Shown here in pieces: positions 1-42,773 of a stretch of DNA of 42,773 bases (positions within the stretch are counted from its first letter, which is position 1; every line of letters starts with the position of its first letter). Source of the stretch: a virus; IMG/VR virus record IMGVR_UViG_3300008262_000358, positions 1 through 42,773 of that record; one strand, written 5' to 3'. The notes under the pieces are model-generated. The model saw only the letters and a program-made list of their open reading frames with translations, ran no database searches and was not told where the DNA came from. The translations under genes were made by a program, and so were the position numbers.

Positions 1-561
1 TTGTATCGGTAAATTTGTTGGAGTTGGGGTAATTGTGGGTGTAGAAGTTTGAGTTGGTGTGCCTGTGTTAGTTGGTGTATTAGAAGGTGTTGATGAATTA
101 CTTGGTGTGTTAGTTGGTGTGACATTAGGTAATGTTGGGAAGAAACACTCCGTATTTGTAGGTGTATTAGTCGGTGTTGGTGTGTTTGTCGATGTAGGTG
201 TACTAGTTGGAGTATATGTCGGGAAGAAACATTCTGTATTTGTTGGAGTTGGAGTCGGTGTTAAAGTATTAGTTGATGTAACGGAAGGTGTTTGAGTATT
301 TGTAGGTGTTTTAGTTGGTGATGGAGTGTTAGTAGGTGTTGGTCTTACAACAAATAAATTAAATAAACAATCTCCACTCAAAGAATTTATGATATATTGA
401 CCATAAACTTCACGAGGGGGTGACAACAATGCAGAGTTAAAATTATAAGGAATAACGTGATTACCCAAATCAATTTTAATATGTTGATTATCCGGGATAA
501 AAACAATATTGAGTGTTTTTCCGCTATATATCTTACTTTGTATCGTTATCAAATTATTCAT
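1..561 (-). CDS. Thr/Pro-rich stalk protein, partial (runs off left edge)
   Basis: An open frame starts at ATG 561 and has no stop before the window edge, giving at least 187 residues. Residues 1-73 look globular (start [14 protein letters not shown]). From residue 74 to the edge it is almost entirely Thr/Pro/Asn/Ser in a TPT-N/S-TPT pattern, broken twice by the segment NTECFFPT. It lies 15 bases downstream of the stop of the 977-residue fibre protein, on the same strand, and that protein ends in the same TPTPT sequence. I infer an exposed virion fibre or stalk. The C-terminus is unknown and no enzymatic motif is visible. The Thr-rich part resembles mucin-like linkers and could be O-glycosylated, which is inference. 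Confidence 0.75.
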
Positions 562-576
562 TCTTCAAATATAAAA

Positions 577-3510
577 TTAAATAGTTGGTGTTGGAGTTGG
601 GGTAATTCCGACACAAATCGGAGGGTCTCCTTGACATGGTCCATTTTGCATAGTTATTATTGGTATACCAAATGACAAAATATCCGGATATGTTATTGAT
701 TGCGGTTCTGAAGCGCATATTGTTGTTGATAAACAATCACCGGCTTCTGAAATAATCCAATTATCTAAAACGCCATCACAATTAATGTAGGTTCCCAAAT
801 AAGACGAGCAAAAACTATATTCTATTTTTACACAATTACAACAATTATTATATGAACTATAATAAACCCCAAAAGATAGTGATTCACTAGTCGGACTCCA
901 AAATCCAATAGGTTCATTATTTAAGGATTCACAGGTGAAAATTTCAGTGTCTGAATTTTCATACACCATAACCCAACTAACTCCGTTCCATCTAACAATC
1001 AAATCTAAAACGTTACCATAAACATTACTGTAAGAATAAGTCGGTTTTCCATTATAAGAACCCACAGGATTAGATGTTAATGAAATAGGTAATGTCGGAG
1101 GATCACCGGGTATTTGTTGTGTTGATATGAACGTGACACACAAACTTAATAATTGAGTTGTTGTAGGTGTTATTGTCATAGTCGGTGTGTTAGTTTGTGT
1201 GGGGGTAATAGTTGGAGTAATTGATGGAGTTGCTGAATTTGTATTTGTTGGGGTCTGACTAGGAAAAGTAGTTTCAGTAGATGTTGGTGTATTTGTAGGG
1301 AAAATAGTTGTAGTGGTGGTTGTTGGATTAAATGTGGTTGTTGTAGTAGTAGGGTTAAAAGTTGTAGTGGTGGTTGTTGGATTAAATGTGGTTGTTGTAG
1401 TAATTGGTGTTGGTAGTGTAAATTCAAAATCATCACCCAAACAACAATTTGGACAATCATAGTCGAACAAGTCAAATTTATTTTTTAATAATAAGAAGTT
1501 GTGTTTTACCTCATCCGCACTCAAAGGTTGGGTATACATTCTGAATTGAGAAATTCCTCCTTCAAACGTTCCACCAAAGTTTTGTTCTAAAAGTATGTTT
1601 GTTTTAAGTTCAGAGAAGGTAGTTCCACTTAAAATGTTTGTTGGAAATAATTCCGGGTCTTGTTGATAGATCAAACCTGATGTTGATTCGGGTATCCCTG
1701 TGAATGTTAAATGGTTATGTAATCCTTGAGTTCCTCCGCCCCAAGAAATATTATACGGAACCCCAACTTGTTTTTCTTTATCGGTGTCTAAACCTCTCGG
1801 TATGATTTCTTCTATATTTTCTATCACATCAAATATTCTACCATTAACATAAATTTTTAATCTACCCATTCTATATTTCTTCTCATCTAACCAATCTCTA
1901 TTTAATTTAACAATTTCAATTTCTTCTGATGAACTACATCCATGTGTGACCGGTGGCTTGATGAGAGATACTGAATTATTTGCCAAAGAATCTAAATATT
2001 CTATTTTTGTGATTGAACCTAAACCTCCCCTGTAGAATAAATCGCAGTCGTCTAAATTGTAATATCTTTCCCAAACAAAATTTACCTGAATCCAATGCTC
2101 TTGTTCCAAAAATTCGGGATTACCCTCGGCAACACAATAGTCATAAATCTTTTTAGTCGTACAATAGTCATCTACAGTATATCCCGTTGTGTAAGTTGCA
2201 CCTGTTTGACAAGTGGTTCCTGTTGTTTCACATCCACCGGTAAAACGAAGTATTCTAACTCCGATACCAGGATTTTTGGGATCTCCACATAATTTGAATG
2301 AAATTGCATTTGACATGCCGTCAAATAAAGGATCCGTTTCACAAGTATTTTCAACCGATCCATAACTTTCAGATTCACAATCTTGACAAGTATCACAAGG
2401 AGTTCCGCAATTTGATGGTTCCGGTTCAGGTTTAACAAAATGTTTTGTTCTGCAACCATGTTGTTTACATTCCCAACCACAAGTTGGAACTGGATCACAA
2501 TTACATTCACATTTCGGTTTATCTGAAAAAGGATCGGTTGTTCCTCCACACACGTTACACCCAAAATTATCATGAGGGTCATGAACACCACCTTCAGATC
2601 TTGGAGGATAAACAAATATACATCTTGAATTTGTCACCCCCGTATTACAACACGCACAAGTTTCAAGTGATATCAAACCTGAAGTCACTCTATTATACCC
2701 CGGTAATGATTCCGGCGATCCATCGGCGTGATGGTAAAATTTATTTTCCGCTCTTGTTCCTAAATAAAAGAAAATATTTTTATTGTTAGGATAAATTTCG
2801 TTGAGGGTTGTTTCATCAGGATTTGGAACAAATTCATCGACTAATCTAGGCTTCAACAATAACTCAACTGACCACCCTTTATTAACCCTGTTTGGGAATA
2901 ACTCATAATCATATCCGAAAAGTTTATAAAACCCTTGATAAAATCCGCCGTATAATTCGTGATAAACACCTACCTTGTTGTTATACTTGGATACAACCTC
3001 AAACAACATATTTTCATTTAACCCTGAAAATTGTAAATTTGGAGACCAAGTATATCCGGTGACCTGATGAAGTTTAAATCTTCTATCAAAAGATAATCTA
3101 TGAAATTTTAGTGGGTCCGATAATAATCCCTGCGTAAATGTAATTGTTTGTCCGGTCATGTCACTAACAAGACCATTATCGATACCTGTTAGCCCAATAT
3201 CACAAGACGTGCTTGATGATAGACAAGTTAAATCTTCGTCTTTAGAGTTATAAAAATTTGTAGAAATTAAATTATTGTCAGGATTATAATCTTTGTAATT
3301 GAGAACAAATAATTCACTAGAGTTCGAATCATCTAAATCAAAATTAAATGGTAATTTATTTCCATCATTAATGGCAATAATATTTCTTGAGAAGATCACT
3401 TCTTCTTTATAATCTTTTTCGTCTGACGCAAGAGAGAAATCTTGTATTATTGGTCTTTCAATTATACGCCATTTATTAAAAACATACTGATTTATATTTT
3501 GATATGCCAT
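577..3510 (-). CDS. Large fibre-like virion protein: LamG-like domain, Cys-rich insert, Thr-rich stalk
   Basis: 977 residues. The N-terminal part (about 1-690) looks like a concanavalin/laminin-G-type beta sandwich; the segments KGWSVELLLKPRL (211-223) and GGISQFRMYTQPLSADEV are typical strands of that fold. A Cys-rich stretch with about 22 Cys lies at about 284-459 (CxxC and CxC clusters). Residues about 697-787 form a stalk with TTTTTTFNP repeats followed by TPT-type repeats. A separate C-terminal domain (about 788-970) ends in TPTPTPTI. The start ATG 3510 is preceded by the TATTTAT motif. I infer a surface-exposed tail or head fibre, possibly glycan-binding. The exact virion position is unknown. 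The Cys density is unusual for a phage fibre and suggests disulfides or metal binding. Confidence 0.6.
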   Translation of the reverse strand: MAYQNINQYVFNKWRIIERPIIQDFSLASDEKDYKEEVIFSRNIIAINDGNKLPFNFDLDDSNSSELFVLNYKDYNPDNNLISTNFYNSKDEDLTCLSSSTSCDIGLTGIDNGLVSDMTGQTITFTQGLLSDPLKFHRLSFDRRFKLHQVTGYTWSPNLQFSGLNENMLFEVVSKYNNKVGVYHELYGGFYQGFYKLFGYDYELFPNRVNKGWSVELLLKPRLVDEFVPNPDETTLNEIYPNNKNIFFYLGTRAENKFYHHADGSPESLPGYNRVTSGLISLETCACCNTGVTNSRCIFVYPPRSEGGVHDPHDNFGCNVCGGTTDPFSDKPKCECNCDPVPTCGWECKQHGCRTKHFVKPEPEPSNCGTPCDTCQDCESESYGSVENTCETDPLFDGMSNAISFKLCGDPKNPGIGVRILRFTGGCETTGTTCQTGATYTTGYTVDDYCTTKKIYDYCVAEGNPEFLEQEHWIQVNFVWERYYNLDDCDLFYRGGLGSITKIEYLDSLANNSVSLIKPPVTHGCSSSEEIEIVKLNRDWLDEKKYRMGRLKIYVNGRIFDVIENIEEIIPRGLDTDKEKQVGVPYNISWGGGTQGLHNHLTFTGIPESTSGLIYQQDPELFPTNILSGTTFSELKTNILLEQNFGGTFEGGISQFRMYTQPLSADEVKHNFLLLKNKFDLFDYDCPNCCLGDDFEFTLPTPITTTTTFNPTTTTTTFNPTTTTTTFNPTTTTTTIFPTNTPTSTETTFPSQTPTNTNSATPSITPTITPTQTNTPTMTITPTTTQLLSLCVTFISTQQIPGDPPTLPISLTSNPVGSYNGKPTYSYSNVYGNVLDLIVRWNGVSWVMVYENSDTEIFTCESLNNEPIGFWSPTSESLSFGVYYSSYNNCCNCVKIEYSFCSSYLGTYINCDGVLDNWIISEAGDCLSTTICASEPQSITYPDILSFGIPIITMQNGPCQGDPPICVGITPTPTPTI
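1307..1402. repeat. 54-bp direct repeat encoding the Thr-rich stalk
   Basis: A 42-base perfect match occurs at 1307-1348 and again at 1361-1402, a period of 54 bases or 18 codons. It encodes two rounds of the nine-residue unit TTTTTTFNP on the minus strand. The repeat is inside the fibre gene and stays in frame, so copy-number change would lengthen or shorten the stalk without breaking the protein. Confidence 0.85.
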
Positions 3511-3518
3511 ATTTCATA

Positions 3519-3526
3519 GATAAATA
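3519..3526 (-). promoter_or_regulatory. TATTTATC late-promoter-like box for the fibre gene
   Basis: The minus strand reads G-TATTTATC, eight bases before the ATG at 3510. It is one arm of a divergent pair with the box at 3540-3547. It has one mismatch to the R-TATTTAT-W motif seen before many genes here. Confidence 0.4.
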
Positions 3527-3539
3527 CCTTGTATCGCAG

Positions 3540-3547
3540 TATTTATA
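3540..3547 (+). promoter_or_regulatory. TATTTATA late-promoter-like box
   Basis: The plus strand reads G-TATTTATA, 11 bases before ATG 3559, in the 48-base divergent gap between the leftward fibre gene and the rightward gene cluster. It probably drives the rightward operon that begins here. Confidence 0.45.
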
Positions 3548-3558
3548 TATAAAAAAAG

Positions 3559-4413
3559 ATGATTGAATTAGGTAAAGAATATTTTTTCAAACCATATTAT
3601 TTTTTTCTAACTGAAAAAACTAATAAAATATCCTTATATTATTCTGTTGGCAATACTTTAACAGAATCAAAGAAAAAAGACGACAAAATGGACTTCGATA
3701 AAAAAGATCTGGGAGTTGTTAAAAGAGGTATTTCAAGAATTTTGAAAGACAAAAAAGTTAAAACAAAAGATCAAATAAAAAAATATTTTGAACCTGTTGA
3801 AAAAAAGGGTGAGATTGAAGAGTTTATTGATTCTGATGGAACACTGAAAAGTTCAAGAATACCTAAACTTGATATGGCTATGGCACCTAGAAAAACGACA
3901 GATCAAACTGTAGTTGCGGCAAGAATGACAAATAACCCGGTAACAAGAGGTTATAGAAAATATTATGGTGAGTCGGTTGAAGAGGATAATAATGTCGTTA
4001 ACGAAATAGATTTTTCTGATGCTTTTGGATATGAAGAAACAAAAGATATGGACGGTAAAAATACGTTCAAATATTATGTGAAAAAACTTGATATGGATCC
4101 GGATGATGCAAAAGAAAGAACAAAACAGCAAGGTAAAGATCCTTCAGGTAAAAGAACTAAAAAAGCACCAAAAAGAATTAGACAAAAACCCGGTTTTATT
4201 GATAGAATGACTTTATCAGAAATTGAAAAAAATAAAATGATAAAAATGGTTGAAGATATTCTTTATAATATGAAAGGTAATGACCATGAAATCAATGAAA
4301 AAGAAAAACCAATATCAAAAATAATTAAGAAAAATATTGAATCACTTAAAAAGATTGCAGATAGAGAAGGTATTACCCTTAATCAACTTGTTAAAATGTT
4401 AAAAAGTGAATAA
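3559..4413 (+). CDS. Lys-rich phage protein of unknown function
   Basis: 284 residues, highly charged (many KK, KE and DD pairs), with no signal peptide or membrane segment. A middle segment (IPKLDMAMAPRKTTDQ, about residues 101-116) looks conserved rather than low-complexity. A C-terminal helix MTLSEIEKNKMIKMVEDIL (about 218-236) resembles the short LSESD-type helical motif seen in other virion-type proteins of this window. First gene of the rightward operon, directly after a TATTTATA box. The next gene overlaps its stop by eight bases. Function unknown; a head- or tail-associated protein is possible from context only. Confidence 0.7.
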   Translation: MIELGKEYFFKPYYFFLTEKTNKISLYYSVGNTLTESKKKDDKMDFDKKDLGVVKRGISRILKDKKVKTKDQIKKYFEPVEKKGEIEEFIDSDGTLKSSRIPKLDMAMAPRKTTDQTVVAARMTNNPVTRGYRKYYGESVEEDNNVVNEIDFSDAFGYEETKDMDGKNTFKYYVKKLDMDPDDAKERTKQQGKDPSGKRTKKAPKRIRQKPGFIDRMTLSEIEKNKMIKMVEDILYNMKGNDHEINEKEKPISKIIKKNIESLKKIADREGITLNQLVKMLKSE

Positions 4414-4798
4414 AGATCTATACGGAAAACAATACAAAATACCTAATAACATTTTGGATCATTTGAAAAAATATTCAAATAATGAATCTATTTCAAATCT
4501 TCTATCAACAGGAAATATTTCTTATTCTCAAATGAAAAAGTTAAAGAATAGAATGGAAAATGGTGAGAAACAGGAATTGGGTGAAGATAGTTTCTATAAT
4601 TGGATAAATCAAAATTTGAATTCTGATAGAGGTTCAATTAAAACTTCAAAAAAAATAAAGGCAGATACTGGAATGCAAAATCAGTTCATCAGACCTCATG
4701 AAAAACAAGGATTTAGTAATCACAATAAAACAAATGCCGATGTTGAAATAACAGAAGCACTAAAAAGAATAAACCAATTAATGTCTAAAATTATTTAA
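4406..4798 (+). CDS. Conserved-looking small phage protein, unknown function
   Basis: 130 residues. The start is a GTG at 4406 overlapping the end of the preceding gene, suggesting translational coupling; no ATG is available near the frame start. The protein is basic and polar with a segment DSFYNWINQNLNSDRG, then KADTGMQNQFIRPHEKQG and a C-terminal helix. No catalytic motif or membrane segment is seen. It lies tightly in a run of small genes (next start three bases after the stop), consistent with one transcript. I do not recognise a named family. Confidence 0.65.
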   Translation: MNKDLYGKQYKIPNNILDHLKKYSNNESISNLLSTGNISYSQMKKLKNRMENGEKQELGEDSFYNWINQNLNSDRGSIKTSKKIKADTGMQNQFIRPHEKQGFSNHNKTNADVEITEALKRINQLMSKII

Positions 4799-4800
4799 TT

Positions 4801-5094
4801 ATGGCTGATCAATTAGAACCGATTGATTTATCTCAAACAGAGAATAACGCATTAAGTCAATACGCAGAACAAGAAAGAAAAAGATTGTTTCCAAAAAATA
4901 ACTACAATACCGCTAATCAATATTCATCGGTAAATCCTGACGCTTTAGCAACAGGTGATGAACAAGGTAAAGGAACTGGTGGATATTTGGATGTTTATAA
5001 TAATCTAGCAGGAAACAATATTGATAATGTTGAGAGGAAAGATGAAATAAAAATAAACAGGTATAATTCAAGTAAGACCTATCCTGACTTCTAA
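4801..5094 (+). CDS. Small hypothetical protein
   Basis: 97 residues, polar, rich in Asn, Gln, Tyr and Asp, with little hydrophobic core and probably largely disordered (for example PKNNYNTANQYSSVNPDAL). The last base of its TAA stop is the first base of the next ATG (TAATG), the tightest form of coupling. Its position between other small unknown genes suggests a minor virion or assembly protein, but nothing in the sequence proves that. Confidence 0.65.
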   Translation: MADQLEPIDLSQTENNALSQYAEQERKRLFPKNNYNTANQYSSVNPDALATGDEQGKGTGGYLDVYNNLAGNNIDNVERKDEIKINRYNSSKTYPDF

Positions 5095-5474
5095 TGAAAT
5101 TATTAGGAACATTAAGAAATATTTTAGTTGAACGAGCATCATTAGGTGATTTAGTAGATGCGGTTAAAAAAAGAAAAAAACTAATCATCTATTATGATGG
5201 AGACGAACCAGGAGGTAAAGGTCTTCGTGAAATCGAGCCTGTATGTATTGGAGTTAGTAAAAGGAATAATAAAGTTTTAAGGGCTTGGGATATGGAAGGG
5301 TCTTCACATACAGACACATTAGGGACTCAACCATTACCTGGATGGAGGTTGTTTAGAATAGACAAAATATTGACAAGCAAACCAACAGGTGAGATTTACA
5401 ATGAAGTCAGACCAGGTTATAATTTAAATGGAGATAAAAGTATGGTGAGCGTCGTTATAAACGCAAAATTTTAA
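5094..5474 (+). CDS. WYL-like domain protein
   Basis: 126 residues. Residues about 29-95 match the WYL pattern: a strand LIIYYDG, then REIEPVCIGVSKRNNKVLRA, then PGWRLFRIDKI. WYL domains are small Sm-like beta barrels that sense ligands or nucleic acids in bacterial regulators, often of defence systems. Here the domain is nearly alone: there is only a short N-terminal helix and no helix-turn-helix or nuclease. It shares a base with the preceding stop (TAATG) and sits in a virion-type gene run. A free-standing WYL protein could bind nucleic acid or a host regulator; that is inference. Confidence 0.6.
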   Translation: MKLLGTLRNILVERASLGDLVDAVKKRKKLIIYYDGDEPGGKGLREIEPVCIGVSKRNNKVLRAWDMEGSSHTDTLGTQPLPGWRLFRIDKILTSKPTGEIYNEVRPGYNLNGDKSMVSVVINAKF

Positions 5475-5480
5475 ATTACT

Positions 5481-6068
5481 ATGGATCAATTATTAGAAAA
5501 ATTAGCAATATCCAAAGCGATAATGGATAAACATAATCAGATAAAAAGAGGAGGTGCAACTGAACCTGTGATAAATAATATTGAAATGCCTCAAGTCCAA
5601 GATTTTTCGACCCCTATGGCTAATTACAATATACCCCAAGAATTCTTATCTGAAGCAAGTATTCCGTCATCCAAGAAAACTTCAAACCAACCAATGAGTG
5701 AAGATGCAATAATGAAGTCAAGATTACCAGATGAGATTAAAAAACTAATGATTGAAAATCCAATTGTTGCAACCAACCCATTGGTTAATTCCGGAATTGA
5801 ACTTTCAGATGAAATGATAGAAAAGGCGACAAAATTGATGGGGACTAATAGACAAAACTTAGAACCCTCAAGAAAAATAACTAATACGCCACAACCACAA
5901 GTTAATAATAACGATCTTAAAAAAATGATCAAAGAAGTAGTTCAAGAAGTTCTCAAAGAAAACGGGTTGATTGCCGAATCAACATCTAAAACAAGTGAGG
6001 TCGTCTCAATTAAGGTTGGCCAGCATATTTTTGAGGGTAAGATAACCAAAATAAAAAAAATCGCCTAA
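5481..6068 (+). CDS. Hypothetical phage protein with C-terminal helical motif
   Basis: 195 residues. The N-terminus is helical (MDQLLEKLAISKAIMDKHNQI), followed by a Pro/Asn-rich linker (QVQDFSTPMANYNIPQEFL) and a helical centre. A C-terminal helix DLKKMIKEVVQEVLKENG (about 149-166) resembles the recurring short helix of this phage. The end (VVSIKVGQHIFEGKITKIKK) looks like a small beta domain. Last gene before the glycosyltransferase island, with a 45-base gap after it. Function unknown; a virion or assembly component is plausible from neighbours. Confidence 0.65.
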   Translation: MDQLLEKLAISKAIMDKHNQIKRGGATEPVINNIEMPQVQDFSTPMANYNIPQEFLSEASIPSSKKTSNQPMSEDAIMKSRLPDEIKKLMIENPIVATNPLVNSGIELSDEMIEKATKLMGTNRQNLEPSRKITNTPQPQVNNNDLKKMIKEVVQEVLKENGLIAESTSKTSEVVSIKVGQHIFEGKITKIKKIA

Positions 6069-6113
6069 TTATTTCTTTATAATCTAATTTTTGTTATTCT
6101 TAAATAAAAAAGA

Positions 6114-7202
6114 ATGTCAAAAATTAATGTATTAGTTCTCCCAAGTGACCGTACCGGAGTTGGTAAATTCAGATCTGTAGATCCACACATTTTCCTACAA
6201 AATATGTATCCGGATGAATTTCATGTAGATATCGATTATGAACCAAACGTGAACGATCCTAATTACTGGAAAAAATATCAAATTATTCACATCCATAGAA
6301 ATATTGGACATACTTATGAAAACACTCCCAATATTTTAAATTGGTTTAAAAGTGTTGGAATTAAGGCGATTGTGGATATTGATGATTATTGGCTTCCAAC
6401 AAAAGAACATCCAATTCATGATATCATCAGAATTAATAAGATTAACGAAAAAATAGTTAATAACTTAAAAACGGCGGAATTCGTAACTACGACAACCTCA
6501 CTATTTGCAGACGAAATTTCTAAATTCAACAAAAATGTTTTTATTTTTCCTAACGCAATTAATCCTAACGAACCTCAATTTAAAGAACCAACATTACCTA
6601 GTGATAAAATTAGAGTTGGTTGGTTAGGAGGATCTTCACATTTACATGATTTAGAACTTATGAGACCTTCTATGTCAAAAATAAGTTCATTAAGAGATAA
6701 AATACAAATGGTTTTATGTGGGTTTGACACAAGAGGTACAATTACAGAAATTAATCAACAAACCGGAGAACAAAAACAAAGACCTATTAAACCTGAGGAA
6801 ACTGTTTGGGCAACATATGAGCAAATAGTCACAGATAACTATTATGGTTCTTCAGAGGATTATATAAAGTTTTTGAAAAAATACAAAGAAGAAATTTATC
6901 CCGGGTCCGAAAATATGAATTACTCCAGAGTTTGGACTTTACCTGTAACATCTTACGCTAAAAATTATTCTAAATTTGACATATCTTTAGCTCCGATTAA
7001 AAATCACATCTTCAATAGAATGAAATCTCAATTAAAGGTTATTGAAGCCGGGTTTTATAAAAAGGCTCTTATAGCGTCTAATGTAGGTCCTTACACAATA
7101 GATTTGACACATTGCTTAAAAAATGGTAATTTTGTGGATGGAAACGCTTTATTAGTTGATGAAAACAGAAATCACTCTGATTGGGCTAAGTATATTGAGT
7201 AA
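6114..7202 (+). CDS. GT-B glycosyltransferase, probably C-terminally truncated
   Basis: 362 residues with a GT-B (GT4-like) layout: an N-terminal Rossmann half including IIHIHRNIGHTYE and AIVDIDDYW, and a C-terminal half starting at KIRVGWLGGSSHLHDLE with the donor-site stretch KSQLKVIEAGFYKKALIAS. It would transfer a sugar from a nucleotide-sugar donor. The frame stops at DWAKYIE, where family members usually continue for a final helix of roughly 30-40 residues. The stop falls inside the start of the next gene, which itself lacks its N-terminal motif, so a deletion probably joined the two. First gene of the glycan island; A-rich start region without Shine-Dalgarno. Confidence 0.7.
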   Translation: MSKINVLVLPSDRTGVGKFRSVDPHIFLQNMYPDEFHVDIDYEPNVNDPNYWKKYQIIHIHRNIGHTYENTPNILNWFKSVGIKAIVDIDDYWLPTKEHPIHDIIRINKINEKIVNNLKTAEFVTTTTSLFADEISKFNKNVFIFPNAINPNEPQFKEPTLPSDKIRVGWLGGSSHLHDLELMRPSMSKISSLRDKIQMVLCGFDTRGTITEINQQTGEQKQRPIKPEETVWATYEQIVTDNYYGSSEDYIKFLKKYKEEIYPGSENMNYSRVWTLPVTSYAKNYSKFDISLAPIKNHIFNRMKSQLKVIEAGFYKKALIASNVGPYTIDLTHCLKNGNFVDGNALLVDENRNHSDWAKYIE

Positions 7203-7824
7203 AACATCTAACCCAAAAGTCGCTGATCAATTTATTAAATATATTGATTGGTTCAGAAAAAGATTTCCTGAAGATGATATGTTATCATTAGATCAGGTTT
7301 TCTTAAAAAGAGCCGCTCTTGTTCCTGAATTTGCGAAGATTGTGTGTGTAAGTGTTGCATTCGTTACAGATAAAGATGAGATAAAAAAACAAACATTTTC
7401 CGGAGATGACGAAAAACAACTTTTGAAAGATTGTCAAAAACTATTGGATAGATGTGGTAAATTAGATTTCCATCTTTGTGGTCATAATCTAAAAAACTTT
7501 GACATACCGATGCTTGCAAAACGTATGATAATAAATGATCTTATGCCACCGTCTATTCTTCCTTCATACGATACCAAACCTTGGGAAATTAAAGCTATCG
7601 ATACAAAAGAAATTTGGCAATATGGGGCATATACCTCAATAGGATCATTAGATCTTTTATGTACAACTATGGACATACCAACACCAAAAGGTGGTGAAGT
7701 TACAGGAGATAAAGTACATCATACTTATTGGGAGGAAAACAAATTAAAAGAGATTACAGAATACTGTGAAAAAGATGTTGAAGTGTTAATTCACATAATT
7801 AAAAAATTAAAACAATTACAATAA
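7156..7824 (+). CDS. DEDDy 3'-5' exonuclease (PolB-exonuclease-like), N-terminus missing
   Basis: The 222-residue frame resembles the predicted 3'-5' exonuclease family related to the PolB proofreading domain. Exo II is visible as GHNLKNFDI (109-117) and Exo III as YCEKDV (203-208). The segment AALVPEFAKIVCVSVAF (54-70) is typical of the region after Exo I. The Exo I motif (D-x-E, usually LDIET) is absent: upstream codons read MMKTEITLIGLSILSKT, an out-of-frame reading of the glycosyltransferase end. The ATG at 7156 is therefore probably fortuitous and the product would lack a metal-binding carboxylate pair. Likely a non-functional remnant, or an assembly artefact at about 7195-7205. Confidence 0.7.
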   Translation: MMKTEITLIGLSILSKTSNPKVADQFIKYIDWFRKRFPEDDMLSLDQVFLKRAALVPEFAKIVCVSVAFVTDKDEIKKQTFSGDDEKQLLKDCQKLLDRCGKLDFHLCGHNLKNFDIPMLAKRMIINDLMPPSILPSYDTKPWEIKAIDTKEIWQYGAYTSIGSLDLLCTTMDIPTPKGGEVTGDKVHHTYWEENKLKEITEYCEKDVEVLIHIIKKLKQLQ

Positions 7825-7825
7825 T

Positions 7826-8245
7826 ATGGATAATAATGATGTTATGAAATTCTTCGAGAATGAAGAATTTTCTTCCGGATTTGATTTATATTCTACAATC
7901 GATGTTGAAATAGAATCTTTAGATAGAGTACTTGTTCCTACTGGACTTAAATTTGATGTTCCTGATGGAACCGAAATTCAAATTAGACCAAAAAGTGGTT
8001 TAGCTCTCAAATTAGGTTTGACAGTACTAAATACCCCGGGAACTATTGATTCAGGATACAACGGAGAAATCAAAGTCATTTTGTTTAATACAAGTAAGGA
8101 AAAAATTATAATTAATAAAGGAATGAAAATCGCACAAGCAGTATTATCACCTGTAATTAACGGAAGTTGGGTTAGCCTAATAAAGGTGGATTCGATTGAT
8201 GATAAAGACAGAGGGGATAATGGATTTGGATCAACAGGAATATAA
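7826..8245 (+). CDS. dut: dUTPase (deoxyuridine triphosphate nucleotidohydrolase)
   Basis: 139 residues with all five motifs of the trimeric dUTPase family: I SSGFDLYS (16-23), II RPKSGLAL (54-61), III GTIDSGYNGEI (72-82), IV AQAVLSPV (103-110) and V RGDNGFGSTG (129-138). It hydrolyses dUTP to dUMP and pyrophosphate, keeping uracil out of phage DNA and feeding dTMP synthesis. Length is normal for the family and the Gly-rich arm is intact, so it should be active. It starts two bases after the exonuclease stop, in the middle of the glycan island. Confidence 0.95.
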   Translation: MDNNDVMKFFENEEFSSGFDLYSTIDVEIESLDRVLVPTGLKFDVPDGTEIQIRPKSGLALKLGLTVLNTPGTIDSGYNGEIKVILFNTSKEKIIINKGMKIAQAVLSPVINGSWVSLIKVDSIDDKDRGDNGFGSTGI

Positions 8246-8255
8246 AATTTAAGTT

Positions 8256-9680
8256 ATGATAACGATAGGTTATAGCACAAGAACTTCAAACCCCACATAT
8301 AAAGAATATTTACAAAAAACTTGTATGTATAAAGAAGTTCAAATTATTGAAAAAATAAACAACGGTGATAAATCATTATCTCAGGTTTATAATGAGATTC
8401 TTGAAGAGTCAGAACATGATATTGTTGTTTTGTGCCATGATGATTTAGAATTTGACACAAAAAATTGGGGAGAAAAAGTTCTCAAAAGTTTTGAGAAAAA
8501 TCCGGAGTATGGAATTCTTGGTTTGGCCGGGACTAAATTTCTTGATAAATCAGGACAATGGTGGATAGTCCCTCAAACTATGTATGGGATCGTGAATCAT
8601 AAACATGAAGGAAAAAAATGGACTTCTACATACTCACCCCATATCAATGATAAGATTGAAGAAACAATAATTGTTGACGGATTGTTTATTGCAGTAGACA
8701 AAACAAAAATTAAACATAAGTTCGATGTATCTATTGATGGGTTTCATTTTTATGATTTAGGTTTTTGTCTACCAAACTTTTTGGATGGCGTGAAGATAGG
8801 AGTCACATTTAACAACCGTGTTACGCACTTATCTATAGGTCAAACAAATCAACAGTGGGAAACAAATAGAGTAAACTTCGCAGAAAAATACAAAGAGTAT
8901 TTACCAATTGATATTACAAAATTCGAAGAAAATTCTGAAACATTCATTTTTGTACACGATGAACGAATTATTTTAGATTTTGAAGAAAGTAATAAATTCA
9001 AAAATTTCAAAAACTACAAATACGTTTTTTTGGGGAATAGGTCAACAGATAAAATTAAATCCATGGATAATGTTATTATCGCAAATAAGTTTGAAGATAA
9101 TTTAGAAAAATATCCATTATTCACCGCTTTTACCGGGTGGTATCTTCTGTGGAAAAATAAATTGATAACCAAAAAATACGTAAATTTGTTTGAATATGAT
9201 ATCATGTTAATTCAAAATTTACCTCAATCTCAAAGTAAATTTTTTTACGAGAATTGGGATATGATTGGGTATATACCTTTCCCGGCTAACCACGGTCAGT
9301 ATATTGGAGAAAAAAAATTTGTCAACAAGCTCTTTGATGCGATAATGTCAACATATAAAATTAATTTAGAAAAAACATTATTATCAACAATTAGAACCAA
9401 TCCAAACATGCTTTGGTCAAGTACTAGTAATATCACTATGAAAACGGAGATTTTTAATGAGTTCATGACTTGGTTCAATCCGTTGGTTGATTATATAAAA
9501 GATGACACTTATTGCGGACATTCATTTGAAAGATCTATTTCTTTTTTTTATCTTTTGAAAAATAAAAAGATCGCATTAACAAAGGGTCTTATTCAACACT
9601 TACAAATGAATTCTCACGAAACACAACCTCATAAGGTTGATTTTGAAATCGGAATGAAAAAATTAGTACATGGTTTATGA
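8256..9680 (+). CDS. Two-domain glycosyltransferase-like protein (GT2-type N-terminus)
   Basis: 474 residues. The N-terminal about 220 residues look like a GT-A/GT2 domain: MITIGYSTRTSNPTYKEYL, then the acidic metal-binding stretch VVLCHDDLEFD (about 57-67) and a later GFHFYDLGFCL segment. The C-terminal about 250 residues form a second domain (YPLFTAFTGWYLLWKNKLI, then YVNLFEYDIML) vaguely reminiscent of DUF4422-type glycosyltransferases; this is a weak resemblance. I infer a bifunctional sugar transferase. Its last four bases overlap the next ATG, so it is coupled to the following glycosyltransferase genes. Confidence 0.65.
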   Translation: MITIGYSTRTSNPTYKEYLQKTCMYKEVQIIEKINNGDKSLSQVYNEILEESEHDIVVLCHDDLEFDTKNWGEKVLKSFEKNPEYGILGLAGTKFLDKSGQWWIVPQTMYGIVNHKHEGKKWTSTYSPHINDKIEETIIVDGLFIAVDKTKIKHKFDVSIDGFHFYDLGFCLPNFLDGVKIGVTFNNRVTHLSIGQTNQQWETNRVNFAEKYKEYLPIDITKFEENSETFIFVHDERIILDFEESNKFKNFKNYKYVFLGNRSTDKIKSMDNVIIANKFEDNLEKYPLFTAFTGWYLLWKNKLITKKYVNLFEYDIMLIQNLPQSQSKFFYENWDMIGYIPFPANHGQYIGEKKFVNKLFDAIMSTYKINLEKTLLSTIRTNPNMLWSSTSNITMKTEIFNEFMTWFNPLVDYIKDDTYCGHSFERSISFFYLLKNKKIALTKGLIQHLQMNSHETQPHKVDFEIGMKKLVHGL

Positions 9681-10336
9681 AATATTTAAGTTTTAGTTTA
9701 TGGGGAGACAAACCCATTTATAATGTTGGAGCGATTAAAAATGCCGAATTATGGAAAGAAATATATCCAAATTGGCAAATGGTTGTTTACTATGATAATT
9801 CAGTTCCTTCGAAAACCATTGATAAATTGATCGAATTGAATGTCATGGTAATCAACATGACAAATGAAAACTTATATGGTCCTTTTTGGAGATTTTTAGC
9901 CGAGAGTATATCAGATGCTGAATATTCTATATTTAGAGATACAGATTCTAGACTTACACTTAGAGAAAAACTGGCAGTTGATGAATGGATTACCTCAGGT
10001 AAATCTTTACATGTCATGAGGGATCATCCTGCTCACAGAATTCCTTACGGTGCTCACTCTTTAGGAATATTAGCGGGCATGTGGGGTATCAAATCTAATG
10101 TTATACCTCTGAAAAAAATGATAGAAAATTCTGAGTTGTCAAGAACTACAAAGTATGGAACTGATCAATCTTTCTTGAGAACTATTTTTTCTATTTTTGA
10201 AAATGATAAAGTGACACATGATGAATTTTTTGATAAAACCCCTTTTCCAATTAAAAGAGACCCTGGAAGGTTTGTCGGTGAAAGAATGGATGAACATGAC
10301 AAACCGGTAGGGGAAGATTATAAGATTTTTTTATGA
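9677..10336 (+). CDS. GT-A-type glycosyltransferase-like protein
   Basis: 219 residues. The sequence MKYLSFSLWGDKPIYNVGAI, then WQMVVYYDNSVP, the acidic motif FRDTDSRL (about 94-101) and MRDHPAHRIP resemble small nucleotide-diphospho-sugar transferases with a DxD metal site (DTD here). It overlaps the upstream stop by four bases and the downstream start by four, so three glycosyltransferase-like genes are coupled. The sugar and acceptor cannot be told from sequence. Cytoplasmic; no membrane segment. Confidence 0.65.
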   Translation: MKYLSFSLWGDKPIYNVGAIKNAELWKEIYPNWQMVVYYDNSVPSKTIDKLIELNVMVINMTNENLYGPFWRFLAESISDAEYSIFRDTDSRLTLREKLAVDEWITSGKSLHVMRDHPAHRIPYGAHSLGILAGMWGIKSNVIPLKKMIENSELSRTTKYGTDQSFLRTIFSIFENDKVTHDEFFDKTPFPIKRDPGRFVGERMDEHDKPVGEDYKIFL

Positions 10337-11049
10337 AGATAGATTATGCAATTGTAAGTTCCAACGACGAACCAATGTATTTAGATTTTTGGGAAATAGT
10401 TCGTGATTTATGGATAAAAAAAATAGGAATAAAACCTATTTTAGTTAAAATAGATAATGTAGACGAAGTAATTGACGGTGGGGATTTTATCATTCACAAA
10501 ATAAAAAAGGTAGAAGGAGTAAATACAGGATTTCAATCTCAGATTGCTAGATTGTATGTAACTAAATCTTATCAAGATAAGGTATGTTTAATATCTGATA
10601 TAGATATGTTACCTTTATCCAAAAATTATTTCGTCGACAATATAAAGAGTTATGAAGATGAATCAATGATCATTTTCAGTTCGGACGCATATGGTGGTAT
10701 TGGTCGATATCCAATGTGTTATAATGCAGCTAAAGGGTCCCTATTCGATGAAATATTAAATTTAGATAGTTCCTTTGAAAGTTTTTGTTCCAGACTTTTA
10801 TCATTGAACCTGTCTTGGGATACAGATGAAATATTCTTAGGTAGAATGATAGATTCTTATAAGAATAATAATAAGATAATAAAATTAAAAAGAGGATGGG
10901 TTAATGGTATTGCAAATCACAGGATTGATAGAGCATCATGGAATTATTCGATTTCCGAATTACAACAAAATAACTATATTGATTGTCACTCTCTCAGACC
11001 TCTATCACAATATAAAATAGTTATTGACAATTTATTAAGGTTATTATGA
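10333..11049 (+). CDS. GT-A-type glycosyltransferase-like protein
   Basis: 238 residues. The start MKIDYAIVSSNDEPMYLDFW and the metal-site stretch VCLISDIDMLPLSK (about 84-97, DxD as DID) point to a GT-A nucleotide-sugar transferase. A second acidic stretch, LSWDTDEIFLGRM, fits the acceptor/catalytic region. It overlaps neighbours on both sides by four bases. No membrane segment. Donor and acceptor unknown; it probably acts in the same glycan pathway as adjacent genes. Confidence 0.65.
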   Translation: MKIDYAIVSSNDEPMYLDFWEIVRDLWIKKIGIKPILVKIDNVDEVIDGGDFIIHKIKKVEGVNTGFQSQIARLYVTKSYQDKVCLISDIDMLPLSKNYFVDNIKSYEDESMIIFSSDAYGGIGRYPMCYNAAKGSLFDEILNLDSSFESFCSRLLSLNLSWDTDEIFLGRMIDSYKNNNKIIKLKRGWVNGIANHRIDRASWNYSISELQQNNYIDCHSLRPLSQYKIVIDNLLRLL

Positions 11050-11705
11050 AAATATTAGTTTCCATATTATCCGCAAATTTTGAACCATTCATTACGTTAG
11101 AACAAGGAATAAGAGAAACATGGTTGATGAATGATCACCCCGAAATTGAAAAAATTTTTTATTATGGTAATCATGATAAAATAGAATTGATTGGTGATAA
11201 ACTTTTTGTAGACTCCCCCGAGGGATTGATGAATGTTGGACACAAAACATTGAAAATGTTTGACTTTGTTTCGAAAAATTTCAGTTTTGATTATTTGTAT
11301 AGAACAAACTCTTCGTCTTATATCGATTTAAATAGATTATATGAATTTATTATAAATAAACCAAGAACTCAATTTTACTCAGCGGTTATAGGAAATTACA
11401 ATGAGATCAAATTCGGTTCAGGTTCAGGATATTTTTTATCTAAAGATTTAGTGGATTTAGTTCTCAAAAATAAAATGATGTGGAATCACGAATTCATTGA
11501 TGATGTTTCTTTAGGAAAATTTTTAACAGATAAAGACGTTCAAATTTTTCAGGCGGAAAGATTCGATGTGACACCAAGTAATATTCACAAAATCGATATC
11601 GATTACTATCATTACAGAGTGAAACAAGAAGATGATAGAAATAAAGATGTCCAAATGATGAAATTAATCCATAAACTCAAAGAAAATATAAAAGTTACAA
11701 TTTAA
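11046..11705 (+). CDS. GT31-like (galactosyltransferase-fold) protein with altered DxD
   Basis: 219 residues. The layout is reminiscent of the beta-1,3-galactosyltransferase (GT31) fold: IRETWL (about 22-27, the RxTW motif), then YLYRTNSSSYIDLNRL where a DDD metal motif is usual, GSGSGYFLSKDLVDLVL, and IDDVSLGKFL matching the EDV-G motif. The metal-binding DxD is replaced by TNSSS, so catalysis may be metal-independent or lost. It overlaps the preceding stop by four bases. The family call is by pattern only and is moderately sure. Confidence 0.55.
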   Translation: MKILVSILSANFEPFITLEQGIRETWLMNDHPEIEKIFYYGNHDKIELIGDKLFVDSPEGLMNVGHKTLKMFDFVSKNFSFDYLYRTNSSSYIDLNRLYEFIINKPRTQFYSAVIGNYNEIKFGSGSGYFLSKDLVDLVLKNKMMWNHEFIDDVSLGKFLTDKDVQIFQAERFDVTPSNIHKIDIDYYHYRVKQEDDRNKDVQMMKLIHKLKENIKVTI

Positions 11706-11715
11706 AATTAAAAAA

Positions 11716-12288
11716 ATGAACCACGAAGTTTATTCTGACGAAACCATAAAAAATAGAATTTCCGAGTTATTAGAAACACCAAGGATGTACCATATACCAT
11801 TGATTTCCGAGGAACATGGTCACGCCAATACAACTAAAGGATTGTTGGATTTGGTCAAAGAATGTATAAACACAAAAGATATTGTAGTCGAGGTCGGTTG
11901 TTTTTCCGGTGTGAGTAGTCGCATTTTTGCATTAGGGTGTCGCGAGTTGCATTGTATTGACCCCTATAGTTGGCCGGCAACATTCCAAGCCGAAAAGATG
12001 TTTGAATCTATGCTTCCTGAATATCCTAACATAAAAAAAATAAAAATGACAAGTGTTGATGGATCAAAATTATATGAAGATTATAGTATTGATTTTATCT
12101 ATATAGATGCCGATCATACATACGAGTCAGTGATACAAGATATTGAAAGTTGGCAGTCTAAAGTAAAAAAAGGAGGGTATTTAGGGGGTCATGATATATA
12201 TATACCTGATGTTAAAAAAGCCGTCGAAGAAAAATTTGGAAATAAATATAAAACATATTCAGATACTAGTTGGGTGGTTAAATTATAA
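11716..12288 (+). CDS. Class I SAM-dependent methyltransferase (type 24-like)
   Basis: 190 residues. SAM-binding motif I is DIVVEVGCFSGVSSRI (about 55-70), followed by LHCIDPYSW and a motif IV-like FIYIDADHTYESV, then KKGGYLGGHD. This fits the Methyltransf_24 group, often O-methyltransferases of sugars or small molecules. Within the glycan island the likely substrate is a sugar hydroxyl, but that is contextual inference. The start is ATG 11716 after an A-rich leader with no Shine-Dalgarno. Confidence 0.8.
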   Translation: MNHEVYSDETIKNRISELLETPRMYHIPLISEEHGHANTTKGLLDLVKECINTKDIVVEVGCFSGVSSRIFALGCRELHCIDPYSWPATFQAEKMFESMLPEYPNIKKIKMTSVDGSKLYEDYSIDFIYIDADHTYESVIQDIESWQSKVKKGGYLGGHDIYIPDVKKAVEEKFGNKYKTYSDTSWVVKL

Positions 12289-12315
12289 TAAAAGTAAATT
12301 TTTATAAAAAAAAAT

Positions 12316-12921
12316 ATGCAAACAGAATTATGTGAATTATTTAAAAAAAATTTATCAGATAAGTGCCCTCAGGTTGGTCACAGTTATTCACCGGAATATT
12401 ATAATCTTTTAAATGAAAACAAAAATATTTATAAAAATATTTTAGAAATTGGTATTGGATATAAAGAATTAATGATACCATATTGTGGTTCAGACTACAA
12501 TATTGGAGCTAGTTTAAAAGCTTGGTCTGAATTCTTCCCAAATGCGAATATATTTGGTTTGGATATTAGAAAAGATGTTTTGTTTAATGATAAAAACATT
12601 TGTTGTTTTTATACCGATCAATCTAATGAATCTGAATTAGAAAAAACTATTTCAGAGATAAAAAAATATACTGAATCTCAAAATTTGACATTTGATTTAA
12701 TCTTAGATGACGGTAGTCATATATATGATCACATGGTATTAAGTTTTAAGGTTTTATCAAAATATGTTAGAATTAATGGTTTATATATTATTGAGGATAT
12801 ACAAAATCAATATTTACAATCTTTTATTGATTTAAAAATTGATGGGTTCGAAACAGTAAAAATACACAAAGGGTCCAAAAGTATAGATGATAATTTTGTC
12901 GCATATAAACGAATTTTTTAA
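12316..12921 (+). CDS. Class I SAM-dependent methyltransferase (macrocin/MycE-type-like)
   Basis: 201 residues. SAM motif I is NILEIGIGYKE, followed by NIGASLKAWSEFFPNANIFG and LDI, and FDLILDDGSHIYDHM. The pairing of a SLKAW-FPNA segment with a DDGSH motif is typical of sugar O-methyltransferases of the MycE/TylF group, which bind a divalent metal through the acidic pair. It follows the other methyltransferase with a 27-base A/T gap. I infer methylation of a deoxysugar or other glycan residue made by this island. Confidence 0.75.
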   Translation: MQTELCELFKKNLSDKCPQVGHSYSPEYYNLLNENKNIYKNILEIGIGYKELMIPYCGSDYNIGASLKAWSEFFPNANIFGLDIRKDVLFNDKNICCFYTDQSNESELEKTISEIKKYTESQNLTFDLILDDGSHIYDHMVLSFKVLSKYVRINGLYIIEDIQNQYLQSFIDLKIDGFETVKIHKGSKSIDDNFVAYKRIF

Positions 12922-12927
12922 ATAAAA

Positions 12928-13482
12928 ATGTTTTTAAATATAATAACACCTTGCTGCAGACCTGAAAACTTACATAAAATTTCAGAAAGTATTAACATAC
13001 CAAAAGATAATTATAGGTGGATTGTTGTCTTTGATATGGATCAGTTGCCGGATAAAAACTTAATACCTGATAATTGTGAAGTTTATTTGCATAGGAATCC
13101 TCACAGTATTGCAGGTCATTCACAAAGAAATTTCGCATTAGAGTTTATTCGAAACGGATACATATATTCAAATGATGATGATACTATTTTACACAAAGAT
13201 CTTTGGGAAAATATAAAAGATTTAGATAGTGATTTCATTACATTTTTTCAAGAAGACAAGTTTGGAACTATTAGATTAGTTGGTGAGGTTGAGATTAATA
13301 AAATTGACAGTCATAATTTCATCGTTAAATATGACATCATCGGTGAAACAAAATTTATAATAAATCAATATGCTGCGGATGGATACTTCGCAATAGAATG
13401 TTATAACAAGGCAAAAACTAAAACTAAAATAGATAAAGTTCTATCTACGTATAACTCTCTCAATAATTCTCGACACAGATAA
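12928..13482 (+). CDS. GT-A glycosyltransferase-like protein
   Basis: 184 residues. The N-terminus LNIITPCCRPENLHKISESI is a typical GT-A nucleotide-binding start; HSQRNFALEFIRNGYIYS followed by NDDDTI gives the DxD metal site (about 76-82 for DDD). The protein is short for a complete transferase with an acceptor domain, resembling single-domain GT2/GT43-type enzymes. It begins six bases after the methyltransferase stop. Function inferred as sugar transfer; specificity unknown. Confidence 0.65.
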   Translation: MFLNIITPCCRPENLHKISESINIPKDNYRWIVVFDMDQLPDKNLIPDNCEVYLHRNPHSIAGHSQRNFALEFIRNGYIYSNDDDTILHKDLWENIKDLDSDFITFFQEDKFGTIRLVGEVEINKIDSHNFIVKYDIIGETKFIINQYAADGYFAIECYNKAKTKTKIDKVLSTYNSLNNSRHR

Positions 13483-13494
13483 AAACTAAAATTA

Positions 13495-14241
13495 ATGGAA
13501 AAAAAATCAAGAACAAGAAAAAAACCGATTCAACCAAATCAAAATGTGGATGAAACACCTAAACCCAAACTAACTAAAAAAGAACTTATTTCTCAGATAA
13601 TTAAGAAAAAAACAAAAGAAAAATTTTTATCGGAAAGTCAAAGAATCTATTACAACATTTTAACTAAAAATCAAATTACAATTTGTTCCGGTCCGGCAGG
13701 GGTTGGTAAAAGTTATATTTCCATGAAAGCTGCGGTAGATATGTTATCTGACCCTACAACTCCATACGAAAAAATTGTGATTGTAAGACCAGCAGTAGAA
13801 GCTGAAGAAAAATTGGGATCATTACCAGGTAATGTAGAAGAAAAATTAGACCCTTATATTTTCCCGTCCTATTATCTATTAAATAAAATCATTGGAAAAG
13901 AGGCTCGTGAAAAGTTAAAAGACATTGATGTTGTTGAAGTTTTTGCATTAGCGTATATGAGAGGTATGAATATTGATAACACAATCTTGATTTTTGAAGA
14001 GGCTCAAAACGCAACACCATCACAAATGAAGTTACTATTAACAAGAATAGGGTTTAACAGTAAATTTTTTATATCAGGAGATTTAGAACAATTTGATAGA
14101 CATAAAGATAAAACACAAACCGGTTTATGGGACGCATTGAAAAGACATCAAAATACAGATGATGTGGGTATTTTTCAATTTAAAGATGAAGATATTGTTA
14201 GAAATCCTTTAATAACCAAAATATTAAAAAATTACGAATAA
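13495..14241 (+). CDS. phoH: PhoH-like ATPase
   Basis: 248 residues. Walker A is GPAGVGKS (66-73) and Walker B is ILIFEEAQN (164-172), within the PhoH core (IVIVRPAVEAEEKLGSLPG; ISGDLEQFD). A basic N-terminal extension (about 45 residues, MEKKSRTRKK...) precedes the domain. PhoH family proteins are P-loop NTPases related to superfamily 1 helicases and are common in marine and freshwater phages; their role in infection is not settled. The gene sits among glycan genes with 13 bases before it and two after it. Confidence 0.93.
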   Translation: MEKKSRTRKKPIQPNQNVDETPKPKLTKKELISQIIKKKTKEKFLSESQRIYYNILTKNQITICSGPAGVGKSYISMKAAVDMLSDPTTPYEKIVIVRPAVEAEEKLGSLPGNVEEKLDPYIFPSYYLLNKIIGKEAREKLKDIDVVEVFALAYMRGMNIDNTILIFEEAQNATPSQMKLLLTRIGFNSKFFISGDLEQFDRHKDKTQTGLWDALKRHQNTDDVGIFQFKDEDIVRNPLITKILKNYE

Positions 14242-14243
14242 TA

Positions 14244-14891
14244 ATGAGAATTGCAATTGATGTTAATGGTGTTTTAAGAGACACTATTGGTAAGATCACT
14301 CAGCTATATCAAAAACATTTGATTGATGACTATCAAAATGAATTTGATAATGAAACCTATCAATTAGACTCATCCGGAAATACAGAATTAGAAGTTGTAA
14401 AACCATTTAAATATCAAATATTAAGTGAAGTTACGTCACTTAATTTAAGAGATCATTTTACGTTTCAATCTGACGAAGAATTATATAATTTCATGTATAG
14501 AGAATTTCCTATGCAAATATTTGGTCATGCCGGATCTACAGAAGGTTCTTCAATGAACGATTTGAATGATTTTTATTTAGGGTTTAGAGATAATAACGAC
14601 ATATTAATAGTGTCAGATGAGATAGGTAAATCAAAACCCTCAACATTATTTTTCCTCTCCAAATTTGGTTGCCTTATCGAAAAAGTAAAATTTTTCAGTA
14701 ATTCAACTAAAAATTCTTTATGGGATGAATTAGACATTTTACTTACGGCCAATCCTGACTTATTATTGAATTATCCAAAAAATAAAACTATTATTAAATT
14801 TGAAACTTCATATAATCAAGAAATTAAATCTGAACTTACAATTTCATCTATTAAGGAGTTAAAAAATATAATTAAAAATTTAAATTTATGA
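14244..14891 (+). CDS. HAD-like hydrolase-family protein
   Basis: 215 residues. The N-terminus RIAIDVNGVLRDTI resembles HAD motif I of deoxynucleotidase-like proteins (hhhDxDGVL), but the second acid is Asn (DVN). A possible motif II/III region is DILIVSDEIGKSKPSTLFFL. Loss of the second Asp would impair phosphatase chemistry, so the protein may be a divergent enzyme or a non-catalytic relative. Two bases separate it from phoH; it overlaps the next gene by four. Nucleotide metabolism is possible but unproven. Confidence 0.55.
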   Translation: MRIAIDVNGVLRDTIGKITQLYQKHLIDDYQNEFDNETYQLDSSGNTELEVVKPFKYQILSEVTSLNLRDHFTFQSDEELYNFMYREFPMQIFGHAGSTEGSSMNDLNDFYLGFRDNNDILIVSDEIGKSKPSTLFFLSKFGCLIEKVKFFSNSTKNSLWDELDILLTANPDLLLNYPKNKTIIKFETSYNQEIKSELTISSIKELKNIIKNLNL

Positions 14892-15163
14892 GCATGTTAG
14901 AAATTATGAATGAGCACTACTTTATCGATATGGATGAAATTGATAAGTATGTAATGATTGACAACCCGGTGAGCGGTATTTCGGTTGAACATCATATTAA
15001 TATTGTAAGATATGAAACAATAAAACTTATGTTAGAAGTTGTGATGGATGGAGGAGAAGAAATTGATGAATCTTTAGGTTCTAAAAGTGCAAAACACTTA
15101 TCAATACCATTTAGATTATCTTTCAATACTTTATTAAATAAAAAAATAATTAAATCATATTAA
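14888..15163 (+). CDS. Small conserved-looking phage protein, unknown
   Basis: 91 residues, mixed alpha-type composition, acidic in the middle (DGGEEIDESLGSKSAKHLS). The start overlaps the previous stop by four bases, indicating coupling to the HAD-like gene. No catalytic motif, Cys cluster or membrane segment. I recognise no named family; its position suggests only that it is expressed with the phoH/HAD group. Confidence 0.6.
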   Translation: MSMLEIMNEHYFIDMDEIDKYVMIDNPVSGISVEHHINIVRYETIKLMLEVVMDGGEEIDESLGSKSAKHLSIPFRLSFNTLLNKKIIKSY

Positions 15164-15167
15164 ATTT

Positions 15168-16232
15168 ATGGATCCAAAATTTGAAAAATTAGAAAAGTCG
15201 ATTCAGAACTTAAAAGAAAAAAAAGCACGTATTTATTTGTTTGTGCAAGACACAAAAGGTAATCCTAAAGCCGGAGTTAGGTACATTTATCAAATTGGAA
15301 TGGCATTATTGAAAAATGGATATAATCCAATTATTTTACACGAAAAGCCTGATTATACAGGTGTATCAGAATGGTTGGATGAAGAATTTATGACTTTACC
15401 TCATAAAGCAATTGAGGGTCAAAATTTGGAAATATCACCTGAAGATTTGATTTTAATTCCGGAGATCTATGGATATGTTATGGAACAAATTAAAGATTTA
15501 CCTTGTGGAAAAATTGTTACTTGTCAGGCATATGATCATATGTTAGAAACATTACAACCCGGTTTCGGATGGGTTAATTATGGATTTTTAAAATGTATTA
15601 CAACCTCAGAATTTCAGAAAGAATATATATCGACAGTTATGAGGAATATCTCTATTGATGTTTTAACACCCATGATTTCAGACGTGTTCGAAAAATCAAA
15701 ATACCCAGCAAAACCTTTTGTTGCGGTTCATTCAAGAGATCCAAGAAAGACAATTAACTTTATTAAATCGTTTTATTTGAAATTCCCCCAGTATAGATGG
15801 GTAACCTTTAGAGATATGAGAGGTTTAAGTGAAACTGATTTTGCAAATTATCTTAAAGATTGTTTTTTAAGTATTTGGATTGATGAAACAAGTGGATATG
15901 GAACATTTCCATTAGAATCTATGAAATGTGGTGTTCCGGTTATTGGAAAAATACCATCTTTATATCCACATTGGTTAACATCTGAAAATGGAGTTTGGGT
16001 AAATGAAGATATTAAAATTCCTGATTTCACTGCCGATTTTTTACAAAATTGGTTAGAGGATAATATTAATCAGGACTTATATGAAAATATGGATAAAACT
16101 ATCCAACAAATGCCGAATAAAGAAATTTTTGAATCTAAAGTGATTGAGTTATTCTCAGATTATTTGACCACAAGAGAAAAATCATTTACAGAACAATTAA
16201 ACAAATTAAAATATGACGAAAATGGAAAATAA
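15168..16232 (+). CDS. GT-B (GT4-like) glycosyltransferase
   Basis: 354 residues. The N-terminal half includes RIYLFVQDTKGNPKAGVRYI and an acceptor-side Rossmann fold; the C-terminal half has the GT4 donor-binding signature (GYGTFPLESMKCGVPVIG, about 243-260, with the E-x7-E-like acidic pair region) and ends in a helical tail, so unlike the 6114 gene it looks complete. It transfers a sugar from a nucleotide sugar; specificity unknown. Follows its neighbour by four bases and overlaps the next gene. Confidence 0.75.
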   Translation: MDPKFEKLEKSIQNLKEKKARIYLFVQDTKGNPKAGVRYIYQIGMALLKNGYNPIILHEKPDYTGVSEWLDEEFMTLPHKAIEGQNLEISPEDLILIPEIYGYVMEQIKDLPCGKIVTCQAYDHMLETLQPGFGWVNYGFLKCITTSEFQKEYISTVMRNISIDVLTPMISDVFEKSKYPAKPFVAVHSRDPRKTINFIKSFYLKFPQYRWVTFRDMRGLSETDFANYLKDCFLSIWIDETSGYGTFPLESMKCGVPVIGKIPSLYPHWLTSENGVWVNEDIKIPDFTADFLQNWLEDNINQDLYENMDKTIQQMPNKEIFESKVIELFSDYLTTREKSFTEQLNKLKYDENGK

Positions 16233-17025
16233 AATTGATGTATCAGTAATATTACCGATTAAAACAGCCACCGCAAAAGATTTCGACGAGTTTTTCAAAA
16301 AAGCGATTGATTCTTTAATTAATCAAAAAGTTCAAGTTAATGAATTAGTGATTGTCCACACTGATGAGGAGTTACTAGAAAAAAAATTAACTGAATATGA
16401 TTTTGGGGTTCTCAATGTTAAAAAGTATAAGTGGACACAAGATGCTAGTTTCGCCAAACAAGTAAATTATGGGATTGAAAAATCAGAATCTAATTGGGTT
16501 TCGTTTTTTGAGTTTGATGACGAGTATTCAAATATTTGGTTCGACAATGCTCAAAAATACATGAATGTATATAAAGATGTGAAAGCATTTTTACCAATTG
16601 TAATCGATGTGGACGATAAAGGACTTTTTGCTGGTTTCACAAATGAAGCGACATTCGCATCAAACTTTAGTCAGGAAGTTGGATATTTAACTAACGATAC
16701 ATTACATAGTTTTCAAAATTTCCAAACTGCCGGTATGGTTATACATAAAGAAGTAATTAAAGATTTTGGCGCATTTAAAACAAATTTCAAATTAACATTT
16801 ATATACGAATTTTTATTAAGATTAACTTTCAACTCTGTCAAAATTATGACTATCCCTAGATTAGGATATAAACACGTCAATCTCAGAGAAGGATCTATTT
16901 TTTGGAACTATAAAAATGGAGACGATGTCTTAACTGAAAATGAAGTTAAGTTTTGGATAGAATCCGCAAAGAAAGAGTATTTCTTCAAAGACGAGAGACA
17001 GATTAAATACACACCTCAAGTTTAA
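16213..17025 (+). CDS. Family 2-like glycosyltransferase
   Basis: 270 residues from ATG 16213; ATG 16222 (MENKIDVSVILPI) is an equally good start and reduces overlap with the upstream gene. IDVSVILPIKTATAKDF is the GT2 nucleotide-binding start, and WVSFFEFDDEYSN (about 96-108) carries the acidic metal site. The C-terminal part includes GYKHVNLREGSIFW. Last glycosyltransferase of the island; its stop shares a base with the sigma factor start (TAATG), so late-transcription and glycan genes are coupled here. Confidence 0.7.
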   Translation: MTKMENKIDVSVILPIKTATAKDFDEFFKKAIDSLINQKVQVNELVIVHTDEELLEKKLTEYDFGVLNVKKYKWTQDASFAKQVNYGIEKSESNWVSFFEFDDEYSNIWFDNAQKYMNVYKDVKAFLPIVIDVDDKGLFAGFTNEATFASNFSQEVGYLTNDTLHSFQNFQTAGMVIHKEVIKDFGAFKTNFKLTFIYEFLLRLTFNSVKIMTIPRLGYKHVNLREGSIFWNYKNGDDVLTENEVKFWIESAKKEYFFKDERQIKYTPQV

Positions 17026-17780
17026 TGAATCCAGAAGAAGTAACTTCCGGTATTTCTATAAGTAATGAGACGAAAAAAAGAGGTAGAAGATCAAAACAAG
17101 AAAATTATTTTGATGTACAAGAAGAAATGGCCGTTAGAATGTTTTTGTTAGAAGAAACATTCGAAGGTAGAAACAAAATTTACAATCAATACTTAAGAGA
17201 TCCTTTAGATAAGATGATATCTTCAATTATAAGAAGATATAAATTATATAGGAAAGACATGGATTTTGAAGAAATTCATGCCGACACTCATTCTTTTTTG
17301 ATGACTAAAATAGATAAGTTTAAACCCGCAAAAGAAAAAAAAGCATATTCATATTTTGGGACTATATGTAAAAATTATTTGATGGGTCAAATAATTAAAG
17401 ATCAAAAAGAAATGAATCGAAAAATATCCTATGAAGATATCTCTTCCGCATTAGAAGAAGATGTTAGATTTTCATACAAAATTGAGATCGAAGAATTCAG
17501 TTCAGAAAATTTAATAAGTAGTTTCAAAACAGATCTAAAAACTTTTATTGAAAAAAATCAATTAAACGAAAACGAAAAAAAACTTGGAATTGCGTTATTA
17601 GAAATATTTGAAAACTACGAAAATATGTTTTCCGCGACTGATAATAACAAGTTTAATAAAAACATAGTTTTACTTTCTTTAAGAGAAATGACAAACCTTA
17701 CGACTAAAGAAATCAGAAATTCTATGAAAAAATACAAAAAGTTATATCTTAATATTTTGAGTGATGTCTTAAAAAACTAA
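17025..17780 (+). CDS. Phage sigma factor, T4 gp55-like (late transcription)
   Basis: 251 residues. Residues about 60-140 resemble sigma-70 region 2 as found in T4 gp55 relatives: LDKMISSIIRRYKLYRKDMD, FEEIHADTHSFLMTKIDKF, then KAYSYFGTICKNYLMGQI. The basic N-terminus (KKRGRRSKQ) may contact DNA. T4 gp55 replaces host sigma on RNA polymerase and recognises TATAAATA. This window has a recurrent upstream TATTTATA box, which makes this protein the natural candidate to read it. There is no obvious region 4, as expected for gp55. The start shares a base with the previous stop. Confidence 0.75.
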   Translation: MNPEEVTSGISISNETKKRGRRSKQENYFDVQEEMAVRMFLLEETFEGRNKIYNQYLRDPLDKMISSIIRRYKLYRKDMDFEEIHADTHSFLMTKIDKFKPAKEKKAYSYFGTICKNYLMGQIIKDQKEMNRKISYEDISSALEEDVRFSYKIEIEEFSSENLISSFKTDLKTFIEKNQLNENEKKLGIALLEIFENYENMFSATDNNKFNKNIVLLSLREMTNLTTKEIRNSMKKYKKLYLNILSDVLKN

Positions 17781-17787
17781 TATAAAA

Positions 17788-17795
17788 TATTTATT
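17788..17795 (+). promoter_or_regulatory. TATTTATT late-promoter-like box
   Basis: The plus strand reads A-TATTTATT, four bases before ATG 17800 in the 19-base gap after the sigma gene. It could start a separate transcript for the baseplate genes. The short spacing would imply a nearly leaderless mRNA. Confidence 0.35.
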
Positions 17796-17799
17796 GTTT

Positions 17800-18162
17800 A
17801 TGAGCAGACCCAAAAAAAAAGAAATTAAGTTCACCAAAGATTCGATATTATCGGTGATGCAAGAAATATATAATGAAATTGTAGAACAAAGAAACACAGC
17901 AGTTCGAATTCAAAATAAAATGTTGTCCATGATGAAAGATGCTGAAGATATGCAAACAATCGGTCCGGTTATAAAAGAACAACAAAAAATAATTAATGAT
18001 TGCGTAGAAAAAAAATTGACTCTCTCCAAATTACAATCCAGTATTTGGGAAAAGAATAATAAAGAACAAGAAGAATTTACATTAGAAGATTTGGATCAAG
18101 ATTTAATGCAATCTATTATCGAAAGAGATGTTGATAAATCAGATCAAAATTATAAATTATAA
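17800..18162 (+). CDS. Small coiled-coil protein downstream of the sigma factor
   Basis: 120 residues from ATG 17800 (MSRPKKKEIKFTKDSI); a TTG six bases earlier is in frame but less likely. Predicted largely helical, with heptad-like stretches between about 15 and 80, and an acidic C-terminus (FTLEDLDQDLMQSIIERD). It follows the gp55-like gene and precedes a large virion protein, and its stop shares a base with the next start. It could be a tail chaperone or a sigma partner in the manner of T4 gp33, but no sequence feature proves either. Confidence 0.6.
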   Translation: MSRPKKKEIKFTKDSILSVMQEIYNEIVEQRNTAVRIQNKMLSMMKDAEDMQTIGPVIKEQQKIINDCVEKKLTLSKLQSSIWEKNNKEQEEFTLEDLDQDLMQSIIERDVDKSDQNYKL

Positions 18163-20063
18163 TGGCCTTAGATTTAGAAAACTCATATGAAAGTGTAGAA
18201 AGTAAGATCAAAGCCGCAAGAACTTGGTTGGAAGTAAAAAGAGACAGAAAAAAACTAATCGAGCAACAAAAGGACAATCTTGCTAAGGCAAAAAGTAAGG
18301 TCACAACATCTGTAGAAAAACTAAAAGAAAAAAAGAAAAGATATCAGAGGGAAGTCAAAACCCAACTGAATCAAATGTTGAATATCGCCCAATTCAACTC
18401 CGGTAATGGATCTGCAAGTTTAAGATATATCAAATCTAAATTCATTCAGGCCGCCCTTAATATTCAACCAAAACTATTAGAGATCTTATTTAAAGAATCA
18501 ATCAACGCAATTGGTTGTTCTCAACAACAAACATTTCCTAGCAAATACACAATTTATCTTAAAGTTAAGAGTGTTGATATTCAAAACTTACTTAAAAGAG
18601 ATCCGAGTGAAGAAACTATGGCGGCGGCTTATGAAAAAAATCCACCAACACCAAATGTATTTCCTTACTCTATGAATAGAGAGTTGTGGAGTAGATTACA
18701 ACAAAAAAACCAAAAGGTTGAGATAAAAGGAATATCTGGAAAAAAATTATTTGATATTTCATATGTTACAGTTGCACAACCCGGAAATATTACCGGCGAC
18801 TTTTTCAAAATAGAACTGGAAGGAGGGGCACCTAACAATCTTAATAAAGTGGTTGATTTTTTTGTTGATTATTATAGGTCAATTCAATTAATTGATGTTA
18901 ATAATTTATTTTTACAATTAATGGATCTTATAACCGGAGCGTTCTCATTTCAAATGAACATCGGAGTTGGTGAGATAGATACAAAAAATAAATTCGCACT
19001 TTTACTACAAAGAATTTTAGGTTTATGTTTTGATTCAAAAAAAGAAATAGATGTCACAGGTAATTCTAAAATTGCCGAACTAGACGGTATTGATCAATCA
19101 TTTTTCGAATTCACTGATATAGATCTACGTTTTATAGACCAATTGAATACTAATATCAAAAATGGTGTTATGGAATTTGAGGATTGTGAAAACGTGTTAT
19201 TACCTATAGACTCGAGAGCAATTATTGATGGTGTTTTAAAGCTTAATCAGGCAACATCAAAAAAAGAAGAACAAGATATTGCAGAATCTTTAACAAATAT
19301 AATAACTGAAGACGAAAGATGGAAACTTCTTTTCCCCAATAGTTTTGATTTAGAATTAAAATTGGATTTCAGTTTTTTAGAATCATTACCTAAAGCCATT
19401 ATGGTGACTTTATTATCCCCAAAGGTAATTTTACCAATATTAATAATGTCTAAAGTTTTACAGCAGGAAGCCGCAAATTTGGTTGAAGATTTTTTAAGTT
19501 TTATAAAAAACTATAAAAAGTATGTGATTAATCTGATGTCAAAAATTGGTGGATTATTTATCGAAGAATTATTCAATATTATAAAAAAAGACATAAAAAG
19601 GTTAATAGGTGACATAATTAAAGATGTTGCGAAAGAAACCGCACAAAAAAAGATCTCAATTATATTGAGATTAGTTGAAATTTTATTAATTGTATCTAGA
19701 TTTGTTGATGATTGGAGACGGTGTAAAAGCGTTGTCGATGAAATATTAGCATTGTTGGCCATTCTTTCCCCTCCCTTGAAAATTCCCGGATTCCTACTAG
19801 CGGCGTCAGAATTACTAGGTGGATTTTCAGCCGCGAGAGCGGGAATAAATTCGATTGAAGAATTCCAAAAATTAGGTTTACCAACGGGTGTAATGCCCGA
19901 CGGAAGTCCGAATTTGATGCTGGCGAGTTTGTTCGGATCTATTGCTGCGACTCAAAGAGAAGAAAACGAAAACGGAAAAGTACAAACGTTAATTAAACCG
20001 TTAACAATGACTCCGGCAGGTGTCACCATGCCTAATGGAGGTATTTTCGGTAAAAAAATGTGA
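18162..20063 (+). CDS. Large tail/baseplate-type protein, unknown
   Basis: 633 residues. N-terminal coiled coil (about 10-75, rich in KAK/EKLKEKKKR), a mixed central region (about 75-400) and a strongly hydrophobic helical region (about 405-560; segments such as AIMVTLLSPKVILPILIMS and LLALLAILSPPLKI). The C-terminus is Gly/Pro-rich (GGIFGKKM). Hydrophobic segments fit a tape-measure-like or hub protein that enters the cell envelope. Next to the gp5-like gene, so a baseplate hub or tail role is likely. No specific family recognised. Confidence 0.6.
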   Translation: MALDLENSYESVESKIKAARTWLEVKRDRKKLIEQQKDNLAKAKSKVTTSVEKLKEKKKRYQREVKTQLNQMLNIAQFNSGNGSASLRYIKSKFIQAALNIQPKLLEILFKESINAIGCSQQQTFPSKYTIYLKVKSVDIQNLLKRDPSEETMAAAYEKNPPTPNVFPYSMNRELWSRLQQKNQKVEIKGISGKKLFDISYVTVAQPGNITGDFFKIELEGGAPNNLNKVVDFFVDYYRSIQLIDVNNLFLQLMDLITGAFSFQMNIGVGEIDTKNKFALLLQRILGLCFDSKKEIDVTGNSKIAELDGIDQSFFEFTDIDLRFIDQLNTNIKNGVMEFEDCENVLLPIDSRAIIDGVLKLNQATSKKEEQDIAESLTNIITEDERWKLLFPNSFDLELKLDFSFLESLPKAIMVTLLSPKVILPILIMSKVLQQEAANLVEDFLSFIKNYKKYVINLMSKIGGLFIEELFNIIKKDIKRLIGDIIKDVAKETAQKKISIILRLVEILLIVSRFVDDWRRCKSVVDEILALLAILSPPLKIPGFLLAASELLGGFSAARAGINSIEEFQKLGLPTGVMPDGSPNLMLASLFGSIAATQREENENGKVQTLIKPLTMTPAGVTMPNGGIFGKKM

Positions 20064-20064
20064 T

Positions 20065-20265
20065 ATGGAGGATAGAAACAAAATAAATGAAGTACTGAAA
20101 AATATTGGTGATAGCACCAATAAAGAGTTAAAAATTTGTTTAGATTTTTTGAATGAAGATTTCGAACAAACAAAAATCAGTATTATAAAACTTACAAAAC
20201 ATTTAGATAATACAGAAATTTTATATAATAGGGTGTTGAAAGAATACGAAAAAAGAATAAAATAA
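20065..20265 (+). CDS. Small helical protein
   Basis: 66 residues from ATG 20065, two bases after the upstream stop; an in-frame GTG at 20020 would extend it into the previous gene and is less likely. All-helical composition (MEDRNKINEVLKNIGDSTN to YEKRIK), charged, with no motif. Sits between two baseplate-type genes and ends five bases before the gp5-like start. Possibly a minor baseplate component or chaperone; unproven. Confidence 0.6.
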   Translation: MEDRNKINEVLKNIGDSTNKELKICLDFLNEDFEQTKISIIKLTKHLDNTEILYNRVLKEYEKRIK

Positions 20266-20269
20266 TTCG

Positions 20270-21817
20270 ATGAGTAAAAAGTATATATATACCGGAGTAG
20301 TTAAAGATGTTAATGATCCCCTTATGTTGAATAGGGTTAGGATTTTTTTTGACACAACAACTGAAGGATTAAATAATACTGCAATTTTAGATTCGGTTCC
20401 AAATACCTATAATGGTGTAGAAACAAAAATAGATGGTGATTTGAAACCCGAATTCAAATGGTCCGCTATGGATCCGTTTTGTTTTCTCCCATTACTTCCA
20501 TTATTCGTTAAAGTAACACCAAAAGTCGGAGAATCTGTTAATGTAATTTGGCCGAATCCTGATTTCAAACTTGGTGAGCAATATTACATTCAAGGAACGT
20601 TTTCATCCCCATTAACAATGTTCAATGAACAATCCGTTTCATCAAGAATGTTTGCAACCAAAAATATGTTGTTGAAACCTTCTGTGAATTTGAAAAACCC
20701 AACAAATGCCGAATATTATCTACCGACAACAAAAGGTGTTTTCCCAGAACCGGAAGATAGTGCTTTGTTAGGAAGAGGCACATGTGATATAATTGTAAGA
20801 GATAATGATGTAGTAATAAGAGCCGGAAAAAGTAATGAAATTCCAACTAATAGAAATTCTAATTTGTCGGCAAAAAAGACAAGAAGCTTCATTCAGTTGT
20901 CAAATTTTTCTGATCGAATAATTTTCAACGGTACAAACCCACAAATACGATTGGAGCAGAATGTTCAGTTTGTCAAAACGTTGATTGAATGGAATATAAT
21001 TAATCCCGAAAATCAGCAAGATAAATTCAATTTAGAAGTTTATATATATGGTCTTGCCGAGACTAGTGCAAATACCACAAATCAAATAACAATTTCATCT
21101 CCGGTTGATGATAAATCATTGATCACAAAACTAACATTCAATAATCAATCTTCTAATGATGTTATAAAAAAAATAAACGATATCATTAAAGACGTTAATA
21201 ACGGCAAGTTAAATATTGATCCTTATCCAATATTGAAATTAGAAAGAGTCCATCCAATGATATTCAGACCAAGTGAATTAACTTATAAATGGATTTCACA
21301 AGGATCTAATAATTCCACACCTGAATATAAAAATGTAAGTAATATTGCAACAAAGGTTAAATTTAAGAGAGAAGGAAATAATGGTTTTGGTCTTATTTTC
21401 TTCAAAAATAAACCGGGACAGCAAACAATACCAAGAACAGATTATGTTAAAGATATTTCAAGACAAAATGTTTCAACAACATATAATGTTTTGGGTGCAG
21501 ATAAATTAGTTTTTTTATCTCACGAAAGTCAAATTCCTGATGGGCAAAGAATTTTTTTGAATGAAGACACTTTGAGGGGTATTTCACAAGAATTTTTGGC
21601 TGAAAACGTTATTCCAAACACAAATTCATTTGTAAGAGGAGAAGAATTAGTTAAGTTTTTAAACTTGGTAATCAGATTTTTAATTAGTCACGTTCACGCA
21701 TTTCCCGGATTACCCCCAATTCCCATCGCGACCGATGGAACGTCAACTGCCAAGATTTTATCTCAATTACAGAACGCAGGAAACACAATTCTCAACAAAA
21801 ATATTAGAATTAACTAA
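20270..21817 (+). CDS. Baseplate spike/hub protein, gp5-like N-terminal OB domain
   Basis: 515 residues. The N-terminal about 115 residues match the gp5-type OB fold: KYIYTGVVKDVNDPLMLNRV, then KVTPKVGESVNVIWPNPDF and EQYYIQGTF. In T4, gp5 links the baseplate hub to the central spike. No lysozyme domain is seen after the OB fold, unlike T4 gp5. The C-terminus (ISHVHAFPGLPPIPIATDG) contains a His-containing loop and Pro turns. Followed by another large virion protein after a 27-base gap. Assigned to the baseplate with good but not complete confidence. Confidence 0.7.
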   Translation: MSKKYIYTGVVKDVNDPLMLNRVRIFFDTTTEGLNNTAILDSVPNTYNGVETKIDGDLKPEFKWSAMDPFCFLPLLPLFVKVTPKVGESVNVIWPNPDFKLGEQYYIQGTFSSPLTMFNEQSVSSRMFATKNMLLKPSVNLKNPTNAEYYLPTTKGVFPEPEDSALLGRGTCDIIVRDNDVVIRAGKSNEIPTNRNSNLSAKKTRSFIQLSNFSDRIIFNGTNPQIRLEQNVQFVKTLIEWNIINPENQQDKFNLEVYIYGLAETSANTTNQITISSPVDDKSLITKLTFNNQSSNDVIKKINDIIKDVNNGKLNIDPYPILKLERVHPMIFRPSELTYKWISQGSNNSTPEYKNVSNIATKVKFKREGNNGFGLIFFKNKPGQQTIPRTDYVKDISRQNVSTTYNVLGADKLVFLSHESQIPDGQRIFLNEDTLRGISQEFLAENVIPNTNSFVRGEELVKFLNLVIRFLISHVHAFPGLPPIPIATDGTSTAKILSQLQNAGNTILNKNIRIN

Positions 21818-21824
21818 TTATTGA

Positions 21825-21832
21825 TATTTATT
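21825..21832 (+). promoter_or_regulatory. TATTTATT late-promoter-like box
   Basis: The plus strand reads A-TATTTATT, 12 bases before ATG 21845, in the 27-base gap after the gp5-like gene. It is one of the R-TATTTAT-W sites. Confidence 0.4.
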
Positions 21833-21844
21833 GATAAAATAATA

Positions 21845-23347
21845 ATGTCAATACATAGATCATATTTTAATAAGAATAACACTATTATTTCAGAAAATAC
21901 TCTAAATACAGGGAGAAATCCTGTGACGGATATATATTACGGATCCAATAAAGAGAGTATATCTCCAAACGGTTTTACTAGATTTATTTTTAGTATAGAT
22001 TTTTCAACTTTTTTTCAAAAAATTTCAGACGGAACAATAAGTGTAGATTGTGTAGATAAACCAACTCACACTTTGACAATGACAAATACGATAAAGTTCA
22101 ATAATGAATTACTAAATACTTTTAATTCAGACGAAAGAAAAAGAGCGAGTTCATTTGATTTAATATTATTTAGAATCCCAAAAACATCAGGAACCACCGG
22201 AAATCCTCAAAGTTGGGATGAAGGTGTTGGATATGATTTTATTGATTCTGCTAGGGCTCTTAATAACTTCGCAGGAGTTCAATTAATTACAGAACCTTTG
22301 GTAGACAATCCTGTTTCAGATAGACCGTCAAATTGGTATCAAAATACAAATTTAGATTTCTGGTCTGAGGAAGGAATATACAACAATAAAAACGAATCTG
22401 ATTTTGTTAATTATGATGATTTAGTAATTGTTGACATCCAACATTTTGATAAAGGAAATGAAGATATTAATTTCGATATGACCGATGAAATAAACGGAAT
22501 CATAGATGGGACAATAACAGATGTTACTGGATGGGGTATTGCATATAGACCTGAATTTGAATTAATTACTGGTTTAACATCTAACTATAGTGTTTCTTTT
22601 TTTACAAGACATACTCAAACATTTTACGAACCATATCTTTTAACAACTTACAATGATTTAATCGAAGATGATAGAGATCTTTTTGTTGAGAACTCACCTA
22701 ATAAGTTATATCTTTTCGCTTATATAAATGGGGACTATGTAAATTTAGATGAGAATCCATCTGTAACGATTTTAGACCCGAATGGAGACCCTATTCCAAC
22801 ATTTACAAATCTACCTACCTGTAAAAGAACAAAAGGGGTTTATGAGGTTCAAATACCACCTATAAACGGATTCAAAACTCCCTGTCAATTTAGTGATGTT
22901 TGGTCAAATATAAAATTGAATGGCGAAACATTACCAAACATAGAAAATGAGTTTGCACTTCTCCCATATAAAAATAAAATAAGTTTGGGTGTTCAATCAA
23001 AAGAACCTGAAATATACGGATTTGATTTTTATGGAATCAAACAGGATGAAAAAATATTAAATACTGATCTCAGAAAAGTTGGTGTTATAATTAAAAAAGC
23101 ATACACAACAAAACACCTCCTTCACAATGTAGATGGATTTTATAGAGTTTATGTCAGAGAAGGAAATACGGAAGTCCAAGTTCAAGATTGGACAAAATTG
23201 AATAGAACATCAAATGAATATTACTTTATATTCGACACAAGAGATAAAATCCCGAATGAGTATTTCGTAGATATCAAAGTGAATACAAGTGGAATTGTGG
23301 ATACTTATAAGAGAACAATAAAATTTCAAATTGTAAATAAAAAATAA
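21845..23347 (+). CDS. Large virion structural protein, unknown
   Basis: 500 residues from ATG 21845; the upstream TTG frame start at 21821 overlaps the TATTTATT box and is unlikely. Mostly beta-type composition with many Asn, Asp and Thr (RFIFSIDFSTFFQKI; LYLFAYINGDYVNL; VYVREGNTEVQVQDW), suggesting several Ig- or jelly-roll-like domains. No enzyme motif. Between the gp5-like protein and a Lys-rich protein, so a baseplate, tail or neck structural role is likely. Two bases separate it from the next gene. Confidence 0.65.
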   Translation: MSIHRSYFNKNNTIISENTLNTGRNPVTDIYYGSNKESISPNGFTRFIFSIDFSTFFQKISDGTISVDCVDKPTHTLTMTNTIKFNNELLNTFNSDERKRASSFDLILFRIPKTSGTTGNPQSWDEGVGYDFIDSARALNNFAGVQLITEPLVDNPVSDRPSNWYQNTNLDFWSEEGIYNNKNESDFVNYDDLVIVDIQHFDKGNEDINFDMTDEINGIIDGTITDVTGWGIAYRPEFELITGLTSNYSVSFFTRHTQTFYEPYLLTTYNDLIEDDRDLFVENSPNKLYLFAYINGDYVNLDENPSVTILDPNGDPIPTFTNLPTCKRTKGVYEVQIPPINGFKTPCQFSDVWSNIKLNGETLPNIENEFALLPYKNKISLGVQSKEPEIYGFDFYGIKQDEKILNTDLRKVGVIIKKAYTTKHLLHNVDGFYRVYVREGNTEVQVQDWTKLNRTSNEYYFIFDTRDKIPNEYFVDIKVNTSGIVDTYKRTIKFQIVNKK

Positions 23348-23348
23348 T

Positions 23349-24137
23349 ATGAGAAAAAGACCAGGAAATCCATATGATTTCAAATATGAAAAAAATGATG
23401 AAGATTTATCATTAGAGGATCCTTTTATGTATTCTGTTGATCCATCTTATGAATCACCAGTTGATGATGAAAATGAATTCGATATGGATGATCAGGATCA
23501 AGAAGATACCCCGGAAGGAATAGGATTAAAGGATGAAGACGAATCTTTCCAAAGAAGGATGAGAATGAGTAGAGTTAAACCAATGAAACGCGCACAGGGT
23601 GAATGGGATAGAGACAAATGGAAAGAAGAAAAGCCATATTCACCTATCAAATCTGACGACTTACCATTAGACAAATATTTGGAAAAGAAAAAAACCATCA
23701 AATTGAAAGAATCTGACATATACAGAATGGTTCAAAAAGTTTTAAGAGAACAAGAAAATCAGAGATATATGTTCTTCAGTAATTTGGAACAAATGAAAAG
23801 ACAATGTGAGATGCTACTTAAATTAGATCAAAGTCAGGTCGAGCAAATTTTATCTGACGGTCATGATTGGGCACAAGATCACATTGCAGAAGCAAAAAAT
23901 AATATGGATCAGGTTTTTGATTTTATGATGAATGAAACCAAGTCAAAAGACAAGGAGATGGTTGAAGAGGGTAGAAAAAAGACCGGAACCAAATTATGCG
24001 CTAGAGGATTAGCAGCTGCTAAAGGTAAATTTAAAGTTCACCCTTCCGCATATTCAAATGGTTACGGAGTCCAAGTGTGTAAAGGAAAAAAACCGGGATT
24101 AGACGGAAAGAAAAAATGTTCCCCACCTTATTGTTAA
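23349..24137 (+). CDS. Virion-type protein with helical motif and C-terminal Cys domain
   Basis: 262 residues. N-terminal about 100 residues are acidic and disordered. A short helix KLKESDIYRMVQKVLREQ (about 118-135) matches the LSESD-type motif seen elsewhere in the window. The C-terminal about 60 residues form a compact Cys-containing segment (LCARGLAAAKGKF, PSAYSNGYGVQVCKGK, CSPPYC) with four Cys that could bind a metal. Last gene of the rightward operon, directly followed by a strong bidirectional terminator. Function unknown. Confidence 0.6.
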   Translation: MRKRPGNPYDFKYEKNDEDLSLEDPFMYSVDPSYESPVDDENEFDMDDQDQEDTPEGIGLKDEDESFQRRMRMSRVKPMKRAQGEWDRDKWKEEKPYSPIKSDDLPLDKYLEKKKTIKLKESDIYRMVQKVLREQENQRYMFFSNLEQMKRQCEMLLKLDQSQVEQILSDGHDWAQDHIAEAKNNMDQVFDFMMNETKSKDKEMVEEGRKKTGTKLCARGLAAAKGKFKVHPSAYSNGYGVQVCKGKKPGLDGKKKCSPPYC

Positions 24138-24143
24138 AAATCA

Positions 24144-24169
24144 AAAAACCCCTCATAAGAGGGGTTTTT
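24144..24169. terminator. Bidirectional rho-independent terminator
   Basis: An 11-base stem (AAAAACCCCTC pairing with GAGGGGTTTTT) with an ATAA loop and A/T runs on both sides. It lies between the convergent ends of the 23349 gene and the FKBP gene and should stop transcription from both directions. Confidence 0.9.
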
Positions 24170-24171
24170 AA

Positions 24172-24597
24172 TTACATAATTTCCAATACTTCCAAATCAA
24201 ATGTTAGATCTTTTCCGGCCAATGGATGATTACCATCCAAAACTGCTAAATCTTCAGTTAATTCAACTACTTTAACATTTACAGGACCTTGTGGAGTGTG
24301 AGCTTGGAGCATTTGTCCAACTGTAACACCTTCAGGAAGATTTGATTTTGGAACTTCCACAACCATTTCTTTAACTACAGGACCATATGCATTATAAGAT
24401 TCAATCTTAATTGTTTTTTTCTCACCAACTGACATATCAATAAGAGCATTTTCAAACCCCTTAATCAATTGATTCTGACCTAGTTTCGCAGTCAAAGGTT
24501 CTCTACCTTCATTTAATGAACTATCAAAAACAGTTCCATCATCTAATTTACCTGTGTAATGGACACTTACTGTGTCTCCGTTTTTTACTTTTGACAT
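24172..24597 (-). CDS. FKBP-type peptidyl-prolyl isomerase, SlyD-like
   Basis: 141 residues from ATG 24597 (MSKVKNGDTVSVHYTGKL); a longer frame to 24735 gives an atypical hydrophobic extension and would overlap the promoter. FKBP core: VHYTGKLDDGTVFDSS and LIKGFENALIDMSVGEKK; the insert-in-flap of SlyD follows (VVEVPKSNLPEGV ... NHPLAGKDLTFDLEVL). It lacks the His/Cys-rich metal tail of E. coli SlyD. The enzyme catalyses cis-trans isomerisation of peptidyl-proline bonds and acts as a chaperone. It probably derives from a host gene and has its own host-type promoter candidate. Confidence 0.92.
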   Translation of the reverse strand: MSKVKNGDTVSVHYTGKLDDGTVFDSSLNEGREPLTAKLGQNQLIKGFENALIDMSVGEKKTIKIESYNAYGPVVKEMVVEVPKSNLPEGVTVGQMLQAHTPQGPVNVKVVELTEDLAVLDGNHPLAGKDLTFDLEVLEIM

Positions 24598-24607
24598 AAT
24601 TTTTTTA

Positions 24608-24638
24608 TAAACATAATTTATTATATTTTGTTTATCAA
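24608..24638 (-). promoter_or_regulatory. Bacteroidota-type promoter candidate for the FKBP gene
   Basis: On the minus strand a TTG is followed by 20 bases and then TATGTTTA, ten bases before ATG 24597. Bacteroidota housekeeping promoters read TTG, 19-21 bases, TAnnTTTG; this differs only in the last base. Confidence 0.45.
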
Positions 24639-24676
24639 GTTTTTTAAAAAATATTTTATTTTCTTTTAAAAATTTA

Positions 24677-24684
24677 TACCTTTG
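24677..24684 (+). promoter_or_regulatory. TACCTTTG (TAnnTTTG) -7-like element
   Basis: TACCTTTG matches the Bacteroidota -7 consensus TAnnTTTG and lies four bases before ATG 24689. No clear TTG -33 element is at the right distance. If used, the mRNA would be almost leaderless. Confidence 0.3.
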
Positions 24685-24688
24685 TATT

Positions 24689-25129
24689 ATGAATAACAAA
24701 CAAATAGTTGGGTATATACCCAAATTACTCTTCAAAATTTACCTTTATCTTAAAGATAAGTTTGATCCCCCAAAACCAATTATTGAAGAAGAAATAATAT
24801 GTTATGAAATATGTAAAAAACTTATTTCATTAAAAGATTCAAAATTAACAACCGCACCTCTATCAAGTAAGAGATACATTAAAAATGATGAACATAGAAT
24901 GTTTATCGTTATTGAAAATAGAATGGTTACGTTAATTAACCACATATATAGTTATAATGTATATTTTGAAAATGATAACAATTATTATGAAATAATTAAT
25001 CTTATTGATAGTGAAGTAGAAAGAAAAAGATTAGAACTTGAAGAAGAAATTCAGTCAAATATTAAACATTCACTTAAAAATATATTGAATAATTTATCCG
25101 ACCAATCTATTAACGACCTTATTTATTAA
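24689..25129 (+). CDS. Hypothetical phage protein
   Basis: 146 residues. A short hydrophobic N-terminal stretch (VGYIPKLLFKIYLYLKDKF) could associate with a membrane but is too charged for a clear TM segment. The middle (SLKDSKLTTAPLSSKRYIKN, then MFIVIENRMVTLINHIYSYN) looks like a compact alpha/beta fold; the C-terminus is helical. Divergent from the FKBP gene and convergent with the following minus-strand gene, whose end it overlaps by about 36 bases. Function unknown. Confidence 0.6.
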   Translation: MNNKQIVGYIPKLLFKIYLYLKDKFDPPKPIIEEEIICYEICKKLISLKDSKLTTAPLSSKRYIKNDEHRMFIVIENRMVTLINHIYSYNVYFENDNNYYEIINLIDSEVERKRLELEEEIQSNIKHSLKNILNNLSDQSINDLIY

Positions 25130-25777
25130 ATTTTCAATAACCGATTCCTTTCTTGGTTTATAACTCACCATAGTCGGTTTATTACCTTTACCTACTTTAG
25201 GGTCAGATTTTTCGGCCTTTCTTTTTTGTTGACATGCCGACCTTTTTTGTGAGTCAGTCATTTTAGCCGCAACCCCCGCAGCTCTACATTTAGGATATCC
25301 TTTTGAACTTGCTTCAGGTCTTCCACAGGGGGGATGACCTCCACCTTCTTTTTTACGACATATATTAACCCAGGGACCCTTAGGTTGACTACTTCCTTTT
25401 GGTTTTTTCTTTGTTCCAAACCAAACCGCCAAATCTTCTTTAACTATTTTATTAAAAGGTCCAATAGGTTTTTTAGGTCCATTACCTCCATTTATATTAT
25501 CCCCATCCTCATCATTCTGTACAAAATGTCCCTTCAAAAATTTGGCAATTTTTTCAGATTTTTTTTCCATTGATTTTATTTTATTTTTTGGTGTGCTCAT
25601 TTTACCGTCATAACTGTCATGTGCCAATTCAGGATTATCAAATTTTGAAATTTTTTTTGTGAAAGGTTCCAATTCTTTTTTTTCCCAAAATCTTAAACCC
25701 ATAATTAATGGATTTCTGAAACTACCGGCATTTCCGGTTGATGTTGCTTCTTGTATTCTATTTTTATTTATAGACAT
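25094..25777 (-). CDS. Cys-containing DUF5872-like protein
   Basis: 227 residues. A C-terminal module begins at about DLAVWFGTKK and contains WVNICRKKEGGGHPPCGRP, YPKCRAAGVAAKM and QKRSACQQKRKAEK: four Cys in a pattern I associate with the DUF5872 family of phage and giant-virus proteins (name from memory). The C-terminal tail ENLINKVVNRLVG is a short helix like those in other virion-type proteins here. The N-terminus RIQEATSTGNAGSF is Gly/Ser-rich. Its 3' end overlaps the convergent gene. A virion role is inferred only from module sharing. Confidence 0.6.
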   Translation of the reverse strand: MSINKNRIQEATSTGNAGSFRNPLIMGLRFWEKKELEPFTKKISKFDNPELAHDSYDGKMSTPKNKIKSMEKKSEKIAKFLKGHFVQNDEDGDNINGGNGPKKPIGPFNKIVKEDLAVWFGTKKKPKGSSQPKGPWVNICRKKEGGGHPPCGRPEASSKGYPKCRAAGVAAKMTDSQKRSACQQKRKAEKSDPKVGKGNKPTMVSYKPRKESVIENLINKVVNRLVG

Positions 25778-25798
25778 TTTGAATTTAAATACTTATAT

Positions 25799-25806
25799 TA
25801 TAAATA
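25799..25806. promoter_or_regulatory. TATAAATA / TATTTATA box between divergent genes
   Basis: The plus strand reads TATAAATA, the exact T4 late box, nine bases before ATG 25816. The minus strand reads TATTTATA, 21 bases before ATG 25777. It could serve either or both genes. Confidence 0.4.
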
Positions 25807-25815
25807 TATTAAAAG

Positions 25816-26070
25816 ATGATTATGGACAATCTTGAAAATAATTTGGAAGTTCCAATAGGAACTTTGTTTGATTCAATAAACTATTATAAAACAGAGGATT
25901 TGGAAAAGTTCTTATCAGAACTTAACCACGAACAGGCATTGTATTGTTTAATCCAAGCTTGTCAGTCGGCATATAAAAGAAATACTTATTCTTTGTTAGA
26001 ATCTGAGTTATTATCTAAAGCTATACGTAAAATCTCAACTCCAGAATACGTAACTTCAGAAGAAGAATAA
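25816..26070 (+). CDS. Small conserved-looking phage protein
   Basis: 84 residues from ATG 25816, or 82 from ATG 25822 (MDNLENNLEVPIG). The core (TLFDSINYYKTEDLEKFLSEL, then HEQALYCLIQACQSAYKR) is helical and looks like a folded domain. No catalytic motif. Divergent from the DUF5872-like gene and followed by another small gene 22 bases on, after a TATTTATA box. Function unknown. Confidence 0.6.
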   Translation: MIMDNLENNLEVPIGTLFDSINYYKTEDLEKFLSELNHEQALYCLIQACQSAYKRNTYSLLESELLSKAIRKISTPEYVTSEEE

Positions 26071-26078
26071 TATTTATA
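26071..26078 (+). promoter_or_regulatory. TATTTATA late-promoter-like box
   Basis: The plus strand reads A-TATTTATA directly after the previous stop and 14 bases before ATG 26093, followed by an A-rich leader without Shine-Dalgarno. Confidence 0.45.
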
Positions 26079-26092
26079 TAAAAAAACAAGTT

Positions 26093-26461
26093 ATGGAAAA
26101 TTTACTATCTCTAACTTGGTATATCGATTCGCCATTAGATTCCGAATATAAAGAATACTTATTATATTCATATTTACAGAAAGTTGATTTTGACTTTCAT
26201 AATAAAGTTTTATCCCCCCACCTACTTCACTTAGAAAGAGTTATGGATGAATTAATTTCATTTGAATCATCATTCGTGAAAATTAAATCTGATTTTAATA
26301 AAAATCGGTATATTTTTTTCGAAAATATTAAATTGGAAGGTGAAAATAATAAAATACTATTTGAAATTAAAGATCTAATTTCATTTTCTATACCACAAAT
26401 AGAACCCCGGATAAATTTAGGACATAGAATCCTTAAAAAACATAATCAAGTTTTATATTAA
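26093..26461 (+). CDS. Hypothetical phage protein
   Basis: 122 residues. The start MENLLSLTWYIDSPLDSEYK and KVLSPHLLHLERVMDELISF suggest an alpha-helical folded protein; the C-terminus has alternating hydrophobics. No motif. The last nine bases overlap the 3' end of the convergent HNH gene. Preceded by a TATTTATA box. Function unknown. Confidence 0.6.
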   Translation: MENLLSLTWYIDSPLDSEYKEYLLYSYLQKVDFDFHNKVLSPHLLHLERVMDELISFESSFVKIKSDFNKNRYIFFENIKLEGENNKILFEIKDLISFSIPQIEPRINLGHRILKKHNQVLY

Positions 26462-27136
26462 AACCTTATTAGATTTCCTAATATTTTCTTCACCCCACAT
26501 CGGTTGGAGATTATCTAAAGACCAACATTTCAAAAATTCTTCATCCCCAACTTCATTGAAGTTAAATGAAGAAATAGGTTTTATATGATCAACATGCCAT
26601 TCTCCATAATTTTCCCAAGTCATTCCATCCGTAAATTTTGTTTCTAAATGATTGGATAACTCATCCGGTGAATATTTCAGAATCTCAAAATAATGACCGT
26701 ATTTATTCATATTATTCTCTTTCAGTACAGTATATATTGCGGTTCTGAAATTGGCAATTAATTTATAGAGGGGGTCATTTGCTTTACGAGTTTTTTCGTA
26801 ATTTCTTTTATTTTCCCTATGTTTATCAATATTTTTTTCTCTCCATTCTTTGTGATATTGATTTAAATACTCTCTTTTATTTTCACACCATTTTTTGTGG
26901 TAATTCAATCTTTTTTCTTTATGTTTTTTATATGTTCTTTTATCAGAAGCGGACTTTCCACCGATAAAACGCCGACCTGATGGACCTAACTTAACTCCAT
27001 TTTCTTTAAGGGTTTTCAAAATAGTCTTCTTACCAATTTTTAATTTTTCCGAAATAGAGGGAGACCCTAGTAATTCTTCATTGTACAGTCTAATAATTTC
27101 TTGAACTTGTATTTCACTTAAAACAATCTTTTTCAT
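26453..27136 (-). CDS. HNH endonuclease, homing-type, with N-terminal HTH
   Basis: 227 residues. An N-terminal helix-turn-helix (about 5-45: EIQVQEIIRLYNEELLG, then SISEKLKIGKKTILKTL), a long basic middle (about 60-120, many K, R, N) and a C-terminal HNH motif at 181-223 (HVDHIKPISSF, CWSLDNLQPMW, ENIRKSNK) with the catalytic His in the DH pair. The HTH plus HNH layout is typical of free-standing phage homing endonucleases. It sits directly downstream of the major capsid gene, a frequent insertion site for such elements. Its end overlaps the convergent gene by nine bases. Confidence 0.85.
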   Translation of the reverse strand: MKKIVLSEIQVQEIIRLYNEELLGSPSISEKLKIGKKTILKTLKENGVKLGPSGRRFIGGKSASDKRTYKKHKEKRLNYHKKWCENKREYLNQYHKEWREKNIDKHRENKRNYEKTRKANDPLYKLIANFRTAIYTVLKENNMNKYGHYFEILKYSPDELSNHLETKFTDGMTWENYGEWHVDHIKPISSFNFNEVGDEEFLKCWSLDNLQPMWGEENIRKSNKVLI

Positions 27137-27139
27137 AAT

Positions 27140-27147
27140 TATAAATA
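27140..27147 (-). promoter_or_regulatory. TATTTATA box before the HNH gene
   Basis: The minus strand reads A-TATTTATA only three bases before ATG 27136. As a T4-type late promoter the transcript would start at or after the ATG, so either translation starts downstream or the box works differently. Confidence 0.35.
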
Positions 27148-27188
27148 TATCTATGAGACCAAAAATACGATTATTTTTTTATAGAAAC

Positions 27189-27218
27189 AAAAAAAGGAGA
27201 CAATTTCTTGTCTCCTTT
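27189..27218 (-). terminator. Rho-independent terminator after the major capsid gene
   Basis: The minus strand has an 11-base stem including GGAGACAA/TTGTCTCC with a GAAA tetraloop followed by seven T. It lies about 20 bases after the capsid stop. Confidence 0.9.
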
Positions 27219-27237
27219 GATATTTGATTTGAGAAGA

Positions 27238-28776
27238 TTATCTCAACTCTTGTAAATCAAACGTTCTAACACCATCTACGGTAATTTTACCGTAAAATCT
27301 GTTGTTCACCATTTTCTTCGCATATCTGGTCATAATACCCTTGATAGGAGTAAAGTTGAACGGATTGTACATTGTAGGTGTTAATTGAAGAGGTACATAA
27401 GGAGCGTAAATGTAACCAGTATCAAGAAGTGATGTACCTTTATGTCCTAACAACACTGTGTTTGCTGGGAAGTAAGGATCACGATATACTTGGTATCTAC
27501 CTGCTAAAGTACCAACTCTTTCAATACCCATGTTGTACTGATCTTGTTCAGGAGAAGCGTTTGAAACGTGGAAATACTCTAAATCATCAAAGATTGCACT
27601 GATTTCAGAAGAAACCACGATCCAGTTAGCACCACCTCTAAGAGTTGATTTGTGGATCTGTGCAGATACTTGGTTGATTGCGGTGATAAGAGTTTGGTTC
27701 CAATCTTTCTGAGTGTAAGAAGTTGTAGAACCGAGTCTTTTCCAACCGTTGTAATCCCATCTGATAGACCAAGCGGCACCTTTTCTAAGATCTCTTAAGA
27801 TTTCTCTATCGATCTCAGCTGCAACTTGCTCAGAAAGTAATGCTGTCAATTCAGCTTCAGCGTCGATGTTGTGGAAAGCCGCAACGTCTTGAGCCAATTC
27901 AGGAGACCATTGTGCTCTTAATTTTCTTTCAGTTACAGAAACTGTTACAGATTCTAAATCAAAAGAAACTTCACCAATTTTGTCTTCGAATTCAAGCTCT
28001 TCGTATCTTCTGAATACCGCTACGAAAGATGTTGCAGATGCTGCTGAAGTTACAGTAGCTCCACTATATCCGTCTAAAGAACCGGATCCGCAGCTGATAC
28101 ATACAGGACACTGAAGATCAACTTCGAGAATGATACAACCATCAACAGAACAAACACTGTCGTATTTTCCACCACTAGTGTTAGGCCATGATGTTGAATC
28201 AGTATTGTAGTTAGGATTAACAATACCTCTACCATATTGTTGTGTAACAACTCTGAAAGGTAATGCACTTGCTGAAGTATCAACACAACCTGCTACGATA
28301 TCTAAACCATCACCTGCTACGATATGAAGATCTGAAAGGAAAGTTTCTGTATCCATTTCAGAACCATCAGGCCCGATTAATTTACCATATCCGGTATCGT
28401 TGAATCCGCACATTTTAACTATCATTTTTCTTTGTTCTCCACTGATTGAATTGTTAGGAACTAAAGAACCATTTGACCAACTTACAACAGTTGTTGTTGC
28501 TGTGATAGCCGTCCATTGACCTTTAGAATAATCAAACAAACCAGCAGGATTCAAAGTAGGTTCAGAACCTTCATAGAATAAATCGTAAAGATTCTTTTTG
28601 TAACCACCTGTAGCATCTGTATAACCAGCATCAGTTGATCCAGGATAATTTCCAGGAGAACCGATTGGTGCTCTGTGTTCACCACTTCTGTTATCAGTTC
28701 CACCACTGTATCCTTGAATTTTAGGAACGAAGTAGAACAATTTACCGATTGGTAAGTTCATAGCTTGTACAGACAC
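27238..28776 (-). CDS. 23: Major capsid protein, T4 gp23-like (main part)
   Basis: Residues 284-330 of this frame (RKLRAQWSPELAQD, then NIDAEAEL and EIDREILRDL) match the central gp23 region, and the C-terminus (YRDPYFPANTVLLGHKG, YAPYVPLQLTP) matches the gp23 end. This protein forms the capsid hexamers. The GTG at 28776 is not the true start: coding sequence with capsid character (GHLKENVAQLYENQASFL) continues in the same frame up to 28935, where a TAG-containing frameshift separates it from the true N-terminus at 28931-29041. Restored length would be about 600 residues, longer than T4 gp23 (521), partly from an N-terminal insertion with several Gly/Ser/Thr-rich loops. Terminator and HNH gene follow. 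Confidence 0.93.
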   Translation of the reverse strand: MSVQAMNLPIGKLFYFVPKIQGYSGGTDNRSGEHRAPIGSPGNYPGSTDAGYTDATGGYKKNLYDLFYEGSEPTLNPAGLFDYSKGQWTAITATTTVVSWSNGSLVPNNSISGEQRKMIVKMCGFNDTGYGKLIGPDGSEMDTETFLSDLHIVAGDGLDIVAGCVDTSASALPFRVVTQQYGRGIVNPNYNTDSTSWPNTSGGKYDSVCSVDGCIILEVDLQCPVCISCGSGSLDGYSGATVTSAASATSFVAVFRRYEELEFEDKIGEVSFDLESVTVSVTERKLRAQWSPELAQDVAAFHNIDAEAELTALLSEQVAAEIDREILRDLRKGAAWSIRWDYNGWKRLGSTTSYTQKDWNQTLITAINQVSAQIHKSTLRGGANWIVVSSEISAIFDDLEYFHVSNASPEQDQYNMGIERVGTLAGRYQVYRDPYFPANTVLLGHKGTSLLDTGYIYAPYVPLQLTPTMYNPFNFTPIKGIMTRYAKKMVNNRFYGKITVDGVRTFDLQELR

Positions 28777-28930
28777 GATGTCGTTAGCTAAAAGTTTAGA
28801 GAATACTCTTCTTACGATAGGGAATACAACTGTTTCAAAAGAACCAGAAGAATCTGTCGCAGAAGCTTCGTTGATTAAGAATGATGCTTGGTTTTCATAT
28901 AACTGAGCAACGTTCTCTTTAAGGTGACCT

Positions 28931-29041
28931 CTAAGATAAGAATCCTAGTTTGTCCCATTTGCTAATTGTGTCTTCTTTAATAACTTTAAGGTGTTTTAAC
29001 CCAATGTTACCAACAAGACCACTTTCTAATAATGCACCCAT
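28931..29041 (-). pseudogene. 23: Frameshifted N-terminus of the major capsid protein
   Basis: ATG 29041 opens a 36-residue frame (MGALLESGLVGNIGLKHLKV ... KWDKLGFLS) ending in TAG at 28931-28933. It has the look of a gp23 N-terminus, and its end runs straight into the main capsid frame if one base is skipped: TTA then CTT AGA GGT CAC. An A-rich leader precedes the ATG. Either one extra base is present, a sequencing/assembly error exists, or a +1 programmed shift occurs at UCU-UAG. As written, the two parts are in different frames. Confidence 0.8.
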
Positions 29042-29068
29042 TTTGTTTTTTATTTAATTTTTAGTTTA

Positions 29069-30484
29069 TTAGTTTTTGATGTTCATTTTGACCATCAAAT
29101 CTTTCATTCTCATAAATTGAGGATTTTCATAAGTTTTTGACTCAATTAAACTTGCAGCTGAACCGGAAGAAGGAGTTCTTTCAATTTGTTCTTGAATAGA
29201 TTCCTTACTTGGTTTTTTGGAAGCTTGAGAAGAAAGTTCGTCTTTTATTGATTTGTAAAGAGTTTTTGACTCTTTTAAGGTTTCAACAGCGTCAAATCTT
29301 CTTAAGATGTTGATTTTTTCTTGTTTGGTTGTGGAATGTTCTGTGAATAATCTTGTGGCGTAAGCTAAGTTTGAATTGAACACCGCAACTTCATTTAATT
29401 TACCTCTGAATAAATTTAGAGCTTTTCTATACTCTTCATTTTTTTCTCTTAATAAATTTAATTCGTTTTCGTTAGATTCAACTCTAAGATGTCTTGGAGC
29501 GGCTTTAGGTTTTGGTAAACCTTTTTTACCAAAATATCTTCCTGAACCTAAAGTTCTTGAAGCTTCTTTTGTTTCGGCTTTTTTAACAACTTTGTTTTTA
29601 CCTAATTTATCACCAGCATTTTCACCTTGACCATAACTAAATTTCTTAGCACTACCAGTACCAACAGATTTAGGACCTTGTTTCATTTTTTCTTTAAATC
29701 CTCCCGTTGTTTTTTTGTACTGAAATTTAGGTTTTCCCATCCCTTTACCTTTCGCTTTGAAAGCTTCTTCTAAATTATATTCTTCTTCATCTAATTCTTC
29801 ATCAGATTGTTCGTCTAATTCATCATCCATTTCAATTTCATAAACGATTTCATCATCAGACTCTTCATCTAATTCATCATCCATTTCAATTTCATAAACG
29901 ATTTCATCATCAGACTCTTCATCTAATTCTTCATCAGATTGTTCATACATTTCTTCGTCCATTTCGTCTTCGTCAGATTGCTCATCTAACTCTTCATCAT
30001 CGGACATTTCGGAGAACATTTCTTCATCCTCTTCGGATTCACCCATTTGAATTTTATACTCAACATCAGCATCGGTATCTTCTAAATCAATAGTGTTACC
30101 ATCTTTTTTAATGATAATACCATCTTCTTCTCCCATACCTTTAAATACTTTAAGTATTTCTTCATCGGATGCATTTGTAAGATCAATAGGTTCGTCGCTG
30201 AGATCTGTCATGTCATCTACGTTTATGTCAACATCAGTATCATCCACATCCATGTCATCCATATCAGTGTCATCAACATCAGTAACATCTACATCTGTGT
30301 CATCAACATCAACATCGTCAACGTCAGTGTCATCATCTTGTTCCATTAAGGATTCTTTTACCAATTCTCCGATTTCTTCTTTCATTGTAGATTGAAGTAT
30401 TCCTTTTGCGTTTTCAGAAATTACATTTTCCAAATCTTTCATTTGGAGTAATGTTTCTTCTACTAAAGATTTTTTTTCTGCCAT
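29069..30484 (-). CDS. Acidic head scaffold candidate (gp22 position)
   Basis: 471 residues between the prohead protease and the capsid gene, the place of scaffold gene 22 in T4. Residues about 48-245 are extremely acidic (TDVDDVDVDD repeats; DDELDEESDDEIVYEIEM twice), followed by a basic Gly/Lys linker (about 250-340) and a helical C-terminal domain (LAYATRLFTEHSTTKQEKI, about 385-405). Acidic, helical, removable scaffolds are typical of T4-like prohead cores. No sequence homology to gp22 is claimed. Its start is preceded by a TATTTATA box 17 bases upstream. Confidence 0.6.
   Translation of the reverse strand: MAEKKSLVEETLLQMKDLENVISENAKGILQSTMKEEIGELVKESLMEQDDDTDVDDVDVDDTDVDVTDVDDTDMDDMDVDDTDVDINVDDMTDLSDEPIDLTNASDEEILKVFKGMGEEDGIIIKKDGNTIDLEDTDADVEYKIQMGESEEDEEMFSEMSDDEELDEQSDEDEMDEEMYEQSDEELDEESDDEIVYEIEMDDELDEESDDEIVYEIEMDDELDEQSDEELDEEEYNLEEAFKAKGKGMGKPKFQYKKTTGGFKEKMKQGPKSVGTGSAKKFSYGQGENAGDKLGKNKVVKKAETKEASRTLGSGRYFGKKGLPKPKAAPRHLRVESNENELNLLREKNEEYRKALNLFRGKLNEVAVFNSNLAYATRLFTEHSTTKQEKINILRRFDAVETLKESKTLYKSIKDELSSQASKKPSKESIQEQIERTPSSGSAASLIESKTYENPQFMRMKDLMVKMNIKN
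29821..29928. repeat. Tandem 54-bp repeat in the scaffold candidate
   Basis: Two perfect adjacent copies (29821-29874 and 29875-29928) encode the 18-residue unit DDELDEESDDEIVYEIEM on the minus strand. A recent in-frame duplication is likely because the copies are identical at the DNA level. Confidence 0.95.
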
Positions 30485-30501
30485 TTAATAAAATATTTTT
30501 A

Positions 30502-30509
30502 TATAAATA
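30502..30509 (-). promoter_or_regulatory. TATTTATA late-promoter-like box, proximal, for the scaffold gene
   Basis: The minus strand reads A-TATTTATA, 17 bases before ATG 30484. A second box lies about 85 bases further upstream in the same gap. Confidence 0.45.
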
Positions 30510-30585
30510 TTTCTATTTGTTGAAAAAGCACAATTTTATTTAGTTTTATTGCACTAACAACAAATTTTTTCCGGTTTATTTAATA

Positions 30586-30593
30586 TATAAATA
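30586..30593 (-). promoter_or_regulatory. TATTTATA late-promoter-like box, distal
   Basis: The minus strand reads A-TATTTATA, just downstream of the terminator at 30605-30631 and 101 bases before ATG 30484. With the proximal box it may give tandem promoters for the scaffold-capsid unit. The rest of the 166-base gap is AT-rich and shows no gene. Confidence 0.4.
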
Positions 30594-30604
30594 TTACCAT
30601 AAAT

Positions 30605-30631
30605 AAAAAAGGAGAGTTTTCACTCTCCTTT
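30605..30631 (-). terminator. Rho-independent terminator after the DUF4494-like gene
   Basis: The minus strand has a stem AAAGGAGAGT/ACTCTCCTTT with a GAAA tetraloop followed by a T run. It has the same architecture and loop as the capsid terminator at 27189-27218. Confidence 0.9.
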
Positions 30632-30650
30632 AGATAAAAAATTAATTTAA

Positions 30651-30860
30651 TTAGTCGATCACTTCATCAATCTTACTTTCCGCGACTGATGTAATTCTCC
30701 ATTCTTGGCTAAAACTTTCATAAGCTTTAGTTACTTTAGCCTCAATGTCGGTTACTGAATAACCTTTAACTAATTTTTCTTCTCTGATCTTTTTAATTTT
30801 ACCTGTTGTTTCGTCCGGTAAATCATACTGAATTTTTGCTACAAAATACTTTTCTTCCAT
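30651..30860 (-). CDS. DUF4494-like small protein
   Basis: 69 residues. The pattern YFVAKIQYDLPDETTGKIKK, then REEKLVKGYSVTDIEAKVTK and WRITSVAESKIDEVI matches my memory of DUF4494, a family of short proteins of Bacteroidota and their phages with an alpha-beta fold. Function of the family is unknown. Starts three bases after the protease stop, so it is translated with the head genes, and a strong terminator follows. Family call by pattern only. Confidence 0.55.
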   Translation of the reverse strand: MEEKYFVAKIQYDLPDETTGKIKKIREEKLVKGYSVTDIEAKVTKAYESFSQEWRITSVAESKIDEVID

Positions 30861-30863
30861 AAA

Positions 30864-31592
30864 TTATTTTTCAAGAAATGTAGACAATTTTTTCATTAAA
30901 TCAAGCGACTTATCAGTTTGTGAACTATCAAGAGGAGATATTCTACTTTGTTTCATTTTATTTTCTTCCTCCAAATTTTCTTCATATTTATTTCTATCTT
31001 CAGCATTTAAAAATAAATAGGCTCCGGGTGTTGATGGTGAGGATACTAAATCAAAACATATAAGTTCGAAATCATCCTGAACTTCATTTTGGTCTCCTTT
31101 TTTAGCGAGTGACCCTACACCTCTTGATGAAATACCTAACGTTACTCCTTGTCTTAAATAATTTGCTGCCACGTCACCCTTACAAGAAATAATACCTCTT
31201 TCATGAAATCCAGGGGATGTTAATAATTTTAATTTACCCATTAAAATATTACCTTCCCACCATACTTCACTGATCATATGAGATACTCTATCCAAATCAA
31301 TTAAGGAAGATTCAGGGTGATTTAATTCAGAAAGGGCAACTCCTTTTTGAATCATTTTTTTATAATTGTCGGCTTCTCTTTTAAGGATCTTTTCAGGATA
31401 TATTCTTCCATTTCTATTTGGTGTATTGTATTTTTGTAACACTGCGTAGAATTCAAACGGTTTAGAATAATCTAAAAAGTTTTTAGATTCTTTTATTACA
31501 TCTAAATTATATTTGTCGTTTGGTGACACGTATCCCGCATCATATTCAATCAAAATACCTTTACCTATTTCATTTGGGGCTAATATTCTCAT
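30864..31592 (-). CDS. 21: Prohead core protease, T4 gp21-like
   Basis: 242 residues. The phage prohead protease pattern is clear: YNTPNRNGRIYP (55-66), the catalytic His in SELNHPESS (88-96, H92) and the Ser region TLGISSRGVGS (151-161), then ELICFDLVSSPSTPGA. The gp21-type serine protease cleaves scaffold and capsid proteins during head maturation. Located between small unknown genes and the scaffold candidate, in T4 order. TATTTATA lies 14 bases upstream of ATG 31592. Confidence 0.93.
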   Translation of the reverse strand: MRILAPNEIGKGILIEYDAGYVSPNDKYNLDVIKESKNFLDYSKPFEFYAVLQKYNTPNRNGRIYPEKILKREADNYKKMIQKGVALSELNHPESSLIDLDRVSHMISEVWWEGNILMGKLKLLTSPGFHERGIISCKGDVAANYLRQGVTLGISSRGVGSLAKKGDQNEVQDDFELICFDLVSSPSTPGAYLFLNAEDRNKYEENLEEENKMKQSRISPLDSSQTDKSLDLMKKLSTFLEK

Positions 31593-31606
31593 TTTGTTAT
31601 TTTACA

Positions 31607-31614
31607 TATAAATA
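31607..31614 (-). promoter_or_regulatory. TATTTATA late-promoter-like box for the protease gene
   Basis: The minus strand reads A-TATTTATA, 14 bases before ATG 31592, in the 40-base gap after the upstream gene. Confidence 0.45.
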
Positions 31615-31632
31615 TGTTGGAAAGTTAATATT

Positions 31633-32082
31633 TCATATTTGATTGTATTCTTTGTCTTTCTTTGTAAGTGAGAATGAATATGTATCGGAATTTGTAAAAT
31701 TATTTTTAATTATTGAATCACATATTTTTTTTATTTCATTTTTAAGTTTCAACGATCTAAAATCTTCCTCCTCTTTTAAATAAAAAAAACATTCAAGATT
31801 TAGAAAAGATTTTTTACCCATTTGTATTCCACTTGATCTTAGATCCAAATCAACTATAAATTTTTCATTAAAAAAATCTTTTTCTATTGTTTCAAATATT
31901 GTATGTTTAATTTCTCTTGAAAGTAAATTGACAGATCTGATTGGGGAGAGGATTTCTTTTTTGGGTTGAGCCCAAGTTTGGATGTTAAGATAGACTGATT
32001 TTAGATTTTTGGAATCTACCGTTCCGTAATTAATTTTGAAGGACTTATGTCCTGTCATTTTTAGGTTTTTACCTTTTTTCAT
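31633..32082 (-). CDS. Hypothetical head-cluster protein
   Basis: 149 residues. Mixed alpha/beta; the stretch NLLSREIKHTIFETI, then FIVDLDLRSSGIQMGKKSF and LNLECFFYLK looks like a folded, conserved core. Lies between the portal and protease genes, where T4 has the small core genes 67 and 68, but no homology to them is claimed. A basic N-terminus (MKKGKNLKMTGHKSF) starts at ATG 32082. Function unknown. Confidence 0.65.
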   Translation of the reverse strand: MKKGKNLKMTGHKSFKINYGTVDSKNLKSVYLNIQTWAQPKKEILSPIRSVNLLSREIKHTIFETIEKDFFNEKFIVDLDLRSSGIQMGKKSFLNLECFFYLKEEEDFRSLKLKNEIKKICDSIIKNNFTNSDTYSFSLTKKDKEYNQI

Positions 32083-32179
32083 TAATTTTCATATTGAATT
32101 AGTTTATTTAATTAAAAAATATGAAAATAATATTCGTTAGTCAAAAACTTTTCATAATATTAAGATATTTCTATATTAT

Positions 32180-32371
32180 ATGATAATAATTAATCTTGAA
32201 AAAAACATTACTTTAGATAAAGGGCTCAAAATCTTAAAACAAAAAGTTATTAAGTCCAAACAAAATGAAATATTGAGAGGCAAAAAAGAATACACAAAAA
32301 AATCAGTAGTATTGAGAACTCAAAAAAAGAAAGCAATTTATAAACAAAAATACTTAAACAATCAATTATAA
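32180..32371 (+). CDS. rpsU: Ribosomal protein bS21, phage-encoded
   Basis: 63 residues with the whole bS21 pattern: strand MIIINLEKN, helix LDKGLKILKQKVIKS (12-26), then ILRGKKEYTKKSVVLRTQKK (31-50) and KAIYKQKYLNNQ. The RxKKxYxKxSxxxRxxxxKAIYxQK end closely resembles Bacteroidota bS21. bS21 binds the 30S platform near the 16S rRNA 3' end. In Bacteroidota it helps hide the anti-Shine-Dalgarno. Phage-borne bS21 genes are known. It is alone on the plus strand inside the minus-strand head cluster, and its last six bases overlap the end of the convergent gene. No Shine-Dalgarno; a degenerate TATTTCTA box lies six bases upstream. Confidence 0.85.
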   Translation: MIIINLEKNITLDKGLKILKQKVIKSKQNEILRGKKEYTKKSVVLRTQKKKAIYKQKYLNNQL

Positions 32372-33070
32372 GCTTTCACCTAACGTTTTAAGTTTGATTA
32401 AACTTAACGTATCTATATTTTGTGTTTTGATTCTCGTAATTGTCTCCTCAATTCTTTGTTTTGTTTCGTTATCAGATGATTTAGACAAATCTTCTAATTT
32501 TTCAACAACGATTTCACTTATAATTTCGTATCTTTTTTCTAAATCTTCTTTAGTTAGTGAAGTATATTTTTTAATCTGACTAATTTCAGATTCTGATAGT
32601 TGAGATAAATGGTCATTTAAGTTTTTATTTGCAATCTCGACCATTTTTTCTAAAGGGACATTTATTACTTTTTTATCTTCTTTTTTACTTTTAAGGCTTT
32701 CTAAAATTTGTGTTTTGGATTTAATTCTGTCCTCAACAAGAACTGAATCAATATTAAGAACATTATCAATTAATTTGTAATTGTTTTCACAAACAACATC
32801 CCCAACCCATTTTTTTAACATAAAAACAGATTTCTCATCAACTTCTAATCTATTATAAAGATCTACACATTCTTCTAAAAAGTCCTCAGCAAAACGATCA
32901 GTGTAACCTTTATTCTCATTTAATTCATTATAAATGTGAAATGCTTTACTAAAACTTTCATTTTGTAAAACTAATCTTTTGAAGTTAGCAAATTCTTTTT
33001 TGAATGTTTCATTCATATATGAATCACTCAATTTTTTTTCTATTTTTGATTTTAATAAACCGAATTCCAT
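32366..33070 (-). CDS. Helical head-cluster protein, unknown
   Basis: 234 residues from ATG 33070 (MEFGLLKSKIEKKL); a longer frame to 33100 would overlap the portal gene and lacks support. Almost entirely helical and charged, with coiled-coil stretches in the second half. Sits between portal and protease genes, like the T4 core genes 67/68, so an internal head or core role is possible. TATTTATT lies 14 bases upstream. Its 3' end overlaps the bS21 gene by six bases. Confidence 0.65.
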   Translation of the reverse strand: MEFGLLKSKIEKKLSDSYMNETFKKEFANFKRLVLQNESFSKAFHIYNELNENKGYTDRFAEDFLEECVDLYNRLEVDEKSVFMLKKWVGDVVCENNYKLIDNVLNIDSVLVEDRIKSKTQILESLKSKKEDKKVINVPLEKMVEIANKNLNDHLSQLSESEISQIKKYTSLTKEDLEKRYEIISEIVVEKLEDLSKSSDNETKQRIEETITRIKTQNIDTLSLIKLKTLGESL

Positions 33071-33084
33071 AATTTTTATTTTAT

Positions 33085-33092
33085 AATAAATA
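33085..33092 (-). promoter_or_regulatory. TATTTATT late-promoter-like box
   Basis: The minus strand reads A-TATTTATT directly after the portal stop (33093) and 14 bases before ATG 33070. This position supports the shorter start of that gene. Confidence 0.45.
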
Positions 33093-34937
33093 TTACCCAT
33101 TCAGAAGTTTATCTAATTCTTTTTCCATCTCACCCAAAGAATTTTTTGCTTTTGATAAATCAATCAAAAGATCATCACTTAAAAAGTCATCGCTTTCAAG
33201 TAAAATATTCAAATTGTCTGATTTTCCTTCCGGTGTTAATCCTCCACCTTCTTCACCGCCACCTGGAGGTGCTCCGCCAGCTTCAGGTTCTCCACCCATT
33301 GGAGGCATTCCCCCACCTAATCCTCCTGGTTCAGATCCTCCTCCTTCATCACCTCCACTTACTGCGGTTCCTCCACCTGTGGTTCCTGTTGTAGTACCAT
33401 AAAGCTTATCGATATTATCGAAAATACCTGTCTTCGTAATAACGTTAGGGGTATTTTCAAGTTCTTTTGCAACCGCCTTTTCAATTCTTTGTTGTTGTAT
33501 ATCAAGTTTAATTTCCTCATCAGAAAATCCAAGAATATTCTTTTTAGCCCAAGATTGAGATACAGGGGCTATTCCATCTATCATTGCAACAGCATCTTTA
33601 TAAAGTAGTATTTTTTCTTTCCAAACTTCAACTTTAAGAAGATCGGCTTGTGTTGATGGATTATTAAGAGTAAGGACAAAGTTTGATAATTCGTCTTCAA
33701 AACCAAGTAAAAATAAATGTATGATGGCGATTTTGTTTAATTCGGCTAACATACTTTTTTGTATTCTGTTAATTGTTCTAGCAAAACGAATATCTTGTAA
33801 GGAAAGATTTTTACCGTCACCAACTACTTCTTCAAACCCTAAAAACGCTTTAGGAACTCTGAGAGCGGTTAATAATTTCTTTTGAATATATTCAATATCG
33901 GCAATTTCAGATAGGTTTTGAGCCCCGGCTAATGTCTCAATTGGCATAGTCTGGGTGGTATCTCTAACCGGGATAAAATAATCTTGGTCTACCGCCATTT
34001 GATTAAATCTCAAATCAACATTTCCGGTTTTATTATCAATAACCTGATCTCTTTTAAATTTATTTGCAACACGTTGTACATACGCTTCAACATCCTTATC
34101 ATCCATATTACCAACAAACACCTTGAAAACTCTTCTTTCCGGAGCTCTTGAGGTTCTGTATATCAACATAGCGTCTTCTGATAATAAAAGTTGTTTCCAA
34201 ATTCTTCTTGCTTTTTCTAACATAGAAGTTCCGTAAGGGAGTTTTCTGTCATCACCAAGTAATCTGAAGTGAGCAATTTCCCAAGTATTGAACTCCATAT
34301 TTCTATTCTTCCAACTAAATCTTAACGCTTTTTGATCAGTATCTTTATCGTCAAGGGTTGATTTACCCTTCATACTTCTTTCAAGTCTTTCAATTTCAAT
34401 ATTTGGTAATTGTAAACAACCCACAACACCTTTTTCCGGATCTAACTTAAGATAAACAAAGTTATCTCCGTATTTACACGTATTTCTTGTCCACATAACA
34501 AGATTCGTATTAATATCGAGGGCATTATTAAATAAATCGGCTAATACTGATTTAATCCTTCTTGACTCAGAATAAATTTTCAATACAAATCCATTTTCAC
34601 TTGTTGTTGTTGATTCTTCCGCATATATGTCTAAAGCCGCTGATATTTCCGGAGTATATTCCATACTTTCGTAGTCGTAATACGACGCCAATCTTGTCGG
34701 TTCAAAATAAACCCCTTGTGTATAAAGATTATTTTCAATTTTTGTCCATTGGTTGGCAAGATATACTGTTTGTTGTGCTTGTAATTTTTGTTTTTCGTAT
34801 TCTTGCTTATTTGTTGTTTTTAATAATTCTTTTTTGTCATATCTGAACGTAGGGTAATCCTGACTCAGTAATGAATTTGGACCAAAGGCTGTGGATAACC
34901 TCTGCCAAACCGTCATATTTTTATTATTTTGCTCCAT
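33093..34937 (-). CDS. 20: Portal protein, T4 gp20-like
   Basis: 614 residues. Typical gp20 features: YTPEISAALDIYAEES, the stretch LSEDAMLIYRTSRAPERRVF and VGNM, and LRVPKAFLGFEEVVGDG. The portal forms the 12-subunit ring at the head vertex through which DNA enters. The C-terminus (about 520-575) carries a Gly/Pro-rich low-complexity insertion (GGGSEPGGLGGGMPPMGG) before a final acidic helix. Follows the terminase gene as in T4, with TATTTATT 28 bases upstream. Gene number assigned by homology and synteny. Confidence 0.94.
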   Translation of the reverse strand: MEQNNKNMTVWQRLSTAFGPNSLLSQDYPTFRYDKKELLKTTNKQEYEKQKLQAQQTVYLANQWTKIENNLYTQGVYFEPTRLASYYDYESMEYTPEISAALDIYAEESTTTSENGFVLKIYSESRRIKSVLADLFNNALDINTNLVMWTRNTCKYGDNFVYLKLDPEKGVVGCLQLPNIEIERLERSMKGKSTLDDKDTDQKALRFSWKNRNMEFNTWEIAHFRLLGDDRKLPYGTSMLEKARRIWKQLLLSEDAMLIYRTSRAPERRVFKVFVGNMDDKDVEAYVQRVANKFKRDQVIDNKTGNVDLRFNQMAVDQDYFIPVRDTTQTMPIETLAGAQNLSEIADIEYIQKKLLTALRVPKAFLGFEEVVGDGKNLSLQDIRFARTINRIQKSMLAELNKIAIIHLFLLGFEDELSNFVLTLNNPSTQADLLKVEVWKEKILLYKDAVAMIDGIAPVSQSWAKKNILGFSDEEIKLDIQQQRIEKAVAKELENTPNVITKTGIFDNIDKLYGTTTGTTGGGTAVSGGDEGGGSEPGGLGGGMPPMGGEPEAGGAPPGGGEEGGGLTPEGKSDNLNILLESDDFLSDDLLIDLSKAKNSLGEMEKELDKLLNG

Positions 34938-34965
34938 TCTTTAAATTTAATGTATTTGAATTTTT

Positions 34966-34973
34966 AATAAATA
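34966..34973 (-). promoter_or_regulatory. TATTTATT late-promoter-like box for the portal gene
   Basis: The minus strand reads G-TATTTATT immediately after the terminase stop and 28 bases before ATG 34937. Confidence 0.4.
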
Positions 34974-36740
34974 CTATCTTCTACCACCAAATAACCACCC
35001 ATAATTTTCATAATCTCTTCTTGATGGTTCAGTTGATCTTTGATTTCCCATAAAAGGACCTGAAGGTATTACAGGATTAAATGCAACTTGTTTATTAATG
35101 TTTTCATTTGAATTGACAGTCCAAGATTCAAGCATCGCTTTAGTTTGTTCACCAACTTTTTTAAGTTGTGAAAATGAATTTTCACCAACATAAATAGCCA
35201 TTGATATTCCCATAATTAAATCATCGTGATGTCCTTTTTGGTGATCTGGTCTTCCGTTTATATAGATAAACGTATTCATTTCATTAAACAATCTTTGACT
35301 ATAAATTTTGAATCCGTGTCTTATTGCTTCTTCAAAAGATGCGATAATTTGAACCCTTTTATTATTGAAATTTATTCCGGGTGTTTTATCTAATAATTTT
35401 ACATTATACTTCCAAGGGTTGTTCGCCTCAATATTATCTATATAAAGGTTTTTATATCCCAATTCTAGTAGTTTTCTTGCGGTGGCGACACCCATTCCCC
35501 CTGTAATATCAATTACGATAAACGCATTATACATCATTCCCCACTTATATGCAATCTCCGCCGCAACATCAGGAGGAACCTTTCCAAGATATTCTAAAAC
35601 CTGTTCTCTTTCATCAAAATCAATAATAATGATAGATGTAGAGTCTTCAGAATCCCCTCTTGATACGTCCACACCCATTATGTATTTGTGATTCTCTACC
35701 GGTTCTTTCCACATCCAAAGAGATCCCCCCATCATTTTATTTTCGGGATCTTTGATGAAATTTTTATGAATTCCTTGCATTAATTTAGAGTCAAATACAT
35801 TGTCCCCGGAACCTAAAAAGTTACATTCCAATTCCTGAGAAACTTTACGCTTATCAAATTTTAATTTTTTAACCATCCCCTCAAACCATGTTGAGGTTGG
35901 TTTATATCCGTCAGCAATTTTTTGTTTTATTTCCTCAAAATCTCTTTCAGTGAAACTTTTCTTAGAATAATCAATAACATCAAGATTTTTATAATCTTCT
36001 CTATTAAGAAAATAATGTATTAAATCCTCAACTTTAACAAGTTTAAGATCTTTTGTATATCTTGGATCTTTAAACCAATACATTTCAGATATTTTAAACT
36101 CATTCATATTTCTGAGTGCCTGATCGTATATCTCGTAATAAATGGGGTCAAATCCGTTAGGCGTTGAAATAACAATAACTTTACCACCGGTAGAAAGAGA
36201 GGCCATACAAGCCGCCCAGAAATCACTGTCAGCCTCAATATATGCTGCCTCATCAAATATCAATATTGTTGGAGTATAACCGCGAAGAGCATCTTTTGAA
36301 GTTGCAACCGCTTTAACCTCACAACCATTATTTAATTTGTAATGTCTTTGTGAATCCTTTTCTTTAGAGAAATCAATCCCAACCCATTTAGGCCATTGTT
36401 CGGTAAATCCACGAACTTTATTCGCCATTTCAATGGCGGTATCCAATTTATTTGCGATTATTAGAATCTTTTCAGGTCTTTTCTTTTGGGCAAATGCAAT
36501 TTTTTTTGATGCCCAAGCGGCGGTTACTGTGGATACTCCCGCCTGACGGTATTTTAATGCGATATTCTCATTGTAGTTCTCATAATCCTCAAGTAAACTT
36601 TCTTGATCCGGAAATAGTTCTAAAGGAACATATTGAGAAACTGTGTTATCGTAGGTTTGTAAATATGTTTTAAGTGCATATGGTGTATCTTTCATACACT
36701 TTGCGTATTCAACATATAATTGTTCTTTTGTTAATGCCAT
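34974..36740 (-). CDS. 17: Terminase large subunit, T4 gp17-like
   Basis: 588 residues. The ATPase domain has a Walker A-type loop YRQAGVSTVT (64-73), in which the usual GK is GV and the basic residue is the upstream Arg, as in several phage terminases. Walker B is TILIFDEAAYIE (158-169). The RNase H-like nuclease domain has MGVDVSRGDSEDS (355-367), VIDITGGMG (409-417) and HHDDLIMG (504-511) as the three acidic sites. It cuts and packages DNA into proheads. Flanked upstream by a hairpin terminator and a TATTTATA box. Confidence 0.96.
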   Translation of the reverse strand: MALTKEQLYVEYAKCMKDTPYALKTYLQTYDNTVSQYVPLELFPDQESLLEDYENYNENIALKYRQAGVSTVTAAWASKKIAFAQKKRPEKILIIANKLDTAIEMANKVRGFTEQWPKWVGIDFSKEKDSQRHYKLNNGCEVKAVATSKDALRGYTPTILIFDEAAYIEADSDFWAACMASLSTGGKVIVISTPNGFDPIYYEIYDQALRNMNEFKISEMYWFKDPRYTKDLKLVKVEDLIHYFLNREDYKNLDVIDYSKKSFTERDFEEIKQKIADGYKPTSTWFEGMVKKLKFDKRKVSQELECNFLGSGDNVFDSKLMQGIHKNFIKDPENKMMGGSLWMWKEPVENHKYIMGVDVSRGDSEDSTSIIIIDFDEREQVLEYLGKVPPDVAAEIAYKWGMMYNAFIVIDITGGMGVATARKLLELGYKNLYIDNIEANNPWKYNVKLLDKTPGINFNNKRVQIIASFEEAIRHGFKIYSQRLFNEMNTFIYINGRPDHQKGHHDDLIMGISMAIYVGENSFSQLKKVGEQTKAMLESWTVNSNENINKQVAFNPVIPSGPFMGNQRSTEPSRRDYENYGWLFGGRR

Positions 36741-36744
36741 ATCC

Positions 36745-36752
36745 TATAAATA
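36745..36752 (-). promoter_or_regulatory. TATTTATA box before the terminase gene
   Basis: The minus strand reads A-TATTTATA, four bases before ATG 36740 and right after the hairpin at 36756-36779. The terminator-then-box order suggests a new transcription unit starts here. Confidence 0.4.
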
Positions 36753-36755
36753 TCA

Positions 36756-36779
36756 AATCCCCTCGAAAGTGAGGGGATT
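36756..36779 (-). terminator. Hairpin, weak terminator, after the 36797 gene
   Basis: A nine-base perfect stem (AATCCCCTC with GAGGGGATT) and six-base loop. The tract after it on the minus strand is only moderately T-rich (TTTGATATTTAT), so termination may be partial. Confidence 0.6.
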
Positions 36780-36796
36780 CAATAATTTATGTGGTT

Positions 36797-38092
36797 TTAT
36801 TTACTTGTTGTAATTCCTAATCCTCCTAATAAGGAATCTAAATCAGGACCATCATCATCGTCATCATCACCATAATCACTCAAATCATCGTCTTCATCGT
36901 CGTATTCTCCTGTTGCTTGATCATATTCCTGTTGTTGTAATTCAGAAACAATACCATCAACAAGATCTTTGATAAATTTGGTTCCTCTTGGATTCCCAGC
37001 CAAAACTAACTTGGAAATATTCAAGAATTCTTCAGCACTTAACATTGAGAATCTTGAAATCAAATAGTTTCTGATCATTTTTTGATCATCTTCAAACAAT
37101 TTGTCAGGAAACGCCTCTAAGAATTTTTCCCAAAAAATAGGTCCAAGTCTGATATCCCAAACTTCGGCTTGTAAAGTATCTTCAGATGCTAAAACCATTT
37201 CAGATTGTCTTGGATCATCAGGTAAACCGTGAGAACCCAAAATATCATAAACACCTTTTAATAATTCGTGAACAAGGATAGGAAAACTAGAACCTTTAGC
37301 TCTAACTGTAGGTGGATCTGTTGTTAAATCAACTTCTTCTTGACCCGCCTGACCTTGTCCAGATCCTGCCATTTGCATCACCATATCTTCAGGATATAAC
37401 CAATAAAGATAATCCAAAGTTGCCATAGAAAGTCCGTATAAATTTGTAAGTTGAGGGTTAACATTCTCTAACTCATTTCTTACCAATTCAAACATATAAT
37501 GTCCTTTCTTAGCCGCTCCTTGAATAAGAGAATTCATAAATCTTCTCTTAGCCTTTTCCATATCAAACTTTTCAAATGCGTCAACAAAGTCTTCAAGTTG
37601 TTCTGTATTTTCCTCAAATGCGTCTTTAACTTCTTCATCTGAGAATTGTTCCGCTTGACCTTGCATATCTTCAGCCGCTTGTATAGAACCCATAGGAACT
37701 AATTCAGCCTCAAAATTTATTTTTCCTTCAGGAATACCCATTTCTTTTTTAACTAATTCTACCGCTAATTCCTCAAGATATTGTTTGTTTCTCTGCTCAA
37801 TCATTGTGATATTTTGCATCATTCTCATAGCATTCATCATAAGATTTTGGAAAGCTCCTCTACCTCTTAATGGTTCTCTACTACCAGCATATCTTGCAAA
37901 TTTTTCAACAACATCCTTAAATCTTTTAGACGAAACAATCTCATCAAATCTTTTATCACCCTCGGGCATTGCCGGATGTTCAGAATATGGAGTTTCACCT
38001 CTTTCTACTTTTCTTTGAATACTTGGATCAGGTCTGATGTCTCCGGGTAAATCCCCGAATTCCATTTGTTCTCTTGTTATTCTTTTTTTCAT
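36797..38092 (-). CDS. Conserved-looking virion/packaging-region protein, unknown
   Basis: 431 residues. Basic N-terminus, then helical, Met- and Gln-rich regions (AFQNLMMNAMRMMQNITMIE; MVMQMAGSGQGQAGQ). A stretch FPILVHELLKGVYDILGSHG (about 278-297) looks conserved. The C-terminus is a poly-acidic tail (DDDDLSDYGDDDDDD). Ends before a terminator and lies directly upstream of the terminase. A head- or packaging-associated role is suggested by location only. The start shares two bases with the previous stop. Confidence 0.6.
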   Translation of the reverse strand: MKKRITREQMEFGDLPGDIRPDPSIQRKVERGETPYSEHPAMPEGDKRFDEIVSSKRFKDVVEKFARYAGSREPLRGRGAFQNLMMNAMRMMQNITMIEQRNKQYLEELAVELVKKEMGIPEGKINFEAELVPMGSIQAAEDMQGQAEQFSDEEVKDAFEENTEQLEDFVDAFEKFDMEKAKRRFMNSLIQGAAKKGHYMFELVRNELENVNPQLTNLYGLSMATLDYLYWLYPEDMVMQMAGSGQGQAGQEEVDLTTDPPTVRAKGSSFPILVHELLKGVYDILGSHGLPDDPRQSEMVLASEDTLQAEVWDIRLGPIFWEKFLEAFPDKLFEDDQKMIRNYLISRFSMLSAEEFLNISKLVLAGNPRGTKFIKDLVDGIVSELQQQEYDQATGEYDDEDDDLSDYGDDDDDDGPDLDSLLGGLGITTSK

Positions 38093-38997
38093 TATTTTTT
38101 AAATTTAATTCCTAAACTATTAAATGTTAACCAACTTGGTAATTTTTTTCTTGCCTTTGGTTTTGGTTGTTTGTGTTCGTCAGGTTTTAGTGGATCAAAA
38201 GGTTTTTTCTTTGGTGGAGTTTTGGTTCCGGGTTTTGTTGTAGGATCCGTCTTAGGTTTAGCAGGTGCGTCCATTACCGACTCTTTAGTTTCCGCCGCCT
38301 TTGGTCTGATTTTTGGTCTTTCTTCAGGATTTTTTTCTCTTTTTGGAGAGAAAGGATCGTGCGGTTTTTCTTTTGGTGGTGACTTAGTTCCGGGTTTTGT
38401 TGTAGGTTTTGTTTTTGTATCAGAATCTTTATCTTCAGTTTTAACACCAAACGAACCTATTTTACCAATAGGTGTTTTCATAGTTTGTTTTTTCGATTCT
38501 ATTAATCTCATTAAATCTCCCTTTGTCATTTTAGGACTCATATGTTGTTCCAACAAAGATACGATTTTTCTTTCTAATAAAATATCAAAATATTGTTTTC
38601 CTTCTTTAATTGATTTTTTTACATCTCTTACACATCTTTCAAATTTCGCCGTTTTTTTAGGACCCAATTCGGAATGACATATCGCCCAAGGATTGTTTTT
38701 ATCTTTACTCTTACCCTTACCTTCTTCAACTTCCCCTTGAACTATTAATTTAGAACCTGTAGGATCTAAAGAAACCGTTTTACTTCCTGAAGTGTTTACT
38801 GCGGTTCCCCCTTTCAAATCGGTAATTGGAACTTCTTTGCGGGGAGCCATAGTTGTTGTAATCGCCTCTTTGGTTTCTTTCTTTCTATTCTCAATTAAAC
38901 TTTTATGGAGTCGATTAATATCAGATTCGGATAATGTCATAAGTGTTTTTGGTTTAAACCCGAATTTAATTAGATCAGAATACTTGTTACTTTTCAT
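38092..38997 (-). CDS. Lys/Pro-rich protein with WAICHS-type Cys module
   Basis: 301 residues from ATG 38997 (MKSNKYSDLIKFGFKPK), which overlaps the upstream stop by 11 bases; ATG 39039 is in frame but deeper inside the previous gene. Contains MTLSESDINRLHKSLIENRK (a recurring helical motif) and a Cys module NPWAICHSELGPKKTAKFER with a following Cys (CVRD). The C-terminal third is Lys/Pro/Thr-rich (PKTDPTTKPGTKTPPKKK), with two similar copies, and probably disordered. Function unknown; a virion-associated role is inferred. Confidence 0.6.
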   Translation of the reverse strand: MKSNKYSDLIKFGFKPKTLMTLSESDINRLHKSLIENRKKETKEAITTTMAPRKEVPITDLKGGTAVNTSGSKTVSLDPTGSKLIVQGEVEEGKGKSKDKNNPWAICHSELGPKKTAKFERCVRDVKKSIKEGKQYFDILLERKIVSLLEQHMSPKMTKGDLMRLIESKKQTMKTPIGKIGSFGVKTEDKDSDTKTKPTTKPGTKSPPKEKPHDPFSPKREKNPEERPKIRPKAAETKESVMDAPAKPKTDPTTKPGTKTPPKKKPFDPLKPDEHKQPKPKARKKLPSWLTFNSLGIKFKK

Positions 38998-39397
38998 ATA
39001 CAACGTTTTTTTCAAATTCAAGAACGATATCTCGTTCATACAATTTATCTTTTATTTCTTTTTCTGTTTGACCATATCTGAAAACCAATCTTTTGGTTTG
39101 AGAGAAGTCAATATCTTCATTTTCTTTTTCCCATGCTAATGATATTACATCATCAATGCTATCCATAAAACTAAAAAAGTCAGAGTTTTGAATCAACTCT
39201 AGTTCTATTTCAGTATTTTTCAAAACTCCAACCTTCTTTATAAAATTCAAACCCGGTGGTTTAGGATATCCATTTGCCGGTTTTGATCCCCAGGATTCGT
39301 CCCAAACATTTTTAGTGTCTTCAGAGAATATAAATTCATACATATTATCCCCCTTATAATTCGGTCCTAATCCGTTAACAAAAACTAAATAACTCAT
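38987..39397 (-). CDS. Hypothetical phage protein
   Basis: 136 residues. MSYLVFVNGLGPNYKGDNMY and the central FIKKVGVLKNTEIELELIQN, then FFSFMDSIDDVISLAWE suggest a small alpha/beta fold that looks well conserved. No motif or membrane segment. Overlaps the next gene's start by 11 bases and is overlapped by the previous gene by four, so it is translated with the surrounding virion-type genes. Function unknown. Confidence 0.65.
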   Translation of the reverse strand: MSYLVFVNGLGPNYKGDNMYEFIFSEDTKNVWDESWGSKPANGYPKPPGLNFIKKVGVLKNTEIELELIQNSDFFSFMDSIDDVISLAWEKENEDIDFSQTKRLVFRYGQTEKEIKDKLYERDIVLEFEKNVVYEK

Positions 39398-40674
39398 ATC
39401 ATATCACCATTGGGTGTTATTTTGAATTGATTAAGAGCTGAATTCTCGAATACAAGATTTTTCTTATTTGATTTACCCACAAATTTTAATCCGGGATATT
39501 GTTGAATAAGTTTTCTTGCCGAAACTTCCTGAATTACTGATTCAGATAATCTTTTTATTTCTGAAGCGATAAATTTATTCTTTTTAATCAATTTTTCTTT
39601 TCTTTCTTCTTTAATTAGACTTTCAACTTTTTTTTCGTTATTACCTGTTTTAAAATATTTGAATAAAATTTGTTCAACTTTTTGTTCTCTAAATAAACTA
39701 TCGGCAATATTTGCAATGTCATCATAATCACCACCTTCTGTCATTTCACCCATTTCTTCGGGAGGAGGCGGTGGAGGAGTTCCTTCTTCTGAACCCATAT
39801 CCATACCTTCTTCACTACCCATATCTTCTTCCGATCCCATGTCAACATTTTCTTCACCACCGAATTCATCTTCAACACCTTCGAATTTATTGATTATTTG
39901 TTCTCTATCGTCTTCATCTAAATCATTCAGTGCTAATGCGGATAATACTGAATTAATGACATATTTTATATCCTTCGAAGACATTTTATTTTCTTCATCA
40001 GTTTTTATTGTTCTGAGTTTTTGACCCAATCTTCCAACTAGTTTTTGAATGCTCTTAAATGTAACAACTTCATCATCCCCTCCCATATCCATTTCTTCAC
40101 CTTCTCCCTCGCCTTCACCTTCTGCAGGTGGTGGTGGAGGAGTATCTTCTTCCCCTTCGCCTTCTGCAGGTGGAGGAGGTGGCATATCACCACCCATATC
40201 TCCTGAAGGAGGAGGTGGTGGAGTTGCACCAGCATCCGGAGCCGGAGGTGGAACATTTTCCACTTCTTCAGCCGGTGGAGGTGGAGCCGCCGCAGGTTTG
40301 GGAGTTTTTAAAACAAACTTTTTTTGCTCAAACAAAGAAATACCTTCTTCATTTTCATGTAAAACATTAGTTTCTTTAGCCATCAAATTCAATCTTTTTA
40401 AAGCTTGAGAATACGATGGATAATATTTTCTATGTTTCATAGGATCAATATATTCCGCAACAGATTCACTAATAGTTTTTTTAATGATATATCCTGCCTT
40501 TTCTCTTACAATTTGATATTCATTACCATCTGCTAAGGTGATTCTGTATTGATCTTTAGATGTTTCATTGATAGGTTGAGGAATGTTTTCTTTGAATTTA
40601 GAAATTTCTAACATTCTTTTAATTTTTTCCATTCCTTGTAGTTTTTCACTACCTAAAGGTTTTAAATCTCCCAT
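39394..40674 (-). CDS. Virion-type protein with Pro/Glu/Gly-rich linkers
   Basis: 426 residues. The N-terminus (MGDLKPLGSEKLQGMEKIKR) and a helical C-terminus (KFIASEIKRLSESVIQEVSA) flank long low-complexity parts: PPPPPSGDMGGDMPPPPP, EGEGEEDTPPPPPAEGEGEG and MGSEEDMGSEEGMDMGSEEG. A central domain (about 205-265, VTFKSIQKLVGRLGQKLRTI) looks folded. Antisense frames here are Gly/Ser-rich and not genes. Preceded by a small gene and an A-rich leader. A virion protein with flexible linkers is likely; role unknown. Confidence 0.6.
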   Translation of the reverse strand: MGDLKPLGSEKLQGMEKIKRMLEISKFKENIPQPINETSKDQYRITLADGNEYQIVREKAGYIIKKTISESVAEYIDPMKHRKYYPSYSQALKRLNLMAKETNVLHENEEGISLFEQKKFVLKTPKPAAAPPPPAEEVENVPPPAPDAGATPPPPPSGDMGGDMPPPPPAEGEGEEDTPPPPPAEGEGEGEGEEMDMGGDDEVVTFKSIQKLVGRLGQKLRTIKTDEENKMSSKDIKYVINSVLSALALNDLDEDDREQIINKFEGVEDEFGGEENVDMGSEEDMGSEEGMDMGSEEGTPPPPPPEEMGEMTEGGDYDDIANIADSLFREQKVEQILFKYFKTGNNEKKVESLIKEERKEKLIKKNKFIASEIKRLSESVIQEVSARKLIQQYPGLKFVGKSNKKNLVFENSALNQFKITPNGDMI

Positions 40675-40693
40675 TTTATTTTTGTTTTAATTT

Positions 40694-40879
40694 TTAATTA
40701 TTTAATCCGTTTGGACCACCAAGTGCAACCATATCTAATTGAACAATGGCATTACCTTTTCCATCGGTATAAGTAGGGTGTGGAGCATCGACAGCGGTTA
40801 CAATCTCACCTCCGGATCCATCCGGACAAACGATACAAATTTCAGATGTAAAAGTGCCAGCACTTATTGTTGTTCCCAT
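40694..40879 (-). CDS. Very small virion-type protein
   Basis: 61 residues: MGTTISAGTFTSEICIVCPD ... DAPHPTYTDGKGNAIVQLDM. Beta-type with a CxxC pair and a Gly-rich end, similar in style to small decoration or structural phage proteins. TATTTATA lies 15 bases upstream of ATG 40879. No catalytic motif. A capsid-decoration role is only a guess. Confidence 0.55.
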   Translation of the reverse strand: MGTTISAGTFTSEICIVCPDGSGGEIVTAVDAPHPTYTDGKGNAIVQLDMVALGGPNGLNN

Positions 40880-40894
40880 AACGAAATATTTCTA

Positions 40895-40902
40895 TATAAA
40901 TA
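40895..40902 (-). promoter_or_regulatory. TATTTATA late-promoter-like box
   Basis: The minus strand reads A-TATTTATA, 15 bases before ATG 40879, in the 33-base gap after the nucleotidyltransferase stop. Confidence 0.45.
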
Positions 40903-40912
40903 TATCAATAAG

Positions 40913-41659
40913 TCAATTTGTTATTTTCAATTCATTCATAGATAAAGATTTATCTAATAATTTATCTTCAAAATCAAATAATTTATCGATATAACCATTT
41001 CTTCTTAATACCTTGAAAACTAGGTTTTCATCTGAAAATTCACCCTCTTTATCTAATCCGCTCTTTCTAAACTTTTTAAGTTTTTCTTTATACTTTTTTA
41101 TAAATTCTTTTGCCTCATCTAAATCTTTATCTGATGCGTTTTCAATAACGGAATCAATTGTATCCATCCACACTTTTACTTTTTTGTTAATGGATTCTTT
41201 ATTTACTTTAACAGATAGTTTTTTAGGTTCATCAACCCACTCATCAAATAGAATTGAATATAGTCCGGTTGCGGTGTGAGGTTCCTCAGAATCTTGAGCA
41301 TAAACCTCAACTTCAAAACCTTTTATTTTAATATCGTGTTTTGTATTAAATAAAATCTTTTTAAGATTGAATAGTTCTTTATACAACTCAACCTTATCTT
41401 CAGGATATTGTTCGTAATCAACGATTAAATGGAGATCTATATCAGAGTATTTTGACCAATTAAAATTGGCCAAAGAACCGGTGAAGTGGATGTCCTCAAC
41501 GAAGACATCCACACCTATAAAATCTATAAATTGATATGCAATTTCTAAAAGATAATCTCTAATTTCGGGTTTAATTTTTTTACCACCGGGTTCCCAAACT
41601 TTTGGATTCAGATTATCTTGAATCTTAAAACTTTTAATTATTTCGGAGTTTTTTTCCAT
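40913..41659 (-). CDS. Pol-beta-type nucleotidyltransferase
   Basis: 248 residues. The Pol-beta nucleotidyltransferase signature is visible: FTGSLANFNWSKYSDIDLHL (GS at 61-62, DID at 73-75), with a third acidic strand at FEVEVYAQD (115-123). The C-terminal half is helical. Such enzymes transfer nucleotides to proteins, RNA or small molecules; the target is unknown here. The start codon lies in the loop of a 10-base hairpin (41640-41680) that also holds a TATTTATT box. It sits between virion and lysis genes. Roles in host takeover or anti-defence are possible but unproven. Confidence 0.75.
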   Translation of the reverse strand: MEKNSEIIKSFKIQDNLNPKVWEPGGKKIKPEIRDYLLEIAYQFIDFIGVDVFVEDIHFTGSLANFNWSKYSDIDLHLIVDYEQYPEDKVELYKELFNLKKILFNTKHDIKIKGFEVEVYAQDSEEPHTATGLYSILFDEWVDEPKKLSVKVNKESINKKVKVWMDTIDSVIENASDKDLDEAKEFIKKYKEKLKKFRKSGLDKEGEFSDENLVFKVLRRNGYIDKLFDFEDKLLDKSLSMNELKITN

Positions 41660-41680
41660 ATCAAATAAATACTCCGAAAT
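41640..41680 (-). promoter_or_regulatory. Start-codon hairpin of the nucleotidyltransferase gene
   Basis: A 10-base perfect inverted repeat (ATTTCGGAGT with ACTCCGAAAT) with a 21-base loop. The loop contains the ATG at 41657-41659 and most of a TATTTATT box (41664-41671). It could expose the start codon, act as an operator or, less likely, terminate the endolysin mRNA; there is no T run. Confidence 0.5.
41664..41671 (-). promoter_or_regulatory. TATTTATT box before the nucleotidyltransferase gene
   Basis: The minus strand reads G-TATTTATT, four bases before ATG 41659 and inside the hairpin at 41640-41680. Confidence 0.35.
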
Positions 41681-41687
41681 TGTTATT

Positions 41688-42104
41688 TCAACAAGCTATA
41701 ATATTCTTTGAAATGTTTAATTCTATCAGGTAATCCGATAGGTAGTTTGCTTTACCAGTTAATTGAATATAACCTCTGCCGCGAAACTTAAATCCTTCTT
41801 TAGTTGCTTCAGGACCATTACCCATTCTTCCGCCGTAAACTCTTGATGCAATTAATTCCGGTTTTCTTTCGTATTGTTCTGCAAGAGCTTGAGTTGGGAA
41901 ATACTTCTTAAATGTTGTAAGAAGACCTTTGGCTCCGTAATTAAGATTTTCATTTACAGCTTTGAACCCTGCACTTTCGTGACCGCACTGAGCCAAGAAA
42001 TGAGCAAGTCTTAAACTTGTGTTTATGTTAAATTTCGCCATAACATCGGGAATCTGCCCGATAACTGCGTCAGGGATGTGCCCCTTCAATTTGTTCAAAT
42101 CCAT
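41688..42104 (-). CDS. GH19 endolysin (chitinase-fold lysozyme), internally deleted
   Basis: 138 residues. The GH19 core is clear: HFLAQCGHESAGFKAVNENL (35-54) contains the catalytic Glu candidates E43 and E52, and FKFRGRGYIQLTGKANY (105-121) is the substrate-cleft motif. After residue 121 the frame reads LSDYLIELNISKNIIAC, which is not GH19. In another frame of the same bases GLPDRIKHFKEYYSLLK ends at TAA 41683, typical of the GH19 C-terminus. About 50-65 residues seem lost between them, so the gene is probably inactive, or the assembly is wrong. It would cleave peptidoglycan. Downstream of the holin candidate. Confidence 0.88.
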   Translation of the reverse strand: MDLNKLKGHIPDAVIGQIPDVMAKFNINTSLRLAHFLAQCGHESAGFKAVNENLNYGAKGLLTTFKKYFPTQALAEQYERKPELIASRVYGGRMGNGPEATKEGFKFRGRGYIQLTGKANYLSDYLIELNISKNIIAC

Positions 42105-42128
42105 TTTTTTGTTTTTAGTTTTTGTTTA

Positions 42129-42401
42129 TTACTCAGTGATTTCTTCACTAGTTTCTTCTTCTTTTTTTGCGGTCTTATGTACAATATACTTGTCCACAGA
42201 TGCTATACCGAATGAACCAAGAGTTAAAATCAAAAATGAATTGAAAATAAACTCGGTAACTAATAAAGGTTTACCCAAATAACCGGTTATTAAATCGGTA
42301 ATTGCAAAAAGAACCATAACAACAAATGACGCGAAACCAACTATAGATTTTTCGTTAATGTCGTTCTCATCTCTAAATAGATTGTAAAAGAATTTTTTCA
42401 T
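42129..42401 (-). CDS. Holin candidate (two TM segments)
   Basis: 90 residues. Two hydrophobic helices, about 20-42 (IVGFASFVVMVLFAITDLIT) and 48-68 (LVTEFIFNSFLILTLGSFGI), with a charged N-terminus and an acidic, Lys/Glu-rich C-terminal tail. This topology, the small size and the position next to an endolysin gene support a holin that permeabilises the inner membrane. No specific holin family is recognised. Confidence 0.65.
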   Translation of the reverse strand: MKKFFYNLFRDENDINEKSIVGFASFVVMVLFAITDLITGYLGKPLLVTEFIFNSFLILTLGSFGIASVDKYIVHKTAKKEEETSEEITE

Positions 42402-42426
42402 AGGATACGGATTTTTTTTTTATTTT

Positions 42427-42750
42427 TTATTGACTTATTCCGGTGATAAAGATAGTTAACCATACGGCTAATGCCGATACCACGCCAATAACTACTGTTT
42501 GTTGAACTTTCTTATCTTCAAATTCCATCTTTTTATATTTTTCAATTTCTTTGTAGTAAACATTGTTCAACATTAAAGTTTGCTTCAAAGAATCTTGAGT
42601 AATTAACAAATTCCTATTTGTTTTAAGTAAAGATTCATTTGTCAATCTTAAGTTTTCTCTATTTTGAAAAAGAGACAAATTAATTAATTTGATACTATCT
42701 TTCATTTGGAAAAATTTGTTATCAATCTCCTTTGCTTGAGATGATGTCAT
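42427..42750 (-). CDS. Coiled-coil protein with C-terminal TM segment, lysis module
   Basis: 107 residues. Residues about 5-75 are helical with heptad spacing, followed by one hydrophobic segment, TVVIGVVSALAVWLTIFITG (85-104), near the C-terminus. Tail-anchored layout next to holin and endolysin candidates suggests an antiholin, spanin-like or membrane-associated lysis factor; none can be proved. Unlike most genes here, a purine-rich Shine-Dalgarno-like tract (AAAGGAGAAGAGG) precedes the start. Confidence 0.6.
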   Translation of the reverse strand: MTSSQAKEIDNKFFQMKDSIKLINLSLFQNRENLRLTNESLLKTNRNLLITQDSLKQTLMLNNVYYKEIEKYKKMEFEDKKVQQTVVIGVVSALAVWLTIFITGISQ

Positions 42751-42758
42751 AATAACAA

Positions 42759-42771
42759 CCTCTTCTCCTTT
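42759..42771 (-). promoter_or_regulatory. Shine-Dalgarno-like tract before the lysis-module gene
   Basis: The minus strand has AAAGGAGAAGAGG ending about nine bases before ATG 42750. It is the clearest Shine-Dalgarno-like site I noticed in a window whose other starts are A-rich. Confidence 0.4.
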
Positions 42772-42773
42772 AA

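What the first reader, a model, noticed from the sequence alone, without database searches (positions are those of the whole stretch)
32180..32371. Phage-encoded ribosomal protein bS21 placed inside the head gene cluster
A full-length bS21 homologue of Bacteroidota type lies alone on the plus strand between head genes on the other strand. bS21 in Bacteroidota helps sequester the 16S anti-Shine-Dalgarno, and most start sites here lack Shine-Dalgarno. A phage bS21 could replace the host protein on 30S subunits and shift translation to phage mRNAs.
Basis: partly seen in the sequence, partly recalled or inferred. Interest (0 to 1): 0.75.

Follow-up and report, generated by a model that had tools for sequence, protein, structure and literature searches.

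The report
Phage copy of ribosomal protein bS21
A virus of Bacteroidota bacteria carries its own version of a small ribosomal protein next to its shell-building genes; this arrangement was published in 2022, and the new detail here is that the virus gene lacks the control signal that the host uses to regulate the same protein.

Summary
ORF 32180-32371 (+) encodes a 63-aa bS21 whose best solved match is Flavobacterium johnsoniae bS21, aligned without gaps and including Tyr54. It lies between T4-type head genes on the other strand. It is not new: Chen et al. 2022 (PMC9723584) described the same gene, place, strand, host group and hypothesis. Of 46 terminase-sampled IMG/VR loci covering the slot, 42 carry bS21 there, always on the opposite strand; the gene is under purifying selection. 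I found no promoter or leader analysis in that paper. Here, all 80 Flavobacteriales rpsU leaders pair with the 16S tail at below -13 kcal/mol (median -18.7), the published autoregulatory signal; none of 76 phage bS21 leaders does (median -1.1). The phage gene has a late-promoter-like TATTTnTA motif ending about 4 nt from its ATG, shared with head-gene neighbours. Best reading: phage bS21 is made late, outside host autoregulation, enters 30S subunits and keeps the anti-Shine-Dalgarno covered, sustaining Shine-Dalgarno-less translation. Selective translation of phage mRNAs is untested; masking alone cannot give it, since host and phage mRNAs both lack Shine-Dalgarno sequences. The neighbouring 149-aa gene persists in four relatives without bS21.

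The parts
32180..32371 (+). phage bS21 gene, 63 aa
   Evidence: Pfam PF01165, PDB 7jil_z, two-helix model
32166..32173 (+). TATTTCTA, late-promoter-like motif of bS21, 6 nt before the ATG
   Evidence: motif shared with S77, scaffold-position and terminase genes across loci; promoter role inferred
32115..32144 (-). TTGAC-N18-TATTTTT, host-type promoter-like element of the divergent 149-aa gene
   Evidence: single match in the window; conserved in relatives; promoter role inferred
31633..32082 (-). 149-aa divergent neighbour, unknown function, possibly bS21_CN of Chen et al.
   Evidence: present in 46 of 46 spanning loci; model pLDDT 91.5; no Pfam or PDB relative
32366..33100 (-). 244-aa neighbour, unknown function, overlaps the end of bS21 by 6 nt
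30864..31592 (-). S77 prohead protease (gp21 type)
   Evidence: PF03420 E=5.5e-22, phrog_207
33093..34937 (-). portal protein (gp20 type)
   Evidence: PF07230 E=5.6e-78
34974..36740 (-). large terminase subunit
   Evidence: PF03237, phrog_2
27238..28776 (-). major capsid protein (gp23 type); ORF starts late because of a frameshift upstream
   Evidence: PF07068 E=5.2e-64

Best explanation
A large T4-type phage of Bacteroidota (probably Flavobacteriales) encodes its own bS21. SHOWN: it is a bS21 with the aromatic residue that stacks on A1534 of the 16S tail; it sits in a conserved head-gene slot; its leader lacks the extended SD that marks host rpsU; it has a late-promoter-like motif shared with several head genes. 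INFERRED: it is made late from its own promoter as an almost leaderless mRNA, takes the bS21 site on 30S subunits as host bS21 is lost or limiting, keeps the 16S tail covered, and so maintains the SD-less initiation that phage mRNAs need. Lacking the extended SD, its synthesis is not tied to bS21-free ribosomes, and filling 30S subunits should turn down host rpsU. Any preference for phage over host mRNAs would have to come from the phage-specific middle of the protein (V23, I24, K27, Q28, K41), not from covering the anti-SD.
For: Aromatic residue 54 in all 76 distinct phage proteins (69 Y, 4 H, 3 F). Host rpsU leaders: 80 of 80 below -13 kcal/mol; phage bS21 leaders: 0 of 76. TATTTATA within one mismatch: S77 28/28, scaffold-position gene 34/34, terminase 74%, bS21 72% (shuffled 29%), divergent 149-aa gene 8%. 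Late expression of phage bS21 in lake metatranscriptomes (PMC9723584). Ribosomes lacking bS21 or its C-terminus initiate less well on SD-less mRNAs (PMC9976891). A phage bS21 is incorporated into E. coli ribosomes (PMC6375957).
Against: No expression, ribosome or infection data for this phage. The capsid gene lacks the motif, and bS21 has a variant of it (usually G or C at base 6), so the promoter call is tentative. Four relatives do without bS21. Host SD-less mRNAs would be served equally.
Confidence: 0.55

Rival explanations
1. Specialised ribosomes: 30S subunits with phage bS21 actively prefer phage late mRNAs over host mRNAs (hypothesis of Chen et al. and of the first reader).
For: Phage-specific residues in the N-terminal helix and hinge, where mRNA passes (PMC9723584); co-location with late genes.
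Against: No feature separating phage from host mRNAs was found; both are SD-less (the host sample is biased). No functional data.
Confidence: 0.22
2. Inhibitor: phage bS21 displaces the host protein and yields poorly active ribosomes, slowing host translation.
For: Ribosomes with pelagiphage bS21 had about 5% activity in E. coli (PMC6375957).
Against: That test was across phyla; here the gene is linked to late genes, when phage needs translation; Tyr54 and the host-like core are kept.
Confidence: 0.1
3. Virion or prohead-core component: the protein is packaged or used in head assembly.
For: The slot matches the T4 gp67/gp68 prohead-core position; packaging was suggested by Chen et al..
Against: Opposite strand with its own promoter-like motif, ribosome-contact residue kept; four relatives keep the head genes without it.
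Confidence: 0.07

Closest known systems
bS21-encoding Bacteroidetes myophages of Chen et al. 2022 (PMC9723584)
   Same: bS21 on the opposite strand within terminase, portal, protease and capsid genes; aromatic residue 54; Bacteroidota type; PhoH gene; same divergence from host bS21 around residues 21-28.
   Different: Nothing essential.
Host rpsU (bS21) of Flavobacterium johnsoniae and relatives (PMC9976891)
   Same: Same protein family, same length, Tyr54.
   Different: About 30-33% identical to the phage protein; host gene has an extended SD and autoregulation, phage gene has neither.
Pelagiphage HTVC008M bS21 (PMC6375957)
   Same: Phage-encoded bS21; shown to enter E. coli ribosomes.
   Different: Alphaproteobacterial host type; separate acquisition.

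Membership tests
Ribosomal protein bS21 (PF01165) | S21 profile match over the full domain | tested here: met
   E=6e-6 over residues 4-56, 0.7 bits under the gathering score; eight relatives score above it; F. johnsoniae bS21 at 1.9e-26 with a profile that includes 4 host rows
Ribosomal protein bS21 (PF01165) | two-helix bS21 fold | tested here: met
   two helices at pLDDT 90; all nine fold hits are bS21, with weak E-values
Ribosomal protein bS21 (PF01165) | incorporation into 30S subunits | not testable with these tools
   needs a wet experiment
bS21-encoding Bacteroidetes phages of Chen et al. | bS21 on the strand opposite to terminase, portal, protease and capsid genes, between two conserved hypothetical genes | tested here: met
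bS21-encoding Bacteroidetes phages of Chen et al. | aromatic residue at position 54 | tested here: met
   Tyr54
bS21-encoding Bacteroidetes phages of Chen et al. | terminase within about 70% similarity of the published ones | not tested
   their sequences were not in the phage collection searched
Bacteroidota rpsU autoregulation | extended SD below -13 kcal/mol upstream of the bS21 gene | tested here: not met
   -1.1 kcal/mol in the window; 0 of 76 phage leaders, 80 of 80 host leaders

The most novel reading that the evidence does not exclude
The phage bS21 overrides the host's rpsU feedback loop: made late from an SD-free, nearly leaderless mRNA, it fills 30S subunits whatever the bS21 level, closes the anti-SD, switches off host rpsU (which depends on an open anti-SD) and so secures replacement of host bS21.
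Probability: 0.3. Interest if true: 0.6.

Novelty: new member of a known kind. Interest (0 to 1): 0.35.

Why it matters
It adds one more case to a published phage group. The leader contrast makes an open question testable in a cultivable model: whether phage bS21 escapes and shuts the F. johnsoniae rpsU feedback loop, and whether a phage can set ribosome composition late in infection.

Tried and rejected
1) TGTCAAA upstream of bS21 first looked like its -35 box; read in the other direction it is the TTGACA of the divergent 149-aa gene, so only TATTTnTA is assigned to bS21. 2) L110-L120 seemed to lack bS21; a diverged copy is there. 3) The 149-aa gene as counterpart of T4 gp68: position and size fit, but there is no sequence match, nor to two Flavobacterium phage immuto genes, nor a solved fold; one uncharacterised phage protein shares its fold. 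4) Tight coupling of bS21 with the 149-aa gene: weakened by four loci that have it without bS21. 5) A host-versus-phage leader signature for mRNA selection: inconclusive, the host sample is biased to rpsU neighbours. 6) The motif count over the whole window is not significant (12 vs 7.5); its placement is: 8 of the 12 lie within 30 nt upstream of same-strand starts, shuffled mean 0.7, maximum 5 in 2000. 7) dN/dS for L110/L115 is spoiled by an indel and ignored.

Full report
OBSERVATION. The ORF at 32180-32371 (+) encodes MIIINLEKNITLDKGLKILKQKVIKSKQNEILRGKKEYTKKSVVLRTQKKKAIYKQKYLNNQL. Pfam S21 matches residues 4-56 at E=6e-6, 0.7 bits under the curated cut-off. The best solved chain is F. johnsoniae bS21 (7jil_z), aligned without gaps over 57 residues, Tyr54 on Tyr54. 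A profile built from the window protein, 33 phage relatives and 4 host bS21 sequences reaches that chain at E=1.9e-26; the host rows in the profile help this number. AlphaFold2 gives two helices with pLDDT 90, and its nine PDB hits are all bS21, with weak E-values because the angle between two helices is free.

SURROUNDINGS. On the minus strand lie gp23-type capsid (27238-28776), a gene in the scaffold position (29069-30484), a 69-aa gene, S77 protease (30864-31592) and a 149-aa gene (31633-32082); then comes bS21 on the plus strand, followed on the minus strand by a 244-aa gene (32366-33100), portal (33093-34937) and terminase (34974-36740). The order follows T4 genes 17, 20, 67, 68, 21, 22, 23, with bS21 between the two genes at the gp67/gp68 place. 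The same order was seen in nearly all of about 100 loci found through bS21 or through the 149-aa gene; loci that first seemed to lack bS21 have a diverged copy. To avoid sampling on bS21, loci were also sampled through terminase: 46 span portal to protease, 42 have bS21, all 42 in this slot and on the opposite strand; 4 lack it but keep the 149-aa gene. Between close relatives dN/dS is about 0.02-0.16 where dS can be estimated. Phage bS21 proteins form one branch apart from Flavobacteriales bS21 (support 82/89, few columns).

ALREADY PUBLISHED. Chen et al. 2022 (PMC9723584) reported 47 Bacteroidetes phage genomes with bS21 on the reverse strand within the terminase, portal, protease and capsid region, an aromatic residue 54 in all, late expression in lake metatranscriptomes, and the hypothesis that phage bS21 substitutes in ribosomes and favours phage transcripts. 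The window is another member by gene content and order. Their terminase sequences could not be compared directly. PhoH, which they found in all 22 larger genomes, is also here (13495-14241).

WHAT IS ADDED HERE. (1) Leaders. In F. johnsoniae, bS21 synthesis is autoregulated: ribosomes without bS21 have a free anti-SD and translate rpsU through an exceptionally strong SD, below -13 kcal/mol (PMC9976891). With the same kind of measure (RNAduplex against AUCACCUCCUUUC; the tail sequence is from general knowledge and fits the host SD found), 80 of 80 Flavobacteriales rpsU leaders are below -13 (median -18.7; AACGAGAGGAGGTGTCTATATT-ATG is the common form), and 0 of 76 distinct phage bS21 leaders are (median -1.1, strongest -8.4). 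The phage gene therefore lacks the signal of the host circuit. (2) Promoter. TATTTATA with at most one mismatch lies within 35 nt of the start in 28/28 S77, 34/34 scaffold-position, 74% of terminase and 72% of bS21 upstream regions (shuffled 29% for bS21), but in 8% for the divergent 149-aa gene, which has TTGACA-N18-TATTTTT instead. In bS21 the sixth base is usually G or C and the motif usually ends 4 nt before the ATG, close to the terminase spacing, so the mRNA may be nearly leaderless. The major capsid gene does not show the motif, so it is not a mark of every late gene. I found no promoter or leader analysis in Chen et al..

MECHANISM. Shown: a bS21 with the anti-SD-stacking residue, conserved in place and sequence, without the autoregulatory SD and with a late-type promoter-like motif. 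Inferred: late synthesis, entry into 30S subunits, covering of the 16S tail, maintenance of SD-less initiation. Published ribosomes lacking bS21 or its C-terminus initiate less well on SD-less mRNAs (PMC9976891), so a phage that shuts down its host has a reason to bring its own supply. A distant phage bS21 enters E. coli ribosomes but leaves about 5% activity (PMC6375957), so inhibition is a live rival. Preferential translation of phage mRNAs needs some feature that separates phage from host mRNA; SD cannot be it, since 52 window starts have median pairing -0.5 and host Flavobacteriales are SD-less apart from rpsU (PMC9976891). The phage-specific residues V23, I24, K27, Q28 and K41 are the likeliest place to look.

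THE NEIGHBOUR. The 149-aa protein has a confident model (pLDDT 91.5), no convincing Pfam or PHROG relative and no PDB relative, and one uncharacterised phage protein of the same fold (TM 0.83). It may be the 'bS21_CN' of Chen et al., which they thought linked to bS21; its survival in four bS21-less loci and its prohead-core position suggest a head role instead (inference).

VERDICT. Real, ordinary within its published group, useful as a test bed. Interest 0.35.

Noticed in passing
window 28776-29040 (-): The capsid ORF is cut: relatives L003 and L009 read MGALLESG... straight through, while the window has a stop near 28930 and a frame change (GFLS*RSP against GFLDGLRGHLK). Probably an assembly or sequencing error.
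   Followed up: partly
L201, L258, L261, L275: Four relatives sampled through terminase lack bS21 in the slot but keep the 149-aa and 244-aa type genes, so bS21 is dispensable or moved elsewhere in these phages.
   Followed up: partly
window, upstream of 3559, 25777, 26093, 27136, 30484, 31592, 36740, 40879: TATTTATA lies within 30 nt upstream of eight same-strand starts (shuffled mean 0.7), a probable phage promoter motif.
   Followed up: partly
L275:7857-10280: A 784-aa Ser/Thr/Pro-rich ORF is inserted between portal and the 244-aa type gene in one relative.
   Followed up: no
window 6114-17025 (+): Run of sugar-modifying genes (glycosyltransferases, a galactosyltransferase domain, two methyltransferases) with dUTPase and PhoH between them.
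   Followed up: no
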